Below are positions 1-64,000 of a stretch of 64,000 nucleotides of DNA, piece by piece (the first letter of the stretch is position 1; each line of letters begins with the position of its first letter). The position numbers were made by a program, and so were the translations under genes. The DNA comes from an uncultured Flammeovirgaceae bacterium (GTDB taxonomy: Bacteria; Bacteroidota; Bacteroidia; Cytophagales; Cyclobacteriaceae), in NCBI GenBank assembly GCA_913045135.1, contig CAJWQD010000004.1:1-64000 (forward strand). Direction: 5' to 3'. Below the pieces are notes generated by a model. That model had not been told where the DNA came from. It worked only from the letters and a program-made list of their open reading frames with translations, and did no database searches.

Positions 1-2895
1 CTAACCGATGAAGCAACTCGAAGGATTTATGCTACAGACGCATCTGCGTATAGAGAAATCCCTCAAGCGGTAGCTATTCCTGCTGATATTGAAGATATCA
101 AATCATTAATTGTCTTTGCAAAACGACAGCAAACCAGCTTAATTCCAAGAACAGCAGGTACCTCTTTAGCGGGTCAAGTGGTTGGTGGTGGAATCGTTGT
201 AGATGTTTCAAAAAAATTTAATAAAATCATTGAAATAAATGAAAAAGAGGGTTGGGCATGGGTAGAGCCTGGCATTGTTCGGGATGATCTCAATAAAAAA
301 TTAGCAGAACTAGGTTTCTTTTTTGCCCCTGAAACCTCCACAGCGAACAGGGCCATGATTGGAGGTATGATCGGTAATAATTCTTGTGGTGCTAATTCCA
401 TAATCTATGGTAGCGTAAGAGAGCATTTAATTGAAGTAAAAACCCTATTGTCTGATGGTAGCGAAGCCTACTTCGGACCCCTTGATGAACATGGATTTTT
501 GGCCCATTGTAATGGTCTTGACACCAGTGGAGATCTACACACACAAATATACCTAGAAATTAGGAAAATGTTATCGGACAAAAAAAATCAAGATAATATC
601 TTGGCTGGCTATCCCGATCCTAAAATACCTAGAAGAAATACAGGTTATGCAATTGACCTCTTATTGCGACAAAAGCCGTTCGCCAAAGAAAGTCAAGAAC
701 CGTTCAACTTTGCTACATTGATAGCTGGTTCGGAAGGTACATTGGCCTTTATTACAGCCGCCAAAATAAAATTGAGTAAAATCCCTCCAAATCATAAACG
801 GCTCATTTGCATCCACAACCATACCATCGAGGAATCTCTTCAAGCCAATCTAGTTGCCTTAAACTATTATCCAACAGCTTGTGAATTGATGGACCACCAC
901 ATCCTTGAGGCAACTAAACGAAATACCCTATATATACAAAATAGATTTTTTGTGAAAGGAGATCCTAAAGCTATTCTGATCGTTGAACTCATTGCCGAAT
1001 CAGAGGAAGAAGTAAAGGCAAAGACCTACGCCCTAATCACTCATTTAAAAAAAGCTCAGCTCGGATATGCTTTCCCAGTAATCAAAGGCCCAGATATTTC
1101 AAAAGTTTGGGGATTACGTAAAGCAGGATTAGGATTGCTATCAAATGTGGTGGGTGACGCCAAAGCCGCACCGGTAATTGAAGATACCGCGATTCAGGTT
1201 CAAAAACTTCCACAATACATCGCGGACTTTAACAAAATTTTGTCAAAGCATAATCTATATAGTGTGCATTATGCACATGCGGGATCGGGCGAATTACACC
1301 TAAGACCTATTCTGAACCTCAAAACCAAAAAAGGACAAGAACAATTTAGGACAATCGCAGAAGAAATTGCCACTTTGGTAAAATCTTATAATGGGTCTCT
1401 TTCTGGAGAACATGGCGACGGAAGACTTCGAGGTGAATTTATTCCTCAAATACTAGGAGAACATAATTATCAACTTTGTAAGCATCTCAAAAATACATGG
1501 GACCCAAATAATATATTTAATCCAGGAAAAATCGTGAATACCCCGCCGATGGATAAAGATCTACGTTTTGAGCCTGATCAGCAAACCCCTATATTTGACA
1601 CTATATATGACTTTAGTGAAAATCAAGGAATTGTAAGAGCTACAGAATTATGTAACGGATCGGGAGATTGTAGGAAGACTAAGCTCTCGGGAGGAACCAT
1701 GTGCCCTAGCTATCAAGCTACTAAAGATGAGAAAGATACGACACGGGCCCGCGCGAATATTTTACGTGAAATGTTAAGCAAAACAGATACGGTAAAACCT
1801 TTTTCGAGACCTGAAATAAAAGAGGTGTTAGATTTATGCCTCTCCTGCAAAGGCTGCAGTTCGGAATGCCCGTCAAATGTAGATATGGCCAAATTAAAAG
1901 GTGAATGGCAGTACCAATATTATAAAGATAAAGGCATCCCATTAAGAAGCCAACTCATTGGTAATTTTACAATGGCCATGTCTTTAGCATCAAAGATTCC
2001 TTGGGCATATCGGCTAATTTTTTCTAATAAACTTTCCGGGAATATTGCAAAAACCATTGCAGGATTTGCTATTGAAAGATCAATGCCTACACTCGGATCC
2101 CTGACTTTCAAGCAATGGCTTAAGACCCATTTCAAACCGCTTACCAAGAGATCTGAAAAAGTTTTATACTTATTTTGCGACGAGTTTACAGAATATAATG
2201 ATGTTGAGATTGGGCAAAAAACTATTCTCCTCTTAGATCGATTAGGATATCAAGTTAAACGCATAGAGCATCCAGAAAGTGGCCGAAGCTTCATGTCCAA
2301 AGGTATGCTCAAGGAAGCCAAGCAGTTGGCTGAAAAGAATGTTGCTTTGTTTTCTGATATCATAAATGAAGAGATCCCTCTAGTGGGTATTGAGCCTTCC
2401 ACTATTTTATCATTCAGAGATGAATACCTCTCTTTGACTCAAGGCAAACTTCAAGGCATGGCCAAAAAACTAGCTAAACATGTCATGACAATTGAAGAAT
2501 TCATTAGTCATGAGATTGATAAAGGACGTATCAAAGCCTGCAGCTTTAATAAGGACAAAAAATTAATTAAAGTACATGGCCATTGTCATCAGAAATCATT
2601 ATCCTCTATGACCCCAACAAAAAAAATGCTCAGCCTTCCCATGGGTTATACAGTACACATGATCCCTTCTGGTTGCTGCGGAATGGCTGGATCATTTGGA
2701 TATGAAAAGGAGCACTATGCACTCTCGATGAAAATCGGAGAATTAGTATTATTCCCTGCGGTCAGGAATCAACCTCAGGAAGTAGAAATCGTAGCGGCAG
2801 GTACAAGTTGTCGACACCAAATCAAAGATGGCACAGGCAGGATTGCCAAACATCCGATAGCAACCCTATATGATGCCTTACTTCCCAAGGATTAA
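1..2895 (+). CDS. FAD-binding oxidase / (Fe-S)-binding protein (GlcD/YdiJ-type, D-lactate dehydrogenase-like), 5' truncated by window edge
   Basis: Frame 1 is open from base 1 (LTDEATRRIYATDASAYREIPQAV...) into the listed ORF. FAD_binding_4-type region (PRTAGTSLAGQ, GNNSCGANS), HYAHAGSGELHLRP, SGEHGDGRLRG, then Fe-S motif CLSCKGCSSECPSNVDM and a CCG motif (SGCCGMAGSFG). Confidence 0.9.
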   Translation, partial: LTDEATRRIYATDASAYREIPQAVAIPADIEDIKSLIVFAKRQQTSLIPRTAGTSLAGQVVGGGIVVDVSKKFNKIIEINEKEGWAWVEPGIVRDDLNKKLAELGFFFAPETSTANRAMIGGMIGNNSCGANSIIYGSVREHLIEVKTLLSDGSEAYFGPLDEHGFLAHCNGLDTSGDLHTQIYLEIRKMLSDKKNQDNILAGYPDPKIPRRNTGYAIDLLLRQKPFAKESQEPFNFATLIAGSEGTLAFITAAKIKLSKIPPNHKRLICIHNHTIEESLQANLVALNYYPTACELMDHHILEATKRNTLYIQNRFFVKGDPKAILIVELIAESEEEVKAKTYALITHLKKAQLGYAFPVIKGPDISKVWGLRKAGLGLLSNVVGDAKAAPVIEDTAIQVQKLPQYIADFNKILSKHNLYSVHYAHAGSGELHLRPILNLKTKKGQEQFRTIAEEIATLVKSYNGSLSGEHGDGRLRGEFIPQILGEHNYQLCKHLKNTWDPNNIFNPGKIVNTPPMDKDLRFEPDQQTPIFDTIYDFSENQGIVRATELCNGSGDCRKTKLSGGTMCPSYQATKDEKDTTRARANILREMLSKTDTVKPFSRPEIKEVLDLCLSCKGCSSECPSNVDMAKLKGEWQYQYYKDKGIPLRSQLIGNFTMAMSLASKIPWAYRLIFSNKLSGNIAKTIAGFAIERSMPTLGSLTFKQWLKTHFKPLTKRSEKVLYLFCDEFTEYNDVEIGQKTILLLDRLGYQVKRIEHPESGRSFMSKGMLKEAKQLAEKNVALFSDIINEEIPLVGIEPSTILSFRDEYLSLTQGKLQGMAKKLAKHVMTIEEFISHEIDKGRIKACSFNKDKKLIKVHGHCHQKSLSSMTPTKKMLSLPMGYTVHMIPSGCCGMAGSFGYEKEHYALSMKIGELVLFPAVRNQPQEVEIVAAGTSCRHQIKDGTGRIAKHPIATLYDALLPKD

Positions 2896-2949
2896 AGACC
2901 TATTGAATTCAAATTTTATAATACCCAATGGCTATATAATGTTAAAAGG

Positions 2950-4518
2950 TTACTTTGGATACAGCTTAACCAAACCGTCCATACATCGTTCACCGTCCAT
3001 AGCTGCAGACACAATACCCCCCGCATAACCTGCACCTTCACCACATGGAAATAACCTTTTGACCTCTTGGTGTTCACATGTTATGTTATCTCGAGGTATT
3101 CGTACTGGAGAAGACGTCCTACTTTCAATCCCAATAATTTGCGCTTCATTGGTTAAATATCCGTGCATTTTATGCCCAAAGGAACGAAATCCCTGTTTCA
3201 AGCGCTCGCTAATAAATTTAGGTAAAATCGATCTCATTTCAATTGATTCCAAGCCTGGTTGATATGAAGAGGCATTTAACGAGGTAGAATGAACTCCATT
3301 TATAAAATCCTCTAACCTTTGGGCAGGAGCCATTTGCCCCTTCCTTACTGATTGCCAAGCCCGTTTTTCAAGACTGGCTTGAAATTCCATACCCGCCAAA
3401 GGTCCCATAAAGTGAAAGGCTTTTAAGTCTTGCTCTTCAATAGCCACAACAATACCTGAATTAGCAAATTTACTGTCTCGCCTTGATGGACTCATCCCAT
3501 TTACAACAATCTCATCCGGTGACGTTGAAGCTGGAACTATAAATCCACCTGGACACATACAAAATGAAAATACACCCCTTTCTTTCCCCACTAATTTAGA
3601 CTGATATGCCATTGCATAACTCGCTGATGGCAGTAAGCCCCGTTCATTGGTATGATATTGAATCTGATCGATTTGTTCCTGTGGATGCTCTACCCGTACG
3701 CCCAGAGCGAAAGGTTTAAACTCAATCTTAATTCCCTGCGCCAAACATAAATTGAAAATATCTCTTGCCGAATGACCCGTAGCCAAGATTAATCCAATTC
3801 CTTTATGTAGTCGACCCTCTTTCGTAACTACTCCCCGCATTGATCCATCTTCGATGATGAATTTATTTACTCGGGCATTAAAGTGTATCGTTCCTCCAAG
3901 TCCTTCAATGGTTTCACGGATTGCTGATACAATTTTTGGAAGTTTATTTGTTCCAATATGTGGATGCGCCTCAAACAGAATATCCTCAGGGGCACCATGT
4001 GCCACCAATATCTCGAATATACGACGCACGCTACCACGCTTCTTTGCTCGGGTATACAGTTTGCCATCAGAATACGTCCCTGCCCCCCCTTCACCAAAGC
4101 AATAATTACTCTCTGGATTTACAATTCCTTTCTTATTGACGTCAGCAAGGTCGCGGCGGCGTCCTCTCACATCTTTACCACGTTCAATAATTATCGGGCA
4201 ATAACCCAATGAAATAGCTTTTAAAGCTGCGAAAAGACCAGCTGGACCTGCCCCTACGATGATAACTTTTGGTGCATTTAAAACCGATTCTGTTGCCGGT
4301 TCGTATTCAACGAATTCATGACGGAGAGGAACTGCTGAAATCGATAAGCTAATATTGACTTTTACTTTTAACTTTCGCGCATCGATAGATCGTCGATCCA
4401 CCAAAAAATACTGTTCATCACCAAGCCAACCTTTACTCTTTAAGAAAGCACGCAAATTTTGGTCATCTAAAGCGATGTCAGGGCTCAGAACTAACTCAAA
4501 TTTTTTGGAATCAGACAA
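2950..4518 (-). CDS. NAD(P)/FAD-dependent oxidoreductase (COG2509-like)
   Basis: Dinucleotide-binding motif VIIVGAGPAGLFAALKA; C-terminal FPCGEGAGYAGGIVSAAMDGERC typical of this family. Confidence 0.85.
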   Translation of the reverse strand: MSDSKKFELVLSPDIALDDQNLRAFLKSKGWLGDEQYFLVDRRSIDARKLKVKVNISLSISAVPLRHEFVEYEPATESVLNAPKVIIVGAGPAGLFAALKAISLGYCPIIIERGKDVRGRRRDLADVNKKGIVNPESNYCFGEGGAGTYSDGKLYTRAKKRGSVRRIFEILVAHGAPEDILFEAHPHIGTNKLPKIVSAIRETIEGLGGTIHFNARVNKFIIEDGSMRGVVTKEGRLHKGIGLILATGHSARDIFNLCLAQGIKIEFKPFALGVRVEHPQEQIDQIQYHTNERGLLPSASYAMAYQSKLVGKERGVFSFCMCPGGFIVPASTSPDEIVVNGMSPSRRDSKFANSGIVVAIEEQDLKAFHFMGPLAGMEFQASLEKRAWQSVRKGQMAPAQRLEDFINGVHSTSLNASSYQPGLESIEMRSILPKFISERLKQGFRSFGHKMHGYLTNEAQIIGIESRTSSPVRIPRDNITCEHQEVKRLFPCGEGAGYAGGIVSAAMDGERCMDGLVKLYPK

Positions 4519-4620
4519 AAAAATAAAAAATTAAAAGCAAATACTTATAATATTGAAAAAGAAGTTAACGCATTAGTTACCTAAGTTAATCTTGAATCCT
4601 GTCTAACCATCTCCATCTAA

Positions 4621-5205
4621 TTATACACCTACAGCCTCTACTTTCTCTACCTCAGGTACCATCCGCTTTAGTAAATTTTCTATCCCAGATTTAAGTGTTA
4701 ATGTCGAGCTTGGACAACCCGAACAGGATCCCTGTAGCAGCACTTTAACCTTACCTTCAGTGAATGAATCAAAGGTAATTGCACCTCCATCCATCTCGAC
4801 AGCAGGTCGAATATACTCATCCAATATTCCTTTGATTTTTGCCTCAAGCTCAGTATCTGATGCCTGGATATAATGATCTTCTTTTATTACTTTTTCAGTT
4901 AAAATTTGTAACCCAGCTTCTAAATGAGTTTTAATAATTGTGACGACCTCACCTTTAATTTCATACCAATCTACCTCATCGTCTTTAGTGACTGTAATAA
5001 AATTACTCATATAAAAAACCCGTTTCACATAGGCTTTTTCAAAAAGCTTAGTGGCCAAAGGTGCTTCTTCTGCACTTTTTATATCTGGAAAATCTCTACT
5101 TACACCCTCGGGCATGAGCATGAAGTTGACCACAAACTTTAACGAATTTGGGTTCGGATTGGCCTCAGTATAAATATTTATTGGTGTTTTAACAGGTTCA
5201 GACAT
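4621..5205 (-). CDS. NifU-family Fe-S scaffold protein (Nfu N-terminal plus NifU C-terminal domain)
   Basis: C-terminal CSGCPSSTLTLKSGIENLL (CxxC NifU domain) and N-terminal Nfu-type region (TEANPNPNSLKFVVN). Start chosen at MSEPVK rather than the longer ORF start at 5226. Confidence 0.88.
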   Translation of the reverse strand: MSEPVKTPINIYTEANPNPNSLKFVVNFMLMPEGVSRDFPDIKSAEEAPLATKLFEKAYVKRVFYMSNFITVTKDDEVDWYEIKGEVVTIIKTHLEAGLQILTEKVIKEDHYIQASDTELEAKIKGILDEYIRPAVEMDGGAITFDSFTEGKVKVLLQGSCSGCPSSTLTLKSGIENLLKRMVPEVEKVEAVGV

Positions 5206-5286
5206 ATTTTTAATTTTATAATACAAAAATAAACTTCCTTGATTGAATAATCGACAAAATGATTAATTCCTTTAATAAAGAAAGAC

Positions 5287-6696
5287 CTATGCATATTTTT
5301 CTAGCTCTCCTTCGGATTTTGCTATCAGAGTAGATACGACCATGTCTCCTGTCACATTCACAACTGTTCTGCACATGTCTAAAATACGATCTACAGGAAA
5401 TATGATAGCTACCCATGCTGGATTTAATCCAACAGATTGTAATACCATAATCATCATAATTAAACCCGCACTAGGAACTGCAGCTGAACCAATAGATGCA
5501 GCCGCGGCAGTAAATACAATGGTGAGTTGCTGAGCTATCGTCAGATCAATAAAATGGAGCTGTGCTAAAAAGACAACCGCGACCCCCTCAAACATAGAAG
5601 TGCCATCCATATTTACCGTTGCCCCAATGGGTAAAACAAAGCTTGAAACAGACTTAGGTACACCGACATTTTCTTCAACGCACTCCATCGTTACGGGTAG
5701 GGTAGCAGCACTAGAACTGGTCGAAAAAGCTAAAAATTGTGCAGGACTAATATTCTTAAAAAAATCTTTAAAACTCATATTAGAGACTAGTAATTTTACA
5801 ATCAAAGGATAAACTACAAACGTCAATAAGAACAATCCACTAAATAAGGTAAGCGAATAAGATCCCAAACCTACAAAAATATCGAACACCGCTTGAGGTG
5901 AATCTGCCATTTTTGCTACTACACCTGCCAAAAGGCAAAAAACAAAAAAAGGTGCACCCTTCATAACCAAGTCTACCATTTTTAAAAAAATCAAATTCAT
6001 CCCATTGACTAAATTAATAATAGGTACAGAAGCTTCTTCTGGGATGAAAACCAAGGTTATTCCAAAGAAAATAGCAAAGAAGATTACCTGAAGCATCAAT
6101 CCATTACCAGACAATGAGGCGAAAATATTGTCAGGTACCATCTCCACGATAAACTTTAAAGGAGAATTCTCTTTTTGAACCGCTATTGTCTTCATTTTTT
6201 TTTCCAAATCTAACTTTGGTGAAGTAATCTGCTGAGCCACTTGAGCCTCCGAAAGGTAAGCCGCATATTTTGGGTCAGATAGAAAATTTAGCCCATCTTG
6301 GGTCATACCAATATCATTTTCTTGTAACCAAACCTCATAAGAAAGTCTATTCTTGATACGTTGTTCGTCATCTATGTGTGTGCCTGGCTTGACAATATTT
6401 ACCAATGTCAAACCAATGCTCACTGCCAGCAAAGTTGTCGTCATGTAAGCCAACAAGGTTTTCCACCCCAAGCGTCCTAATTTAGAGACATCTCGCAAAC
6501 CAGAAACGCCCCCAATGATAGAAAATAAAACTAAGGGAACAGCAATGAATTTCAACAGTCGAATAAAGATCATACCAAAAGGATCAATCCATCGAATAGT
6601 AAATTCATTCCAACCCAACAAGCTTGATATAAAGGCCCAAATAATCCCTAAAAACAACCCCATAACTATTTTAATATGAATGGGTAACTTTTTCAT
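5287..6696 (-). CDS. Dicarboxylate/amino acid:cation symporter (DAACS family)
   Basis: TSSSAATLPVTMECVEENVGVPKSVSSFVLPIGATVNMDGTSMFEG is the hallmark serine-rich and NMDGT motif region of GltP-type symporters. Confidence 0.93.
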   Translation of the reverse strand: MKKLPIHIKIVMGLFLGIIWAFISSLLGWNEFTIRWIDPFGMIFIRLLKFIAVPLVLFSIIGGVSGLRDVSKLGRLGWKTLLAYMTTTLLAVSIGLTLVNIVKPGTHIDDEQRIKNRLSYEVWLQENDIGMTQDGLNFLSDPKYAAYLSEAQVAQQITSPKLDLEKKMKTIAVQKENSPLKFIVEMVPDNIFASLSGNGLMLQVIFFAIFFGITLVFIPEEASVPIINLVNGMNLIFLKMVDLVMKGAPFFVFCLLAGVVAKMADSPQAVFDIFVGLGSYSLTLFSGLFLLTFVVYPLIVKLLVSNMSFKDFFKNISPAQFLAFSTSSSAATLPVTMECVEENVGVPKSVSSFVLPIGATVNMDGTSMFEGVAVVFLAQLHFIDLTIAQQLTIVFTAAAASIGSAAVPSAGLIMMIMVLQSVGLNPAWVAIIFPVDRILDMCRTVVNVTGDMVVSTLIAKSEGELEKYA

Positions 6697-6698
6697 AA

Positions 6699-7784
6699 TC
6701 AGTGATTTAGTTTATTAGTTCTGCTGATTAAGTAAAAATCTGCTATCACCAGTGCTGACATCGCCTCTACAATGGGTACAGCACGTGGTACTACACAAGG
6801 GTCATGTCGTCCTTTTCCTGATATTTTTGTGTTATTACCCTCCTTGTCTACGCTCTCTTGATCTTGCATAATAGTAGCCACCGGCTTAAAGGCTACATTA
6901 AAATATATATCTTCGCCATTTGAAATCCCTCCTTGAATACCCCCAGATTTGTTAGTTCTCGTACGCACTCGATCTCCTTTTTTATAGAAAGTATCGTTGT
7001 GCTTCGAACCTGTCATTTTAATTCCTTCAAACCCACTCCCATACTCAAACCCCTTCACGGCATTAATACTTAACATCGCCTTTCCTAAAGTAGCATGTAA
7101 TTTATCAAAAACAGGCTCTCCAAGTCCAACGGGGATATTTTTAATTACGCCAGTAATAATTCCTCCAATGGTATCTTTATTTTTACGTACTTGATCAATT
7201 AGCCTAAACATCTTATCTGCCATTTCAGGATCAGGACAACGTACTACATGATCATCAATTTGATCAAGATCTAAGTCCAGGTAATCTTTTCCCAATTTTA
7301 AGGAACCTACTTGGGAAACATAGGCATAAAAGTGACCTCCAAAGGCTTGCGCTATAAATTGCTTAGCAACAGCACCAGCAGCCACACGAGCCGCAGTTTC
7401 ACGCGCGGAACTTCTTCCCCCTCCACGATAATCTCTTACACCATATTTCCCCTGAAAGGTAAAGTCTGCATGGCTCGGTCTAAACTTATGGGAGATATGG
7501 GTGTAATCCTTACTTTTTTGATCTTTATTTCTAATTACCATAGCCACAGGTGTCCCCGTACTCACACCTTCAAAAACTCCTGACAAAATTTCAACCTCAT
7601 CGGCTTCTTTCCTTTGTGTAGTTATCCTAGATTGACCGGGCCTCCTTCTGCTCAACTCTAACTGAATGTGCTCTAAATCGATTTGAACCCCTGCAGGCAG
7701 ACCCTCAATATTGACACCAATAGCAGGACCATGTGATTCTCCAAAAGTGCTGATTTTAAATATTTTTCCAAAAGAACTTCCCAT
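6699..7784 (-). CDS. aroC: Chorismate synthase
   Basis: [68 protein letters not shown]; full-length 361 aa. Confidence 0.98.
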
Positions 7785-9214
7785 TATTTTTTTAATAGTA
7801 ATGCTATACTAACTACCAATATAGCGAATATAAATAGGTTGATAACGATTTTATAGCCCATACCATTTTTGATTGAGACCAACTGGTTGTCTTCATCTTC
7901 AATTATATCATAAAATGAACCTAAATCATTAGAAGAAATATATTCGTTTTTCCTGCTCTCTCCATCGACCTGAAGTTGAATCTCTGACTTCAGTGTGTCA
8001 TATTTCTGTTGAATAGGATCAAAAAAAATCCATTGAATAAAATCACCTAATTCGTAGACGCCTGGTTCATTAGGGATTCCAAAATAATCAAACTTTTTAC
8101 TCCCTGTCACTCGATTGGAAGATCTTCGAATATTTTGAACAGTATTAGGTTCATAAAACTCAAACAATTTATTGGACTCTATTTTTGGCATATTTATGGC
8201 ACTGATATTACCAGTTCCTCCTATCTCAAAAGAATAATTAAAACTTTGGCCAGTGGTTAACTTCCCCGCACTGATTGCCTCTTTCAACTTATAGGAGCCT
8301 ACATTAACTACATCTTTTAAGGGATGAGATGGTAACTCTTTTATCCTGATGGTCTTCGGTTTACTGTAAAAAGTTTCATAATTTTCTTGGCGATTCCTAC
8401 CAAAAAAAGAGGGACTTTTAACTTGGTCGTATTTAATTAATTTAAGACCTACACTGGGAAAGTTAATAGTGTCTAAATTCAGTGGAAAATAGGTCGCCTG
8501 AAAAATTTTGTACTGAGTGTATTGTACACCTTTTAACTTAACAGGTTCTCCACTGATATTATCAATATTGAAATTTTCTTCCCAAGAATTTTCTGGTTTT
8601 ATTTTGGTTATAATTCCTGTTATTTGCGTTCCAAGATCATAAAATTTCATGTCTGCACGATTGGAAGCTGCTACATAGAAAGCTAAGGTCGTAGTTATAC
8701 CTTCCCCTATGTAAATTTCATTTTTATCCGTAGTCAGGGCTAGAAAAGCATCGGCCTCAACTTCTATAAATTCAGATGGCGCTCTTTGTTGAAAAAAATC
8801 TTGAAATGGATCTTGAAAATTGGACCTAGGTTGTTGGGTTGGAACAGTTACTGTTAAACTTTTACCTTTCACTGAAAACGATTGATCATTTACGGTTATC
8901 TCAAAAGCTGGAACCACGAGCTTTCCTTCCCCCATAGCTTGATAATTTTGGATGATACTTTGAGATGAACTCATTTTACCATTGACATAATTTGTTGAGG
9001 AAGAAGAGGAAGTACCCCTTTTTACCAAACCTTTAATTTCTGGGAAATTACTGTAATTGCGTAATCTATCATTTTGCACAGTTATGGTAATGGTCCAAAG
9101 TTGATTGATGGCAAACTGATCTGGCCCCATTTTTACCGTTACCTTTTGACCAAAGGCTGTTGAGGAAAGAACAAATAGGTCCAAAAAAATTAAAAATATA
9201 GCTTTAAGAATATT
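7784..9214 (-). CDS. batD: BatD-family protein (oxygen-tolerance-like, membrane anchored)
   Basis: N-terminal signal peptide, repeated Ig-like beta domains, typical BatD motifs ([37 protein letters not shown]) and a C-terminal TM helix. Start chosen at MNILKAIF inside the longer ORF (9247). Confidence 0.8.
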
Positions 9215-9371
9215 CATTCGAGCGGCAAATGTAGCCCAGGGAAACAAAAAATATCACGTGGACAGTTTTGAATATTTTAATTAAGGAGCAAATTTAAAAT
9301 ATCAAAAGATATTTTAAAAAAAAATAGGATTGCTGGGCAGACCAATATTAGTATTTAATTGTTAAAGAAAG

Positions 9372-11096
9372 TTAAGTTCTCGGAAATCCTTGATAAGATA
9401 CCCAGTTTACATCTATAAAAGCTTTGGTACTTTCCCCATTTCCTGTAGCATACAATCCTAAATACGCTCCGGTATATGAGCTAGTTCGATGGCTTAAAAT
9501 TAAATCCCCCTCTGAACTCATAAATGAAATGTACTCTTGCCCTTGATCAAGAGAATATTGATAATGATATTGATGATCTTTTGAAATCACTTTTAACGTA
9601 ATCTCTCCATCATAACTAGATAAAATCTCTTGTTTCAAAATTTTAGGATCATCTTTGGGATCTTTAATGATCACCCGAAGCACAATCACCCCTTGTTCTT
9701 TGATTAAGGTAAAATTGATATAATTATTGTCTTTTTGAAAGAGACTGATGCCGGCCTCTTCACCATCTTTATTGGGTCGATAGTGAATGCTGGTAGTATA
9801 TTCAAAATCACTTTCTCGCTGTCTAAAGCCCATCAAACTAGCCTGTCCCCTATTTTCAATTATCTCGGGCTTTGCATACAACCTCAAATAGCCCGTTCGA
9901 GCAGACAATGAAAAAGTATTGGATTTGGGCACCCTTCTAAAATTCCATTCTAAATTTAATTCTAATCTATCAAAGTTGTCATTAAATGCATCATCTTGAT
10001 ATTGCTGAGTCTGTTTAAAAGGCATGGGATTAATTCGCTCGACCTTACCTGTTTCAGGTGCTGCTACGGGAAATTCATAAGTAATGGGTTTCCATTCATC
10101 ATCACTAACTTGCTCCCATCGTACCGTTGCTTTTTCCCACAAGACCGGTACTAAGTGGGTCTCTCTACCCATATTAGATTCTTGTTGCACATCCCCACGC
10201 TTACCCAAGGCGACCATAAACCATCTCCCATCTGGAACATTAACCAAATCGGCATGCCCTGTACTGTGTACCCAATTATCTTTAGATAAATGCCTCGAGG
10301 TGAGAATAGGATTTCTCGGATTAGAATCATAAGGCCCGGTAATTTTGTCACTCGCGGAAATCATTACCGCATGATTAAAAGAAGTTCCGCCCTCAGCAGC
10401 CATCAAGTAATAAACTCCATTTCTTTTATACATATGAGGCCCTTCCAAACAACAGCCACCACAAGCTCCTGTCCAAACAGAGGTTCTCTCACCTTTCAGT
10501 TGCCACTTGGTGAGATCCAATTCTTGTACCCACAACTCCCCAATCCCATTAGCATTTTTATCCCCTTTGTCATGGGTTCCAACAAACCAAACAGTGCCAT
10601 CATCATCAAAAAATAAATCAGGATCAATTCCTGGTGCCCCATCAATAATGTGAGGTTTAGACCATGACCCAGCAGGATCTTTAGCTGTGATTATAAAGTT
10701 GATGAACTGCGTAGGACCGACAGTCGGACTGTATATGTTGGTGGTAATTATATAGAAAGTGCCATCATGATAACGTATGGTAGGTGCATGAATACCACCA
10801 TTGCTTTGGACATCAAGTAAGTTATTTGTTCCATTACATTGATCCTCTCTGTCTAGACCATATCCGATCAACCCCCAATTTACCAAGTCCTTGCTTTTGT
10901 GAATAGGCAGCCCTGGAAAGTATTCGAAAGATGAGTTAACTATGTAATAATTCCCTTGAGCTTGACAAACAGAGGGATCTGGATAGGCCCCAGGTAAAAT
11001 AGGATTGGTAAAAGTTTGGGCTGCTGATAAAAATGAAATAAATAAAACGATATAGCTAATTAGGAATTTCATAAATATTATAAAAATTTTATGCAT
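9372..11096 (-). CDS. Glycoside hydrolase family 43 (beta-xylosidase / alpha-L-arabinofuranosidase type) with C-terminal concanavalin-like domain
   Basis: NPILPGAYPDPSVCQAQGNYYIVNSSFEYFPGLPIHKSKDLVNWGLIG, GIDPDLFFDDDGTVWFVG, EGPHMYKRNGVYYLMAAEGG; signal peptide ending SAAQ. Confidence 0.92.
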   Translation of the reverse strand: MHKIFIIFMKFLISYIVLFISFLSAAQTFTNPILPGAYPDPSVCQAQGNYYIVNSSFEYFPGLPIHKSKDLVNWGLIGYGLDREDQCNGTNNLLDVQSNGGIHAPTIRYHDGTFYIITTNIYSPTVGPTQFINFIITAKDPAGSWSKPHIIDGAPGIDPDLFFDDDGTVWFVGTHDKGDKNANGIGELWVQELDLTKWQLKGERTSVWTGACGGCCLEGPHMYKRNGVYYLMAAEGGTSFNHAVMISASDKITGPYDSNPRNPILTSRHLSKDNWVHSTGHADLVNVPDGRWFMVALGKRGDVQQESNMGRETHLVPVLWEKATVRWEQVSDDEWKPITYEFPVAAPETGKVERINPMPFKQTQQYQDDAFNDNFDRLELNLEWNFRRVPKSNTFSLSARTGYLRLYAKPEIIENRGQASLMGFRQRESDFEYTTSIHYRPNKDGEEAGISLFQKDNNYINFTLIKEQGVIVLRVIIKDPKDDPKILKQEILSSYDGEITLKVISKDHQYHYQYSLDQGQEYISFMSSEGDLILSHRTSSYTGAYLGLYATGNGESTKAFIDVNWVSYQGFPRT

Positions 11097-12140
11097 TTAT
11101 TGACAGGATGCAAACATTGTAAAATCTTCACCAGTTGAGAAATCTCTAACAATATTATTCCCATTTTTATCTTGAAAATTATAAGTAATCATAGTTATTT
11201 GATCAGAAAAATTTAATTCAAAAATATCTTTTGGCCAGATAGTAACTTCCCAAATATCACCTCCAATAAAATTTAAAGCTGTTTTATCAGTCTTATCACA
11301 AACTGATATTACTGTTCCATCATCTAATGTAGCCTCTGCACATAAATAAACAAAACTAGCTCCACTGAGTTTTGTTACTCCCTCATTTGCTCCTATCGAG
11401 GCATCAAAAGTGATTTTTAACAAATCATTATAACTAAAAACATCAGGACTTATAACACTCGTCCCAGGTGCAGGTTCTGGACCACAATAGTTTATAGGTG
11501 CTCCAGTACCACCCGTAATTTCAATACAATCCCCTAATCTAAAATCTTGATTTTCATTTAGCTCCCAAATTCCATTATCATTTTCTCCAATAAAATATCC
11601 TAATTGAGCGGTAATATTATTTGGTCCTACAACAGTTTCAATATTCACAGTTCCATATATGGGAAGATAGGCAGGATTATGATCATAAGGTTCATCTGCC
11701 ATAAACATTACCCATTCCATTTTAGTTGGATCATAGTTTTCACCTGTCCCGTAATTAAAGGTTAAAGTTTCTGACCATGGCTTTCCACCTTTACCCTCAA
11801 TGGCTCCTTCAACCATTGGACTCATGGTACTATTATAAACCTCACTCGCAATACTCATAACTGTATTTGCCCCGGCATTCCACGACTTTGGTGCCAAAAA
11901 TCCAACCACTGGCATTGTGCCGCCAACATTTCCAGGATTAAAATTATCCTCCAATACTTCAATGTCTAATTTAATGGATATTGTTTCCCCAGCAATTGCT
12001 GTCTCGGGTTGTTCAAAAGAAATGATATCAAAACATCTAGTTAGAAAAAAAGCTATCAAGACAACAGTTCCACTTATGACAACCGGCGACCAAAACTTTT
12101 TTTGTAACATCTTTTTTAATAATGAACTCATGATTCTCAC
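11097..12140 (-). CDS. PUL-associated secreted protein, DUF4961-like
   Basis: N-terminal TM/signal with Cys (FLTRCFDII), beta-rich, encoded directly after SusD and a small lipoprotein. Family name from recall only. Confidence 0.6.
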   Translation of the reverse strand: MRIMSSLLKKMLQKKFWSPVVISGTVVLIAFFLTRCFDIISFEQPETAIAGETISIKLDIEVLEDNFNPGNVGGTMPVVGFLAPKSWNAGANTVMSIASEVYNSTMSPMVEGAIEGKGGKPWSETLTFNYGTGENYDPTKMEWVMFMADEPYDHNPAYLPIYGTVNIETVVGPNNITAQLGYFIGENDNGIWELNENQDFRLGDCIEITGGTGAPINYCGPEPAPGTSVISPDVFSYNDLLKITFDASIGANEGVTKLSGASFVYLCAEATLDDGTVISVCDKTDKTALNFIGGDIWEVTIWPKDIFELNFSDQITMITYNFQDKNGNNIVRDFSTGEDFTMFASCQ

Positions 12141-12595
12141 AATGTGCTATTTTTAGTAAAATGATAGATATATGAAACATCACTACAACCCAAATTAAAC
12201 TCTAAATGAAGTTCATCATTTCCGGTAGTCAATAAAGGTTGGTCTACTGTCGATATAGCAGTATCTCCGTAAACGAAATACATCTCACTTGGATATAATT
12301 CATTATCAAAATGCCACGAACCTGTACTCTGCGTAGCTGGAAATGGTACTGGACCGTCAGAATTTATCGAAAAATCTGACGGAAGACCATTAGCATAGTT
12401 TAAGACAATTTCAAATGAGTTAAAATTATAATTGTTCGAAATATCTATCTCATTCTGCTCTACACTAGAAATTGACCAAGAACCTGAAATATCAGGTGAA
12501 TTACTACTCAGTAATTCCTCGTTAATAGGCCACTTTTCATCACATTTAAATAGGCAAATTATAGCAAATGCCGCAATAATTTTTTTGATCTCCAT
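12137..12595 (-). CDS. Small lipoprotein (lipocalin-like / DUF5004-like)
   Basis: Lipoprotein signal MEIKKIIAAFAIICLFKC; ISGSWSISSVEQN opening typical of lipocalin-like Bacteroidota lipoproteins; overlaps both neighbours. Confidence 0.6.
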   Translation of the reverse strand: MEIKKIIAAFAIICLFKCDEKWPINEELLSSNSPDISGSWSISSVEQNEIDISNNYNFNSFEIVLNYANGLPSDFSINSDGPVPFPATQSTGSWHFDNELYPSEMYFVYGDTAISTVDQPLLTTGNDELHLEFNLGCSDVSYIYHFTKNSTL

Positions 12596-13953
12596 TAATT
12601 TCCTGATCTAGTTAAACCATGTATATCCACTTCGTTTCCAGGAAATGGATACAACAATAATTCTATCCATTCTGAATACGTTTTAAATCCCTCTCCTTCG
12701 TCTTGAGTTCTAATAATTCCAAATTTCAAACGCTTAGTATTGAGAAAATGATCTCCCAACTCAAAAGCTAATTCCTTAGTGCGATCTTCAAAAAGCATAT
12801 TAAGTGCTTGATCTTTTGTAGGAATAGAAGTTAATGCTGAAGATGGCTTAGCCCTATTTCTTAGTACATTAATATCATCAACATCTTGTTGATTTACAGA
12901 GCCATTAATCATAATATTGGCTTCTGCTCTAGTTAAATGCATTTCAGCCAATCGAATGTATTGATAATGCATTTGATCAGTAGTATATTTTTCAACATAG
13001 ACATAGTTATCATCTGAAGAATAAAGACCCGTATAACGGGAATCTTCTTCATCCATAATCATTTCGGCAGCTACCCCATTGGTGTTCATACTATAAAAAC
13101 CTAAAGTTGGTGAGGCTTGATAAGCCTCAAAAATACGGGCAGAAGGGCTCACTCCTGAGCCATCCACAGAATTGAACATGATTTTGAATATAATTTCATT
13201 TGAATTCCCTGGTGCAGTAAAAACTTCTGTTACGTCAGACTCTAATGAATATTGACCGCTCGTAATTACTTCATTGGCTCGAGCATATGCCGAGTCGTAT
13301 TTTTCGTGAAAAAAGTAAATCCTAGCGGCAAGTGCAGTAGCTGCATAATAGTTCGAAATACCAGATGATGCTTCTTGGAAATGAGCTCTGGCATTCTCAA
13401 TTTCAGATTCAATGAATGCACTGAGCTCGGAAGTTTTTGCACATGATACCCGATCGTCTATGCTCAAGGGTAACTCAAGTAAAGGTACAGTGTAATCTGT
13501 AATAGGATCTCCCCAGTAATTATTTAAATCAAAATAGATCAATGCTCTTAAAAAATGAGCATCTGCAAGTACTGCTGACTTCTCCGCATCCGTCGCTGCC
13601 GTATTAGCCAAGTCATCTGCAAAAATTTTATTTACGGTTCCAAGAGCTGTGAACCCAGATGTATATTGCCAGGAAGTCATATTGGTGCCTATTTCATGAC
13701 CATAAAAATTATCGTACTCTCCCCTATTTCTATTGACAACATCTCGCATCATTCCCGCAGAATACAACGCTGACTGACTCACAAATGGCCTAATTTGAGC
13801 ATATGCCCCATATAATAATGCCTGAGCAGAAGCCAAATCAGTTAATTTATCTGGAGTCAATCCGATATTGGGAGGATTATCTAAAAAATCATCTCCGCAT
13901 GACCAAAAAATAGTATAAACAAATATTATAACTAACTTTTTCATCCTAAACAT
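12595..13953 (-). CDS. SusD/RagB-family outer-membrane glycan-binding lipoprotein
   Basis: Lipobox FWSCGDDFLDNPP, TPR-like pattern (AEKSAVLADAHFLRALIYFDLNNYWGD, RLAEMHLTRAEANIMING), C-terminal FEDRTKELAFELGDHFLNTKRL; immediately follows SusC. Confidence 0.95.
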   Translation of the reverse strand: MFRMKKLVIIFVYTIFWSCGDDFLDNPPNIGLTPDKLTDLASAQALLYGAYAQIRPFVSQSALYSAGMMRDVVNRNRGEYDNFYGHEIGTNMTSWQYTSGFTALGTVNKIFADDLANTAATDAEKSAVLADAHFLRALIYFDLNNYWGDPITDYTVPLLELPLSIDDRVSCAKTSELSAFIESEIENARAHFQEASSGISNYYAATALAARIYFFHEKYDSAYARANEVITSGQYSLESDVTEVFTAPGNSNEIIFKIMFNSVDGSGVSPSARIFEAYQASPTLGFYSMNTNGVAAEMIMDEEDSRYTGLYSSDDNYVYVEKYTTDQMHYQYIRLAEMHLTRAEANIMINGSVNQQDVDDINVLRNRAKPSSALTSIPTKDQALNMLFEDRTKELAFELGDHFLNTKRLKFGIIRTQDEGEGFKTYSEWIELLLYPFPGNEVDIHGLTRSGN

Positions 13954-13955
13954 AA

Positions 13956-16900
13956 TTATAGATTAATAACTAGACCCAAAATTATTGATTTTGCTTGCGG
14001 AGATTGCTTAAAAGCTCCTCCTGCTCCAATATTATTACCTTGACGACTTTGTACAACACCAGTAAATTCAGGATCCCAGAAAAAATTAGGCGCCTTGGTA
14101 AAAGTTAGGGCATTGACCAATTTTAAGGATAAGTCAAACCCCTTTACTTTCGTGCCTCGGGTAGTTATTTTATATCCTATTGTCAAATCTCTTAATCTTA
14201 AATAATCTGTGCTATAAAGGTGCTCAGAGGTTCCCTCCCAGAAAACATTGCTAGTATTTACCTGTGAGACATTAGATGTGTTACCATCTGGTGAGCTCCA
14301 TGAGTTCAACATGTGAGTTGGTGGATTTAGTTTATTCCCACCAAAAGGTTGTGTTAAGGCCTTCATGTATCCATCTTCATAGGTTTGGCCTGTAGCAAAA
14401 GTGAAAAGAACACTCCCATAAAATTTTTTAAAGCTAAATCTATTTTCTAAACCTCCTGTATAATTTGGCCAAGGATTCCCCATAGGTCGTCTGTTGGCCT
14501 GTTCGAAAAGTGCAAAGCTACCATAATCTTCAATTGCTTGACTGTAACTCAATAAATTTCCCTCCAAATCCTTATAAGTATCTTCACCTGTAATTTGATC
14601 TACCCCAACCCACTCAACTAACTGATTTACACCGACGGGATAACCAGGAAAAATTGAAATACCTCCTAAGCCAAGACTCGCAGAGATGCCATCTTCAATA
14701 AGTTCATCGCCAAGACTGGTAACTAAGTTTTCATTGTAATTCAGAGTAACAGTACTCGACCATTTGAATGAACTTCTATTGACGTTAACAGAGTTAATCA
14801 CTAAATCATAACCTTTATTCGTCAATGTACCAGCATTTCTTGTCACCAACGAAACACCGGTCATTTGTGATACCGGAAAGGGCAAAAGTAAATCATTAGT
14901 TGTCTTATCGTAAACATCAAACTCTCCACTAATTCTCCCTTCTAAAATCTCGAAAGTGATACCTAAATTAAGTTGAGATGTAGTTTCCCAACCGAGCTCA
15001 TCATCCCCAACATTAGAAATACCCAAACCCGTATTGGCATTATAGGTTGATGTTCCGTAAGTAGAAAGATACGAGTAGTCCCCAATTTCAGAATTACCTA
15101 CCAATCCATAACTCATACGAATTTTCAAAAAATTTACAACCGTAGAAAGCGTGGAAAAAAAGTCTTCATCGCTTAATACCCATCCAAGTGAAACAGCAGG
15201 AAAATATCCCCATCTGTTATCTGGACCAAACCGAGAAGAGCCATCGGCCCTGAAACTTACAGATAAAATATAACGATCTTGAAAGTCATAATTTACACGA
15301 CTTATATAAGACAAAAACGAGTAAGTTGATTCACTATTCGCAGCATTGATGATGGCTGCATCTTGAGGTCTGGTAAGAGTAGAATTGATAAACGTATCCC
15401 CAAATACAGAATTTAATTTAGACGTATAAGATTGCATTTCTGATGCCCCCAAGAGATCTAAGTTATGCTGACCAAAAGTTTTTGTGAAATTCACAATATT
15501 CTTCCAATTATAACCCATACGCTTTCCATTAACTGTAGATGCTACAGATCTACCATGGCTCGTAATTTGACCATCGCGAAAATGAAAATCATCATTGAAC
15601 AATAAATTACTACCGAGCTCTGATCTGAAACTCAATGCATCTAGAATTTGATACTTAAAATACCAGTTACCTAATATTTGATTACTTTTTAAATTAATTG
15701 TTCTTAAATCAACACCCGCAACTGGTTGTTCGTCAGAAACATTAAAATATGATCCATCTTCTTTTCTCACTGGCCAAATAGGAAGCATTTCAGAGACATT
15801 ACTTACACCACCAGCCCAATTGGTTGGAACTTGCTTATCGTTAATATAAGTAAGCATCAAACGCCCACCTATCGAAAGCTTTTCATTTATTTCATGGTCA
15901 ACATTAAGTCGCGTACCAAATCGTTGATATTTATTCCCTCTTAAAATGGTGGTTTGATCTTTAACATTTGCGCTTAAAAAAAAAGTAGTTTTTTCACTGC
16001 CTCCTGAAATAGAAACATTATAATCGGCGACTTGCCCTACTTGTAAAACTTGATCAACCCAATCAGTATCTGTACGCTCTGCTTGCTCCTGAGTTAGACC
16101 GTCAACCAATACGCCGCTATTAGCCCAAAAATCAGCTATATCGAAACCAGAATTATACCATGCCTTTTTAGCTAAAATTAAATATTGCTCGGCATTTAGT
16201 AAATCAATTTTGTTGGTGGCCTCTGACAGCCCAAATGAACCAGATACCGAAACTTGCGTATCCCCAGATTTCCCATTTTTAGTAGTTATCAATACAACCC
16301 CATTTGCTCCCCTAGAGCCATATATTGCAGCTGCAGCTGCATCTTTTAAGACTTCCATGGATTCTATATCTGCTGGATTTAAACTCGCTAAAACATTCGT
16401 ATTAGCCGCTTGTTGTAAATTCCATTCTTGTATGCCTCCTCCCGGTTGAGATGTGCTAATTTCTCCACTTTCAATTGGAATTCCATCTATCACATAGAGT
16501 GGTTCACTATTTGCGCTGACAGATGAGGTGCCCCTGATACGTACCCGGATAGCGGAACCTCCCAAGGCACTACTTGTAGTTACTTGGACTCCCGGAACAA
16601 TCCCCTGCAATCCTCCTTCAAATGAGTTAGTAGCAGCAGAATTTAACTTCTCAACATTAACCCTAGAAACAGAACTTGTCATTTTACGTTTAATCTGAGT
16701 GCCATATCCCATTACTACAACCTCCTCTAACTCTTTTACATTAACGCCCAATATAACATCTATTACGGACCGTGCACCAACCAAAATCTCTTGATCATCA
16801 TAACCTATAGCGCTAAATACTAAAGTAATATTTTCATCAGGAACGTTCAGTTGGTAATAACCTTCATAGTCGGTTATAGTTCCGGAGGACGTACCCTTAA

Positions 16901-17417
16901 TTACAACATTTACCCCTGGTAATCCCTCATTATTTTCATCGTATACAATCCCTGATACACTCCGTTCTTGTTTAGAAATGACGAGATCTAATTCCTTTTG
17001 TGGGATATTCTTCTGAACATTAATATTTTGATTAATTTGCCGAAAATTAAAGTTAGATTTTTTGGCTATATCGACCAACACTGCATAAACTGTTTGATTT
17101 ATATATGAGCCATTGAAATATCTATTTTTTTCAACATCTTTCTCGTCATAAGCAAATACGAATGGTGTTATATTTTCTATTTTTTTAAAGGTTGATCTAA
17201 TATTATCATTATTTAAAATGAGATTAATTTTTACTTTTTTAATGCTTTCAAAGTTATTATTCTGTATTCCATTATTCTCTTTTGCCAAAACTACCCCCTG
17301 AAAAAGCCAGATTGAAAGGCCCATCATTTGAATCAGATGGGTTATAAACTTTAAGACTCTAAAGTGCAGAATCTTTTTTTGAGAAATTTGAAATGAGAGC
17401 ATCTTTATTTCATCCAT
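13956..17417 (-). CDS. SusC/RagA-family TonB-dependent receptor with N-terminal STN domain
   Basis: STN-like N-terminus (INLILNNDNIRSTFKKIENITPFVFAYDEKDV), carboxypeptidase-like plug extension (VSGIVYDENNEGLPGVNVVIKGTSSGTITDYEGYYQLNVP), VVMGYGTQIKRKMTSSVSRV, EVLKDAAAAAIYGSRGANGVVLITTK. Confidence 0.97.
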   Translation of the reverse strand: MDEIKMLSFQISQKKILHFRVLKFITHLIQMMGLSIWLFQGVVLAKENNGIQNNNFESIKKVKINLILNNDNIRSTFKKIENITPFVFAYDEKDVEKNRYFNGSYINQTVYAVLVDIAKKSNFNFRQINQNINVQKNIPQKELDLVISKQERSVSGIVYDENNEGLPGVNVVIKGTSSGTITDYEGYYQLNVPDENITLVFSAIGYDDQEILVGARSVIDVILGVNVKELEEVVVMGYGTQIKRKMTSSVSRVNVEKLNSAATNSFEGGLQGIVPGVQVTTSSALGGSAIRVRIRGTSSVSANSEPLYVIDGIPIESGEISTSQPGGGIQEWNLQQAANTNVLASLNPADIESMEVLKDAAAAAIYGSRGANGVVLITTKNGKSGDTQVSVSGSFGLSEATNKIDLLNAEQYLILAKKAWYNSGFDIADFWANSGVLVDGLTQEQAERTDTDWVDQVLQVGQVADYNVSISGGSEKTTFFLSANVKDQTTILRGNKYQRFGTRLNVDHEINEKLSIGGRLMLTYINDKQVPTNWAGGVSNVSEMLPIWPVRKEDGSYFNVSDEQPVAGVDLRTINLKSNQILGNWYFKYQILDALSFRSELGSNLLFNDDFHFRDGQITSHGRSVASTVNGKRMGYNWKNIVNFTKTFGQHNLDLLGASEMQSYTSKLNSVFGDTFINSTLTRPQDAAIINAANSESTYSFLSYISRVNYDFQDRYILSVSFRADGSSRFGPDNRWGYFPAVSLGWVLSDEDFFSTLSTVVNFLKIRMSYGLVGNSEIGDYSYLSTYGTSTYNANTGLGISNVGDDELGWETTSQLNLGITFEILEGRISGEFDVYDKTTNDLLLPFPVSQMTGVSLVTRNAGTLTNKGYDLVINSVNVNRSSFKWSSTVTLNYNENLVTSLGDELIEDGISASLGLGGISIFPGYPVGVNQLVEWVGVDQITGEDTYKDLEGNLLSYSQAIEDYGSFALFEQANRRPMGNPWPNYTGGLENRFSFKKFYGSVLFTFATGQTYEDGYMKALTQPFGGNKLNPPTHMLNSWSSPDGNTSNVSQVNTSNVFWEGTSEHLYSTDYLRLRDLTIGYKITTRGTKVKGFDLSLKLVNALTFTKAPNFFWDPEFTGVVQSRQGNNIGAGGAFKQSPQAKSIILGLVINL

Positions 17418-18423
17418 TTTTAACCACTACTTTTTTATCTAATATTTCGAAGTCAAACCCTTGAATATATCCCAAGGATCCCAAAATCCAATCTAAATTT
17501 TGATTATCATAGCTTGCATTTATACGCCATTCATCTTCAAAAGGCTCACTTATCAAAAAACTAAATCCATACCACAATTCTAATGCTTCGAATACCTCTT
17601 TTTGACTCGCATTTTCAAAAAATAAAACACCATCTTTCCAAGCATTAGTTTTTGGGTTAAACAGTCCTCTTTTGAGCGTTTTAAGATCATTATTATATGC
17701 CAACTGCTCTCCAGCCACTAGATATTGATCCTGAAAACCTTCATGCTCATTATGAACCTCAATTTGCACCTTGCCCTCCGATAAAGACACTATTACTTCA
17801 TTTTTTGAATATGCATTAACGTTAAACATAGTGCCTAGAGCAGTGGTCGTAACTCCGTGCGCGACGACAATAAAGGGACGGTTAACATCTTGAGCGACTT
17901 CAAAATAAGCTTCTCCAGACAATTCTATTTGTCGTTTATCTTTATTGAATCCTTTAAGATAACTTACACTGCTTCCTGAATTAAGGTTTACTATTGAACC
18001 GTCACTAAGATATATGGTTGATTTTTGTCCGAAAGGATTTTTTTTAGTGATTATTTGTTTTCGATCACTGGTATTGACTCGGGCACTTATTTCGGTTTGA
18101 AATAAATATGCCGAAAATATACTGATTATCACTATTGATGAGGCTACCTTTAACCACATTTTGTAATAGTCGATTGCTTTAGATTTCTTTAACCTTTTAG
18201 ATATTTTTTGACGCTTGTCTTCTGAAATTCTACGCTTCACATTGTTGAAAATTTTATCTTTACAAAGATCATAATTTTGTTCAGTCCAATAACTACGAAT
18301 GGCTTCATACTTCCTTTGGTTATCTGGATCTTTGTCCATCCACTCTTTCAAAATGATTTTTTCTTTCTTTGAAGCCTCACTCGTCAAAATACGTAATATT
18401 ATGTTTGTTATATTAGTGTCCAA
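17410..18423 (-). CDS. FecR-family anti-sigma factor
   Basis: Single TM helix (WLKVASSIVIISIFSAYLF) plus FecR domain (IYLSDGSIVNLNSGSSVSYLKGFNKDKRQIELSGEAYFEVAQDVNRPFIV); overlaps SusC start by 8 bp. Confidence 0.95.
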   Translation of the reverse strand: MDTNITNIILRILTSEASKKEKIILKEWMDKDPDNQRKYEAIRSYWTEQNYDLCKDKIFNNVKRRISEDKRQKISKRLKKSKAIDYYKMWLKVASSIVIISIFSAYLFQTEISARVNTSDRKQIITKKNPFGQKSTIYLSDGSIVNLNSGSSVSYLKGFNKDKRQIELSGEAYFEVAQDVNRPFIVVAHGVTTTALGTMFNVNAYSKNEVIVSLSEGKVQIEVHNEHEGFQDQYLVAGEQLAYNNDLKTLKRGLFNPKTNAWKDGVLFFENASQKEVFEALELWYGFSFLISEPFEDEWRINASYDNQNLDWILGSLGYIQGFDFEILDKKVVVKNG

Positions 18424-18456
18424 TGGAGAGTTTTTTATTTAAAATAGAACTAATGT

Positions 18457-18486
18457 TATAACGAAAAAATAGGTTCTTACCCCCAA
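18457..18486 (-). promoter_or_regulatory. Candidate ECF-sigma promoter for the fecR-susCD operon (TTGGGGG-N16-CGTTATA)
   Basis: Minus-strand reading TTGGGGGTAAGAACCTATTTTTTCGTTATA, 34 nt upstream of fecR. Matches an element at 45034..45063 with identical boxes and spacing. Confidence 0.6.
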
Positions 18487-18577
18487 GAGAAGAAAATAAA
18501 CCTTTTCCTCCTGAAAATATAAATTTTAAATTTAGTATCATGAATATAGAAAAAGTTGCTCAAAAAAATTACAATAA

Positions 18578-19690
18578 ATGTACCTTAATTATATAGTTTG
18601 GAATCCAAACCCTATTTTTTTAAAAATTGGTGCGATATCTGTACTTTGGTATAGTTTTTTATTTGCAAGTGGATTTATCATCAGCCGTTTTGTGATTTTT
18701 AGTATTTACAGAGCAGAGGGCAGAGTGAGAAATAATTTAGATTATCTGCTTTTATATATCATTTTAGGCACTGTCATTGGGGCAAGGATGGGTCATGTTG
18801 TTTTTTACGAGCCTTTCAAATATTTTAACAACCCTGTTAGCATATTAAAAATTTGGGAAGGTGGTCTTTCATCTCATGGCTGTGCTCTGGGAATTTTAGT
18901 CGCTATTTACTTTTATGTATACAAACTTGAATTCTCAACTAAAAAAGTCCGAATAACAAAACATAATAGACAAGGCCACAGTTGGTTACAAATAGTTGAT
19001 AGAATTGCAATTGTCGTTGCTTTAGGCTCAATATTTATTAGGATAGGTAATTTCATGAATAGTGAAATGATTGGAAAACCTACGAAATCAAACTATGGAG
19101 TCATTTTTGTTGGTGCTAAGACGCAGCAAGTAAAGGATCGAATTCCCACCATTCATTCCATTTCAGTAATAAATGAAAATCAATATATAGAGAATAATGA
19201 TCCTCTACTTACCCTAGAGATCAAGCTAAAAGAGCACATAGTAAATAAAGATATTGCAGAAAGCATTTTCAAAAAGAATATAAAACCATTATTGTTGAAA
19301 AAACAAAAACTCCCAAATTTAATAGCATCAGAAAATATCCCTATTGAGATAAAAAAATCTAAGCAAGGATACTTAGGTCATTTTAAAATGAAAGGAATTA
19401 TCAGGCATCCAAGTCAACTTTATGAAGCGGGTATTTGTGTAATTACCTTCATACTTCTCATAACGATATGGGGTATGAGAAAAGAACATACTCCAGGCGG
19501 TCTGATATGGGGTATTTTCCTTTTGGTAATATTTGGTTCAAGAATACCACAAGAGCTGATCAAGGAGAATAATGTAGCATTTGGAAATGGATTTTTGTTA
19601 AATCAAGGTCAGTATTTGAGTCTTCCGTTTGTTATGTTAGGGATATACTTAATCGCCCGAATCATAATAAAAAAACGCTCAATTAACTAA
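18578..19690 (+). CDS. Prolipoprotein diacylglyceryl transferase homologue (Lgt paralog 2)
   Basis: Lgt topology and motifs WYSFLFASGFI, GARMGHVVFYEP, IWEGGLSSHGCALGI, RIGNFMNSEMIGKPT, RHPSQLYEAG, SRIPQELIKENN; ~90-aa insertion before RHPSQLYE, as in the 61-62 kb Lgt. Confidence 0.85.
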   Translation: MYLNYIVWNPNPIFLKIGAISVLWYSFLFASGFIISRFVIFSIYRAEGRVRNNLDYLLLYIILGTVIGARMGHVVFYEPFKYFNNPVSILKIWEGGLSSHGCALGILVAIYFYVYKLEFSTKKVRITKHNRQGHSWLQIVDRIAIVVALGSIFIRIGNFMNSEMIGKPTKSNYGVIFVGAKTQQVKDRIPTIHSISVINENQYIENNDPLLTLEIKLKEHIVNKDIAESIFKKNIKPLLLKKQKLPNLIASENIPIEIKKSKQGYLGHFKMKGIIRHPSQLYEAGICVITFILLITIWGMRKEHTPGGLIWGIFLLVIFGSRIPQELIKENNVAFGNGFLLNQGQYLSLPFVMLGIYLIARIIIKKRSIN

Positions 19691-19779
19691 TCTAAACAAG
19701 AAATATTATGATTTAGTCCGCTTTATCACTGATCAAAACTTTAAGTCGATTCAAATAAAATACCGAATAATTAATTTTT

Positions 19780-21186
19780 TTAATTATACTGATCGAACAC
19801 CGCTTGGTAAGCTGGAGCAATGGAATCAATTAAAGAAGGTTTTAATAAATTATTTTTGATATGAAGATTTATTTCTTCAACCATCCTTTCTATTATGGCA
19901 GAGTTTTTCTTAGACAAATTATATTGCTCCGAAGGATCTTGATCTAAATTAAAGAGAATTGGAAAATCATCATCGGAAAATTCTTTGCCTCTAGGATTTG
20001 GATTTTTTATAAAAATTTTCCAGGCGCCATTACGCATAGCGATCAATTCTTGTTGCTTGTAATAAAAAATAGGATGTGACAACTCCTTTTCTAAAAAGAA
20101 ACTAGAGGATATATCTCTTCCATCAAATGTTTCATGATCGTAATTAATCCCAGCCATTGACATGAAAGTAGGCAATAAATCCAATGTGCTTCCAACTCCG
20201 TTAAAAATTTTATTTTTGGGAATACTGCCCGGCATCCAAGCTATGGTCGGAACTCTGAATCCTCCCTCCCAAGTAGATCCTTTTTTTCCTCTCAATAGTC
20301 CTGCAGAACCTCCATTAATTCCCGCCCAGCCCCAAGGACCGTTATCACTTGTGAAAATAACAAAAGTGTTCTCATGAATATTTAGTTTATGGAGTTTATC
20401 TAAAATAGCGCCTACACTCTTATCTAGCACTTGGACCACATCTCCATAAAGGCCCCTTTTACTTTTTCTTGCATTTAGACTGTCCACATGTAAAGGCACA
20501 TGAGGAAAAGTCTGAGGCATATACAGAAAAAATGGCTTGCTTTTATTTTTCTCAATGAATTCAAGTGCTTTGTCAGTGTATCTTCTCGTTAATTGGCTTT
20601 GATCTGGTTCCAACTCAATGATTTCTGTGCCTTCCATCAATGGCAAAGGAGGAAAGGCCGCCTTTGCATAATCCCAATTATTGTTAGGTGGTGACATGTC
20701 ATTGGAATAGGGTATACCAAAATAATAATCAAACCCATGTTGAGTAGGTAAAAATTCTTTTTTATGTCCTAGATGCCATTTCCCTATACAGGCCGTCATA
20801 TATCCAGCGCTACTGAGTACACTTGAGATGGTTGATTCTGATGTTGGGAGACCCCCATATGAATCAGGAAATAAAACGCTTCTTGCCCCTGCCATTCCTA
20901 TTTTAGCCGGCAATTTACCCGTCAATAGTCCGGCCCGACTAGGAGTGCAAATAGATGCGGCTACATAGAATTGCGTAAGTTTCATACCCTCATAGGCCAT
21001 TTGATCGAGATTTGGTGTTTTGATAGTTGGATGACCAAAACTGCTCAAATCACCATACCCCAAATCGTCGGCAAAGATGATGATAAAATTAGGTGGGATA
21101 ATCTCTTTTTCTGATAGTTTGCAAGCAGAAAAATAAATGCTAAAAAGGATAAGAATTTTAATCCAGTAATATTGTTTAATTCTCAT
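19780..21186 (-). CDS. Sulfatase (S1 type, arylsulfatase-like)
   Basis: PNFIIIFADDLGYGDLSSFG, sulfatase signature CTPSRAGLLTG, GKWHLGHK, FTSDNGPWG; lipoprotein-type signal (FSACKLSE). Confidence 0.95.
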   Translation of the reverse strand: MRIKQYYWIKILILFSIYFSACKLSEKEIIPPNFIIIFADDLGYGDLSSFGHPTIKTPNLDQMAYEGMKLTQFYVAASICTPSRAGLLTGKLPAKIGMAGARSVLFPDSYGGLPTSESTISSVLSSAGYMTACIGKWHLGHKKEFLPTQHGFDYYFGIPYSNDMSPPNNNWDYAKAAFPPLPLMEGTEIIELEPDQSQLTRRYTDKALEFIEKNKSKPFFLYMPQTFPHVPLHVDSLNARKSKRGLYGDVVQVLDKSVGAILDKLHKLNIHENTFVIFTSDNGPWGWAGINGGSAGLLRGKKGSTWEGGFRVPTIAWMPGSIPKNKIFNGVGSTLDLLPTFMSMAGINYDHETFDGRDISSSFFLEKELSHPIFYYKQQELIAMRNGAWKIFIKNPNPRGKEFSDDDFPILFNLDQDPSEQYNLSKKNSAIIERMVEEINLHIKNNLLKPSLIDSIAPAYQAVFDQYN

Positions 21187-23798
21187 TCTAATGTAATTAT
21201 TTTAGTATCATCCATTATTTTCGGACTATTTGAATCCCCACCCCCATAGGTCCAAGTTGTTCTCGTCTTGTCTATGGTTCTTGGGTTAGTGGCGCTACCG
21301 CCCCAGGTGTTTATATATAGATTGGCATTTTTTAAGGTAGCGGGATTACCCAACATTTTAGCTGGAAGTATAACACTTATTTTATTTTGCTCATAGTCAA
21401 CATTTGCAAATGGTGTTGTAATGGATTTCCCTAATTTTTCTGGACCCGAAATAAGGGGATGACCTTCAAATGCTTCTATTCCAAAACCGCCCAAAGCAAA
21501 TCGATAATCCCACTCACCCTCACCAGGGAAAAAAGCATTTTGAAAAGGTAAAAACTTCACTCCTTCTGTCTTATCCGGCACATCAATATAAATATTTAAT
21601 AATACATGATCAAATCCATTTGGGGGGATCCATATTTGAGTAATTTCTGACATGGTAATTTCTAAGGTTAAGTTATTTCCGGTAAGATAAACGTCTACAG
21701 CCTTTATGTCTTGCTGGTGACCAAAGCTGCTGTGACTTGGGTATGTGTATTTACCATAAGGCCCGTGATCATCCTGAATTTCGTCTTCATAATGGAGTAA
21801 ATGTTTAGTGGGTAAAGCCAATGTAAAATATTTAGATGAGGTTATTAAAAATCCTTTATCGTCATAGCCAATCGCAGTTATCCTATGTTTACCATTCATC
21901 AAATTACTCAAGCTTAAATCATAAAACCAGTTATTTTGATTCTTATTTGTGATGGGTAAAAAATACTCATATTCTCCATCTATTACCAACCCAATTTTTT
22001 CGACTTCTTTTGCTTTTCCACTTAATTGAATTACTGGTACATTCAAAATTTCCGAAAAATCATTATTTAATTCTATAGTTCCATGCAAATCGAACTTTGT
22101 CTGCGAATTGTCACCAGTATTTAAATAAACTTGCGCACTTTTAGCATCTAAAATCATATCTATAATTCTATCATTGGAAACCGATAAAATTTCATTTCCC
22201 ACTCCTATACTGTATTTGGAAACATAATTTCCTGGAGAAAATGCGGGTACGCTTAATCCATCTATCAATTGAAGGTTCGCTGAAGTATTAATCAAAATCA
22301 ATGCAGTAACATCATCTAATTTCATTTCATATACGAATAATCCAGGACCATAAGAATTGTCTCTTAATATTTTAAGTTTGCCTCTTCGAAACACTTCGTT
22401 TGATTTTCTTAATTTTATTAGACCCTGAACAAATTTGAAATATGCATTTTCTGTATCAAAGTGATCTTTATCTTTTGATCCTACTCCTCCCTTAAACATA
22501 GTTTGACGCATTCCGGTTAACTCTTGTTCAGTTCCATAATATATAACAGGGACTCCTGGAATGGTCATTATGAACAATAATGCTTGCCTCATAGTCTGTC
22601 GATCAGATTTAGAGAGGAGTCGAGCGGCATCATGATTATCAATAAAATTAAGTAACTGATCTGAGCGTTGAAAGTTTTCTTGAATACTCTTCATCCTGAA
22701 TGAGAGGGTACTCGTAGGTTTCTTCTCTATGAAAACACGATTTATGGCTGTATTTAATGGAAAATTTAATATCGAATTCATTTCAGGTTTCTTCTTGGTC
22801 CCTAAATATTTACGCGCCTCTTTCGTTCCGGAATGGTCAAAAGGTTTAGGGAAAAAAGCTACCTCTCCGGCAGTTAAAAAATGTTCTTTCCCCAACTGTT
22901 TTGCCAACAGATCAATACCTAGATGATCCCCCTCCTTATCATGAAGAAAACTATGCCAAAAATCATGCTCTACCATGTGGGGCGTATCAAATCGGAATCC
23001 ATCAACTCCTACTTCTTCAATCCAATAACCAAAATTCTTTCTCAAGGCATCTCGAACCACTGGATTGGATGTATTCAGATCATCCAAATCGGCATACTGA
23101 AATTGCGTTTTTTGGATGGTGTCTGAATGGTCAGTAAAGCTTGGTGCAAAATGGTAAATTCCAAGTGCACGATCTTCCTCTTTTCGGGCATCATTATGAT
23201 TAAAAGGATATTGCTCGGGCTGTTCAACGGCATGCAGCTTAAAATTTTTTGATACATCCTCAGGGTCATAGGGCCCGTCATAAGTGTAAAAATCTCCAAA
23301 ATGATTTACCACCACATCTTGAACAAGATACATTCCTTTCGAATGCAGCGTCGCCGAAAGTATCTTATAATCCTCTAAATCTCCTAAGTGTTTGTCTACT
23401 TGATCTAATCTACTTGCCCAATATCCATGATTTCCAGTTCCTGTTTGTTGTGGGTTTCGCCATTGATTGGCTACTGGTGGAGTGATCCAAACTCCTGTTA
23501 CACCGAGCTCTTGTAAATAATCAATCTTTTGAGTAATTCCTTTAATATCACCTCCATTCCAAAAACCTCCATCTCCTTTTTTATACTCACCCGTTCCTTG
23601 GTCGTTATTGGCTGAATCCCCATCCATAAATCGGTCGGTCACGATAAAATATAATATCTGATCTGCCCATTCTGGAGAGGGTATCTGAAGGAACTCGTAC
23701 CCATTATCTGAATGTATTGAGCGATTTGGCCCGACGTCACAGCTTACTCCAAACAATAAAATAATCAAAAAAATAAACCGTGAAATTTTTCCTATCAT
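21183..23798 (-). CDS. GH13 alpha-amylase-family lipoprotein with C-terminal glucodextranase-C-like (DOMON-like) domain
   Basis: DVVVNH, GFRFDTPHM, AGEVAFF, LNFIDNHDAARL GH13 conserved regions; C-terminal DDHGPYGKYTYPSHSSF...WDYRFALGGFG; lipobox FGVSCD. Confidence 0.92.
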   Translation of the reverse strand: MIGKISRFIFLIILLFGVSCDVGPNRSIHSDNGYEFLQIPSPEWADQILYFIVTDRFMDGDSANNDQGTGEYKKGDGGFWNGGDIKGITQKIDYLQELGVTGVWITPPVANQWRNPQQTGTGNHGYWASRLDQVDKHLGDLEDYKILSATLHSKGMYLVQDVVVNHFGDFYTYDGPYDPEDVSKNFKLHAVEQPEQYPFNHNDARKEEDRALGIYHFAPSFTDHSDTIQKTQFQYADLDDLNTSNPVVRDALRKNFGYWIEEVGVDGFRFDTPHMVEHDFWHSFLHDKEGDHLGIDLLAKQLGKEHFLTAGEVAFFPKPFDHSGTKEARKYLGTKKKPEMNSILNFPLNTAINRVFIEKKPTSTLSFRMKSIQENFQRSDQLLNFIDNHDAARLLSKSDRQTMRQALLFIMTIPGVPVIYYGTEQELTGMRQTMFKGGVGSKDKDHFDTENAYFKFVQGLIKLRKSNEVFRRGKLKILRDNSYGPGLFVYEMKLDDVTALILINTSANLQLIDGLSVPAFSPGNYVSKYSIGVGNEILSVSNDRIIDMILDAKSAQVYLNTGDNSQTKFDLHGTIELNNDFSEILNVPVIQLSGKAKEVEKIGLVIDGEYEYFLPITNKNQNNWFYDLSLSNLMNGKHRITAIGYDDKGFLITSSKYFTLALPTKHLLHYEDEIQDDHGPYGKYTYPSHSSFGHQQDIKAVDVYLTGNNLTLEITMSEITQIWIPPNGFDHVLLNIYIDVPDKTEGVKFLPFQNAFFPGEGEWDYRFALGGFGIEAFEGHPLISGPEKLGKSITTPFANVDYEQNKISVILPAKMLGNPATLKNANLYINTWGGSATNPRTIDKTRTTWTYGGGDSNSPKIMDDTKIITLE

Positions 23799-23953
23799 AT
23801 GCCAATAAAGACGTAATTAAAGGCCTTATCCCCTAAATGACCCTGTCAAATTTTGTATATCTATGAGATATAAATTAATTGGAGAAAGATATATTTCCTT
23901 CATCCTTAAATTAAGGACACAAGTAATTTTCTTATTTATTTATTTTAAGAAAA

Positions 23954-24639
23954 AACATACGTGGTTCGGTCTTTATCCTTTTATTAATATTATGTCTACA
24001 ATTTACGTCAGCTCAAAATAATTTTGAACCCATTTACCCTCATGACAATTTAGTTATCCGATACCAAACTGAATGGACAGAAAACAATTATTAAGAGGGA
24101 ATCAAAAAATTTAAGGAATATACATCGTCCAATTGGAGATATAGTTTTTTGGTAATAGTATCAATGAGAGTGGCAAAGATTGGGGAGCTAAATTAGCTAT
24201 TGAAAATGAGAAAAATAGAGGTATTTCGGGAGATGTTGTTGATGGGTACCTCTAAAGACTTGGAGAATTAATCAAATATAAACCTGCGTCCATTTTTATT
24301 ATCATTGGCATCAATGGTCTTTTCAACCTGCACTATCAAAAGGGAATCCCTCACCAAGATTAAGGCAAAAAAAATTTTCTTAAAAATACAACCTTGCACC
24401 ATGAAAGATTACCCAAAACACAAATTTACTTTCAAACACTATTACCAACTAGGAAAAGATTTCATCAATAAGCATGCAAATATTGTGAATAGTACCATTA
24501 AATCCCATTAATCAAATGGGACTTATCATTTGATAGTAACCTACATTTTGCTGCCGAAGATGGATTTATGAGACCTTTGCTCACTTATGATGGCACAAAT
24601 TTAATGAGTAAGGGTAGACACTTTAGGTCAGCATTGTAA
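23954..24639 (+). pseudogene. Decayed secreted SGNH/GDSL hydrolase
   Basis: My own translation across frames: RGSVFILLLILCLQFTSAQNNFEPIYPHDNLVIRYQTEWTENNY*EGIKKFKEYTSSNWRYSF / FFGNSINESGKDWGAKLAIENEKNRGISGDVVDGYL*RLGELIKYKPASIFIIIGINGLFNLHYQKG / LHFAAEDGFMRPLLTYDGTNLMSKGRHFRSAL*. Several in-frame stops and frameshifts; no single ORF. Confidence 0.75.
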
Positions 24640-24752
24640 AGCCCTGTATCGCCAAAAAATAGTTACATTTTTCTACCTCAGCTCCATTTGATGTAAGACC
24701 CAAACAGCTGATAAATTTGAGAGACCCCTTTAAAAATAGTTTAGCATAACCG

Positions 24753-27059
24753 TTAATTATTTGATAATAAAAAAATTAACGGCTGGTGAAACCGTTGGTG
24801 CCAAGCGGCTTCGTTATGATCTGCTTCAAAAACTTTTTTTGTAATCCAATTTATACCTTTTTTGTACCCCTTACGATGCATCGCTTGATCTATTTCACTT
24901 TGATAAGGTTCATAACGGGCATCAAGACCTCTTGTCCCAAAGTCAAAATATAGCTTATGTGTTATCGGATCTGGAAGGTTTTTTTCAAAATAATCAACAA
25001 ATACCCCCTCCAAGGGTATCCAGTGCGTAGACAAACAGGCAGCACCACCATATATTTCTGGGTATTTACTAATGGCGTAAGCAGAAATCATGCCTCCCAT
25101 ACTCGAGCCCGCAATAAAGGTATGTTCCCGATCGGCTAATGTTTTAAAATGAGCATCAACATAAGGTTTTAGCTCCTTTACTAAAAACTCCAAATAATTA
25201 TCAGAATGCAAAGGTATATCGCTGAAATACTTATCCTCTAATAAATCAAGTCTTCTAAATACTTCTTCCCGTGGCTCCTCAGGCATATATTCTGCCCTGC
25301 GTCGAACACCAGTATTGAAAATTCCCACAATAATAGCTTTTTGATCAAAACCTGTTTCATTTAAACTATCTAAAATAAAATCGACATCCCAACCTCTTTC
25401 TAATCTCTTCTTACCAAATCCTGCATTATTTGGATGAAATATATTCTGTCCATCATGCATATAAATGACGGGAAATCGCTCACTATAAGAAACATTGACT
25501 GGGAATAATACCTCAATAGGTCTTGGAATTACCCATTTGGAAGGAAAGCTATCAATTCTTAAAGTCGCATACCGATTACCTTGTCTGATAAAATTTGGTG
25601 GAAAAGGAGCGCCGCCATCATAATTATTTTTTTCAAAAATTTCTCCATTTGCAATTTGACGAGGATCTTTGGTTTTAATTAACTCAGAATTAAGTAAGTT
25701 TCGAAGATGTGTTTTAATGACTGAAAATTTAGGGTCACCAAAAATGTTTTCCAACTGATCAGGATCCTTTTTGACATCATACAATTCAAAGGCCGGTCTT
25801 TTTCCAAACGATTCTTCAAACAATCGCTGATATTCCGCATCGTCATGCCGATGATCAATTAGGTATGATTTTGTTGGCCCACCATCAACATCTGAATAAT
25901 AGGAAGGGAAAAAAGAAGCCTCATAGTAATTAGGTGTACCCGCAGGCCACCTATCAGGTGAAAAATTTTTAATTAATAAATACTTCTGGGTTCGAACAGC
26001 GCGCATGGGGTAACCTCCCCAATCTCCATTTTCCTGTCCAGGTACGTGACGCTCGCGACCAAAAAATACTTCTTCTCTGAGTTTGTAAGAAGAGTCTTCC
26101 AGCAATTTAACCAAACTCCTTCCAGTCATCACTTTTGGAATTTCCAAACCAGCCCAAGCTAAAAACGTCGGTGCTAAATCAGTCAAGCTGACGAGTTGAT
26201 TTATTCGAATCCCTTTTTGCTTAACCTCTCTACCAGACCATGTGATCAATGGCACGCGTGTACCTAAATCATATAAATTCCCCTTTGCCCTTGGGAAAGG
26301 CATACCATTATCGCTAGTTATTATGATGATGGTATTATCAAGCACACCTTCATTTTTCAAACTATTAATCAGCTGATTGACTTCTTCGTCCAAATCTTGC
26401 ACCTCTTTCAGGTAGTCTGCCATGTCAGATCGAATGACTTCACTTTCTGGATATACCTTGGGCATCTGTATTTTGGATATATCCAATCCCTTCTCTCTAG
26501 CAGAACCTCCCTCATAACCTCTGTGCGGGTTGTAACTTCCAAACCAAAAGCAAAAAGGCTGCGCTGGATCTATTTTTTGAACAAAATTTTTAAAGGATTT
26601 AAAATATTTACCGGCAGGATTTGAAGACAAATGATCATGTTTTCCGGGACCCCAGCCTTTGTCTGTATAACCTACAGCATAACCTGCATCCCTCATTATT
26701 TCCGTATAAATTGGTACTTCAGAAGATAATTTACCAAATAAATTAGCTCCTTGTCCTAATCTCCAAAAATGCTGGCCGGAAAGTATTGCAGCCCTTGAAG
26801 GAGTACAGGAGGGAGCCGAAACGAAGGCCTGTTCAAATATGACCCCTTCTTTTGCTAACCTATCCATTGTTGGTGTGTTTACAGAGCTATCACCATAAAA
26901 CCCGGCATGAGGATAACTCCAATCATCTGCCATGATAAGGATAATATTTGGCGCATTTTCGTTGACTTTGTTATCTGAATTACAAGAAAATAATGCCTGT
27001 AAAAATGATAGAAGAAAGAAATAATTTATCCACTCTTTTGGTTTCATTTTTAATTCCAT
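24753..27059 (-). CDS. Two-domain lipoprotein: N-terminal S1 sulfatase fused to C-terminal Fes/EstD-type alpha/beta-hydrolase (esterase)
   Basis: Sulfatase: NIILIMADDWSYPHAG, SCTPSRAAILSG, ITSDNGMPFPRAKG. Esterase: FPVIYMHDGQNIF, nucleophile elbow AGSSMGGMISAY, terminal DHNEAAWHQRF. Confidence 0.9.
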   Translation of the reverse strand: MELKMKPKEWINYFFLLSFLQALFSCNSDNKVNENAPNIILIMADDWSYPHAGFYGDSSVNTPTMDRLAKEGVIFEQAFVSAPSCTPSRAAILSGQHFWRLGQGANLFGKLSSEVPIYTEIMRDAGYAVGYTDKGWGPGKHDHLSSNPAGKYFKSFKNFVQKIDPAQPFCFWFGSYNPHRGYEGGSAREKGLDISKIQMPKVYPESEVIRSDMADYLKEVQDLDEEVNQLINSLKNEGVLDNTIIIITSDNGMPFPRAKGNLYDLGTRVPLITWSGREVKQKGIRINQLVSLTDLAPTFLAWAGLEIPKVMTGRSLVKLLEDSSYKLREEVFFGRERHVPGQENGDWGGYPMRAVRTQKYLLIKNFSPDRWPAGTPNYYEASFFPSYYSDVDGGPTKSYLIDHRHDDAEYQRLFEESFGKRPAFELYDVKKDPDQLENIFGDPKFSVIKTHLRNLLNSELIKTKDPRQIANGEIFEKNNYDGGAPFPPNFIRQGNRYATLRIDSFPSKWVIPRPIEVLFPVNVSYSERFPVIYMHDGQNIFHPNNAGFGKKRLERGWDVDFILDSLNETGFDQKAIIVGIFNTGVRRRAEYMPEEPREEVFRRLDLLEDKYFSDIPLHSDNYLEFLVKELKPYVDAHFKTLADREHTFIAGSSMGGMISAYAISKYPEIYGGAACLSTHWIPLEGVFVDYFEKNLPDPITHKLYFDFGTRGLDARYEPYQSEIDQAMHRKGYKKGINWITKKVFEADHNEAAWHQRFHQPLIFLLSNN

Positions 27060-28765
27060 TGAAGTGTATCACTTGGAGCAAATCCGATGCGATGGGCAAT
27101 AACCAAAATAGGAGTTTCATGATCCATATCTAATGGTGATTTATAAATCTGCCATCCAAGCCCCTCTTCCAAATCTTGGGGCCGTTTATAGCCTATAGAA
27201 GCCCCTTTAGTTTGACAGGTGATGTGTAATTTCCCGTTTTCAATATGAAAAACAGGATTAGCCGTTAAGGGTTGAATTTTATCAGGCCAAAAGGTATTAA
27301 TTAATTCTTGTTCAGGAATATGCCCCATATCTTTTATATTACCCATCCATATTTCGCACTCTCTTCTTAATTCACTCAATATGCTCTTGAATTGAAGATC
27401 CTCTGCTAGGTTATTTAATTCATAGGGATCAGAATAGGTATCAAAAAGTTCTTCAATCGGCTTAGTCTCTCGAAACCAAAGAGCTTGTTCTTTATTTAAT
27501 GAATCGATCTGGTGTAAACGCAATAACTCTTGCATGCTAGCCATATTTTCACGGTATGCCAATGGTAAATAATAAGGCGTTTGTGGTTGGAAATTCTTTA
27601 AATATTTGAACCTTTTATTCCGAACCGCTCGAATCATATCATAAGTCTCATCAAATCGATCCGCTGCTGCGTGGATAAATTTTCTTTCCTCGGAATTTTT
27701 ATACTCCCCTTCAAAAGCTAAACCCTGCATATATTCCGGGGGCTTTATATCCATCATCGATAATAAAGTTGGAGCAAAATCTACAAAACTTATTAGTCTG
27801 TCATCAATTTCACCGGCACGTAGTTTATTAGGATATCTTACAATCATGGGTACATGTAAACCGGCATCGTACAATAATCTTTTTTGTCTTGGTAATGGAC
27901 CCCCATGATCGGTAAACCATACTATTATAGTATTTTCTAACAACCCATCTTCCTCCAGTTGAGTCAGTATGTTTCCAACATGATCATCCATCCGAGATAT
28001 ATTTGAATACATTCTTCTAACATCATTTACAACTTTTTCTGTTCTCGGAAGATAAGGAGGTATTACTACAGAAAGATTCTCATCAATTAAGGGCAAGAAC
28101 TTATTTTGGAATTTCTTCCACCACCTTTTTACTGTCCTGGGAGGAGGAAATACATCTAAATCATGTTTTTTACCTGTAGGATTCCAGATACTTGATTCAT
28201 GAGTAACCATAAAGCTAAACATAGAATAGAAAGGTTTCCCAATGGGCCTATTTCGCCAATGTGCATAAATACTGGATTCATCCCATGCCATTCGAGATGG
28301 GAGAAATTGATAATCTTCCTTGGAGTTATTGGACGTATAATATCCATTTTCTCGTAAAATTTCACTGACCATTTTAACCTTTGTAGGCAAGACTACCTCA
28401 TAATTTATAATCCCCATTTTTTTCGCTGCTGGTTGTTGGTATAAGGTACGCATATGATGTGCTCCAATACTCGTGGGATACATTCCAGTAGCCAATGCGG
28501 CACGGCTTGGAGAACATACGCCAGACACGCTAAAAACATTATTATATCTCACTCCTTCAGCTGCCAATCGACTTAAGTGTGGGGTTTTAATCGTTGAGTC
28601 TCCAAAAGGTGGAATATAAGGACCCAGATCTTCAGCTACTAACCACAAAACATTAAATTTCTCTTTTGACTCAATGGATTCATCAGGTATTTTTTGACAT
28701 CCCCCCGTCACTAGCAAAAAAATAACAACAGTTAAATTAATGATTGATTGTTTTTCATTCTTCAT
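27050..28765 (-). CDS. Sulfatase (S1 type) with C-terminal chitobiase-C-like beta domain
   Basis: NVLWLVAEDLGPYIPPFGD, GVCSPSRAALATGMYPTSIGAHHMR, WFTDHGGPLPRQK; C-terminal NPVFHIENGKLHITCQTKGASIGYK; lipobox VTGGCQK. Confidence 0.93.
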   Translation of the reverse strand: MKNEKQSIINLTVVIFLLVTGGCQKIPDESIESKEKFNVLWLVAEDLGPYIPPFGDSTIKTPHLSRLAAEGVRYNNVFSVSGVCSPSRAALATGMYPTSIGAHHMRTLYQQPAAKKMGIINYEVVLPTKVKMVSEILRENGYYTSNNSKEDYQFLPSRMAWDESSIYAHWRNRPIGKPFYSMFSFMVTHESSIWNPTGKKHDLDVFPPPRTVKRWWKKFQNKFLPLIDENLSVVIPPYLPRTEKVVNDVRRMYSNISRMDDHVGNILTQLEEDGLLENTIIVWFTDHGGPLPRQKRLLYDAGLHVPMIVRYPNKLRAGEIDDRLISFVDFAPTLLSMMDIKPPEYMQGLAFEGEYKNSEERKFIHAAADRFDETYDMIRAVRNKRFKYLKNFQPQTPYYLPLAYRENMASMQELLRLHQIDSLNKEQALWFRETKPIEELFDTYSDPYELNNLAEDLQFKSILSELRRECEIWMGNIKDMGHIPEQELINTFWPDKIQPLTANPVFHIENGKLHITCQTKGASIGYKRPQDLEEGLGWQIYKSPLDMDHETPILVIAHRIGFAPSDTLQWN

Positions 28766-30797
28766 CTTTAGTGTAGTTTCTAAAAGGTGAGGCAGGCAGT
28801 CCTTCTAAATTATACAAATTTGCTTCAGCGTAGGGAAGCCAAGCATACCTAACAAAAATAGGCTCATTGACCTGATCGTTCTTAACAATCACTTTATTGT
28901 TAACTATTTGGGCCTCTGCTGGATAAAATATTTTATCTAATCCTGCTATTTCAAAATTAATGAGATTTTTTGATTTATCTAAGCCACTGCCCACATAATC
29001 AAAAAAGATAATGGCCTTATCATCGTCAAATACCACCTTTTTATATAAGGGACCAGAATATACCAAAGAAGTGTCCCCATAATCTTTCGCTCGAGCCCAA
29101 AAGGCCATTCTTTTACCAACATCTTGCTTATTATGGGCATGTATTTTATCATAATCCCCAATATCAATAGTTACAGCCATTCCAACATTTTTCTCTTTTA
29201 ACGTAAAAAGTTGTACCTCCCTAAGTTTACTAACCTCATTACTAAAACCTCCATATGATGATAATTGTGCATAATAAAAAGGGAAATCTCCTTGCCCCCA
29301 ATGAGATCGCCAACTATTCAAAACTGCTGGAAATATTTTTTGATATAAGAAAGGTCGAGAAATATTGGTCTCTCCTTGGTACCATATAACTCCTTTTATA
29401 GCGAAAGGAATTAATGGAGCAATCATCCCATTAAACATAGATGATGGCGTAAAAACATTCATTCGAAGAGATAGTTTTCTCACTTCTTCATCATCACCAA
29501 TGACATAAAAAGTATTATTGAAAAGTATGGCGGAACGCTTATATTTCCAATTATCCTGTAACGTAATTAGCTCCTGATTTTGATCATCCAATATTTTCGG
29601 TGTTACTCCTTTTTTGAATCCAGCATTTCCCCACACATCGATAACACGAACAGTCAATATGTTTTTCCCTTTTTTGAGCTCTTTTGAGGATATTTTATAG
29701 ACGACATCAACTTCATTAGAACCCCAATGCTCTTTTCTTCCAATCAAGTTCCCGTTTAAAAAAGTGCTGTTTAAATATTTTATTGGCCCTAAAAATATGG
29801 CTAAACTATCTGATTGAGTATCCCCAAAAAATTGAAATTCTTGACGGAACCAAACCACGCCATTAACATCATAGCCTTCCAAATCATAGCCTCCATAATC
29901 TTCGCCAAATACTTTTGAGAGATTAGTATGAGAGACTGTGTCCCATCCTGAATCATCAAAGTTTAAGCTTACATAAGGTTTTGTTTTGTCACCCTCATAA
30001 CGGAAGACTTTTGCTCCAATTAATTCATTGATTGGAATTTGCTTCATCTGGCCTATCCAATCATTGAAGGGCTCAAATTCACGAGCAGTCAATATTAATT
30101 TCTCTTTTACTTTTTCAAAACCTTGTATTTTCTCCAAATAGTCCGATGCAACCCAAGCTTGGGCAGAAGAACCATCCCAACTTGCATCGATTAGTCCAAT
30201 GGGTGTTTCTATATTTTCATACAGCTCTCGACCAAAAAAATACAAAACAGCTGAGAAATTCGATACCGTTTCTGGTGAACAAATAGCCCAGTTGCCATCT
30301 AGTTGTTGAACTGGCTCATATGTCTGTACTTTATTTACACTGAATAATCTAATTCTGGGATAATTTGCTTTTTTAATTTCATTTTGCGAATCATTTAAGG
30401 AATCTCCTCGATCTATCCATCCATTCATTGGCATTTCCATATTAGATTGTCCTGACCCTATCCACACCTCGCCAAATAATACATCGTTTAGGAAAATTGA
30501 TGAATCTAAAGACTTAATTTTTAACCATTGTGGTTGGGCATCTGTTTTTGGAGTTCTAATCGTAGTTTTCCATGTGCCTGAATTATCACTGTAAGTATAA
30601 ACTTGATCAGTCCACGATGTAGCAATAGTAATCTCAGTATTGGGCCTAGCCCAGCCCCAAATAATTACATCTGCCTCCTGCTGCATCACCATGTGATCGG
30701 TAAATATATCCGCGACTCTTAATTTATCTCCTTGATGCCTGCATCCAAGATTCATTAAACATATTAGACCTATGAGACTATTTAAACGGTATCCCAT
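28755..30797 (-). CDS. Sialate O-acetylesterase-like (SGNH family) lipoprotein
   Basis: EVWIGSGQSNMEMPM, GVIWYQGETNISRPFLYQKIFPAVLNSWRSHWGQGDFPFYYAQLS; lipobox MNLGCRH. Confidence 0.92.
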   Translation of the reverse strand: MGYRLNSLIGLICLMNLGCRHQGDKLRVADIFTDHMVMQQEADVIIWGWARPNTEITIATSWTDQVYTYSDNSGTWKTTIRTPKTDAQPQWLKIKSLDSSIFLNDVLFGEVWIGSGQSNMEMPMNGWIDRGDSLNDSQNEIKKANYPRIRLFSVNKVQTYEPVQQLDGNWAICSPETVSNFSAVLYFFGRELYENIETPIGLIDASWDGSSAQAWVASDYLEKIQGFEKVKEKLILTAREFEPFNDWIGQMKQIPINELIGAKVFRYEGDKTKPYVSLNFDDSGWDTVSHTNLSKVFGEDYGGYDLEGYDVNGVVWFRQEFQFFGDTQSDSLAIFLGPIKYLNSTFLNGNLIGRKEHWGSNEVDVVYKISSKELKKGKNILTVRVIDVWGNAGFKKGVTPKILDDQNQELITLQDNWKYKRSAILFNNTFYVIGDDEEVRKLSLRMNVFTPSSMFNGMIAPLIPFAIKGVIWYQGETNISRPFLYQKIFPAVLNSWRSHWGQGDFPFYYAQLSSYGGFSNEVSKLREVQLFTLKEKNVGMAVTIDIGDYDKIHAHNKQDVGKRMAFWARAKDYGDTSLVYSGPLYKKVVFDDDKAIIFFDYVGSGLDKSKNLINFEIAGLDKIFYPAEAQIVNNKVIVKNDQVNEPIFVRYAWLPYAEANLYNLEGLPASPFRNYTKDEE

Positions 30798-30802
30798 ATT
30801 TA

Positions 30803-32185
30803 CTACTGATCAATGCCGATGGGACGGGCCTCGGCTTTTATTTTTAACTCAAAAATTTCACCCGCTTTTTTCAACCTCGCTGCCCTCTCAGGAAATTGAG
30901 CTATAAGATTATCCTGTTCCGAAATATCACTAATTAAATTATAAAGTGCCTCCTCGTGATATACCCTATTTGTTTTCCCATTAATACCATCTATTCCGGG
31001 TTCAGTAACGATCCCTCCATTATGTCCAAATACATACTTCCACTCACCTTTACGAACAGCTTTGATCTTACTCCCCCCAAAATAATAAAAAATGCGTTTT
31101 TGTAATTCATTCATTTTCCCCCCTCGGAGACTTGATAAGACATTTACCCCATCAATTTTATTTTTAGGAAGCAAAGCACCTGTTATCGCAATCAATGTGG
31201 GCAAAATATCCATTGTATGGATTAAATTATTATTTACACTTTCAGATGGTATTACTCCTGGCCACGACATAATGGCCGGAACTCTAAAGCCACCTTCCCA
31301 AACATCAAACTTTCCCCCACGCAAGACTCCCGCACTACCCCCATGATTACCATAAGAAAGCCAAGGACCATTGTCAGAGGTAAAAATAACTAAAGTATTT
31401 TCCAGTAATCTTTGGTTTTTTAGTTCATGGATAATCACACCAACTGATCCGTCTATTTCTTCAATCACATCACCATAGAGGCCTCCTTTTGAAGTCCCTA
31501 TATAGTTGATTGATGCCGCAAGTGGAATATGAGGCATAGTATGAGCTAGGTAAAGAAAAAAGGGTACTTTACCTGCCTTACTTTTAATAAAATCAATACC
31601 AAAATCCGTGTATCGCTTAGTCAATAAGGATTGGTCAATATCAACTTCTACCACTTTATTATCCTTAACTAAGGGCAATTCTCCTTTACTCATATCATTA
31701 GAATATGGAACACCAAGATAGCTATCAAAACCATGTTGAAGGGGTAAAAATTTTTGCTTATGCCCTAAATGCCATTTGCCTGCCATCGCTGTGGCATATC
31801 CCTTTTTTTTTAAAAGTTCGGCTATTGTTTCTTCATCAGGATTTAAACCCACATTAGGGTTACTCCTATATGGCCCATTTGGAAAGAGTACGTTGGGCAA
31901 ACCTACACGATCGGGATAACAACCAGTTAACAATGCTGCCCTTGAAGGAGTACATACTGAAGAGGCAACATGGAAGTCCGTGAATCGCATACCGCTTTTA
32001 GCTAATGCATCTAAATGGGGAGTATTAATAGTCTCAGATCCATAAATACTTAAATCATCATATCCTTGATCATCTGTGAAAATAATCACAACATTTGGCA
32101 GTGATTGTTTTTTAGGCTTCAAAATAATATATAAGCCGATTACAACGGCAAGTAAAAGAATGAAGTATAAAATTATTTTTTTCAT
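30803..32185 (-). CDS. Sulfatase (S1 type, arylsulfatase-like), paralogous to the 19780..21186 sulfatase
   Basis: NVVIIFTDDQGYDDLSIYG, SVCTPSRAALLTG, GKWHLGHKQKFLPLQHGFDSYLGVPYSNDMS, FTSDNGPWLSYG. Start chosen at MKKIILYFILLLAVVIGLY (listed ORF starts at 32275). Confidence 0.94.
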   Translation of the reverse strand: MKKIILYFILLLAVVIGLYIILKPKKQSLPNVVIIFTDDQGYDDLSIYGSETINTPHLDALAKSGMRFTDFHVASSVCTPSRAALLTGCYPDRVGLPNVLFPNGPYRSNPNVGLNPDEETIAELLKKKGYATAMAGKWHLGHKQKFLPLQHGFDSYLGVPYSNDMSKGELPLVKDNKVVEVDIDQSLLTKRYTDFGIDFIKSKAGKVPFFLYLAHTMPHIPLAASINYIGTSKGGLYGDVIEEIDGSVGVIIHELKNQRLLENTLVIFTSDNGPWLSYGNHGGSAGVLRGGKFDVWEGGFRVPAIMSWPGVIPSESVNNNLIHTMDILPTLIAITGALLPKNKIDGVNVLSSLRGGKMNELQKRIFYYFGGSKIKAVRKGEWKYVFGHNGGIVTEPGIDGINGKTNRVYHEEALYNLISDISEQDNLIAQFPERAARLKKAGEIFELKIKAEARPIGIDQ

Positions 32186-32308
32186 AAAAATTCTTTTAAT
32201 ATTTTTTGACCCATTAATAGAAAAGGCTGTTATTATTTCTGACTTTGATATCGAAATCCAATCAGTAGATGGCATAAATTGAAATCCTTAAGTCTTAGTA
32301 TGTTATTT

Positions 32309-33238
32309 TCACTCATTTTTTTCTGTTTTGATAGAATACCTATTTTTAAAAAAATTTATGGTCTCTGATTTAACATCATATTGCCAACTTGGATAATCAT
32401 GATTACCCCCTTGAACAGGTATGAATTTTACGTCAATCCCTTTTAACATAAGCTTTTCATAAAGTAATTCACTTTGACAAATAGGAACTACCCTATCTAG
32501 GGTACCATGCATAATAAGAAATGCAGGATCTGTTTCATCCACATATTTGATCGGATTTGCTAATGCTCCTAAGTCCTTGTTTTTTTCAAGACTTCCTCCT
32601 AAAAACCTCATTCGATTGGTTTGATCACCATTCCAATCCTCAGTACAACTTATCATAAAATTTGTAGGACCATACCAATCTACTACCGCATCCACATGAC
32701 TACTTTCATTTAAAAAACTACCCAATTGACCTTCAATAGATATTTCTTTATCTCCTTCAACTACCTGATCAAGACCCCCACTGGTACCCATAAAGGCAGC
32801 CAAATGGCCTCCAGAGGAATATCCCATGATTCCAATAAATTTTTTATTAAGATTGAATCTTTCTGCATTCCCTCTTATAAACCTAACTGCTGCCTTAACA
32901 TCATGAATTTGAGCAGGGAAATTGCTACAATAGGAAGACCTGTGATTCATTGAAACCACCGCAAATCCATTTTTTCTCAGTTCCTCCCCGAGTCCACCAT
33001 ATTTATAAGCCCAAAACTTGTTATTATTATCTGTCCATGCACTACCTGCTATCGTTATTACTAATGGGAAGGGGCCTGCTCCTTGAGAAGGAATATAAAT
33101 ATCTAATAGATGACCCAAATCCTCATCTCCAACATAATTGATGTTTTCCCATTTTGGTTTCTGATAAATAACAAAAGAATAAACGTTTGCAACAGTTGAT
33201 ATCAAAATGAAAAAACTAATACCTTTGATTAAATACAT
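32309..33238 (-). CDS. Alpha/beta hydrolase (BD-FAE / carbohydrate-esterase-like)
   Basis: GYSSGGHLAAFMG nucleophile elbow, FLIMHGTLDRVVPICQSE, GGNHDYPSW catalytic His region. Confidence 0.88.
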   Translation of the reverse strand: MYLIKGISFFILISTVANVYSFVIYQKPKWENINYVGDEDLGHLLDIYIPSQGAGPFPLVITIAGSAWTDNNNKFWAYKYGGLGEELRKNGFAVVSMNHRSSYCSNFPAQIHDVKAAVRFIRGNAERFNLNKKFIGIMGYSSGGHLAAFMGTSGGLDQVVEGDKEISIEGQLGSFLNESSHVDAVVDWYGPTNFMISCTEDWNGDQTNRMRFLGGSLEKNKDLGALANPIKYVDETDPAFLIMHGTLDRVVPICQSELLYEKLMLKGIDVKFIPVQGGNHDYPSWQYDVKSETINFFKNRYSIKTEKNE

Positions 33239-33253
33239 TCCATAGTTTTTTTG

Positions 33254-34831
33254 TCAAAATTCTATCTCGATAGTTTTAGAACTACCATTGCTAAAATCTG
33301 CTAGATGTCTAAAATCAGTCTTCCAAATTAATTTATCTTCCTCGAAAATGAAGGTGTAGTCCATACTTGCGGTAGATGAGTAAAAATAAATTCTTAGTTT
33401 GTATTCATTAGGTTGGGCCCAAGCTCCGCTAGCAGCAATTTTATATTCCTCACCTTGCAAATATGTCTTTCTCTCTGTATATGGCAACCTAAACATTATA
33501 TTACTTTTCTTGTACATCTGATAACCAACTTTTATAATCTGATTTTCTTCACCATTGGAAAGTTCTATTTCATGGTTTTTACTGTTTAAGTCTAACTTCA
33601 TTGAGTATCTGTTCAATTCATCAATTTCAAATTCAAATAGACGTCCACTGAAGTTTTCTCGTTCATTTAATAATTCTCCAACGACAGGTCGCAGAGCAAG
33701 GCCTTTTGTTTTCTTCTTTAATAAATTATAATTTTTTTTGTCTTCAGGTAAAGACGACTCACTTAATTCAACCAGTAAAGTCTCCCAAGCAATGTTCATA
33801 ACTCCAACCATATCATTTGCTCCTGAGGTCATTGCAATAACTAAATCTTGGTCTGGAAGTATCAAACTAAACTGTGAGAAAAGGCCATCAGCTCGATAAC
33901 TATTATGTCTGGAAAGCCAAAATTGATACCCATAACCTTGTGTGAAATCACTGTCAGGATTACTCCCATTTGAACTTTGTTTAGAAGTTGCTAAATCAAT
34001 CCAATCTGCATTTAAAAGTTGTATACCTTTCCATTTCCCGTTTTGTAAATAAAACTGACCTAGTTTTGCAATATCTTCGGTTTTAGCACAAATTCCCCAT
34101 CCAGTATTCCCTCCTAAAAATTTATCCCATACGGGTTTCTCAATTCCCAGCGGTTTAAAAAATCTACTATCTAAATAGTCAACAACATCTTGCCCAGTTG
34201 TTTTTTTAATGATCGCTGCCAAAACATTAGATGCCATTGTGTTGTACATCCAGTGCGTTCCTGGCATAAAATCCACTTTTGAATCAAAAAAGTATTTAAC
34301 CCAATCAGTATTCCAATCAACATCACCCAATTCATTTTGAATGTCTGAATTCCAACCAACTTTACCTGAATACATTGCTATTGGTATCGGTTCTTTCACA
34401 TGGCCAGTATTCATAGCTAATAAATCCTTAATTCGCATTTCATTCCAATGCCAAGAATAGTTGTCCGGAACTTTTTTAGGAAAAAAGGAAATAACTAAAT
34501 CATCAATTGAAATAATATTTTCCTGAATAGCAAATCCTATTGCAGTTGAAATAAAGCTTTTACTAACTGAATTCATCATGTGGGGAACATCTGCTTGATA
34601 AGGATCCCACCAACCTTGTGAAACTAATTTACCATGCCTGATAATCATAAAACTATGAACTGCATCAATCTCTGCCTCCAGCCGGTCAATAAACTTCAAT
34701 ATATTTAATGAAGACATTCCTTGTACTTCAGGTGTAGATGTTTCAAAATAACTTGTCTGTGCATTGCCCAAATTCGCATAGAAAAAGAGCAAAATAAATA
34801 ATGGATTAAATCTCTTTTTTAGGTTTTTCAT
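33254..34831 (-). CDS. Secreted serine hydrolase, class C beta-lactamase / esterase family VIII-like
   Basis: SxxK motif MMNSVSKSFISTAIG, HWMYNTMASNVLAAI, C-terminal beta domain; N-terminal signal (FYANLGNAQTSY). Confidence 0.88.
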   Translation of the reverse strand: MKNLKKRFNPLFILLFFYANLGNAQTSYFETSTPEVQGMSSLNILKFIDRLEAEIDAVHSFMIIRHGKLVSQGWWDPYQADVPHMMNSVSKSFISTAIGFAIQENIISIDDLVISFFPKKVPDNYSWHWNEMRIKDLLAMNTGHVKEPIPIAMYSGKVGWNSDIQNELGDVDWNTDWVKYFFDSKVDFMPGTHWMYNTMASNVLAAIIKKTTGQDVVDYLDSRFFKPLGIEKPVWDKFLGGNTGWGICAKTEDIAKLGQFYLQNGKWKGIQLLNADWIDLATSKQSSNGSNPDSDFTQGYGYQFWLSRHNSYRADGLFSQFSLILPDQDLVIAMTSGANDMVGVMNIAWETLLVELSESSLPEDKKNYNLLKKKTKGLALRPVVGELLNERENFSGRLFEFEIDELNRYSMKLDLNSKNHEIELSNGEENQIIKVGYQMYKKSNIMFRLPYTERKTYLQGEEYKIAASGAWAQPNEYKLRIYFYSSTASMDYTFIFEEDKLIWKTDFRHLADFSNGSSKTIEIEF

Positions 34832-34873
34832 ATTTCTGATCCTTTAATTTGAATATCTATTTTACCCCAATTC

Positions 34874-37486
34874 CTATCCACTTATTTCTAACCCTTGTTT
34901 AAAATAAAAATTAGTACTGGAGTTACCAACCATGAGCTCATAGCTACCACTGCCTACAATAAATTTACCAAGCTCAGGATTATAGCGGCTAAGTTCTTTT
35001 ACAGGAACACTTAAAGTAATTCTTTGCTTTTCTCCTTCATCTAAAAATACTCGTTCAAATGCTTTTAATATTTTTATAGGATTATCTTGAGCTTCATCAT
35101 TTTTACGAATGTAGAGTTGCACTACTTCGCTGCCTTGCATAGAACCTATGTTTTTGATGTCAAAAGATATCTCAATCACTCCATCTTTAGATAGTTGTTG
35201 CTTTGATAATGATTCGTTTGAAACTTCAAAATCCGTATAACTAAGTCCAAACCCAAAGGGATAGAGAGGTTCGATGCGCTGGTACATATAAGTTTTACCT
35301 TTGGTGATATCATAATCCTCAAACGCAGGCAAATCACTAGCCGATTTAGGTACAGTTATCGGCATTTTCCCTCCAGGATTGTAATCTCCAAATAACACCT
35401 CTGCTATGGCTGCTCCTTCTGCCTGACCTGGATACCAAGCCTCTACGATGGCAGATATGTTCTTATCTGCCCAGTTGACCGATATTGGGCTTCCATTAAT
35501 TAAAGTGAGCACGATGTTGGAGTTTACTTCATAAATTTTCTTTAGTAACGTTTCCTGTTCTGGAAGCAAATCAAGCGACTGTCTGTCAAGATGTTCTCCC
35601 TCAGTATCATTTCTTGAACCAAGTACTAAAATTACAGCATCAGATTTTTTGGCTGCTGCTATCGCCTCTTGCAATAGATTATCTTTTAGTGGCTTCCAAC
35701 CTATTGTTACTCCTGCCCAATCAATGTCGTCTATGTATTCAACTTTGAAGTCGTACGCTTTTCCGGCCTCTAGTTTTTTGGTTATTCCCGTCTCCCATCC
35801 CACATGAGAGGTCCACTGATCTAAAATAATTTCATTGTCAAGATAAATTTTAATACCTTTATCATTATCACTGCTCATCACAGTATTTCGTGCACTGAAC
35901 ATATATTCGGTAGATTTTGAAGGAACGATAACCCCCTTCCACCTAACCGAAAACTTGTCTTTAGGAACAAATTCTGATGGGAATTGGCTCTCATTCCACC
36001 ATTTATGCACAAGATTGCTGTCTGTTCGTGTCAGTACAGGTTCTCCTTCCAGTTTCATATTATCAAAAAACTCTGCTACTAATCCATTTTTTTCTAGTGC
36101 CTGAGATAAGAAAAAAGCACTGTTTTCAATTGCTGGAAGGTTAAAGTCATGTTTGGCTGATCCTTGAGCATAATTTACTTGCGTCTCTTCAGAAACAATG
36201 TCTTTAATCCCCTCCAAAGGAGAGATACCTTTGGAGGGCATCCCACTATAATTTCCATAAATACATTCATTGGCATTAGGACCAATTACTGCAATAGAGT
36301 TCAATTTTTTTGATAAGGGAAGAAAATTATTTTTGTTTTTTAATAGCACTAGCGATTGAAGCGCCGATTCTTTGGCTAACTCTTGATGTGAATTTTGTTC
36401 AATAACATTAGAGGTGATTTGGGCAAATGGAATCTGATCTTTGGGATCGAACACACCTAATCTCATAGCCGTGGTAATTATTCTTATAACTGCCTTATCT
36501 AAATCTTTTTCAGTGAGTAAACCTAACTCAACTGCCTTAGCTAAATGTGTAGTATACATCCCACCGCAATTGAGGTCTGTTCCTGCAAGAACTGCACTTG
36601 CAGCACCTTCCTCAGGCGAATCAACATAAAAATGATTTGCATGGATATTATAAATCGCACCACAATCAGATACAACATGACCTTCAAATCCCCAATCATC
36701 ACGTAAAACCTCCTGAAGTAACCAATCATTACTACTACAAGGCACATTATTCAAAGCATTGTATGCCGACATGACAATCTGGACGTTAGATTCCAAAACA
36801 TTGGCCTTAAAAGCAGGAAAATAATAGTCTCTAAGAAGTTTTTCACTAATATTTGAGCTCCCGTAATGTCGCTGATAATCTACATTGTTAGCAATAAAAT
36901 GCTTGATAGAAGCAGCCGTCTTGATATACTTTGGATCATTACCCTGCAAGCCTTGAATAAAAGCTTTACTTATCTCACTTACTAAAAACGGATCTTCACC
37001 ATAGCTTTCTTGTGTTCGACCCCATCTTGGATCTCTAGCCATATTAATCATTGGAGACCAAAAGTTTAAAAATTTGGCATTATTAAGCTGGTTAGCAAGT
37101 GCCCTTGCTTCATCTGAAATTACCTCGGCCTCTTGACTCACGAGCCCTGGATTCCAAGTACTCGCAATTCCTATGCTTTGTGGAAATACGGTGGTAGTAA
37201 AGCCCTCTCCACTCATCCATGACACTACCCCGTGAAGCCCCTCATTACCCCAAGAATATTTTGTAATCCCAAGTCTTTCTATCGCTGGTGCTTCTCTTTG
37301 CATTTGAGAAATCTTTTCATCAAGCGTCATTTTATTGACTAAATTAGCCGCTCTTTCCTCAAAGGATAAATCAGTATTCTCGTAGGGATCTTTAATTTTA
37401 TTATTGTTTAAATCCTTCCATTTTGTGGTAGGCCCACAGGAAAATACTAAATGCCATACAAATAGAAACATTTGTAAACTTTTCAT
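34874..37486 (-). CDS. GH3 glycosidase with inserted PA14 domain (xylosidase/glucosidase type)
   Basis: RWGRTQESYGEDPFLVSEI, KHFIANN, GHVVSDCGAIYNI (nucleophile Asp), PA14-like NGLVAEFFDNMKLEGEP...KGIKIYLDNEIILDQWTSHVG, fibronectin-III-like C-terminus. Confidence 0.95.
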   Translation of the reverse strand: MKSLQMFLFVWHLVFSCGPTTKWKDLNNNKIKDPYENTDLSFEERAANLVNKMTLDEKISQMQREAPAIERLGITKYSWGNEGLHGVVSWMSGEGFTTTVFPQSIGIASTWNPGLVSQEAEVISDEARALANQLNNAKFLNFWSPMINMARDPRWGRTQESYGEDPFLVSEISKAFIQGLQGNDPKYIKTAASIKHFIANNVDYQRHYGSSNISEKLLRDYYFPAFKANVLESNVQIVMSAYNALNNVPCSSNDWLLQEVLRDDWGFEGHVVSDCGAIYNIHANHFYVDSPEEGAASAVLAGTDLNCGGMYTTHLAKAVELGLLTEKDLDKAVIRIITTAMRLGVFDPKDQIPFAQITSNVIEQNSHQELAKESALQSLVLLKNKNNFLPLSKKLNSIAVIGPNANECIYGNYSGMPSKGISPLEGIKDIVSEETQVNYAQGSAKHDFNLPAIENSAFFLSQALEKNGLVAEFFDNMKLEGEPVLTRTDSNLVHKWWNESQFPSEFVPKDKFSVRWKGVIVPSKSTEYMFSARNTVMSSDNDKGIKIYLDNEIILDQWTSHVGWETGITKKLEAGKAYDFKVEYIDDIDWAGVTIGWKPLKDNLLQEAIAAAKKSDAVILVLGSRNDTEGEHLDRQSLDLLPEQETLLKKIYEVNSNIVLTLINGSPISVNWADKNISAIVEAWYPGQAEGAAIAEVLFGDYNPGGKMPITVPKSASDLPAFEDYDITKGKTYMYQRIEPLYPFGFGLSYTDFEVSNESLSKQQLSKDGVIEISFDIKNIGSMQGSEVVQLYIRKNDEAQDNPIKILKAFERVFLDEGEKQRITLSVPVKELSRYNPELGKFIVGSGSYELMVGNSSTNFYFKQGLEISG

Positions 37487-37621
37487 ATGATTTTGTTTAA
37501 ATTAATAAATACTAAAAATACGCAGAGAGGTACACAGTTCCTCAATTCAACCTCAAATGAATACCTTTGAGGGCTCCAATCAAAAAAGAATAATACCAAA
37601 CATTTATAATAAACCATTCTC

Positions 37622-40069
37622 TTATTGTGAATCTTTATGTCTAAACCTTACCGCATGTCCTCCCCCACGAGCCAATTTAAATGTATAAGAAGTCCCTACT
37701 GATTCTTTACGGATACTCATCTCGTATGGATTTAATTCCCAATCTGCATTTGGCCCATCGGCATAAATTTCAGCTGTATATTTTCCTTTAGCAGCTAAAA
37801 ATGAAAGATCCACATCAAATGTTCTTGACTCTTCATTGGTAATAGACCCCAAATACCAATCTTGACTATTTCTATCCCTTCGGGCAATGGTCACATATTC
37901 TCCTATTTCCCCATTAACAACTATCGTTGTATCCCAATCAACGGGTACATCTTTAATAAACTGAAACGCAGGTTTGTTCACATAATTTTCGATAAAATCA
38001 GCCGCCATTTGAATGGGACTGTAAATTATCACGTAATATGCCAACTGTTTTGCTAAGGTCGTATTCACCCTTTGTGTTTTTCCAAACTCATTTGAAAATC
38101 CCTCTTCCAAATCCTCTTTTGAAGCAAATATTTTTTCTTTTGGATTTATTCCTTGATCCGGAAGTTTCATAAGTATATCTCCCTTGACCAGACCTTCCTT
38201 TGAAATCTGAATTTTTTGATTTGGCTTACCTAAGATGTTCAATAACCAAGTATTATTATTATCTGTTGCGATATCGTGAACACTGATTCCCCATTCCCAA
38301 TCACCAGGTTTCATCATTTCCTTAAGGGTCCAATGATAAGTAGTATCTTTTTCTTGCTTAATTAATTTTCGTATCATAGGCTTACTTTGCCAATAGGATT
38401 CTGACCCCTTATATCTAATATTCGTATAACCGTTACCTTGATCAATCAATGTAATATCCACTGGAAATTCAACTCCCTTGTCAAAATCGAAATTCTCATA
38501 CATCAAATCAAAAATACCAGGGGTAAAGTCCATGGGCGATTCCAATAATCGAGTAAATGAAAGTATCGTAGCATGATTCACTGGGTTTCCACCATTGCCC
38601 CAAGCGTTGTACTCCATTCCTCTTGCACCTTCTCGGGTCAACATATTGGGATAAGTCCTTCTTTCTCCTGTGTCTTTAATAGGTTCATGGAAATTTATTG
38701 CTACTTGATATTCAGCCCCTTTTTTCAATACTTTTCGATAATAATTGACTCCGTACTGGCCATAATGATATTCTGTCTTATCTAGCATGGCTCCTACGTG
38801 TCCAATTTTTGCTTTTTGTATTCCCAAAGCTTTTAATTGTGCAAAAGCAGTGTCAACTTGAATTAAATAATTTCGAGTACTGGCACTAGACTCTTGATAG
38901 GATTGAAGTGAGACTCCTTGAGACTCGGCATATTGCTGCACTAATTTCAAGTCAAAATCTGAGGTTGTTTTGGTAAAACTTGTAGTAACAGTATCCCCGG
39001 CAAATAACCCAGTGAACCCAGCAGATATACCCTCAATTAACACTTCATCAAAACCATGCTTGGAAGCAAAATCAATATATTTCTTACCTCTTATTGTAGT
39101 TGCTCCATGCCTTAATCCCTCTCCCCATGTCCATTTCCCTACAATCATGCCCCACCATATACCTATATATTTTGATGGTTTGATCCACGATACATCCCCA
39201 ATTTTATTGGCAGGGTTACAATTCAACGTAAGGTGTGAACTTAATAAATCAGCAGCTGTATTAGCTATTTTAATGGTTCGCCAAGGTGTTATAAAAGGTA
39301 TCACTGTTCGTACCTTATCTCCATTAGACCAAGGCGCCAAATCACAATTTAAATGAGTTGGGTTTTCACCTCGAGCAATTTGCATTGAGGAATAATCAGT
39401 CAATGCAGCTTCATGGATGCTCACATGCGTACCATCTTGAAAACGCATAGTCAAAGGGGTATGAACTGTATCGATTAATGATATTTTAGTAGATGAATAT
39501 AATTGTTCATATCTGCTGGGTTGATAGGCCTTGATCCACCATGATTGTGCATCTTCAGCAAGATTAAATTCCGTCAATTCATCCTGAATGACAACTGTTT
39601 TGGTATCTCCCAAATTCTTAACAACATATCTAAACGCAATCCCGTCATCATAAGCCCTTATCATCAAATCTATAATGTTCTCTGAATCACTTAACGATGA
39701 AAGGGAAATAATCGCTTCTTCATAATTATTTCTAATTGTCTTTACCGAACCCCAAGGTTGCTCCCAGGTTTCGTCGACTCGTGAGAATTGGGTGTCGATG
39801 ATCTTGAAACCATCTGAAAAGGATAAACCATCCTTAAAAATAAATCCCAACCTAGAATTAAGAACAATTGCCTTTTTTTGATGATTTACTTGGTAAAATA
39901 ACTCCCCTTCATCAATTAAAATTCTCAACGAATTTACATTATTAGGTGATGCAATGACGACTTCATCCAAATTGGAATTACAGGCACTAAATAAAGCAAA
40001 CATTATTAAGAAAATTGACTGAACAGTAACCGTTCGATAGTTATAAGAAGGTGATGTACTCATTTTCAT
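37622..40069 (-). CDS. GH97 glycosidase (alpha-glucosidase/alpha-galactosidase family) lipoprotein
   Basis: KYIGIWWGMIVGKWTWGEGLRHGATTIRGKKYIDFASKHGFDEVLIEG, VAINFHEPIKDTGERRTYPNMLTREGARGMEYNAWG; lipobox FSACNSN. Confidence 0.94.
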   Translation of the reverse strand: MKMSTSPSYNYRTVTVQSIFLIMFALFSACNSNLDEVVIASPNNVNSLRILIDEGELFYQVNHQKKAIVLNSRLGFIFKDGLSFSDGFKIIDTQFSRVDETWEQPWGSVKTIRNNYEEAIISLSSLSDSENIIDLMIRAYDDGIAFRYVVKNLGDTKTVVIQDELTEFNLAEDAQSWWIKAYQPSRYEQLYSSTKISLIDTVHTPLTMRFQDGTHVSIHEAALTDYSSMQIARGENPTHLNCDLAPWSNGDKVRTVIPFITPWRTIKIANTAADLLSSHLTLNCNPANKIGDVSWIKPSKYIGIWWGMIVGKWTWGEGLRHGATTIRGKKYIDFASKHGFDEVLIEGISAGFTGLFAGDTVTTSFTKTTSDFDLKLVQQYAESQGVSLQSYQESSASTRNYLIQVDTAFAQLKALGIQKAKIGHVGAMLDKTEYHYGQYGVNYYRKVLKKGAEYQVAINFHEPIKDTGERRTYPNMLTREGARGMEYNAWGNGGNPVNHATILSFTRLLESPMDFTPGIFDLMYENFDFDKGVEFPVDITLIDQGNGYTNIRYKGSESYWQSKPMIRKLIKQEKDTTYHWTLKEMMKPGDWEWGISVHDIATDNNNTWLLNILGKPNQKIQISKEGLVKGDILMKLPDQGINPKEKIFASKEDLEEGFSNEFGKTQRVNTTLAKQLAYYVIIYSPIQMAADFIENYVNKPAFQFIKDVPVDWDTTIVVNGEIGEYVTIARRDRNSQDWYLGSITNEESRTFDVDLSFLAAKGKYTAEIYADGPNADWELNPYEMSIRKESVGTSYTFKLARGGGHAVRFRHKDSQ

Positions 40070-40276
40070 TTAATTTATTGATTTATGACTGTTTGACCCT
40101 TCGAAGGGAAAGCCTAAATTTACCGTTTGGACAAATACTGGCCTATGTGGCGAGCGGTAACACATTAAATAAAAAAGTATTCTTTCCCCATTTTCGAGAA
40201 AATCGACGTCTGAATCCGAACGTAACTCATCTTTTCATATTCTATTTTCATAATCATAAGGAGCAAATTCTTAGTA

Positions 40277-40570
40277 TCAATTCAACCTCAACTTAATTAA
40301 AAGAGACAGAAGAATGAAATTAAATTGACCTGACAATTGCTCCTGAACTAAATAACCAAATCTATATCTATAAGTCAAAGTATTTACATCTTCCGGATAA
40401 TCTTAAATAAACTTACTTAGGGATTTACCTCGCTTGGGTATCTGATTAAGTATAAATGCATTTTGATCCATAGCTACCCCCATTTGTTTACCATGTCCAA
40501 AATGGACCTCATATACTATTATCGGGACTTTGTAAGATTTCTCCCAGTTGACATAACTTCTAGCGCATGA
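40277..40570 (-). pseudogene. Candidate protein-coding remnant of unknown family
   Basis: Minus-strand translation with one internal stop: SCARSYVNWEKSYKVPIIVYEVHFGHGKQMGVAMDQNAFILNQIPKRGKSLSKFI*DYPEDVNTLTYRYRFGYLVQEQLSGQFN. A possible lipoprotein-like start (MIKKLMKLNILFLSSCNLRDNE) lies further upstream in another frame. Confidence 0.35.
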
Positions 40571-40873
40571 AAATTATTAAATTTCCTGATGCTCCCTGAT
40601 AGCTTATCAAGCTATATTATTTTTATAATTTTTCGCCCAATAGCTCCTATTTCATTATCTCTTAAATTACAGCTAGAAAGAAACAGGATATTGAGTTTCA
40701 TTAATTTTTTTATCATAGGCATCCTGACACCCAAACAAAATGATGCGAAAAATGAAATAGGATATCCCGTTGTCCATCCTTATTACCTTAATTTAAATAC
40801 CAAACATTCTACACCTATGATGACGAGAATAAAAGTGGATCCCCTCAAAAAATCAAACAACATTATAGTTAAT

Positions 40874-41770
40874 TTATGATGTTAATTTTTTTTCTGCCTT
40901 AAAGATATCAGTAACAACCATCCCATTTGATTCTCCATTGCGCTCAATAAATTTCAACATCAGTCGATTCGTTGCCTTTACAGTAAATAAAAATTTAGGG
41001 AATTTCTTTTGTTTTGACTGGCTAAGAATCCCCTCACCCATCAGCAAATGTCCCATCTTAAAACTTCTGTGGGCTTCATCAATAAATAAAGACGTATACT
41101 CTAATGTTTCGTTACTAATTTGATGGATGATGAGCCAGCCCACAATTTGGCCTTTAAACCGTAATGCCAGACTCACTTCATTTTCAATAATATCTGTAAG
41201 AATAAATGGAGAAACTTCCTCTGGATACCACTTGCTCTGCTCATGTTGCCTTTTTATGTCTTCTTTTTCTTGATCTGAAACCAATTTCCATTTGGTAAAA
41301 GTATAGTCACTGGGTAGCTGATGAGCTCCATGAAAAACAGGGAATGCCTGTTCAACCAAAGATTGACATATTCTCATATTAAATTCGGGCTGCTTCCATT
41401 TCAATTTTTGTAACAATTTTTCGAGTATAAACAATGATTTCCAATGTGACCTAAACTGTAACTCTAACCGTTCAAAGCCTTCTTTTTTCAAATTTTCTTC
41501 TAGTGCAATTAAAAGTCTAAAACCTAATTTATTATTTGCATGATCAGGTTTGACCCTCAATGACATAATTCTAAAATCTTTTAAATTCATGTCAGATAGA
41601 CCTAAAATCATACCTACCGGTACATTATTTTTAGAAACTACAACACCCTTAAAATTCTTCTGAATACGTTCCCCCTGCTTCGTGATATCAGGAAATATCA
41701 GTCCCATCATATGATTTTTTATCCATTTTAAGGATATAGCATCGCTGTACTGAAATTTATAGTCTATCAT
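40874..41770 (-). CDS. GNAT-family acetyltransferase (probably two GNAT domains)
   Basis: RIMSLRVKPDHANNKLGFRLLIALEENLKKEGFERLELQ and LEYTSLFIDEAHRSFKMGHLLMGEGI resemble GNAT motifs A. Confidence 0.75.
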   Translation of the reverse strand: MIDYKFQYSDAISLKWIKNHMMGLIFPDITKQGERIQKNFKGVVVSKNNVPVGMILGLSDMNLKDFRIMSLRVKPDHANNKLGFRLLIALEENLKKEGFERLELQFRSHWKSLFILEKLLQKLKWKQPEFNMRICQSLVEQAFPVFHGAHQLPSDYTFTKWKLVSDQEKEDIKRQHEQSKWYPEEVSPFILTDIIENEVSLALRFKGQIVGWLIIHQISNETLEYTSLFIDEAHRSFKMGHLLMGEGILSQSKQKKFPKFLFTVKATNRLMLKFIERNGESNGMVVTDIFKAEKKLTS

Positions 41771-41864
41771 TTTTGAATAATTATGTAAAAATATCGGTTA
41801 CAAAAAAAATATTTAGATTCAAAGCTATATCGATATCTAAAATCTGCAAAAAGTATATTTTTTC

Positions 41865-41894
41865 AAAAAAAAAGAGATACCCATGAGTATCTCT
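41865..41894 (-). terminator. Rho-independent-like terminator downstream of the FG-GAP protein gene
   Basis: Minus strand: perfect 8-bp stem AGAGATAC-TCATGG-GTATCTCT followed by a run of T, 28 nt past the stop of 41922..44471. Confidence 0.7.
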
Positions 41895-41921
41895 TAAAGT
41901 AATAAAACGTATAGAAAAAAA

Positions 41922-44471
41922 CTACTTTTTAATAACTGGATGAATTATTTCACCCTGAACTGAATTTATTTTAATTAAATAAACTCCCTTTGGCATGTCA
42001 GTCATATCTACACTAAAGTCTTTAGAGGTAATCTCAAAAGATTTAATATTCACTCCTGATAGGGAATAAACACTCACATTTTTCAATGTTGCTATTTCAG
42101 ATCTAACATTTACTTTATCTGCTGTAGGATTAGGATAGAAAGAAATATTCACATTCTTATCCAGTGCTGTTAAAGAAGTTATAGTCAATGTGAAAGAAGC
42201 TTTGGCAACATTATTATCGACATCAACAGCCTCAATAACAACTTCTATAGAACCTATATTAGCTGATGAAGGTGTTCCAACCAATTGCTGCGTTGTTCGT
42301 GTGAAAGTCAACCAAGCAGGTAATGATGATCCATCAGCTTGCTTTGCTCTGTACTGAACAATGTCATCATTAGCATCAGTAAATAGACTACTCGCATCAA
42401 AACTATACTCAGCTCCAACACTTGCAGTTTGAGCATCAACACTTGCTGCCGTAGGAGCTGTAACCGTACCTGATCCTTTAAAGAACCATGAGCTACCGGA
42501 ACGATCACCCAAGAGCATATCTTGAACTCCATCTCCATTTAGATCTCCAAAAACAGGAGAAGGATTTGCAACTACTGTAATTCCTCCAAAAGGATTGAGA
42601 TCTCCACGTTTAGTAAAAGTTTGGTCGCCATTATTCATATAATATTCAACTCGATCGTCTTTACCAATAAACATATCAAGGTCACCATCCTGATCAAGAT
42701 CATATGCATCATGCCATATCTTATTTCCGCCAAGATCTTCATCATCAAAGGGTCCCGCAACCTCTGCTAAAACCCCTGCTCCATCATTTTCAAAATACTT
42801 CAGCTTTCCATCTTTATTCCCTACAAAACTGTCAAGATCCCCATCTCCATCTAAATCGATGAAAGTAATAGTTTCATTATCAACTGTTTTGTAATTTAAG
42901 AAAGGATTCTTAGAAGTAAATGTTTCATCGGTCCAAGTACCATCTTGGGCATTTTCATAATAATGAATGATGGTATCATTTTCAGTTCCAACAAATAAAT
43001 CTCCATACATATCACCGTTCCAATCAACCCACGTAGGTGAAAAGGCTGAAGCTGTGGCGGTATCAGCACCATCAATAATATCGACTCCACCTATACTTGA
43101 GCTTACATCATCTAATGGATTACCAGCACCAACCTTCTCCGTAAACTTTCCAGTACCATCATTTTCAAAGTATGTCAGAGCATCTCCTTTTGACATTACC
43201 ACGTCCAAATCACCATCTTCATCAACATCCGCGATTGCTGAACCTATATTTGAATTCGTAATATCTGCTATCCCTAGATTATTGGCTGGAATCCATTTAA
43301 AAGTACCATCTCCATTATTTTCAAAATATGTTAACGGTCCATTCAAGAATCCCATAGGCATATCTAAGTCTCCATCTCCATCCAAATCCACAAATATTGG
43401 TGTTGCACTATCAAATCCTTCTGAATGGTAGCTCGATAAATCTGAAAATGGGTTACTTACGGTGGTGTCTTGTGCAAATGATGGTTCTGTTGCGGATCCT
43501 GTATTTACATACATTACTATTGCCCCATCTTTATTACCAACATAAGCATCTAAATCTCCATCACCATCAAGATCAGCAAAAGCAGGAGCCGCTTCATCCC
43601 CTGCATCCAAATAACCATATTCTTCAATTAAATTTCCTAAGCTATCAGTTTTTTGGTAGCTAAAAGGACTACTTAATTGCCAGGAATATTGCTCAGTCAA
43701 GACACCACCATCATTCTTCAAATACCTTAATTCCCCGTTGTCTTTACCAATGACCACGTCTAAATCGCCATCCGCATCTAGATCCACAAAAGTAGGTTTT
43801 GATTTTTCTCCATTATCTCCATTATTCCAGCTCTTAAATGGGTTATTAGCAGTGTCTAATGCAAAAGTCCCTGAATCATTTTTAAAATAGTGAATGATCC
43901 CTTTCTGTTCACCAACAAAAAGGTCGTGGTCTCCATCCCCATCAAAATCTGCGAAAGCTGGGGCCGAATACATACCATCACTTCCTTCGTTCTTATCTAA
44001 TCCATGTGCAGTTGAATCATAGAGGTTTTTGAACAATCCCACTATTGCGTGATCTTTATTCCTTTTAAATTTGCCGTCGGCATTTTCATAGACAAAAGCG
44101 CCCAGTCCAGGATATCTTTCACCAATCACCAAATCAAGATCTCCGTCACCGTCAATATCACCAAAAGCGGGTGTAGAGTAATTTTCGGCATGTGCTGTAC
44201 CCAAAGGTCTTTTGGTATCAAATGCAAAGCTTGTCTGGGCGCTAGACTCCATGGGAGCTAAAACCAATGCTAGTGAGGCAAGACTGCCGGCGGCGGCAAT
44301 TTTCATAGCTCTTCCCAAATCGTTTATTCTATCATAAAGCTTTCGCAATCTTTTTACAAAAACATCAATCCTTCTTTTATGAAAGGATAATCGGTTGGCA
44401 TTATCAATTTTTCTTTGGTACTTGTTATAACGCTTAACTAGCTTGTTGTAATAAAGTATTTGTCTTTTCAT
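41922..44471 (-). CDS. FG-GAP/VCBS-repeat secreted protein with Ig-like domain and T9SS type A sorting domain
   Basis: About ten DxDGDGDLD-type repeats (FGDIDGDGDLDLVIGE, FADFDGDGDHDLFVGE, FVDLDADGDLDVVIGK...); C-terminal SFYPNPTADKVNVRS...MPKGVYLIKINSVQGEIIHPVIKK. Confidence 0.93.
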   Translation of the reverse strand: MKRQILYYNKLVKRYNKYQRKIDNANRLSFHKRRIDVFVKRLRKLYDRINDLGRAMKIAAAGSLASLALVLAPMESSAQTSFAFDTKRPLGTAHAENYSTPAFGDIDGDGDLDLVIGERYPGLGAFVYENADGKFKRNKDHAIVGLFKNLYDSTAHGLDKNEGSDGMYSAPAFADFDGDGDHDLFVGEQKGIIHYFKNDSGTFALDTANNPFKSWNNGDNGEKSKPTFVDLDADGDLDVVIGKDNGELRYLKNDGGVLTEQYSWQLSSPFSYQKTDSLGNLIEEYGYLDAGDEAAPAFADLDGDGDLDAYVGNKDGAIVMYVNTGSATEPSFAQDTTVSNPFSDLSSYHSEGFDSATPIFVDLDGDGDLDMPMGFLNGPLTYFENNGDGTFKWIPANNLGIADITNSNIGSAIADVDEDGDLDVVMSKGDALTYFENDGTGKFTEKVGAGNPLDDVSSSIGGVDIIDGADTATASAFSPTWVDWNGDMYGDLFVGTENDTIIHYYENAQDGTWTDETFTSKNPFLNYKTVDNETITFIDLDGDGDLDSFVGNKDGKLKYFENDGAGVLAEVAGPFDDEDLGGNKIWHDAYDLDQDGDLDMFIGKDDRVEYYMNNGDQTFTKRGDLNPFGGITVVANPSPVFGDLNGDGVQDMLLGDRSGSSWFFKGSGTVTAPTAASVDAQTASVGAEYSFDASSLFTDANDDIVQYRAKQADGSSLPAWLTFTRTTQQLVGTPSSANIGSIEVVIEAVDVDNNVAKASFTLTITSLTALDKNVNISFYPNPTADKVNVRSEIATLKNVSVYSLSGVNIKSFEITSKDFSVDMTDMPKGVYLIKINSVQGEIIHPVIKK

Positions 44472-44497
44472 ATTTTCTTCGTTATAGTTTTAAGATT

Positions 44498-44950
44498 TTA
44501 AGGTGTAAAGTTGAAAACATAGTCGCCAGGTAGTGCATCAATTCGTCCACCCGAATCAGCATAAGTGAAAGTAATCGTTAGACTTGTTTCACTCACAGTA
44601 ATTGTCATACTCACTCCGTCATCTCTTGTGAGAGTATTAATATCTGATCCAAAAGTAAAGGTTCCTGAAGAAGGCCAGACTGGATCATAACTTCCGTTTG
44701 TGGAATACGTTTTGTCCTCCTTCAACGTAAGCACTAAGCCACTGAAGTTTTCAGTCGCATCGGCACCATCTAAGGTAGTGCTGGACATTGTCCAAGCAGA
44801 CGCAGACAAACTTTCAAGTTGCTTCTCTTCTTCTGTTTGCTCAACAGGATCGTCAGTGACCGCGGCAGCATCATCATCGTCTCCACAACTCATGAGAATT
44901 AGCGCAGAGAGCGAAAAAGTAAAAAAAACAAATTTTTTAAGGTATTTCAT
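44498..44950 (-). CDS. Small surface lipoprotein (lipocalin-like / DUF5004-like)
   Basis: Lipobox ALILMSCGDDDD with acidic post-Cys stretch; LSASAWTMSSTTLDGADATENFSGLVLTLKEDKTYSTNG. Confidence 0.7.
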   Translation of the reverse strand: MKYLKKFVFFTFSLSALILMSCGDDDDAAAVTDDPVEQTEEEKQLESLSASAWTMSSTTLDGADATENFSGLVLTLKEDKTYSTNGSYDPVWPSSGTFTFGSDINTLTRDDGVSMTITVSETSLTITFTYADSGGRIDALPGDYVFNFTP

Positions 44951-45033
44951 ATAAAATTTTCGTTTATTCGTTTAATTAAAGTTTTGAAAGCTTTGTAACT
45001 ATTATTCGTAGGTTAAAAAAAGCTGACTGACAA

Positions 45034-45063
45034 TATAACGAAAAAAATATTTCAATCCCCCAA
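45034..45063 (-). promoter_or_regulatory. Candidate ECF-sigma promoter for the lipoprotein/FG-GAP operon (TTGGGGG-N16-CGTTATA)
   Basis: Minus-strand reading TTGGGGGATTGAAATATTTTTTTCGTTATA; same boxes and identical spacing as 18457..18486. Confidence 0.6.
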
Positions 45064-45133
45064 AAGTCTCAAATAGTTATCTTAATAAAGGATATACGCT
45101 TTGTATTCTATAAATTTATTTATTTGGTAAATC

Positions 45134-45694
45134 TTAACTTACTTTAGTTTTTAAATCTTGAAAATAGGGTTTAAGATCGAAAAATATTTTCTTTGTTGCT
45201 ATTCTAAGTTGATTTTCTATTGTTTTCGGGGTCAAACTTAGGATTTTGGCGGCTTCTTTGTAAGAATGACCCTTATTTCTGACTAGTTCAAAAATCAATT
45301 TACATCTAAGTGGTAATTTTTTAACCGATAACTCAATCAACTCTTTGAGCTCATCAAGCTCATAAATTTGATCGGGGCCCATTTCATAATGATTGAACAT
45401 TTGCTCATCTAGCGAAATAAAATGTTTATTCCCTCTCTTTCTAATGTGATCTAAACATAGGTTTTTAGTACAAACAAATAGATAGGATTGTAAATTTACT
45501 ATTGACGTAGAGTTTTTCCTATTTTGCCAAAGCTTGAAAAATACGTCCTCCACAATTTCTTCTGCCAGACCTTGGTCTTTTACAATGCTAAACGCAGCGG
45601 TATAAATCCATTTAGAATAGGCCTTGAAAAAGTCTTCTAATACACTTTCATCGTCGTACTCGCGCATTCTTCGTAAAAGTAGTTTGTTCATCAT
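45134..45694 (-). CDS. ECF RNA polymerase sigma-70 factor (Bacteroidetes FecI/RpoE-like)
   Basis: Region 2 (AAFSIVKDQGLAEEIVEDVFFKLWQNR, YLFVCTKNLCLDHIRKR) and region 4 (LPLRCKLIFELVRNKGHSYKEAAKILSLTPKTIENQLRIATKKI). Confidence 0.95.
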   Translation of the reverse strand: MMNKLLLRRMREYDDESVLEDFFKAYSKWIYTAAFSIVKDQGLAEEIVEDVFFKLWQNRKNSTSIVNLQSYLFVCTKNLCLDHIRKRGNKHFISLDEQMFNHYEMGPDQIYELDELKELIELSVKKLPLRCKLIFELVRNKGHSYKEAAKILSLTPKTIENQLRIATKKIFFDLKPYFQDLKTKVS

Positions 45695-46127
45695 GTTGAA
45701 ATGGTATACCTTATTTTTAAAACGAAATAGAAGCTAGTAAAAAAAATATTCCAAAAAAAACGTTTTGTTTAAGATTTTCTTCGAAATCGATTGCATTACG
45801 CCAATAAATAATCAACCCATCCATATTTATTTATCAAGTCAACGGTCTTAACCTTTATCCCAACTTTTTGGTTTGACATTATTAGATTTAATTATCAATG
45901 TTTTCCAGATACCTTGTATGTAACATTAACAAGCGATCATTTAAATAATCTGATTTAGATCCCGCTCATCCGCGAAACAAACTAAACACCACTTTTGAAA
46001 TTTACAAAATTAGATATTAACCATAAAAATTAATCTCCGAGGTGATTTCATTACCTACTTAGGTAAAGAATAGACTTCTTTGTACACCAAAAGAAATGTC
46101 TATTGAAGAAACATACATGATAAAAAA

Positions 46128-46772
46128 CTAGACCACAAAAATGAATTTATCTTCATTTTCATCTGGAATGACTTTCAATACGTTATTTAATGTAAGTTTA
46201 ATGAGAGTTTGAGAAGCCATCTGTTCATTAATATTACCAAATGTACAAAAAGTATTAACGGTGACTTCCTTATGATTCCCGAGATAATTTAAGAGCATCT
46301 TTTCATTTTCACCATATTCAAAGGAGGTTTGAGCCTCTTTCAAAGAAAATTTTAGGATTTGCCTCAATTCTCTACTGGCTTGAATAGACCTATCCTCAAG
46401 TCTTACAAAGGAGCGGCCTCGCTTATGAGAAGGTTTTAAAAAAGCAAAATAAGGTTTATTTTTTCCAGATTCAAATTGATAATGAATAATGGCTCTATTA
46501 TCATCTATGGGTATGATATGGTGTTCATATTCAATTTGAGGCCTGCACAACTCTACCATTGCTTTCCCCATGACGTAATGGGCCTCTTCAGCATCCTTGA
46601 GTCCAACAATGCTGCCATTATCATCAACGCCTATAAATAAATGCCCCCCTTTTGAATTTGAAAAAGCAACAATTTCTCTAATGATTCTATCTGGATGCTT
46701 TGCTTTAAGCTTAAATTCAATTCTTTGTCCCTCCCCTTTTGCAATTAATTGTTGGGCCTCTGTAAATGTCAT
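46128..46772 (-). CDS. AlbA_2 (Schlafen-like ATP-binding) domain protein
   Basis: EGQRIEFKLKAKHPDRIIREIVAFSNSKGGHLFIGVDDNGSIVGLKD is the AlbA_2 signature region; RGRSFVRLEDRSIQASRE. Confidence 0.85.
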   Translation of the reverse strand: MTFTEAQQLIAKGEGQRIEFKLKAKHPDRIIREIVAFSNSKGGHLFIGVDDNGSIVGLKDAEEAHYVMGKAMVELCRPQIEYEHHIIPIDDNRAIIHYQFESGKNKPYFAFLKPSHKRGRSFVRLEDRSIQASRELRQILKFSLKEAQTSFEYGENEKMLLNYLGNHKEVTVNTFCTFGNINEQMASQTLIKLTLNNVLKVIPDENEDKFIFVV

Positions 46773-46784
46773 ATTTACTGTATT

Positions 46785-48296
46785 TTAGACATCTTTTGAG
46801 GTGTGATCTTCAATATTAAGCATACTGCTGATCAAGTCTTTGAACTGAAGTCCCTCTTCAAGGATGTGCTTACTAAGCACACTATATTCTGCTAAACCGT
46901 GTAAGGCCAACTCCATCAAAAACAGCCGATAAGCCTCCGATTCATTAGCATATGTTTTATTTACTAAATCCGCAAGTCCAGGTACAGTATTCAAACAAGA
47001 TCTGTATTCAGAATCGCTTGCATCTAATATTAAATCTACCATATTCCCTTTTCCAAACCATTCTGAAATAGCTCGATATGGGCTATTATTTTTTTTACTT
47101 TTTCTGATATCTTCAGGATCTGGAAAAAATTTAACAAATTGAGCCCTAATAGCCTTACTGATTAAGTTGGCAGCTACAATACCTGGGCCTTCTTGTTCTC
47201 CCTCGTAGACCAGTTCTACTTTACCCGTTATTCCTGGAATAACCCCAACAAAATCTGTCACTCGGACAGTCGTCTTATCCATTCCATTCTTAATCATTCT
47301 ACGCTCAGCAGCGCTGATTAAATTTTCATAAGCAGAAATGGTAAGTCTTGCTGATACTCCACTTTTGGCATCAACATACTCACTTTCCCGAGCTTCAAAA
47401 GCAATTTGCTCAACCAAATCCTTTACCAACTCAAAAGACCGTACCCCTTGCTGTTGTTCGTATTCAAATTGTGCTTCTTGCTGGGTTATCTTCTTACCTA
47501 TCTCTAAGCTTTTGGGATAATGAGTAATAATCTGACTATCAATTCGATCTTTTAAGGGCGTAACTATGCTACCTCTGTTAGTGTAGTCTTCTGGATTTGC
47601 CGTAAATACAAATTGAATATCCATGGGCAATCGCAACTTAAAACCCCTTATTTGAATATCTCCTTCTTGGAGAATATTAAACAGAGCTACCTGAATACGG
47701 GCTTGTAAATCTGGAAGTTCATTGATCACAAATATAGATCTATTAGATCTTGGAATTAGGCCATAATGAATGACTCTCTGGTCCGCATATGAAAGCTTCA
47801 AACTCGCGGCCTTGATAGGGTCAATATCTCCAATAAGATCAGCTATGGAAACATCAGGAGTCGCTAATTTTTCTGTATATCGCTCATTTCTATTTAACCA
47901 GGAGATACCCGTATGATCGCCCTGGTCCTTTAGCTTATTCAAGGCGTAATGAGAAATAGGTCTGAATGGATCATCATTCAGTTCTGACCCTTCTACAACA
48001 GGTATCCATTGGTCAAGCAGATTTACCATCAACCGAGCTATTCGGGTTTTGGCCTGTCCCCGAAGGCCTAGAAAATTAATGTTGTGCCTTGCTAAAATTG
48101 CCCTTTCAATGTCTGGAATTACCGTATATTCATAGCCCCAAATCCCGTGAAAAACTGATTTCCTCTCTTTTAGAGATCGTAACAAATTTTTTCTTAGTTC
48201 TTCTTTTATACCGATCGACGCATAACCTGACGCCTTCAACTCTTTTAGTGTTTTAATCGCTAATAATTCTTTTTCTGGTAGGTCGTAATAAGTCAT
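46785..48296 (-). CDS. AAA+ ATPase, MoxR/Mg-chelatase-like
   Basis: Walker A-like GLRGQAKTRIARLMVNLLD; GSIVTPLKDRIDSQIITHYPKS; FVINELPDLQARIQVALFNILQEGDIQIRG. Confidence 0.85.
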   Translation of the reverse strand: MTYYDLPEKELLAIKTLKELKASGYASIGIKEELRKNLLRSLKERKSVFHGIWGYEYTVIPDIERAILARHNINFLGLRGQAKTRIARLMVNLLDQWIPVVEGSELNDDPFRPISHYALNKLKDQGDHTGISWLNRNERYTEKLATPDVSIADLIGDIDPIKAASLKLSYADQRVIHYGLIPRSNRSIFVINELPDLQARIQVALFNILQEGDIQIRGFKLRLPMDIQFVFTANPEDYTNRGSIVTPLKDRIDSQIITHYPKSLEIGKKITQQEAQFEYEQQQGVRSFELVKDLVEQIAFEARESEYVDAKSGVSARLTISAYENLISAAERRMIKNGMDKTTVRVTDFVGVIPGITGKVELVYEGEQEGPGIVAANLISKAIRAQFVKFFPDPEDIRKSKKNNSPYRAISEWFGKGNMVDLILDASDSEYRSCLNTVPGLADLVNKTYANESEAYRLFLMELALHGLAEYSVLSKHILEEGLQFKDLISSMLNIEDHTSKDV

Positions 48297-48301
48297 ATGA
48301 A

Positions 48302-49417
48302 CTAGAAATTTTTCCGTCGATTCTTTTTGTAGTCTTCAAAAATAAGATGGCCCAAGCCTTGCAAGCTACTATAATAAGCATTGCCATTATTTATTTGGGT
48401 AAACTCTTGTACAAACTGCTTTAAGTAAGAGTCTGAGGCAATCATAAAAGTAGTTATAGGTATATGGTTCCTTCTGCACTGCGCTGCCAGATTAAAAGTT
48501 TTGTTCATAATCTTGGGATCTAAACCAAAACTATTTTTATAATATTTAATGCCCACCTTCATACATGTTGGTTTACCATCGGTGATCATGAAAATTTGTT
48601 TATTCTTATTTTTTTTTCGTTTTAGAATGTCTATTGCCAGTTCCAGGCCCGCAATCGTGTTGGTATGATAAGGACCCACTTGTAAAAAGGGTAAGTCTTT
48701 GACCTCAATTTGCCAAGCATCATTACCAAATACAATAATGTCAAGGGTATCCTTAGGATATTTTTGGGTAACTAACTCAGTTAAAGCCATGGCTACTTTT
48801 TTTGCTGGTGTAATCCGATCCTCTCCATATAATATCATAGAATGGCTTATATCAATCATTAAAACTGTTGACGTTTGGGCCTTAAAATCCTTGTCTTGAA
48901 TTTCTAAATCTTTTTCAGTCAATCTGAATTCTTCAGCGCCATTATTTATCTGTGCGTTTTTTAAACTTTCAGTTAGTGCAATTTGATCTAGTGGATCTCC
49001 AAACTGAAATTCCCTAAAATCTGTAGTCGTCTCATCTCCTTGACCAAAATGAGGAGTTTTATGATCTCCTTTAGAACCTTTTTTAAGTTTTCCAAAAATT
49101 TCGTCTAAAGCATTTTTTCTAATTTTTTGTTCTGATTTAGCGGTAACCTCAAAATTACCCTCTTCATCACCTGCCTTAATATAGCCTTGATCTTTTAAAT
49201 CATCTACAAAATTTCCCATACCATAATCATTAGCCATAAAATTATATTGTCGATTTAAATTATCTAGCCAATTGATCGTTTCTGAGATATCCCCTCCAGT
49301 AATAACCATTAATTGCAAAAAAATATCTAGCAGGCTTTTAAATGACCCTTTTTTAGGTATTTTTTCAGGTATATATTCAGTAAATCGGTATCCGATCATA
49401 TTATTTTTTTCAATCAA
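48302..49417 (-). CDS. VWA-domain protein, partner of the upstream AAA+ ATPase
   Basis: MIDAS motif STVLMIDISHSMILYGEDRITPAKKVAMALTELV, IFMITDGKPT; next to the MoxR-like gene. Confidence 0.88.
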   Translation of the reverse strand: MIEKNNMIGYRFTEYIPEKIPKKGSFKSLLDIFLQLMVITGGDISETINWLDNLNRQYNFMANDYGMGNFVDDLKDQGYIKAGDEEGNFEVTAKSEQKIRKNALDEIFGKLKKGSKGDHKTPHFGQGDETTTDFREFQFGDPLDQIALTESLKNAQINNGAEEFRLTEKDLEIQDKDFKAQTSTVLMIDISHSMILYGEDRITPAKKVAMALTELVTQKYPKDTLDIIVFGNDAWQIEVKDLPFLQVGPYHTNTIAGLELAIDILKRKKNKNKQIFMITDGKPTCMKVGIKYYKNSFGLDPKIMNKTFNLAAQCRRNHIPITTFMIASDSYLKQFVQEFTQINNGNAYYSSLQGLGHLIFEDYKKNRRKNF

Positions 49418-49467
49418 AAAACATTAATTGTTACAAATAAATTTCATTTATAACAAAATAATAAAAA

Positions 49468-50592
49468 TTATAAATTAGTGCAGGCGGCTTCGTAGGCTTT
49501 CTCATACATAGGCATGATTTCAGATAATTCAAATAATAATGCCTTTTTATAAGCCGCTGCCTTAAATTTCGATAAATTATCTTTATGCAGTACATGTAGT
49601 GTTTTTTGCACCATATCCTCGATATCTCCCACATTGCAAGTATACCCGGTAACTCCATTTTGGTTCAATTCGAGCAGTCCCCCAACATTTGTGCTAATAA
49701 GAGGCACTTGACAGGCCATTGCTTCTAAGGCCGCTAAACCAAAACTTTCTTTTTCAGAGGTCATTATAAATAAATCGCATACTGAGAGAATTTCTTCAAC
49801 ATTGGACATTTTGCCAAGAAACCGTACATCTTGAATACTACAGGCCTCACGAGTTATTTTTTCCATTTCAGACCTCTCGGGCCCATCACCCACCAATAGT
49901 AGCTTGACCGGCATATGTTTATTGACCTTACAAAATACACTGATTACGTCTTGTACCCGCTTTACCTTTCTAAAATTAGAAATATGTACCATAAGCCTTT
50001 CCCCATTGGGACATATTGCCCTTTTAAAATGATCTTTATGCTGCTTTTTAAACTTTTCAATATCCACAAAATTTGGAATCACTTTTATTTTTTTTTGAAT
50101 ATTAAAGAGTAAATAAGTGTCACTTCTCAGCGAATTTGAAACTGCCGTGACCACATCTGATTGATTGATGGCATAAGTTACCACCGAGGCATAAGTAGCC
50201 TCTTTACCCACCAAAGTAATATCTGTACCATGTAAAGTGGTTACTATTGGAATGGAAATCCCCTTAGTTGCTAATATTTGTTTTGCCAAAAGACCTGCAG
50301 ATGCATGTGGAATGGCATAATGGACATGTAGCAAATCTAATTTTTCATATTCAACTACATCTACCATTCTTGCAGCCAAAGCAATCTCATAAGGAGGATG
50401 TTCAAACAAAGGATAATCTTTAACAGAAACCTCATGGTAAAAAAGATTCTCACTCAAAAAGTCTAATCTAGTGGGCTGAGCATAAGTGATAAAATGAATC
50501 TTATGCCCTTTTTTGGCAAGACCCATCCCCAACTCCGTAGCCATCACTCCACTGCCTCCGTAAGTGGGATAGCAAACAATTCCTATTTTCAT
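49468..50592 (-). CDS. bshA: N-acetyl-alpha-D-glucosaminyl L-malate synthase (bacillithiol biosynthesis glycosyltransferase)
   Basis: MKIGIVCYPTYGGSGVMATELGMGLAKKGHKIHFITYAQPTRL, TTLHGTDITLVG, ESFGLAALEAMACQVPLISTNVGGLLELN; GT4 fold. Confidence 0.92.
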   Translation of the reverse strand: MKIGIVCYPTYGGSGVMATELGMGLAKKGHKIHFITYAQPTRLDFLSENLFYHEVSVKDYPLFEHPPYEIALAARMVDVVEYEKLDLLHVHYAIPHASAGLLAKQILATKGISIPIVTTLHGTDITLVGKEATYASVVTYAINQSDVVTAVSNSLRSDTYLLFNIQKKIKVIPNFVDIEKFKKQHKDHFKRAICPNGERLMVHISNFRKVKRVQDVISVFCKVNKHMPVKLLLVGDGPERSEMEKITREACSIQDVRFLGKMSNVEEILSVCDLFIMTSEKESFGLAALEAMACQVPLISTNVGGLLELNQNGVTGYTCNVGDIEDMVQKTLHVLHKDNLSKFKAAAYKKALLFELSEIMPMYEKAYEAACTNL

Positions 50593-50986
50593 TTTTTTAA
50601 ATTAAGTTAAAAATGCTTTTCTCAAAGATTTTTCACTATATCTTCAGTCCATGTACCTAAAGTAAATATTAAATTAACTCAACAAAGTGTTGATCGAATT
50701 TGTGAGATTTTAAAAATAAGTCCAAAGTCTTATATACTTGCTAAACATAAACAAACTCAAAAATTCATATTTTGTCTCATTATTTCATTCTTATATTTCA
50801 TTTTTAAAGTAAATTAATGTTTTGGAAACAGCCTTCACAATATTTAAATAAATTTGTAGAAATGAAGGTCAATTATAATCGTTATTTTCTCTACCAATTC
50901 ATAGAAAATATATTGCTCCAAAATATCATTTCCTATCTTGCCAAAGGTAGGGTATTATAAAAATATCAAAAATGAATTAGTTTAAA

Positions 50987-51316
50987 ATGAAGTTACCCTC
51001 TTTTGTTAAATTGCCCGGACATAAAAAATTTAACATCACTCCGCGCTACTATGATCCCATAAAAGAAGAAATAGTGGAGCGGACAGAGATGATTAGAAGA
51101 GAGATGTCAGGAGAAGAAGATTTTGGGTTAGGTGCGCACAAAATTACGTTTGATCGAAGATCCAGTCAGGGACCTAATACTTCAGGATTACAAATAGTGA
51201 TCGCTCTTGGTTTAAGCTTGGGTTTAATAGGTTGGCTTTATTTTGGAAATTCTATTTTACATCTCCTCTGGCTTATTATTCCCCTCTTTTTAATTTTTAA
51301 GTTTAAAAAAAAGTAA
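50987..51316 (+). CDS. Hypothetical small membrane protein encoded upstream of mutL
   Basis: 109-aa ORF with C-terminal hydrophobic segment (IVIALGLSLGLIGWLYFGNSILHLLWLIIPLFLIF); co-directional with mutL, 10-nt gap. Confidence 0.7.
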   Translation: MKLPSFVKLPGHKKFNITPRYYDPIKEEIVERTEMIRREMSGEEDFGLGAHKITFDRRSSQGPNTSGLQIVIALGLSLGLIGWLYFGNSILHLLWLIIPLFLIFKFKKK

Positions 51317-51326
51317 ATAAGCGCTA

Positions 51327-53150
51327 ATGCAAGACATCATTAATATACTTCCCGATCACATTGCGAATCAAATTGCCGCTGGTGAAGTCGTTCAAAGGCC
51401 AGCCTCAGCCTTAAAAGAACTCCTAGAAAATAGTATTGATGCTGGTGCTCAAGAAATTCAGGTATATGTAAAAGAGGCTGGTAAGACTCTCATTCAAGTG
51501 GTAGATGACGGTAGAGCTATGTCTGAAAAAGACGCCATCCTGTGTTTCGAAAGGCATGCAACTTCCAAAATAAAAGATGCCAAAGATTTATTTATGCTAA
51601 AATCAATGGGGTTTCGAGGGGAAGCCCTTGCCTCGATTGCCGCGGTTGCGCAGGTAGAGTTAAAAACAAAGCCTAGTGAACTTGAGCTAGGGGTTTTAAT
51701 CAATGTTGAAGCAAGTGATATTCGTAAAAAAGAGGCCATTACCATGCAAAATGGGACTAGCTTGTCCGTTAAAAATCTTTTTTTTAATATTCCTGCTCGA
51801 AGAAATTTTTTAAAAAGTAATCCTGTTGAGTTTCGACATATTCACGATGAATTTCAAAGAATTTCCATTGGTCATGCCGGTATTAAATTTTCATTATATC
51901 ACAATGACGAAGAAGTTTACAACTTAGATGACGATAAATTAAGTAAACGCATCGTACAAATTTTTGGAAAAAACTATCAACAGCAACTTATCCCATGTAA
52001 AGAAGAAACAACATCAGTCAAAGTGAAAGGCTATATTGGTAAACCTACTTTTGCAAAAAAAACCAGAGGAGAGCAATTTTTTTTTGTAAATAATCGATTC
52101 ATTAAAAATCATTACCATCATCATGCAGTATTAAAAGCATTCGACGGACTATTAAAACCGGAATCACATCCTTTTTATGTACTATTCATCGAAATTGATC
52201 CTAAAGAAGTAGATGTAAATGTGCATCCGACCAAAACAGAGGTTAAATTCACCGATGATCGCTTGCTTTATGGTGTAATTGTCGCTGCCGTGCGCCATGC
52301 CTTGGCTGCTTCAAATATCATACCCTCAATAGACTTCGAAACTGATGTTAATTTTACTTTGATTCCCCCACGAATAAATGATTATCGGCTATCTGACTCA
52401 GATAAAAAATATACGGAGTTCAGAAATATTCCAAGCTCTAGTAGTTCGTCAAAAAACTGGGAATTATTATACAAAAATGCTCATAATGAAGAGCTGAAAA
52501 GCAGAGAACAAGCTATAAATGAACTTCAAAAGCAGGATCGAATTCTTCTGAACAGTGATGCTCATTCTGGTCTTCAAAAAAGTTTACCCAATCCTCAAAC
52601 CCTCTGTATCCATAACCGCTTCCTCTTGCGTCAAGTGAAAAGTGGCATGGTACTAATTGATCAGAGTGCGGCACATGAGAGAATTCTGTATGAACGATAT
52701 CTTGAAAATTTTTCCCATAACAAAGGTGTTTCACAGTCTTGCTTATTCCCCAATCAACTTTCTCTCAATCCTGCAGATTTCGATCTGATTTTTTCAATGA
52801 AGAATGAAATTCAAATGCTCGGTTTTGAATTTGAACCTTTTGGTAAAAACTGTATTGTCATCAATGGTGTCCCTCCTGAAATTGGTAAACTATCTGAAAA
52901 AGATCTTTTTGAAGATTTAATAGAACAATTTAAGATGAATCAATCAGAAATCACTCTCAATAAAACCGAAAATCTAGCACGCTCTATGGCGAAGCGTACC
53001 GCTGTAAAAATCAGTGAAAAATTAAGCTCAGAAGAAATTTCCAAAATTTTTGACTTATTGTTTGCCTGCAAACAACCCAATTATACTCCAGATGGTCAGG
53101 CAACTTTTGTAGTTTTAAGTATAGATAAAATTAGAGCACTTTTCAATTAA
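51327..53150 (+). CDS. mutL: DNA mismatch repair protein MutL
   Basis: IANQIAAGEVVQRPASALKELLENSIDAGA, FRGEALASIAAVAQ, HPTKTEVKF, QSAAHERILYERY. Confidence 0.98.
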   Translation: MQDIINILPDHIANQIAAGEVVQRPASALKELLENSIDAGAQEIQVYVKEAGKTLIQVVDDGRAMSEKDAILCFERHATSKIKDAKDLFMLKSMGFRGEALASIAAVAQVELKTKPSELELGVLINVEASDIRKKEAITMQNGTSLSVKNLFFNIPARRNFLKSNPVEFRHIHDEFQRISIGHAGIKFSLYHNDEEVYNLDDDKLSKRIVQIFGKNYQQQLIPCKEETTSVKVKGYIGKPTFAKKTRGEQFFFVNNRFIKNHYHHHAVLKAFDGLLKPESHPFYVLFIEIDPKEVDVNVHPTKTEVKFTDDRLLYGVIVAAVRHALAASNIIPSIDFETDVNFTLIPPRINDYRLSDSDKKYTEFRNIPSSSSSSKNWELLYKNAHNEELKSREQAINELQKQDRILLNSDAHSGLQKSLPNPQTLCIHNRFLLRQVKSGMVLIDQSAAHERILYERYLENFSHNKGVSQSCLFPNQLSLNPADFDLIFSMKNEIQMLGFEFEPFGKNCIVINGVPPEIGKLSEKDLFEDLIEQFKMNQSEITLNKTENLARSMAKRTAVKISEKLSSEEISKIFDLLFACKQPNYTPDGQATFVVLSIDKIRALFN

Positions 53151-53155
53151 TACAC

Positions 53156-53956
53156 ATGTTTGGAAGATTAACCCCTACGGTCAAGTATATTTTAGTTATT
53201 AATGCGGGCATCTTTGTTTTGCAATCTTTATTGAACCTTCCATTATCCTATTGGTTGGGATTACGTGTGATTTTTTCTGACCACTTCGCTTTGCATCAAT
53301 TTATCACCTATATGTGGATTCATGCCAACTTCAGCCATCTATTAGGCAATATGTTTGCTGTTTTTGTTTTTGGACCACTGCTTGAACAAACGTTTGGACA
53401 AAAAAATTTCCTCATTTTTTATTTGGCCTGTGGTATTGGAGCGGGTATTCTCTTTGGTGCTGCCAATTTTGTTGAACAACATCAATTAAAAACAGACACG
53501 GAAAGGTATTTGGCCAATCCAAATCCCGATGCCTTTAGCTTGTATATAGCTGAATACAAGTCTCGTCAATTCAACCTGCAAAATTTGGCTAAGCTCGCAG
53601 ATGGATATTATGAAAATCCACAAGATCTTTATTATAGAAATCAAACCAAGAGCGCAGTATCGCAAATATTTAATCTTAAAACAAATATTCCAATGGTTGG
53701 TGCCTCAGGAGCGATTTATGGAATACTGATGGCCTTTGCAATGCTATTTCCAAACTTGGAACTCATACTTTTATTTCCACCTATACCTATTCGAGCGAAA
53801 TATTTGGTTTTCATTTATGGGGCCATAGAACTTTACTCAGAATTAAATCGTTCAGAAGATGATAATGTCGCACATTTAGCTCATTTAAGTGGTATGCTGA
53901 TTGCCTTCATCCTTGTTCGAATTTGGACCAATAACAAAACCATTAAACCCTATTGA
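53156..53956 (+). CDS. Rhomboid-family intramembrane serine protease
   Basis: HANFSHLLGNMFAVFVFGPLLEQTFG, GASGAIYGILMAF (Ser), NVAHLAHLSGMLIAF (His). Confidence 0.95.
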   Translation: MFGRLTPTVKYILVINAGIFVLQSLLNLPLSYWLGLRVIFSDHFALHQFITYMWIHANFSHLLGNMFAVFVFGPLLEQTFGQKNFLIFYLACGIGAGILFGAANFVEQHQLKTDTERYLANPNPDAFSLYIAEYKSRQFNLQNLAKLADGYYENPQDLYYRNQTKSAVSQIFNLKTNIPMVGASGAIYGILMAFAMLFPNLELILLFPPIPIRAKYLVFIYGAIELYSELNRSEDDNVAHLAHLSGMLIAFILVRIWTNNKTIKPY

Positions 53957-54885
53957 TTATGTATGCAAGTGAAAATCTACTTGATGAATTCAAAAATGCT
54001 TGGAATAAGCCAAACAATGCTATTGCACAAATAATAATCATCAACACTATAGTTTTCTTGGTAATGCTGACTTTAAGCATATTCTTGAAACTAAGTGGTG
54101 AAGCTGAAATCTACAGGTCTATTCAGGAATTATTGATGCTACCCTCGGATCTCAGGTTATTTTTATTTCAACCATGGTCGATCATAACTTATTTCTTTTT
54201 ACACGCTGATTTATTTCATATTTTATTCAATATGCTAGTACTATATTGGTTTGGAAAACTAATTGTTGAGTATTTAGGCAGCGACAAAGTGATTTCCCTT
54301 TATGTGCTCGGAGGACTTGCTGGTGGATTGCTTTATTTGATTATATATAATACTCTCCCCTTTTATGAAAGTCAGCAAATTTCTAGAATGCTGGGTGCTT
54401 CCGCCGGAGTGTATGCCGTTATTACGGCCGCGGCAACCTTACTACCTAATTATACCTTCCATTTGCTTTTGATTGGACCGGTAAAAATTAAATATATTGC
54501 CCTTTTTTATATTGTTTTATCTTTTTCTCAAACTGTAGGTGCAAATGCAGGTGGCGAATGGGCACATTTGGCTGGAGCTGCTATAGGCTATATCTACATT
54601 AGGCGAATACAAAAAGGTCAAGATCTTGGTCATTGGATCCCTCAAATTATTAGCTTTTTCAAAAGTTTTGTCAATCAGCCTTCAAAAATTAAAGTTACCC
54701 ACAGAAGTAGACCTAAAAAAAAGACCAAAGCAGCTACTAAAGAAAATCACCCAACATGGTCCCCAAGCAACCTAAGTTCAGAACAAGACGAAATAGACAC
54801 AATTTTAGATAAAATATCACAAAAAGGCTACGAGAGCCTGACCAAGGAAGAAAAACAAAAGCTTTTTAACGCCAGTAAAAAATAA
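53953..54885 (+). CDS. Rhomboid-family intramembrane serine protease (second, tandem)
   Basis: HADLFHILFNMLVLYWFGKL, GASAGVYAVITAAA (Ser), WAHLAGAAIGYIYIRRI (His); overlaps preceding gene by 4 nt; soluble basic C-terminal tail. Confidence 0.93.
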   Translation: MIMYASENLLDEFKNAWNKPNNAIAQIIIINTIVFLVMLTLSIFLKLSGEAEIYRSIQELLMLPSDLRLFLFQPWSIITYFFLHADLFHILFNMLVLYWFGKLIVEYLGSDKVISLYVLGGLAGGLLYLIIYNTLPFYESQQISRMLGASAGVYAVITAAATLLPNYTFHLLLIGPVKIKYIALFYIVLSFSQTVGANAGGEWAHLAGAAIGYIYIRRIQKGQDLGHWIPQIISFFKSFVNQPSKIKVTHRSRPKKKTKAATKENHPTWSPSNLSSEQDEIDTILDKISQKGYESLTKEEKQKLFNASKK

Positions 54886-54887
54886 AA

Positions 54888-55919
54888 TTAATTTTTGTTG
54901 GCTAACTGTCCACAGGCAGCATCAATATCCTTACCCCTGCTCCTTCTCACATTTACTATAAGTTTCTTTGACTTCAAAAAATTTGCAAATTCATCCAATT
55001 TATCTTTAGTCGTATTTTGATATTGAGCTTCAGTGATTTGATTGTATTCAATAATGTTAATTTTGGAGGGAATAGATTTAGCAAAATGCCATAACTCCTC
55101 AGCATCATTGAGACTATCATTAAAATTATCGAAAACAATGTATTCAAAAGTAATTCGATTTCCTGTTTGCTGATAAAAATAAAGCAAAGCCTCCTTCAAT
55201 ACTTCCAACGTATTGGTTTCATTAATAGGCATTATTTGATTTCGCTTCAAATCATTGGCCGCATGCAAAGACAAAGCTAGGTTGAATTTGACTTGATCGT
55301 CAGCAAGCTTGATAATCATCTTTGCAATACCTGCTGTAGAAACCGTGATCCGCTTTGGAGACATATTAAGCCCATCTGATGCAGTAATCCTCTCAATCCC
55401 TGTCAAAACATTGTTATAGTTGAGCAAAGGCTCACCCATCCCCATAAAAACAATATTGCTTAGCGGTAAATCAAAATACTTTCGGGCTTGCTTGTCTATT
55501 TCAACTACTTGATCATAAATTTCTGCTGAATCTAAATTTCGTTTTCGATCCATGTAACCAGTAGCACAAAATTTACAACTGAGTGAACATCCTACTTGAG
55601 AAGAAATACAGGCGGTCATGCGATCCTCTGCCGGTATCAAAACCCCTTCTACCAAAGTTTTATCATGAAGAGCGAAGGCAAGTTTTATGGTTCCGTCATT
55701 CGACTTTTGATCTGCCCGCACGGTGATAGGAAAAATATCAAAATCTTCAGCTAATTGTGTACGCATCAATAGGGAAAGATTGGACATTTCAGCAAAAGTA
55801 TGTGCCGACTTAACCCATAACCATTCCCAAATTTGTTTCGCACGAAATATCGGTAATCTTTTTTTCAATACGTATTCTTTCAATTCGTTCAGTCCTAATT
55901 TTCGGATGTCATTTTTCAT
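54888..55919 (-). CDS. rlmN: 23S rRNA (adenine-2503-C2)-methyltransferase
   Basis: SSQVGCSLSCKFCATGYMDRKRNL radical-SAM CxxxCxxC, FMGMGEPLLNYNNV, RRSRGKDIDAACGQL. Confidence 0.98.
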   Translation of the reverse strand: MKNDIRKLGLNELKEYVLKKRLPIFRAKQIWEWLWVKSAHTFAEMSNLSLLMRTQLAEDFDIFPITVRADQKSNDGTIKLAFALHDKTLVEGVLIPAEDRMTACISSQVGCSLSCKFCATGYMDRKRNLDSAEIYDQVVEIDKQARKYFDLPLSNIVFMGMGEPLLNYNNVLTGIERITASDGLNMSPKRITVSTAGIAKMIIKLADDQVKFNLALSLHAANDLKRNQIMPINETNTLEVLKEALLYFYQQTGNRITFEYIVFDNFNDSLNDAEELWHFAKSIPSKINIIEYNQITEAQYQNTTKDKLDEFANFLKSKKLIVNVRRSRGKDIDAACGQLANKN

Positions 55920-56657
55920 CTTGGCGAAGTTAGAGGAATATATTATACTTCTACTTATGAAGTGCGGATCTCGTGAATCAGTCCCCCGGAAGCTGAGAGA
56001 ATCATTAACATTAATTTAAATTGACCAATGATATCGGTAGCAAATATTTCATATTAATTATTCATGTCTAGGTGATTTTTTGTATTATTCAATAGCATAG
56101 CCCTACAATCGGATATTCTTATTTCTTCAGGATAATTATTAATAGGAGCATAATATTTTTTTGCTTTTCAACCCCTTTTTAAAAAATATTTAATCCGTGA
56201 GGCTTATTAAACCTAAAGTAAATCATTAAAATACTATTACATCATCGAATTACTAAAGGTCAAAACCATGACAATTAAATATACTTATATTATACTGTTT
56301 TATTGAGTTTTCCAACGAAGTAAGGAAAGTAAATTGGAAATAAAAACTGCAAATAACCTTTCATAAAAAAATGAGTACGGTTCAACAATTAACTTCAGTT
56401 CAAAAAAAATTAACATATCAACCAATCCAATAGAAAAAATTTTAAAGTAAAATTGACCAACTAATAATTTTACTAAAATAAAAGTAATATATCTGTTAAA
56501 ATTCGTTTTAAGATCGCCTTATTATTATATGAACCCCCAGAGTTTATCTTTTCGCTCGGCCTCAATATTTTTTCTCAAATATGTACAACCCTTTTTATAT
56601 CGGTATCCAATCATAAATTAATTTTTTATTGCTCTAGTTTTCGATAGATTAGCTAGC

Positions 56658-57152
56658 ATGAATTCAATCATAAATGGAATCCAATCTTTAAGTCGCTTCC
56701 TTGGAAAAACTATCTCTTGGAGCTCAATCATTTTGATATTTATTATTATCTCGGATGTATTTTTTCGCTATGTTTTTAGTTTAACTTCTGCAGCAACTTA
56801 TGAAATAGAATGGCATCTATTTGGCCTTATGTTTCTATTGGGTGCTGCTTGGACACTAGATCAAGATAAACATATCCGTGTAGATCTCTTCTATCAACGC
56901 TTTAGCCCAAAAACTAAGGCCTTAATCAATCTTATTGGCACATTGATTTTCCTAATCCCTTTTTGTTGGATCACGCTGATTACGAGCATCGATTTTGTCC
57001 AAAGTTCATTTTTGCTCGATGAAACAAGCCCTGATCCTGGTGGATTACCCGCTCGATATCTAATTAAATTAGCCATACCCATAGGTTTTGGTCTATTGAT
57101 GCTTCAAGGTATCGTAGTCATTATCAATTCAATAAAAACACTGCTTAAATAA
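56658..57152 (+). CDS. TRAP transporter small permease (DctQ)
   Basis: 164 aa, four TM helices, FFRYVFSLTSAATYEIEWHLFGLMFLLGAAWTLDQDKHIRVDLFYQRFSP; upstream of DctM. Confidence 0.92.
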   Translation: MNSIINGIQSLSRFLGKTISWSSIILIFIIISDVFFRYVFSLTSAATYEIEWHLFGLMFLLGAAWTLDQDKHIRVDLFYQRFSPKTKALINLIGTLIFLIPFCWITLITSIDFVQSSFLLDETSPDPGGLPARYLIKLAIPIGFGLLMLQGIVVIINSIKTLLK

Positions 57153-58453
57153 TGTACGAATACCTCCCCATTATTTTTTTTATAACTGCTTTTTTATTAA
57201 TCCTTACGGGCTATCCTGTCGCTTTTACTTTAGGAGGTATCGCCGTAATTGTTGGGATTTGGGTATTTGATATTGATTTTTTCTATCTTCTCTCATTAAG
57301 AATTTTTGGTATCATGCAAAATTTTGTCCTTTTAGGGGTTCCCCTATTTGTTTTCATGGGTATGATGTTAGAAAAATCAGGCATTGCTGAAAAACTATTG
57401 GAGACTATGGCCTTATTATTTGGTAAATTTAAAGGGGGGCTTGCACTATCTGTGATTGTAGTAGGAGCCTTGCTTGCAGCATCTACAGGTATCGTTGGGG
57501 CAACGGTAGTCACTATGGGATTGATCAGCCTTCCCACCATGCTTAAACGTGGCTATACACCCACCCTTGCAATGGGAACGATCGCAGCTTCAGGTACTTT
57601 GGGACAAATCATTCCTCCCTCCGTGGTGTTAGTATTATTGGCTAGTGTATTGAATGTTTCTGTTGGGGATTTATTTCTTGCTGCAATCGTACCTGGTTTC
57701 TCCCTTATTATTATGTATATGATTTATGTAATTACCTTTGCTTACATTTACCCAAAGCAGGCACCGGCGATGCCCTCTGAAGAAATTATTCATTTCCGAA
57801 ATAAGGGATTCTCTAAAGAAATAATTCAATCTTTTTTATTGCCCTTACTCTTGGTTGTACTGGTATTGGGAACTATTATTGGAGGTATCGCTTCCCCAAC
57901 AGAGGCGGCCGGAGTTGGAGCGATGGGTGTATTACTACTCACAGCCTATAAAGGAAAACTTAATAAGAAAATTCTTACTTCAGTTACAAAAGAAACACTC
58001 ATACTAACTTCAATGGTTTTCATGATTCTCATTGGAGCGACCGCCTTTTCACTAGTCTTTAGAGGGCTTCAGGGGGACAAGCTTTTTTTAGAGATAATCA
58101 CAAAATCTAATTTGGGCCCAAATGGGTTTTTAATTTTGGTCATGATAATAGTTTTTATTGCAGGATTTTTTATCGACTTCATCGAAATCATATTCATTGT
58201 CGTTCCGATCGTTGCCCCCGTATTTATCAGTATGGGTGTAGATTTGGTGTGGGTAGGTATATTATTGGCCATCAACCTCCAAACCTCCTTTTTAACTCCT
58301 CCTTTTGGGTTTGCCCTCTTCTACCTCAAAGGCGTCGCCCCTCCCGAAATAAAAACTAAACAACTATACATAGGAGTCCTACCATTTGTAGTGATTCAAA
58401 TTATCTTTCTAGGCCTCTTGATTCTTTTCCCACAATTATTAAAAATCTTTTAA
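57152..58453 (+). CDS. TRAP transporter large permease (DctM)
   Basis: VPLFVFMGMMLEKSGIAEKLLE, GATVVTMGLISLPTMLKRGYTPTLAMGTIAASGTLGQIIPPSVVLVLLAS, SPTEAAGVGAMG. Confidence 0.95.
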   Translation: MYEYLPIIFFITAFLLILTGYPVAFTLGGIAVIVGIWVFDIDFFYLLSLRIFGIMQNFVLLGVPLFVFMGMMLEKSGIAEKLLETMALLFGKFKGGLALSVIVVGALLAASTGIVGATVVTMGLISLPTMLKRGYTPTLAMGTIAASGTLGQIIPPSVVLVLLASVLNVSVGDLFLAAIVPGFSLIIMYMIYVITFAYIYPKQAPAMPSEEIIHFRNKGFSKEIIQSFLLPLLLVVLVLGTIIGGIASPTEAAGVGAMGVLLLTAYKGKLNKKILTSVTKETLILTSMVFMILIGATAFSLVFRGLQGDKLFLEIITKSNLGPNGFLILVMIIVFIAGFFIDFIEIIFIVVPIVAPVFISMGVDLVWVGILLAINLQTSFLTPPFGFALFYLKGVAPPEIKTKQLYIGVLPFVVIQIIFLGLLILFPQLLKIF

Positions 58454-58644
58454 GGAAGATGCAAGGTATCCTTATTTAGATATATAACATTGGCTTTCAC
58501 AAATAGCACTTTAATTTTTCGAAAAAGGACTTACGTTCTAGATACCATCTTCATTGGTGACCCAGCTATTGATTCAATTCTGGGGCCTAATGATTCCGGG
58601 TATTTTAAATAATTATCTCGGAATGAAGGAGCTCTATGGGTAAA

Positions 58645-58680
58645 TAAAAAAAGCGGATATCACCCTTAGGTAATATCTGC
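58645..58680 (-). terminator. Rho-independent-like terminator for the tRNA transcript
   Basis: Minus strand GCAGATATtACCtaagGGTgATATCCGC hairpin followed by TTTTTTTAT, directly downstream of the tRNA 3' end. Confidence 0.65.
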
Positions 58681-58692
58681 TTCTCCTGTTCT

Positions 58693-58770
58693 TGGTCGGG
58701 ATGACTGGATTCGAACCAGCGGCCCCCACTACCCTAAAGTGGTGCGCTAACCGGACTGCGCCACATCCCG
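58693..58770 (-). tRNA. tRNA-Pro (anticodon AGG), CCA encoded
   Basis: Minus strand CGGGATG TG GCGC AGTCCGGTTA GCGC A CCACT TTAGGGT AGTGG GGGCC GCTGG TTCGAAT CCAGT CATCCCG A CCA folds into a full cloverleaf with a 7-bp acceptor stem. Confidence 0.95.
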
Positions 58771-58856
58771 AAAAACAACTAATAATAACAGCCACAAACT
58801 TATTTCAATAATGGGACTATAAAAAGGACTCCCCTTTAAAATCGAATGATTTATCC

Positions 58857-60254
58857 TTACTCTTTACGGACAAATACTTTATCCTTTATTGAGAGGGCTG
58901 CCCTACCTTCGATCTGGAATATAAATTGGATCTCATCTTCATTCATTCCCTTAGAATAAGGGGTGAATGTATTCAAATTTAAATCCAGAGCTATTTTTTT
59001 CGATAAGGGAGATTTATTCAATCCCTGAACAATGCGGTCATCTAGCGAATAGAGAAAAGGACTCATATTATAGCTTGATTGACTAACTACATATTTTTCA
59101 ATAGCCCGATGCATTGCCCATTCTGTAATCTTTCCCCATCCTTCCATTTTGGGTAATTCATAGTCAAAAGCTGAAAATCGCATCACCAAATCTTCATCAA
59201 TACTCGGCACTACAAACAAAGAAACAATTCCATTGATATCCCCCGTCATCGTTAAATTCCATTTCAAAAATCCCCTATGAGAGCTGATCTCCACCCTATT
59301 TACTTTTGCAGCAATGCCTTCCAAATTGAACTCCTTCCCTACCAAGAGCGAATCCATCGCCTGCTCCATTTTCAGAAAGGATAACCGGAGTTCAACAAAA
59401 GAACTGATCAGTCTATGCCTAGACAAGGGATTGGTCCTGAGTGGTAAAACTTCCACCAATTGATGGCTGTTTTGCACATCGTTAATTCGTAGTATCGATT
59501 GATGCTCAAGTTGGAAAAATAAGGTATCGTTAATTTCGACCTTAACAAAATCACCTCTTAAACTGATGGCCTCATTGGTAAAATAAAAAGGCAGGGCCGT
59601 TGCTGATACCTTCAATGGTTTTTGGATCAATCGATACAGCCTTTCTACTGCTACTCTTAAATTTATTTGGTCTTGAAGGATGATATTGATGGTTTTTTCT
59701 AAGGGCCTTTCATGTGTTTGAATCTCTTTTTTTATCTGTTCTGCCAAATTAATTTTCAAGCCCAAAACTTTAAAATTAGGCGGTTCATTCCATGTAATCG
59801 TCTCCCATCTTGAGTCAATTTCTAGATCCCATCGTTCATCGATATTTAACCCCAAAGACAGTTCAGCTTTAGCTTGAAATTTGATAGGCTTTGCTGCATT
59901 ACTGATCGTTACGCCCAATAGTCGAGATTTGATAATAGCCGAAATATTTAAGGGTAAAGCCAAATGAAGACGCCCTTGGTAATATTCAATATCAATGCGC
60001 TCCTCGCGCTTAATTTTTAAAAATAAGCTGTCCTTTTTTTTATTCAAAGCAAACCCTCCATCGAATAATTGTTGGCCCAAAATTTTATTAATCCCTTCTT
60101 CTAGCTCAGCGATCGGTAACTTAATGAGTACATTGGTAAAAGAGGCTGGCACCGGTATGATCGCCCCTATTCTATCATCATTGCCTTGACAACTTATCAA
60201 AAATATCAGGGCAATCATTATCGATAAGCGAAAGTATAAGCCTAACTTTATCAT
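58857..60254 (-). CDS. DUF4403-family lipoprotein
   Basis: Lipobox FLISCQGN, ~465-aa beta-rich repeat architecture typical of DUF4403 (PIKFQAKAELSLGLNIDERWDLEIDSRWETITWNEPP). Family assignment from recall. Confidence 0.7.
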   Translation of the reverse strand: MIKLGLYFRLSIMIALIFLISCQGNDDRIGAIIPVPASFTNVLIKLPIAELEEGINKILGQQLFDGGFALNKKKDSLFLKIKREERIDIEYYQGRLHLALPLNISAIIKSRLLGVTISNAAKPIKFQAKAELSLGLNIDERWDLEIDSRWETITWNEPPNFKVLGLKINLAEQIKKEIQTHERPLEKTINIILQDQINLRVAVERLYRLIQKPLKVSATALPFYFTNEAISLRGDFVKVEINDTLFFQLEHQSILRINDVQNSHQLVEVLPLRTNPLSRHRLISSFVELRLSFLKMEQAMDSLLVGKEFNLEGIAAKVNRVEISSHRGFLKWNLTMTGDINGIVSLFVVPSIDEDLVMRFSAFDYELPKMEGWGKITEWAMHRAIEKYVVSQSSYNMSPFLYSLDDRIVQGLNKSPLSKKIALDLNLNTFTPYSKGMNEDEIQFIFQIEGRAALSIKDKVFVRKE

Positions 60255-60289
60255 ATATGTAAAATATAATATAATCTCTATTTTTTGAG

Positions 60290-61153
60290 GTGACGCTTAT
60301 TTATCTGCCTTCCATTTCTATGAAATATCAACCCTCTTCTTTTAATCGCATTTCAAACTTAAGTCCAAGCCTTACTCAAATCATAAAAAATTGGGGCCTT
60401 TTGGGTATTTTATTGTTCTTCGTTTGGTCTTGTGAAAATAAGGCCTCCTCATCTCAAAAAAAAACACCTATACACAAAGGCCAAGAAATAATTGATCAAG
60501 CAATCATAGCACATGGGCAACATCTTTTTGAGAATGCCACCTTGTCTTTTTTATTCAGAGATAAAAAATACAGTGCAAAGCGATCAGCCACCGCATACAT
60601 TTATACAAGATCTTTTAAAGACAGTTCTGCACTCATAGAGGATATGTTGATCAATAGTACACATTTTTCTCGAAAAAAAAATGGCGCCTCGATAGAAGTT
60701 TCAAAAGACTGGGCCGGAAAATACAGTAGATCTATAAATTCTGTGCTTTATTTTTTTCAACTCCCCTACCTGTTAAACGATCCTGCTGTTAAAAAAATAG
60801 ATCAGGGAATAAAACAGATCAAAGGTGAGAACTATTATGAAATTAAGATCTCTTTTCAAATAGAAAATGGGGGTGAGGATTTTGAAGATGAATATCTCTA
60901 TTGGATCGATGTGAACACTTTTGAAATTGATTATTTGGCCTATAATTATGTTACCGATGGTGGCGGAGTTCGATTTAGATCTGCCATTAATAAGCGAAGA
61001 GTGAATGGCCTACTGGTTCAAGATTATATCAACTATGCCCCGTTGAATAAAAAAATACCTCTGTCCAACTTAATAACTGAATTTGAAAAGGGCACTTTGG
61101 TAGAGCTTTCTCGTATTATCAATTCCGACATAACCCTTCTCCCAAATAATTAA
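60290..61153 (+). CDS. Conserved Bacteroidota lipoprotein (DUF6503-like)
   Basis: FVWSCENKASSSQ signal/lipobox; GQEIIDQAIIAHGQHLFENATLSFLFRDKKYSAKR; YWIDVNTFEIDYLAYNY. True start may be MKYQPSSF. Confidence 0.65.
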   Translation: MTLIYLPSISMKYQPSSFNRISNLSPSLTQIIKNWGLLGILLFFVWSCENKASSSQKKTPIHKGQEIIDQAIIAHGQHLFENATLSFLFRDKKYSAKRSATAYIYTRSFKDSSALIEDMLINSTHFSRKKNGASIEVSKDWAGKYSRSINSVLYFFQLPYLLNDPAVKKIDQGIKQIKGENYYEIKISFQIENGGEDFEDEYLYWIDVNTFEIDYLAYNYVTDGGGVRFRSAINKRRVNGLLVQDYINYAPLNKKIPLSNLITEFEKGTLVELSRIINSDITLLPNN

Positions 61154-61164
61154 TTTTAAGCCTC

Positions 61165-62322
61165 TTATCTCTTTTGTACGGTCTTTAGAAATACTGCCAG
61201 ACCTATTAAGATCAAAGGTATACTAAGAATTTGACCCATATTGATAGGCAAACTCGCCTCAAAAGCTTCCTGATCCATTTTAAAAAATTCATTGAAGAAC
61301 CGGTCCCCCCAAAGGAGTACCATAAAGACACTAAAAATTAAACCGTCATTTAACGTAGCTCTTTTGTAATTCCATAGAACCCATAAAATGAAGGCTATGA
61401 TGAGACAAGCTAGGGCTTCATACAACTGTGGTGTATGTCGAAGGATCCCTGTGGCTTTAATTTCTATTTGCTCAACTCCCGCGTCATCAATGATTTGATA
61501 ATCGAGGCCCCTTCTTGTTGAAGTAAAATCAACATGTTGCACCACTTCTTGATAATTGTTGAGACTGTAGGCCAGTTGGCCATTTATAAAGCGTTTCATT
61601 GCTTCATCCTCTTGAACACCTGATTTCAATTTCAGAACCGCTTTCAAAGGTAAATATCCAGGATTTCCGGGATCATATACCCCCTCCTCAAAGACTACTT
61701 CTTCAATTACATTTTCATCAAAATTCAATATCCCCTCAGTGCCTCTGGCATATACAACACCGAAGTCACTTTTTGTTTTTACACCCTCCATTTCTGAGTT
61801 CATGAAATTCCCGGTTCGGATAAGTGCTCCGGTAATGGCCACTACAATGGCCACCCTATCCAAAACCCATAAATAACTTTGACCTTCTTTTTTTCGCTTT
61901 TTTACAGAAAAACTTGTGGGAATAACCAAAATCCATTTCAATCTGATGTCGTAATTGGCATAAAGCCAGAGAGCCACAAATATTCCAATCGCACCCCCAT
62001 GACTGGCCAAGCCTCCCTCCCAAATTTTCAAAATCTCAATAGGATCCGATAAGTAATAACTGGGATTATAAAAAAGGCAATGTCCCAGTCTAGCACCCAA
62101 TATCGTGGCAATGACCATGAACGTGGTCAAGGTATCTACGTCTTTTTCAGAATGACCCTCTGTCTTGAAAATTTTATAAGAAATTTGTTGACCGATAATA
62201 AATCCCATGGCAAACAATAAACCATACCAAACAATCGGACGATCTGGTAAACCCAAAAAAGATAAGGGAATTTTAAAAATCACGGGATCTGGGCTCCAAA
62301 TTATATATTCCAACAAAATCAT
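61165..62322 (-). CDS. lgt: Prolipoprotein diacylglyceryl transferase
   Basis: VWYGLLFAMGFIIG, GARLGHCLFYNP, IWEGGLASHGGAIGIF, RTGNFMNSEMEG, RHTPQLYEA, WGDRFFNEFFKMDQE. Start set at MILLEYIIW to avoid overlapping trkH. Confidence 0.93.
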   Translation of the reverse strand: MILLEYIIWSPDPVIFKIPLSFLGLPDRPIVWYGLLFAMGFIIGQQISYKIFKTEGHSEKDVDTLTTFMVIATILGARLGHCLFYNPSYYLSDPIEILKIWEGGLASHGGAIGIFVALWLYANYDIRLKWILVIPTSFSVKKRKKEGQSYLWVLDRVAIVVAITGALIRTGNFMNSEMEGVKTKSDFGVVYARGTEGILNFDENVIEEVVFEEGVYDPGNPGYLPLKAVLKLKSGVQEDEAMKRFINGQLAYSLNNYQEVVQHVDFTSTRRGLDYQIIDDAGVEQIEIKATGILRHTPQLYEALACLIIAFILWVLWNYKRATLNDGLIFSVFMVLLWGDRFFNEFFKMDQEAFEASLPINMGQILSIPLILIGLAVFLKTVQKR

Positions 62323-62324
62323 AA

Positions 62325-63782
62325 CTATGTTTTTCTCCAAAAAAATGGGGTAAATAATATCAGCACGGTAAAAAGCTCTAATCTACCCAATAACATCAAC
62401 AAAGAAAGTATCCATTTTCCAACGGTAGGCATATGCGCAAAATTAGCAACGGGCCCCACGGATCCTATCCCGGGTCCAACATTTCCTAAACAGGATGCGG
62501 CCGCACCTATGGCGGTCACCAAATCTACGCCTAACAAGGCCATTCCTAAAGAACCTAAAACAAAAATGGTCAAATATAACATGACAAAAGCAAGAATTTG
62601 AAAAGTAATTTCACCATTTACACTCTTCCCATTGAGACGTAATGGCAACACAGCTGAAGGGTGTATTTGTCTGTTAAATTCCAAAAAACTATTTTTCACT
62701 AAAATCAAGTGTCTAATTATTTTAACTCCCCCAGACGTTGACCCTGCGGAAGCACCTACAAACATGAGAAAGAAAAAAAGCATGGTCAATAAAGGTGTCC
62801 AAGCCGTATAATCCTTTGTGATATATCCAGTAGTCGTAATAACTGAGATGACCTGAAAAATACCATATCGGAAAGAATCCGTTAAATTTTCATCTCCATT
62901 CATCCAAATTCCTAAAGCACAGAATATCGAGATGGCCAAACAAGAAATACCATAGGTTCTGAATTCTTGATTCTGAAAGACTTTTTTTATCTGTCCATGC
63001 AAACCAAAGTAAATCATGGTAAAGTTAGTTCCAGCTAAAAACATGAACGTCACAATAATAAAATCTATATACGCCGAATCATAATAAGCAATGCTGCTAT
63101 TTTTCGTTGAAAACCCTCCACTAGCCATTGTCGTTAAACTGTGGTTTAAAGCATCAAAAAAAGTCATATCTCCCACCATCAGGAAAATCATTTCTAATCC
63201 CGTGAAACCTATGTAAATAATCCATAATCGCTTAGCAGTTTCTTTGATTCGAGGTTGAAATTTATCTGGTGAAATGCCTGGGGCTTCTGCCACAAAAAGC
63301 TGCATACCACCAATTCCCAATATGGGTAATATCGCCACAGTGAGTACAATGATCCCCATACCTCCTATCCATTGACTCATGCTCCTCCACAACAATACAC
63401 CTTTATCCACCGATTCAATATCCTCTAAAATGGTTGCTCCCGTTGTGGAAAATCCAGATAACGTTTCAAAAAATGCATCTGTGAAATTTGTAATCTCCCC
63501 ACTAAGCATGTAGGGTAAAGTTCCGATTAAAGACATTACCAACCAGCCAATGGTGACCACCAAATACCCCTCACGCTTACGTAATTCTTTATAAATCGAA
63601 TTACGTGTCAATAGCCACATGACTGTACCTAAAGATATGGCAATCAATGCAGATCCTAATAAAGCTCTAAAATCTTCACCCCCAAAATACCAGCTAAAAG
63701 GCAGACAAATCGACATGAAGATACCGTTGAGCACCATAAGAATACTCATGATTTTAATGATTAATTTATAATTAAACATCAA
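62325..63782 (-). CDS. trkH: Trk potassium uptake system protein TrkH
   Basis: ETLSGFSTTGATILEDIES, SQWIGGMGIIVLTVAILP, NHSLTTMASGGFSTKNSS, VGASAGSTSGGVKIIR; 485 aa polytopic. Confidence 0.95.
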   Translation of the reverse strand: MMFNYKLIIKIMSILMVLNGIFMSICLPFSWYFGGEDFRALLGSALIAISLGTVMWLLTRNSIYKELRKREGYLVVTIGWLVMSLIGTLPYMLSGEITNFTDAFFETLSGFSTTGATILEDIESVDKGVLLWRSMSQWIGGMGIIVLTVAILPILGIGGMQLFVAEAPGISPDKFQPRIKETAKRLWIIYIGFTGLEMIFLMVGDMTFFDALNHSLTTMASGGFSTKNSSIAYYDSAYIDFIIVTFMFLAGTNFTMIYFGLHGQIKKVFQNQEFRTYGISCLAISIFCALGIWMNGDENLTDSFRYGIFQVISVITTTGYITKDYTAWTPLLTMLFFFLMFVGASAGSTSGGVKIIRHLILVKNSFLEFNRQIHPSAVLPLRLNGKSVNGEITFQILAFVMLYLTIFVLGSLGMALLGVDLVTAIGAAASCLGNVGPGIGSVGPVANFAHMPTVGKWILSLLMLLGRLELFTVLILFTPFFWRKT

Positions 63783-63785
63783 AAA

Positions 63786-64000
63786 TTATTTAAAATAATG
63801 CTCAACTGCATGGATACATTCTGGTTTAGATAGTACGACGACACGATCTTCTGCCTCAAAATTAAAGTTTCCTCTTACCGTATAACCCTTATTTTTTCTA
63901 ATAACCCCTCCGATTACCGCTGTCCGTGGAAAATCTAAATTGCGTAATTCATCATGCAAAATCTTTGCCCCCTCTTTCACCTCGAATTCGAGTACTTCTG
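63786..64000 (-). CDS. trkA: Trk potassium transporter TrkA, C-terminal fragment (runs off the window edge)
   Basis: EVLEFEVKEGAKILHDELRNLDFPRTAVIGGVIRKNKGYTVRGNFNFEAEDRVVVLSKPECIHAVEHYF is a TrkA_C domain; adjacent to trkH. Confidence 0.85.
   Translation of the reverse strand, partial: EVLEFEVKEGAKILHDELRNLDFPRTAVIGGVIRKNKGYTVRGNFNFEAEDRVVVLSKPECIHAVEHYFK

Follow-up and report, generated by a model that had tools for sequence, protein, structure and literature searches.

We propose that three copies of a two-part element in the analyzed stretch of DNA (64,000 nucleotides, hereafter the window) are promoters read by the ECF sigma factor encoded at 45134-45694, and that they drive three operons of one contiguous PUL of approximately 36 kb. 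To this reading, which is built on comparative sequence analysis, we assign a probability of roughly 0.87. The element is almost certainly a promoter for a single alternative sigma factor, which would switch on at least three operons of one sulfated-sugar degradation cluster (Table 1). A large fraction of the polysaccharide loci of Bacteroidota is under the control of ECF sigma/anti-sigma pairs, whose promoters have been hard to predict; such prediction has been described as a challenging task for which mapped start sites are needed (PMC3878776).

Table 1. Elements, genes, and domains of the PUL and its surroundings (window coordinates).
Feature	Position	Strand	Annotation
Element 1, TTGGGGG-TAAGAACCTATTTTTT-CGTTATA	18457..18486	-	Predicted ECF promoter of fecR-susC-susD-DUF5004-DUF4961-GH43
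Element 2, TTGGGGG-ATTGAAATATTTTTTT-CGTTATA	45034..45063	-	Predicted ECF promoter of lipoprotein/FG-GAP operon
Element 3, TTAGGGG-ATAAGGCCTTTAATTA-CGTCTTT	23807..23836	-	Predicted ECF promoter of GH13-sulfatase operon
FecI-like ECF sigma factor	45134..45694	-	Pfam Sigma70_r2/r4_2; TIGR02985, 127.9 bits (cut-off 126.4)
FecR-type membrane anti-sigma factor with FecR_C domain	17410..18423	-	Pfam FecR, FecR_C
SusC/RagA TonB-dependent transporter	13956..17417	-	TIGR04056; extra N-terminal STN-like domain before CarboxypepD_reg domain
STN-like domain of SusC, residues 57-140	16998..17249	-	Predicted fold, pLDDT 89.6
SusD-like lipoprotein	12595..13953	-	Profile match
DUF5004, DUF4961, and GH43 genes	9372..12595	-	Contiguous with susCD; intergenic gaps of -4 to 0 nt
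GH13/glucodextranase-C enzyme and sulfatase	19780..23798	-	Genes overlap by 4 nt; behind element 3
Genes behind element 2	24753..44950	-	Lipoprotein, FG-GAP/T9SS protein, GNAT, GH97, GH3, beta-lactamase-like, BD-FAE esterase, sulfatases, SASA esterase, sulfatase-esterase
Lgt paralog divergent from fecR	18578..19690	+	Position conserved; outside the predicted regulon
GCAATCGATTTCG, partly palindromic, conserved	45782..45794	-	Upstream of the sigma gene

The original prediction described a near-identical element upstream of fecR-susCD and of a distant lipoprotein/FG-GAP operon, and both copies (elements 1 and 2) were found exactly as given, with the same 7-nt boxes and spacers of 16 nt each. The surroundings are indeed not conserved between the two sites, where flank identity amounts to 18/40 upstream and 23/60 downstream. 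The proposed regulon link between the two operons stands, but "distant" is misleading, as the PUL is contiguous and they constitute its two ends. The pattern TTGGGGG-N15..18-CGTTATA matched twice in the window and never in 100 dinucleotide shuffles of it, and base composition predicts 0.0003 matches per 64 kb. Scanning the whole genome, as had been suggested (a 2.1-Mb draft, 82% complete), returned two exact TTGGGGG-N16-CGTTATA matches and none with a single mismatch; given this level of completeness, further sites may be absent from the data. Matches with two mismatches were dropped as regulon members, their number (13) being comparable to that of a reversed-pattern control (12). Single exact matches in the genomes G045 and G265 do not exceed what the control gave.

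Element 3 is a variant copy overlooked by the original prediction, which was found via the relatives and then in the window. It is a weaker site, with TTA in place of TTG, and 8 nt separate its end from the annotated ATG of the GH13/glucodextranase gene, so that the predicted mRNA would be nearly leaderless. In the 2.1-Mb genome, the relaxed pattern TTRGGGG-N16-CGTY is matched at three sites and no others, all within this PUL and all on one strand, the one that also codes for the operon each of them precedes. As composition alone predicts about 1.2 such matches, and controls gave two, the case for element 3 leans on position and conservation, the number of matches being insufficient by itself. 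Between them, the three elements stand ahead of all large gene groups of the PUL (9372 to 44950), with co-transcription assumed across the 804-nt gap that separates the GNAT and GH97 genes.

The contrast first drawn with the TAnnTTTG housekeeping promoter was upheld, as no such box occurs, for any of the three elements, in the interval that runs from 100 bp ahead of the element to the start codon. This absence also bears on a different reading of the elements, namely as an operator for a conventional DNA-binding regulator common to the PUL operons, since a conserved two-part site before several operons of one PUL could equally be a bipartite operator. Along with the missing housekeeping box, the asymmetry of the boxes, the fixed 16-nt spacing, and the promoter-like distance from the start codons argue against an operator. 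So do the recurrence of the element directly behind FecI-like sigma genes across genera and the co-segregation of its two boxes with two DNA-reading sigma regions, both presented below, and we regard the operator as quite unlikely.

The comparison of orthologous loci, likewise suggested at the outset, revealed that the elements are kept at orthologous places in relatives from the same genus. Sigma orthologs with 76-82% identity were recovered from five genomes of the genus and one further contig, and TTGGGGG-N16-CGT was located 65-76 nt past the sigma stop codon in all six orthologs fetched. The element 1 site is conserved upstream of the fecR orthologs of G001, G002, G005, G009, and G068, the last belonging to another genus, and the diverged FecR of G006 has TTAGGGG-N16-CGTC upstream. 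The counterpart of element 3 is identical in G005 and reads TTAGGGG...CGTC in G001, G002, G006, and G009; G001, G002, and G006 have in addition a fourth site, which is divergent and lies ahead of a GDSL-lipase gene not found in the window. Across ten genomes of the genus, TTGGGGG-N11-W5-CGTY matched 14 times, always at a site belonging to this PUL, compared with once for the control, and the genomes devoid of matches (G003, G004, and G007) are also devoid of close relatives of the sigma factor and FecR. The -35 box and CGT show 100% identity within each set of orthologous sites, partly by construction because the boxes were used to locate the sites, and flank identity (measured upstream) is 60-80%. 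The TTATA part proved to be lineage-specific, which leaves CGTY as the conserved -10 core; of the -10 box initially given as CGTTATA, the CGT thus survives and TTATA as a conserved part does not.

The same comparison addresses the possibility that the elements are ECF promoters read by a different ECF sigma factor of this genome, which does encode other ECF-type sigma genes and of which about 18% is missing from the assembly. The remaining ECF genes that were found have no such element behind them and differ in their region 2.4 and 4.2 sequences, and the element adjoins the sigma gene of the PUL in all orthologs, as it does homologs in other genera; another reader is accordingly very improbable. 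In G068, both main sites, each with CGTCCTA, precede the orthologous lipoprotein/FG-GAP and fecR-susCD operons. Hence, recent duplication or nonfunctional chance similarity of the two window sites, to which the 9/16 identity of their spacers might point (most of it due to a shared T-tract), is a negligible prospect, as both sites occupy orthologous positions in a different genus with spacers of their own, which makes the pair old, and chance is excluded by the shuffles and the composition expectation.

A linkage to homologous sigma genes was also observed throughout the family. Exact TTGGGGG-N16-CGTCCTA occurs eight times in 397 family genomes, six times directly behind a homologous sigma gene and once before the G068 fecR, and five of these genomes display the order sigma, element, fecR, susC. 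When 124 family sigma homologs were picked by similarity to the window sigma, TTGGGGG was detected within 200 bp after the gene in 33 of them in the sense orientation and in none in the antisense orientation (shuffled mean 0.8), and FecR comes next in 39 of the 45 family sigmas having a TTGGGGG/TTAGGGG-like element. Alignment of 32 elements on TTGGGGG alone yielded low information throughout the spacer and a jump at offsets 24 (G in 29/32) and 26 (C or T in 32/32), which is an unanchored rediscovery of the 16-nt spacing. The ECF form, the single regulon, and the sigma factor at 45134-45694 as its reader, all advanced in the original prediction, are therefore supported by orthologous conservation and by linkage to homologous sigma genes in other genera, to which the co-segregation of the -10 type with sigma region 2.4 is added below; this support is comparative in nature. 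Phylum-wide, TTGGGGG lies behind one of the 30 top TIGR02985 sigmas and some others have TAGGGGT...GTCTTATA-like stretches, hinting at a G-tract -35 that is perhaps more widespread in the phylum. FecI-like sigmas of other families (L273, L280, L286, L292, and L295) exhibit (T)AGGGGT or TTGGGGG, then GTCTTATA-like boxes.

The -10 box varies by sigma clade (CGTY, TGAC, TGYT, RGT, and ATTC), and the three sigma columns most informative on the -10 class correspond to window residues 82, 79, and 74, all within region 2.4. Residue 82 is Asp in all 14 CGT sigmas, Asn in the TGAC and TGYT clades, mostly Thr in RGT, and Val in ATTC. The G-tract, in turn, accompanies an EN pair (residues 160-161) in the region 4.2 helix, being present in 51 of 87 sigmas with EN and 3 of 73 without it, and the helix motif that goes with it is EN[QH]. 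Upon counting relatedness, the CGT/D82 association retained no more than two independent contrasts with support when these columns were left out of the tree, both in agreement and with little power, and no significant support was obtained for EN versus the element, where the pairs were uninformative and power was low. Within the searched stretch, 36 sigmas with EN and 17 D82 sigmas have no element. Since both residue associations are confounded by relatedness, a specificity code is a strong lead and not a result. On this comparative footing, we lean slightly toward the view that FecI-like ECF sigmas of the Cyclobacteriaceae would have in common a TTRGGGG -35 box and a 16-nt spacer, combined with an exchangeable -10 box set by the residues equivalent to 74, 79, and 82. 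Equating residues 79 and 82 with sigma70 Q437 and T440 was dropped, as a by-eye SY alignment puts N78, and not residue 79, on Q437. The sigma clade located beside the CGT clade (L166-L168) has V82, and ATTC replaces CGTC behind TTGGGGG-N16; one of its members shares a contig with a CGT-type paralog (G018:C257), comprising a natural specificity-swap pair.

The best model for the locus, and a likely one, is a SusC-FecR-sigma surface-signaling system whose sigma and anti-sigma genes, 27 kb apart, bracket one PUL. This distance is the same in the window and in G009, and the two genes are separated in other relatives too. Three FecR-domain matches occur in the genome, and among them the FecR of the window is the strongest. 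As a fold search with the whole SusC N-terminus gave only the CarboxypepD_reg domain, its STN-like part was folded alone with AlphaFold2, which predicted a beta-alpha-beta-beta-alpha-beta-beta topology. The best PDB match of this model was the Parabacteroides anti-sigma factor BDI_1681, followed at lower rank by the signaling domains of PupR, PupA, and FpvA. Among 11 aligned SusCs, Pfam STN was detected in 3 and FecR_C in 9, and the window SusC falls below the cut-off; the model nevertheless identifies a predicted STN-like signaling domain in it.

Under this model, a glycan passing SusC would bring about a change in the periplasmic STN-like domain, which would act on FecR and lead it to free the sigma factor, provided that FecR and this sigma are partners. 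RNA polymerase with the freed sigma would then recognize the TTRGGGG -35 box by region 4.2 and the CGTY -10 box by region 2.4, across a fixed A/T-rich spacer of 16 nt. The three promoters thereby fired would serve the lipoprotein/FG-GAP operon with the enzymes behind it, the GH13-sulfatase operon, and fecR-susCD-GH43, including the promoter that makes more FecR and SusCD. No copy of the element was found upstream of the sigma gene itself, which is probably transcribed from another promoter. The predicted order is thus one in which the sigma factor is made independently and its anti-sigma and transporter are made by the sigma, with predicted feedback that would be positive via SusCD and negative via FecR. 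The GCAATCGATTTCG motif, approximately 90 nt before the sigma start codon and conserved upstream of the sigma orthologs L061-L065, may represent a candidate operator for the sigma gene, perhaps bound by a separate regulator.

General ECF promoters have a GGAAC-like -35 and a CGTC-like -10 box. The elements resemble them in the CGT-type -10 and in the fixed distance between the two boxes, but their -35 consists of TT followed by four to five G, not GGAAC. The 2021 ECF reclassification reportedly includes predicted promoter motifs per group. A text search of the literature for TTGGGG, sigma factor, and Bacteroidetes retrieved no paper, those per-group motifs lying outside the comparison. The locus is similar to FecI-FecR-FecA signaling and its PUL version in having a TIGR02985 sigma, a FecR with FecR_C, and a SusC with an STN-like domain, in line with the STN domains reported for SusCs of ECF/anti-sigma PULs (PMC7782687). 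Unlike in these systems, however, the window sigma and fecR are nonadjacent, at the two ends of the PUL and each beside its own promoter copy, whereas the usual family order has fecR directly after sigma.

One ECF sigma acting on several sites inside one PUL has a parallel in PUL24 of Bacteroides thetaiotaomicron (BT1877 sigma/BT1876 anti-sigma), for which more than one start site inside the PUL is described; 5' ends lie ahead of the transporter gene and of an enzyme gene, and no housekeeping promoter sequence accompanies the former (PMC11501099). PUL24 differs in that no ECF consensus is described in the parts consulted and in that the sigma gene is not required for basal transcription (PMC11501099). 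The SM6 motif of Flavobacterium psychrophilum is similar in that CGT at -10 was taken as an ECF signature, with mapped start sites; it differs in controlling T9SS and envelope genes, in the lack of a G-tract -35 described in the sections consulted, and in leaving the responsible sigma unsettled (PMC9723704). CGT -10 ECF promoters (PMC9723704) and several ECF-dependent starts per PUL (PMC11501099) are therefore already known in the phylum. Apparently new are the G-tract -35, the link between it and this class of sigma factors, and a layout that puts 27 kb between sigma and anti-sigma.

Because the sigma and anti-sigma genes lie at opposite PUL ends, the pair would be missed by adjacency alone. 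Comparative genomics here provided a predicted promoter, its putative cognate sigma, a genome-wide predicted regulon comprising three operons, and residues that are candidates for specificity; exchanging just one or two residues or bases would test the idea directly. The boxes appear to track the DNA-reading residues of the sigmas across the family and, if so, such switches could be read from sequence alone. Should the code be true, the regulons of many orphan PUL sigmas would become predictable and insulated paralogs in one genome distinguishable.

Further observations concern the gene content of the locus and its relatives. The TTGGGGGACATAATTCTTTTCTTCGTT site of G005:C49 (L075, 1498-1524), a TTGGGGG-N16-CGTT outside the known PUL contigs, coincides with the start of a gene for an esterase-like lipoprotein or lies immediately ahead of it. 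The site has no counterpart, and no evidence places it in the PUL; it is possibly an extra regulon member or a chance match. On G006:C9 (L135, L136), the SusC, FecR, GH13, GH97, and FG-GAP reading frames are each in several pieces, which may reflect decay of the PUL or an assembly error. The window has long gaps at 23837-24752 and 40070-40873, where relatives carry genes: a GDSL lipase in G001, G002, G006, and G009 (in three of these genomes it has a divergent element to itself) and an extra sulfatase in G002, G006, G008, and G009, both of which the window strain appears to have lost. Finally, two prolipoprotein diacylglyceryl transferase (Lgt) paralogs are encoded in the window, one of them at 61165-62340 on the minus strand and the other, divergent from fecR, inside the PUL, at a place kept in the relatives and in another genus.
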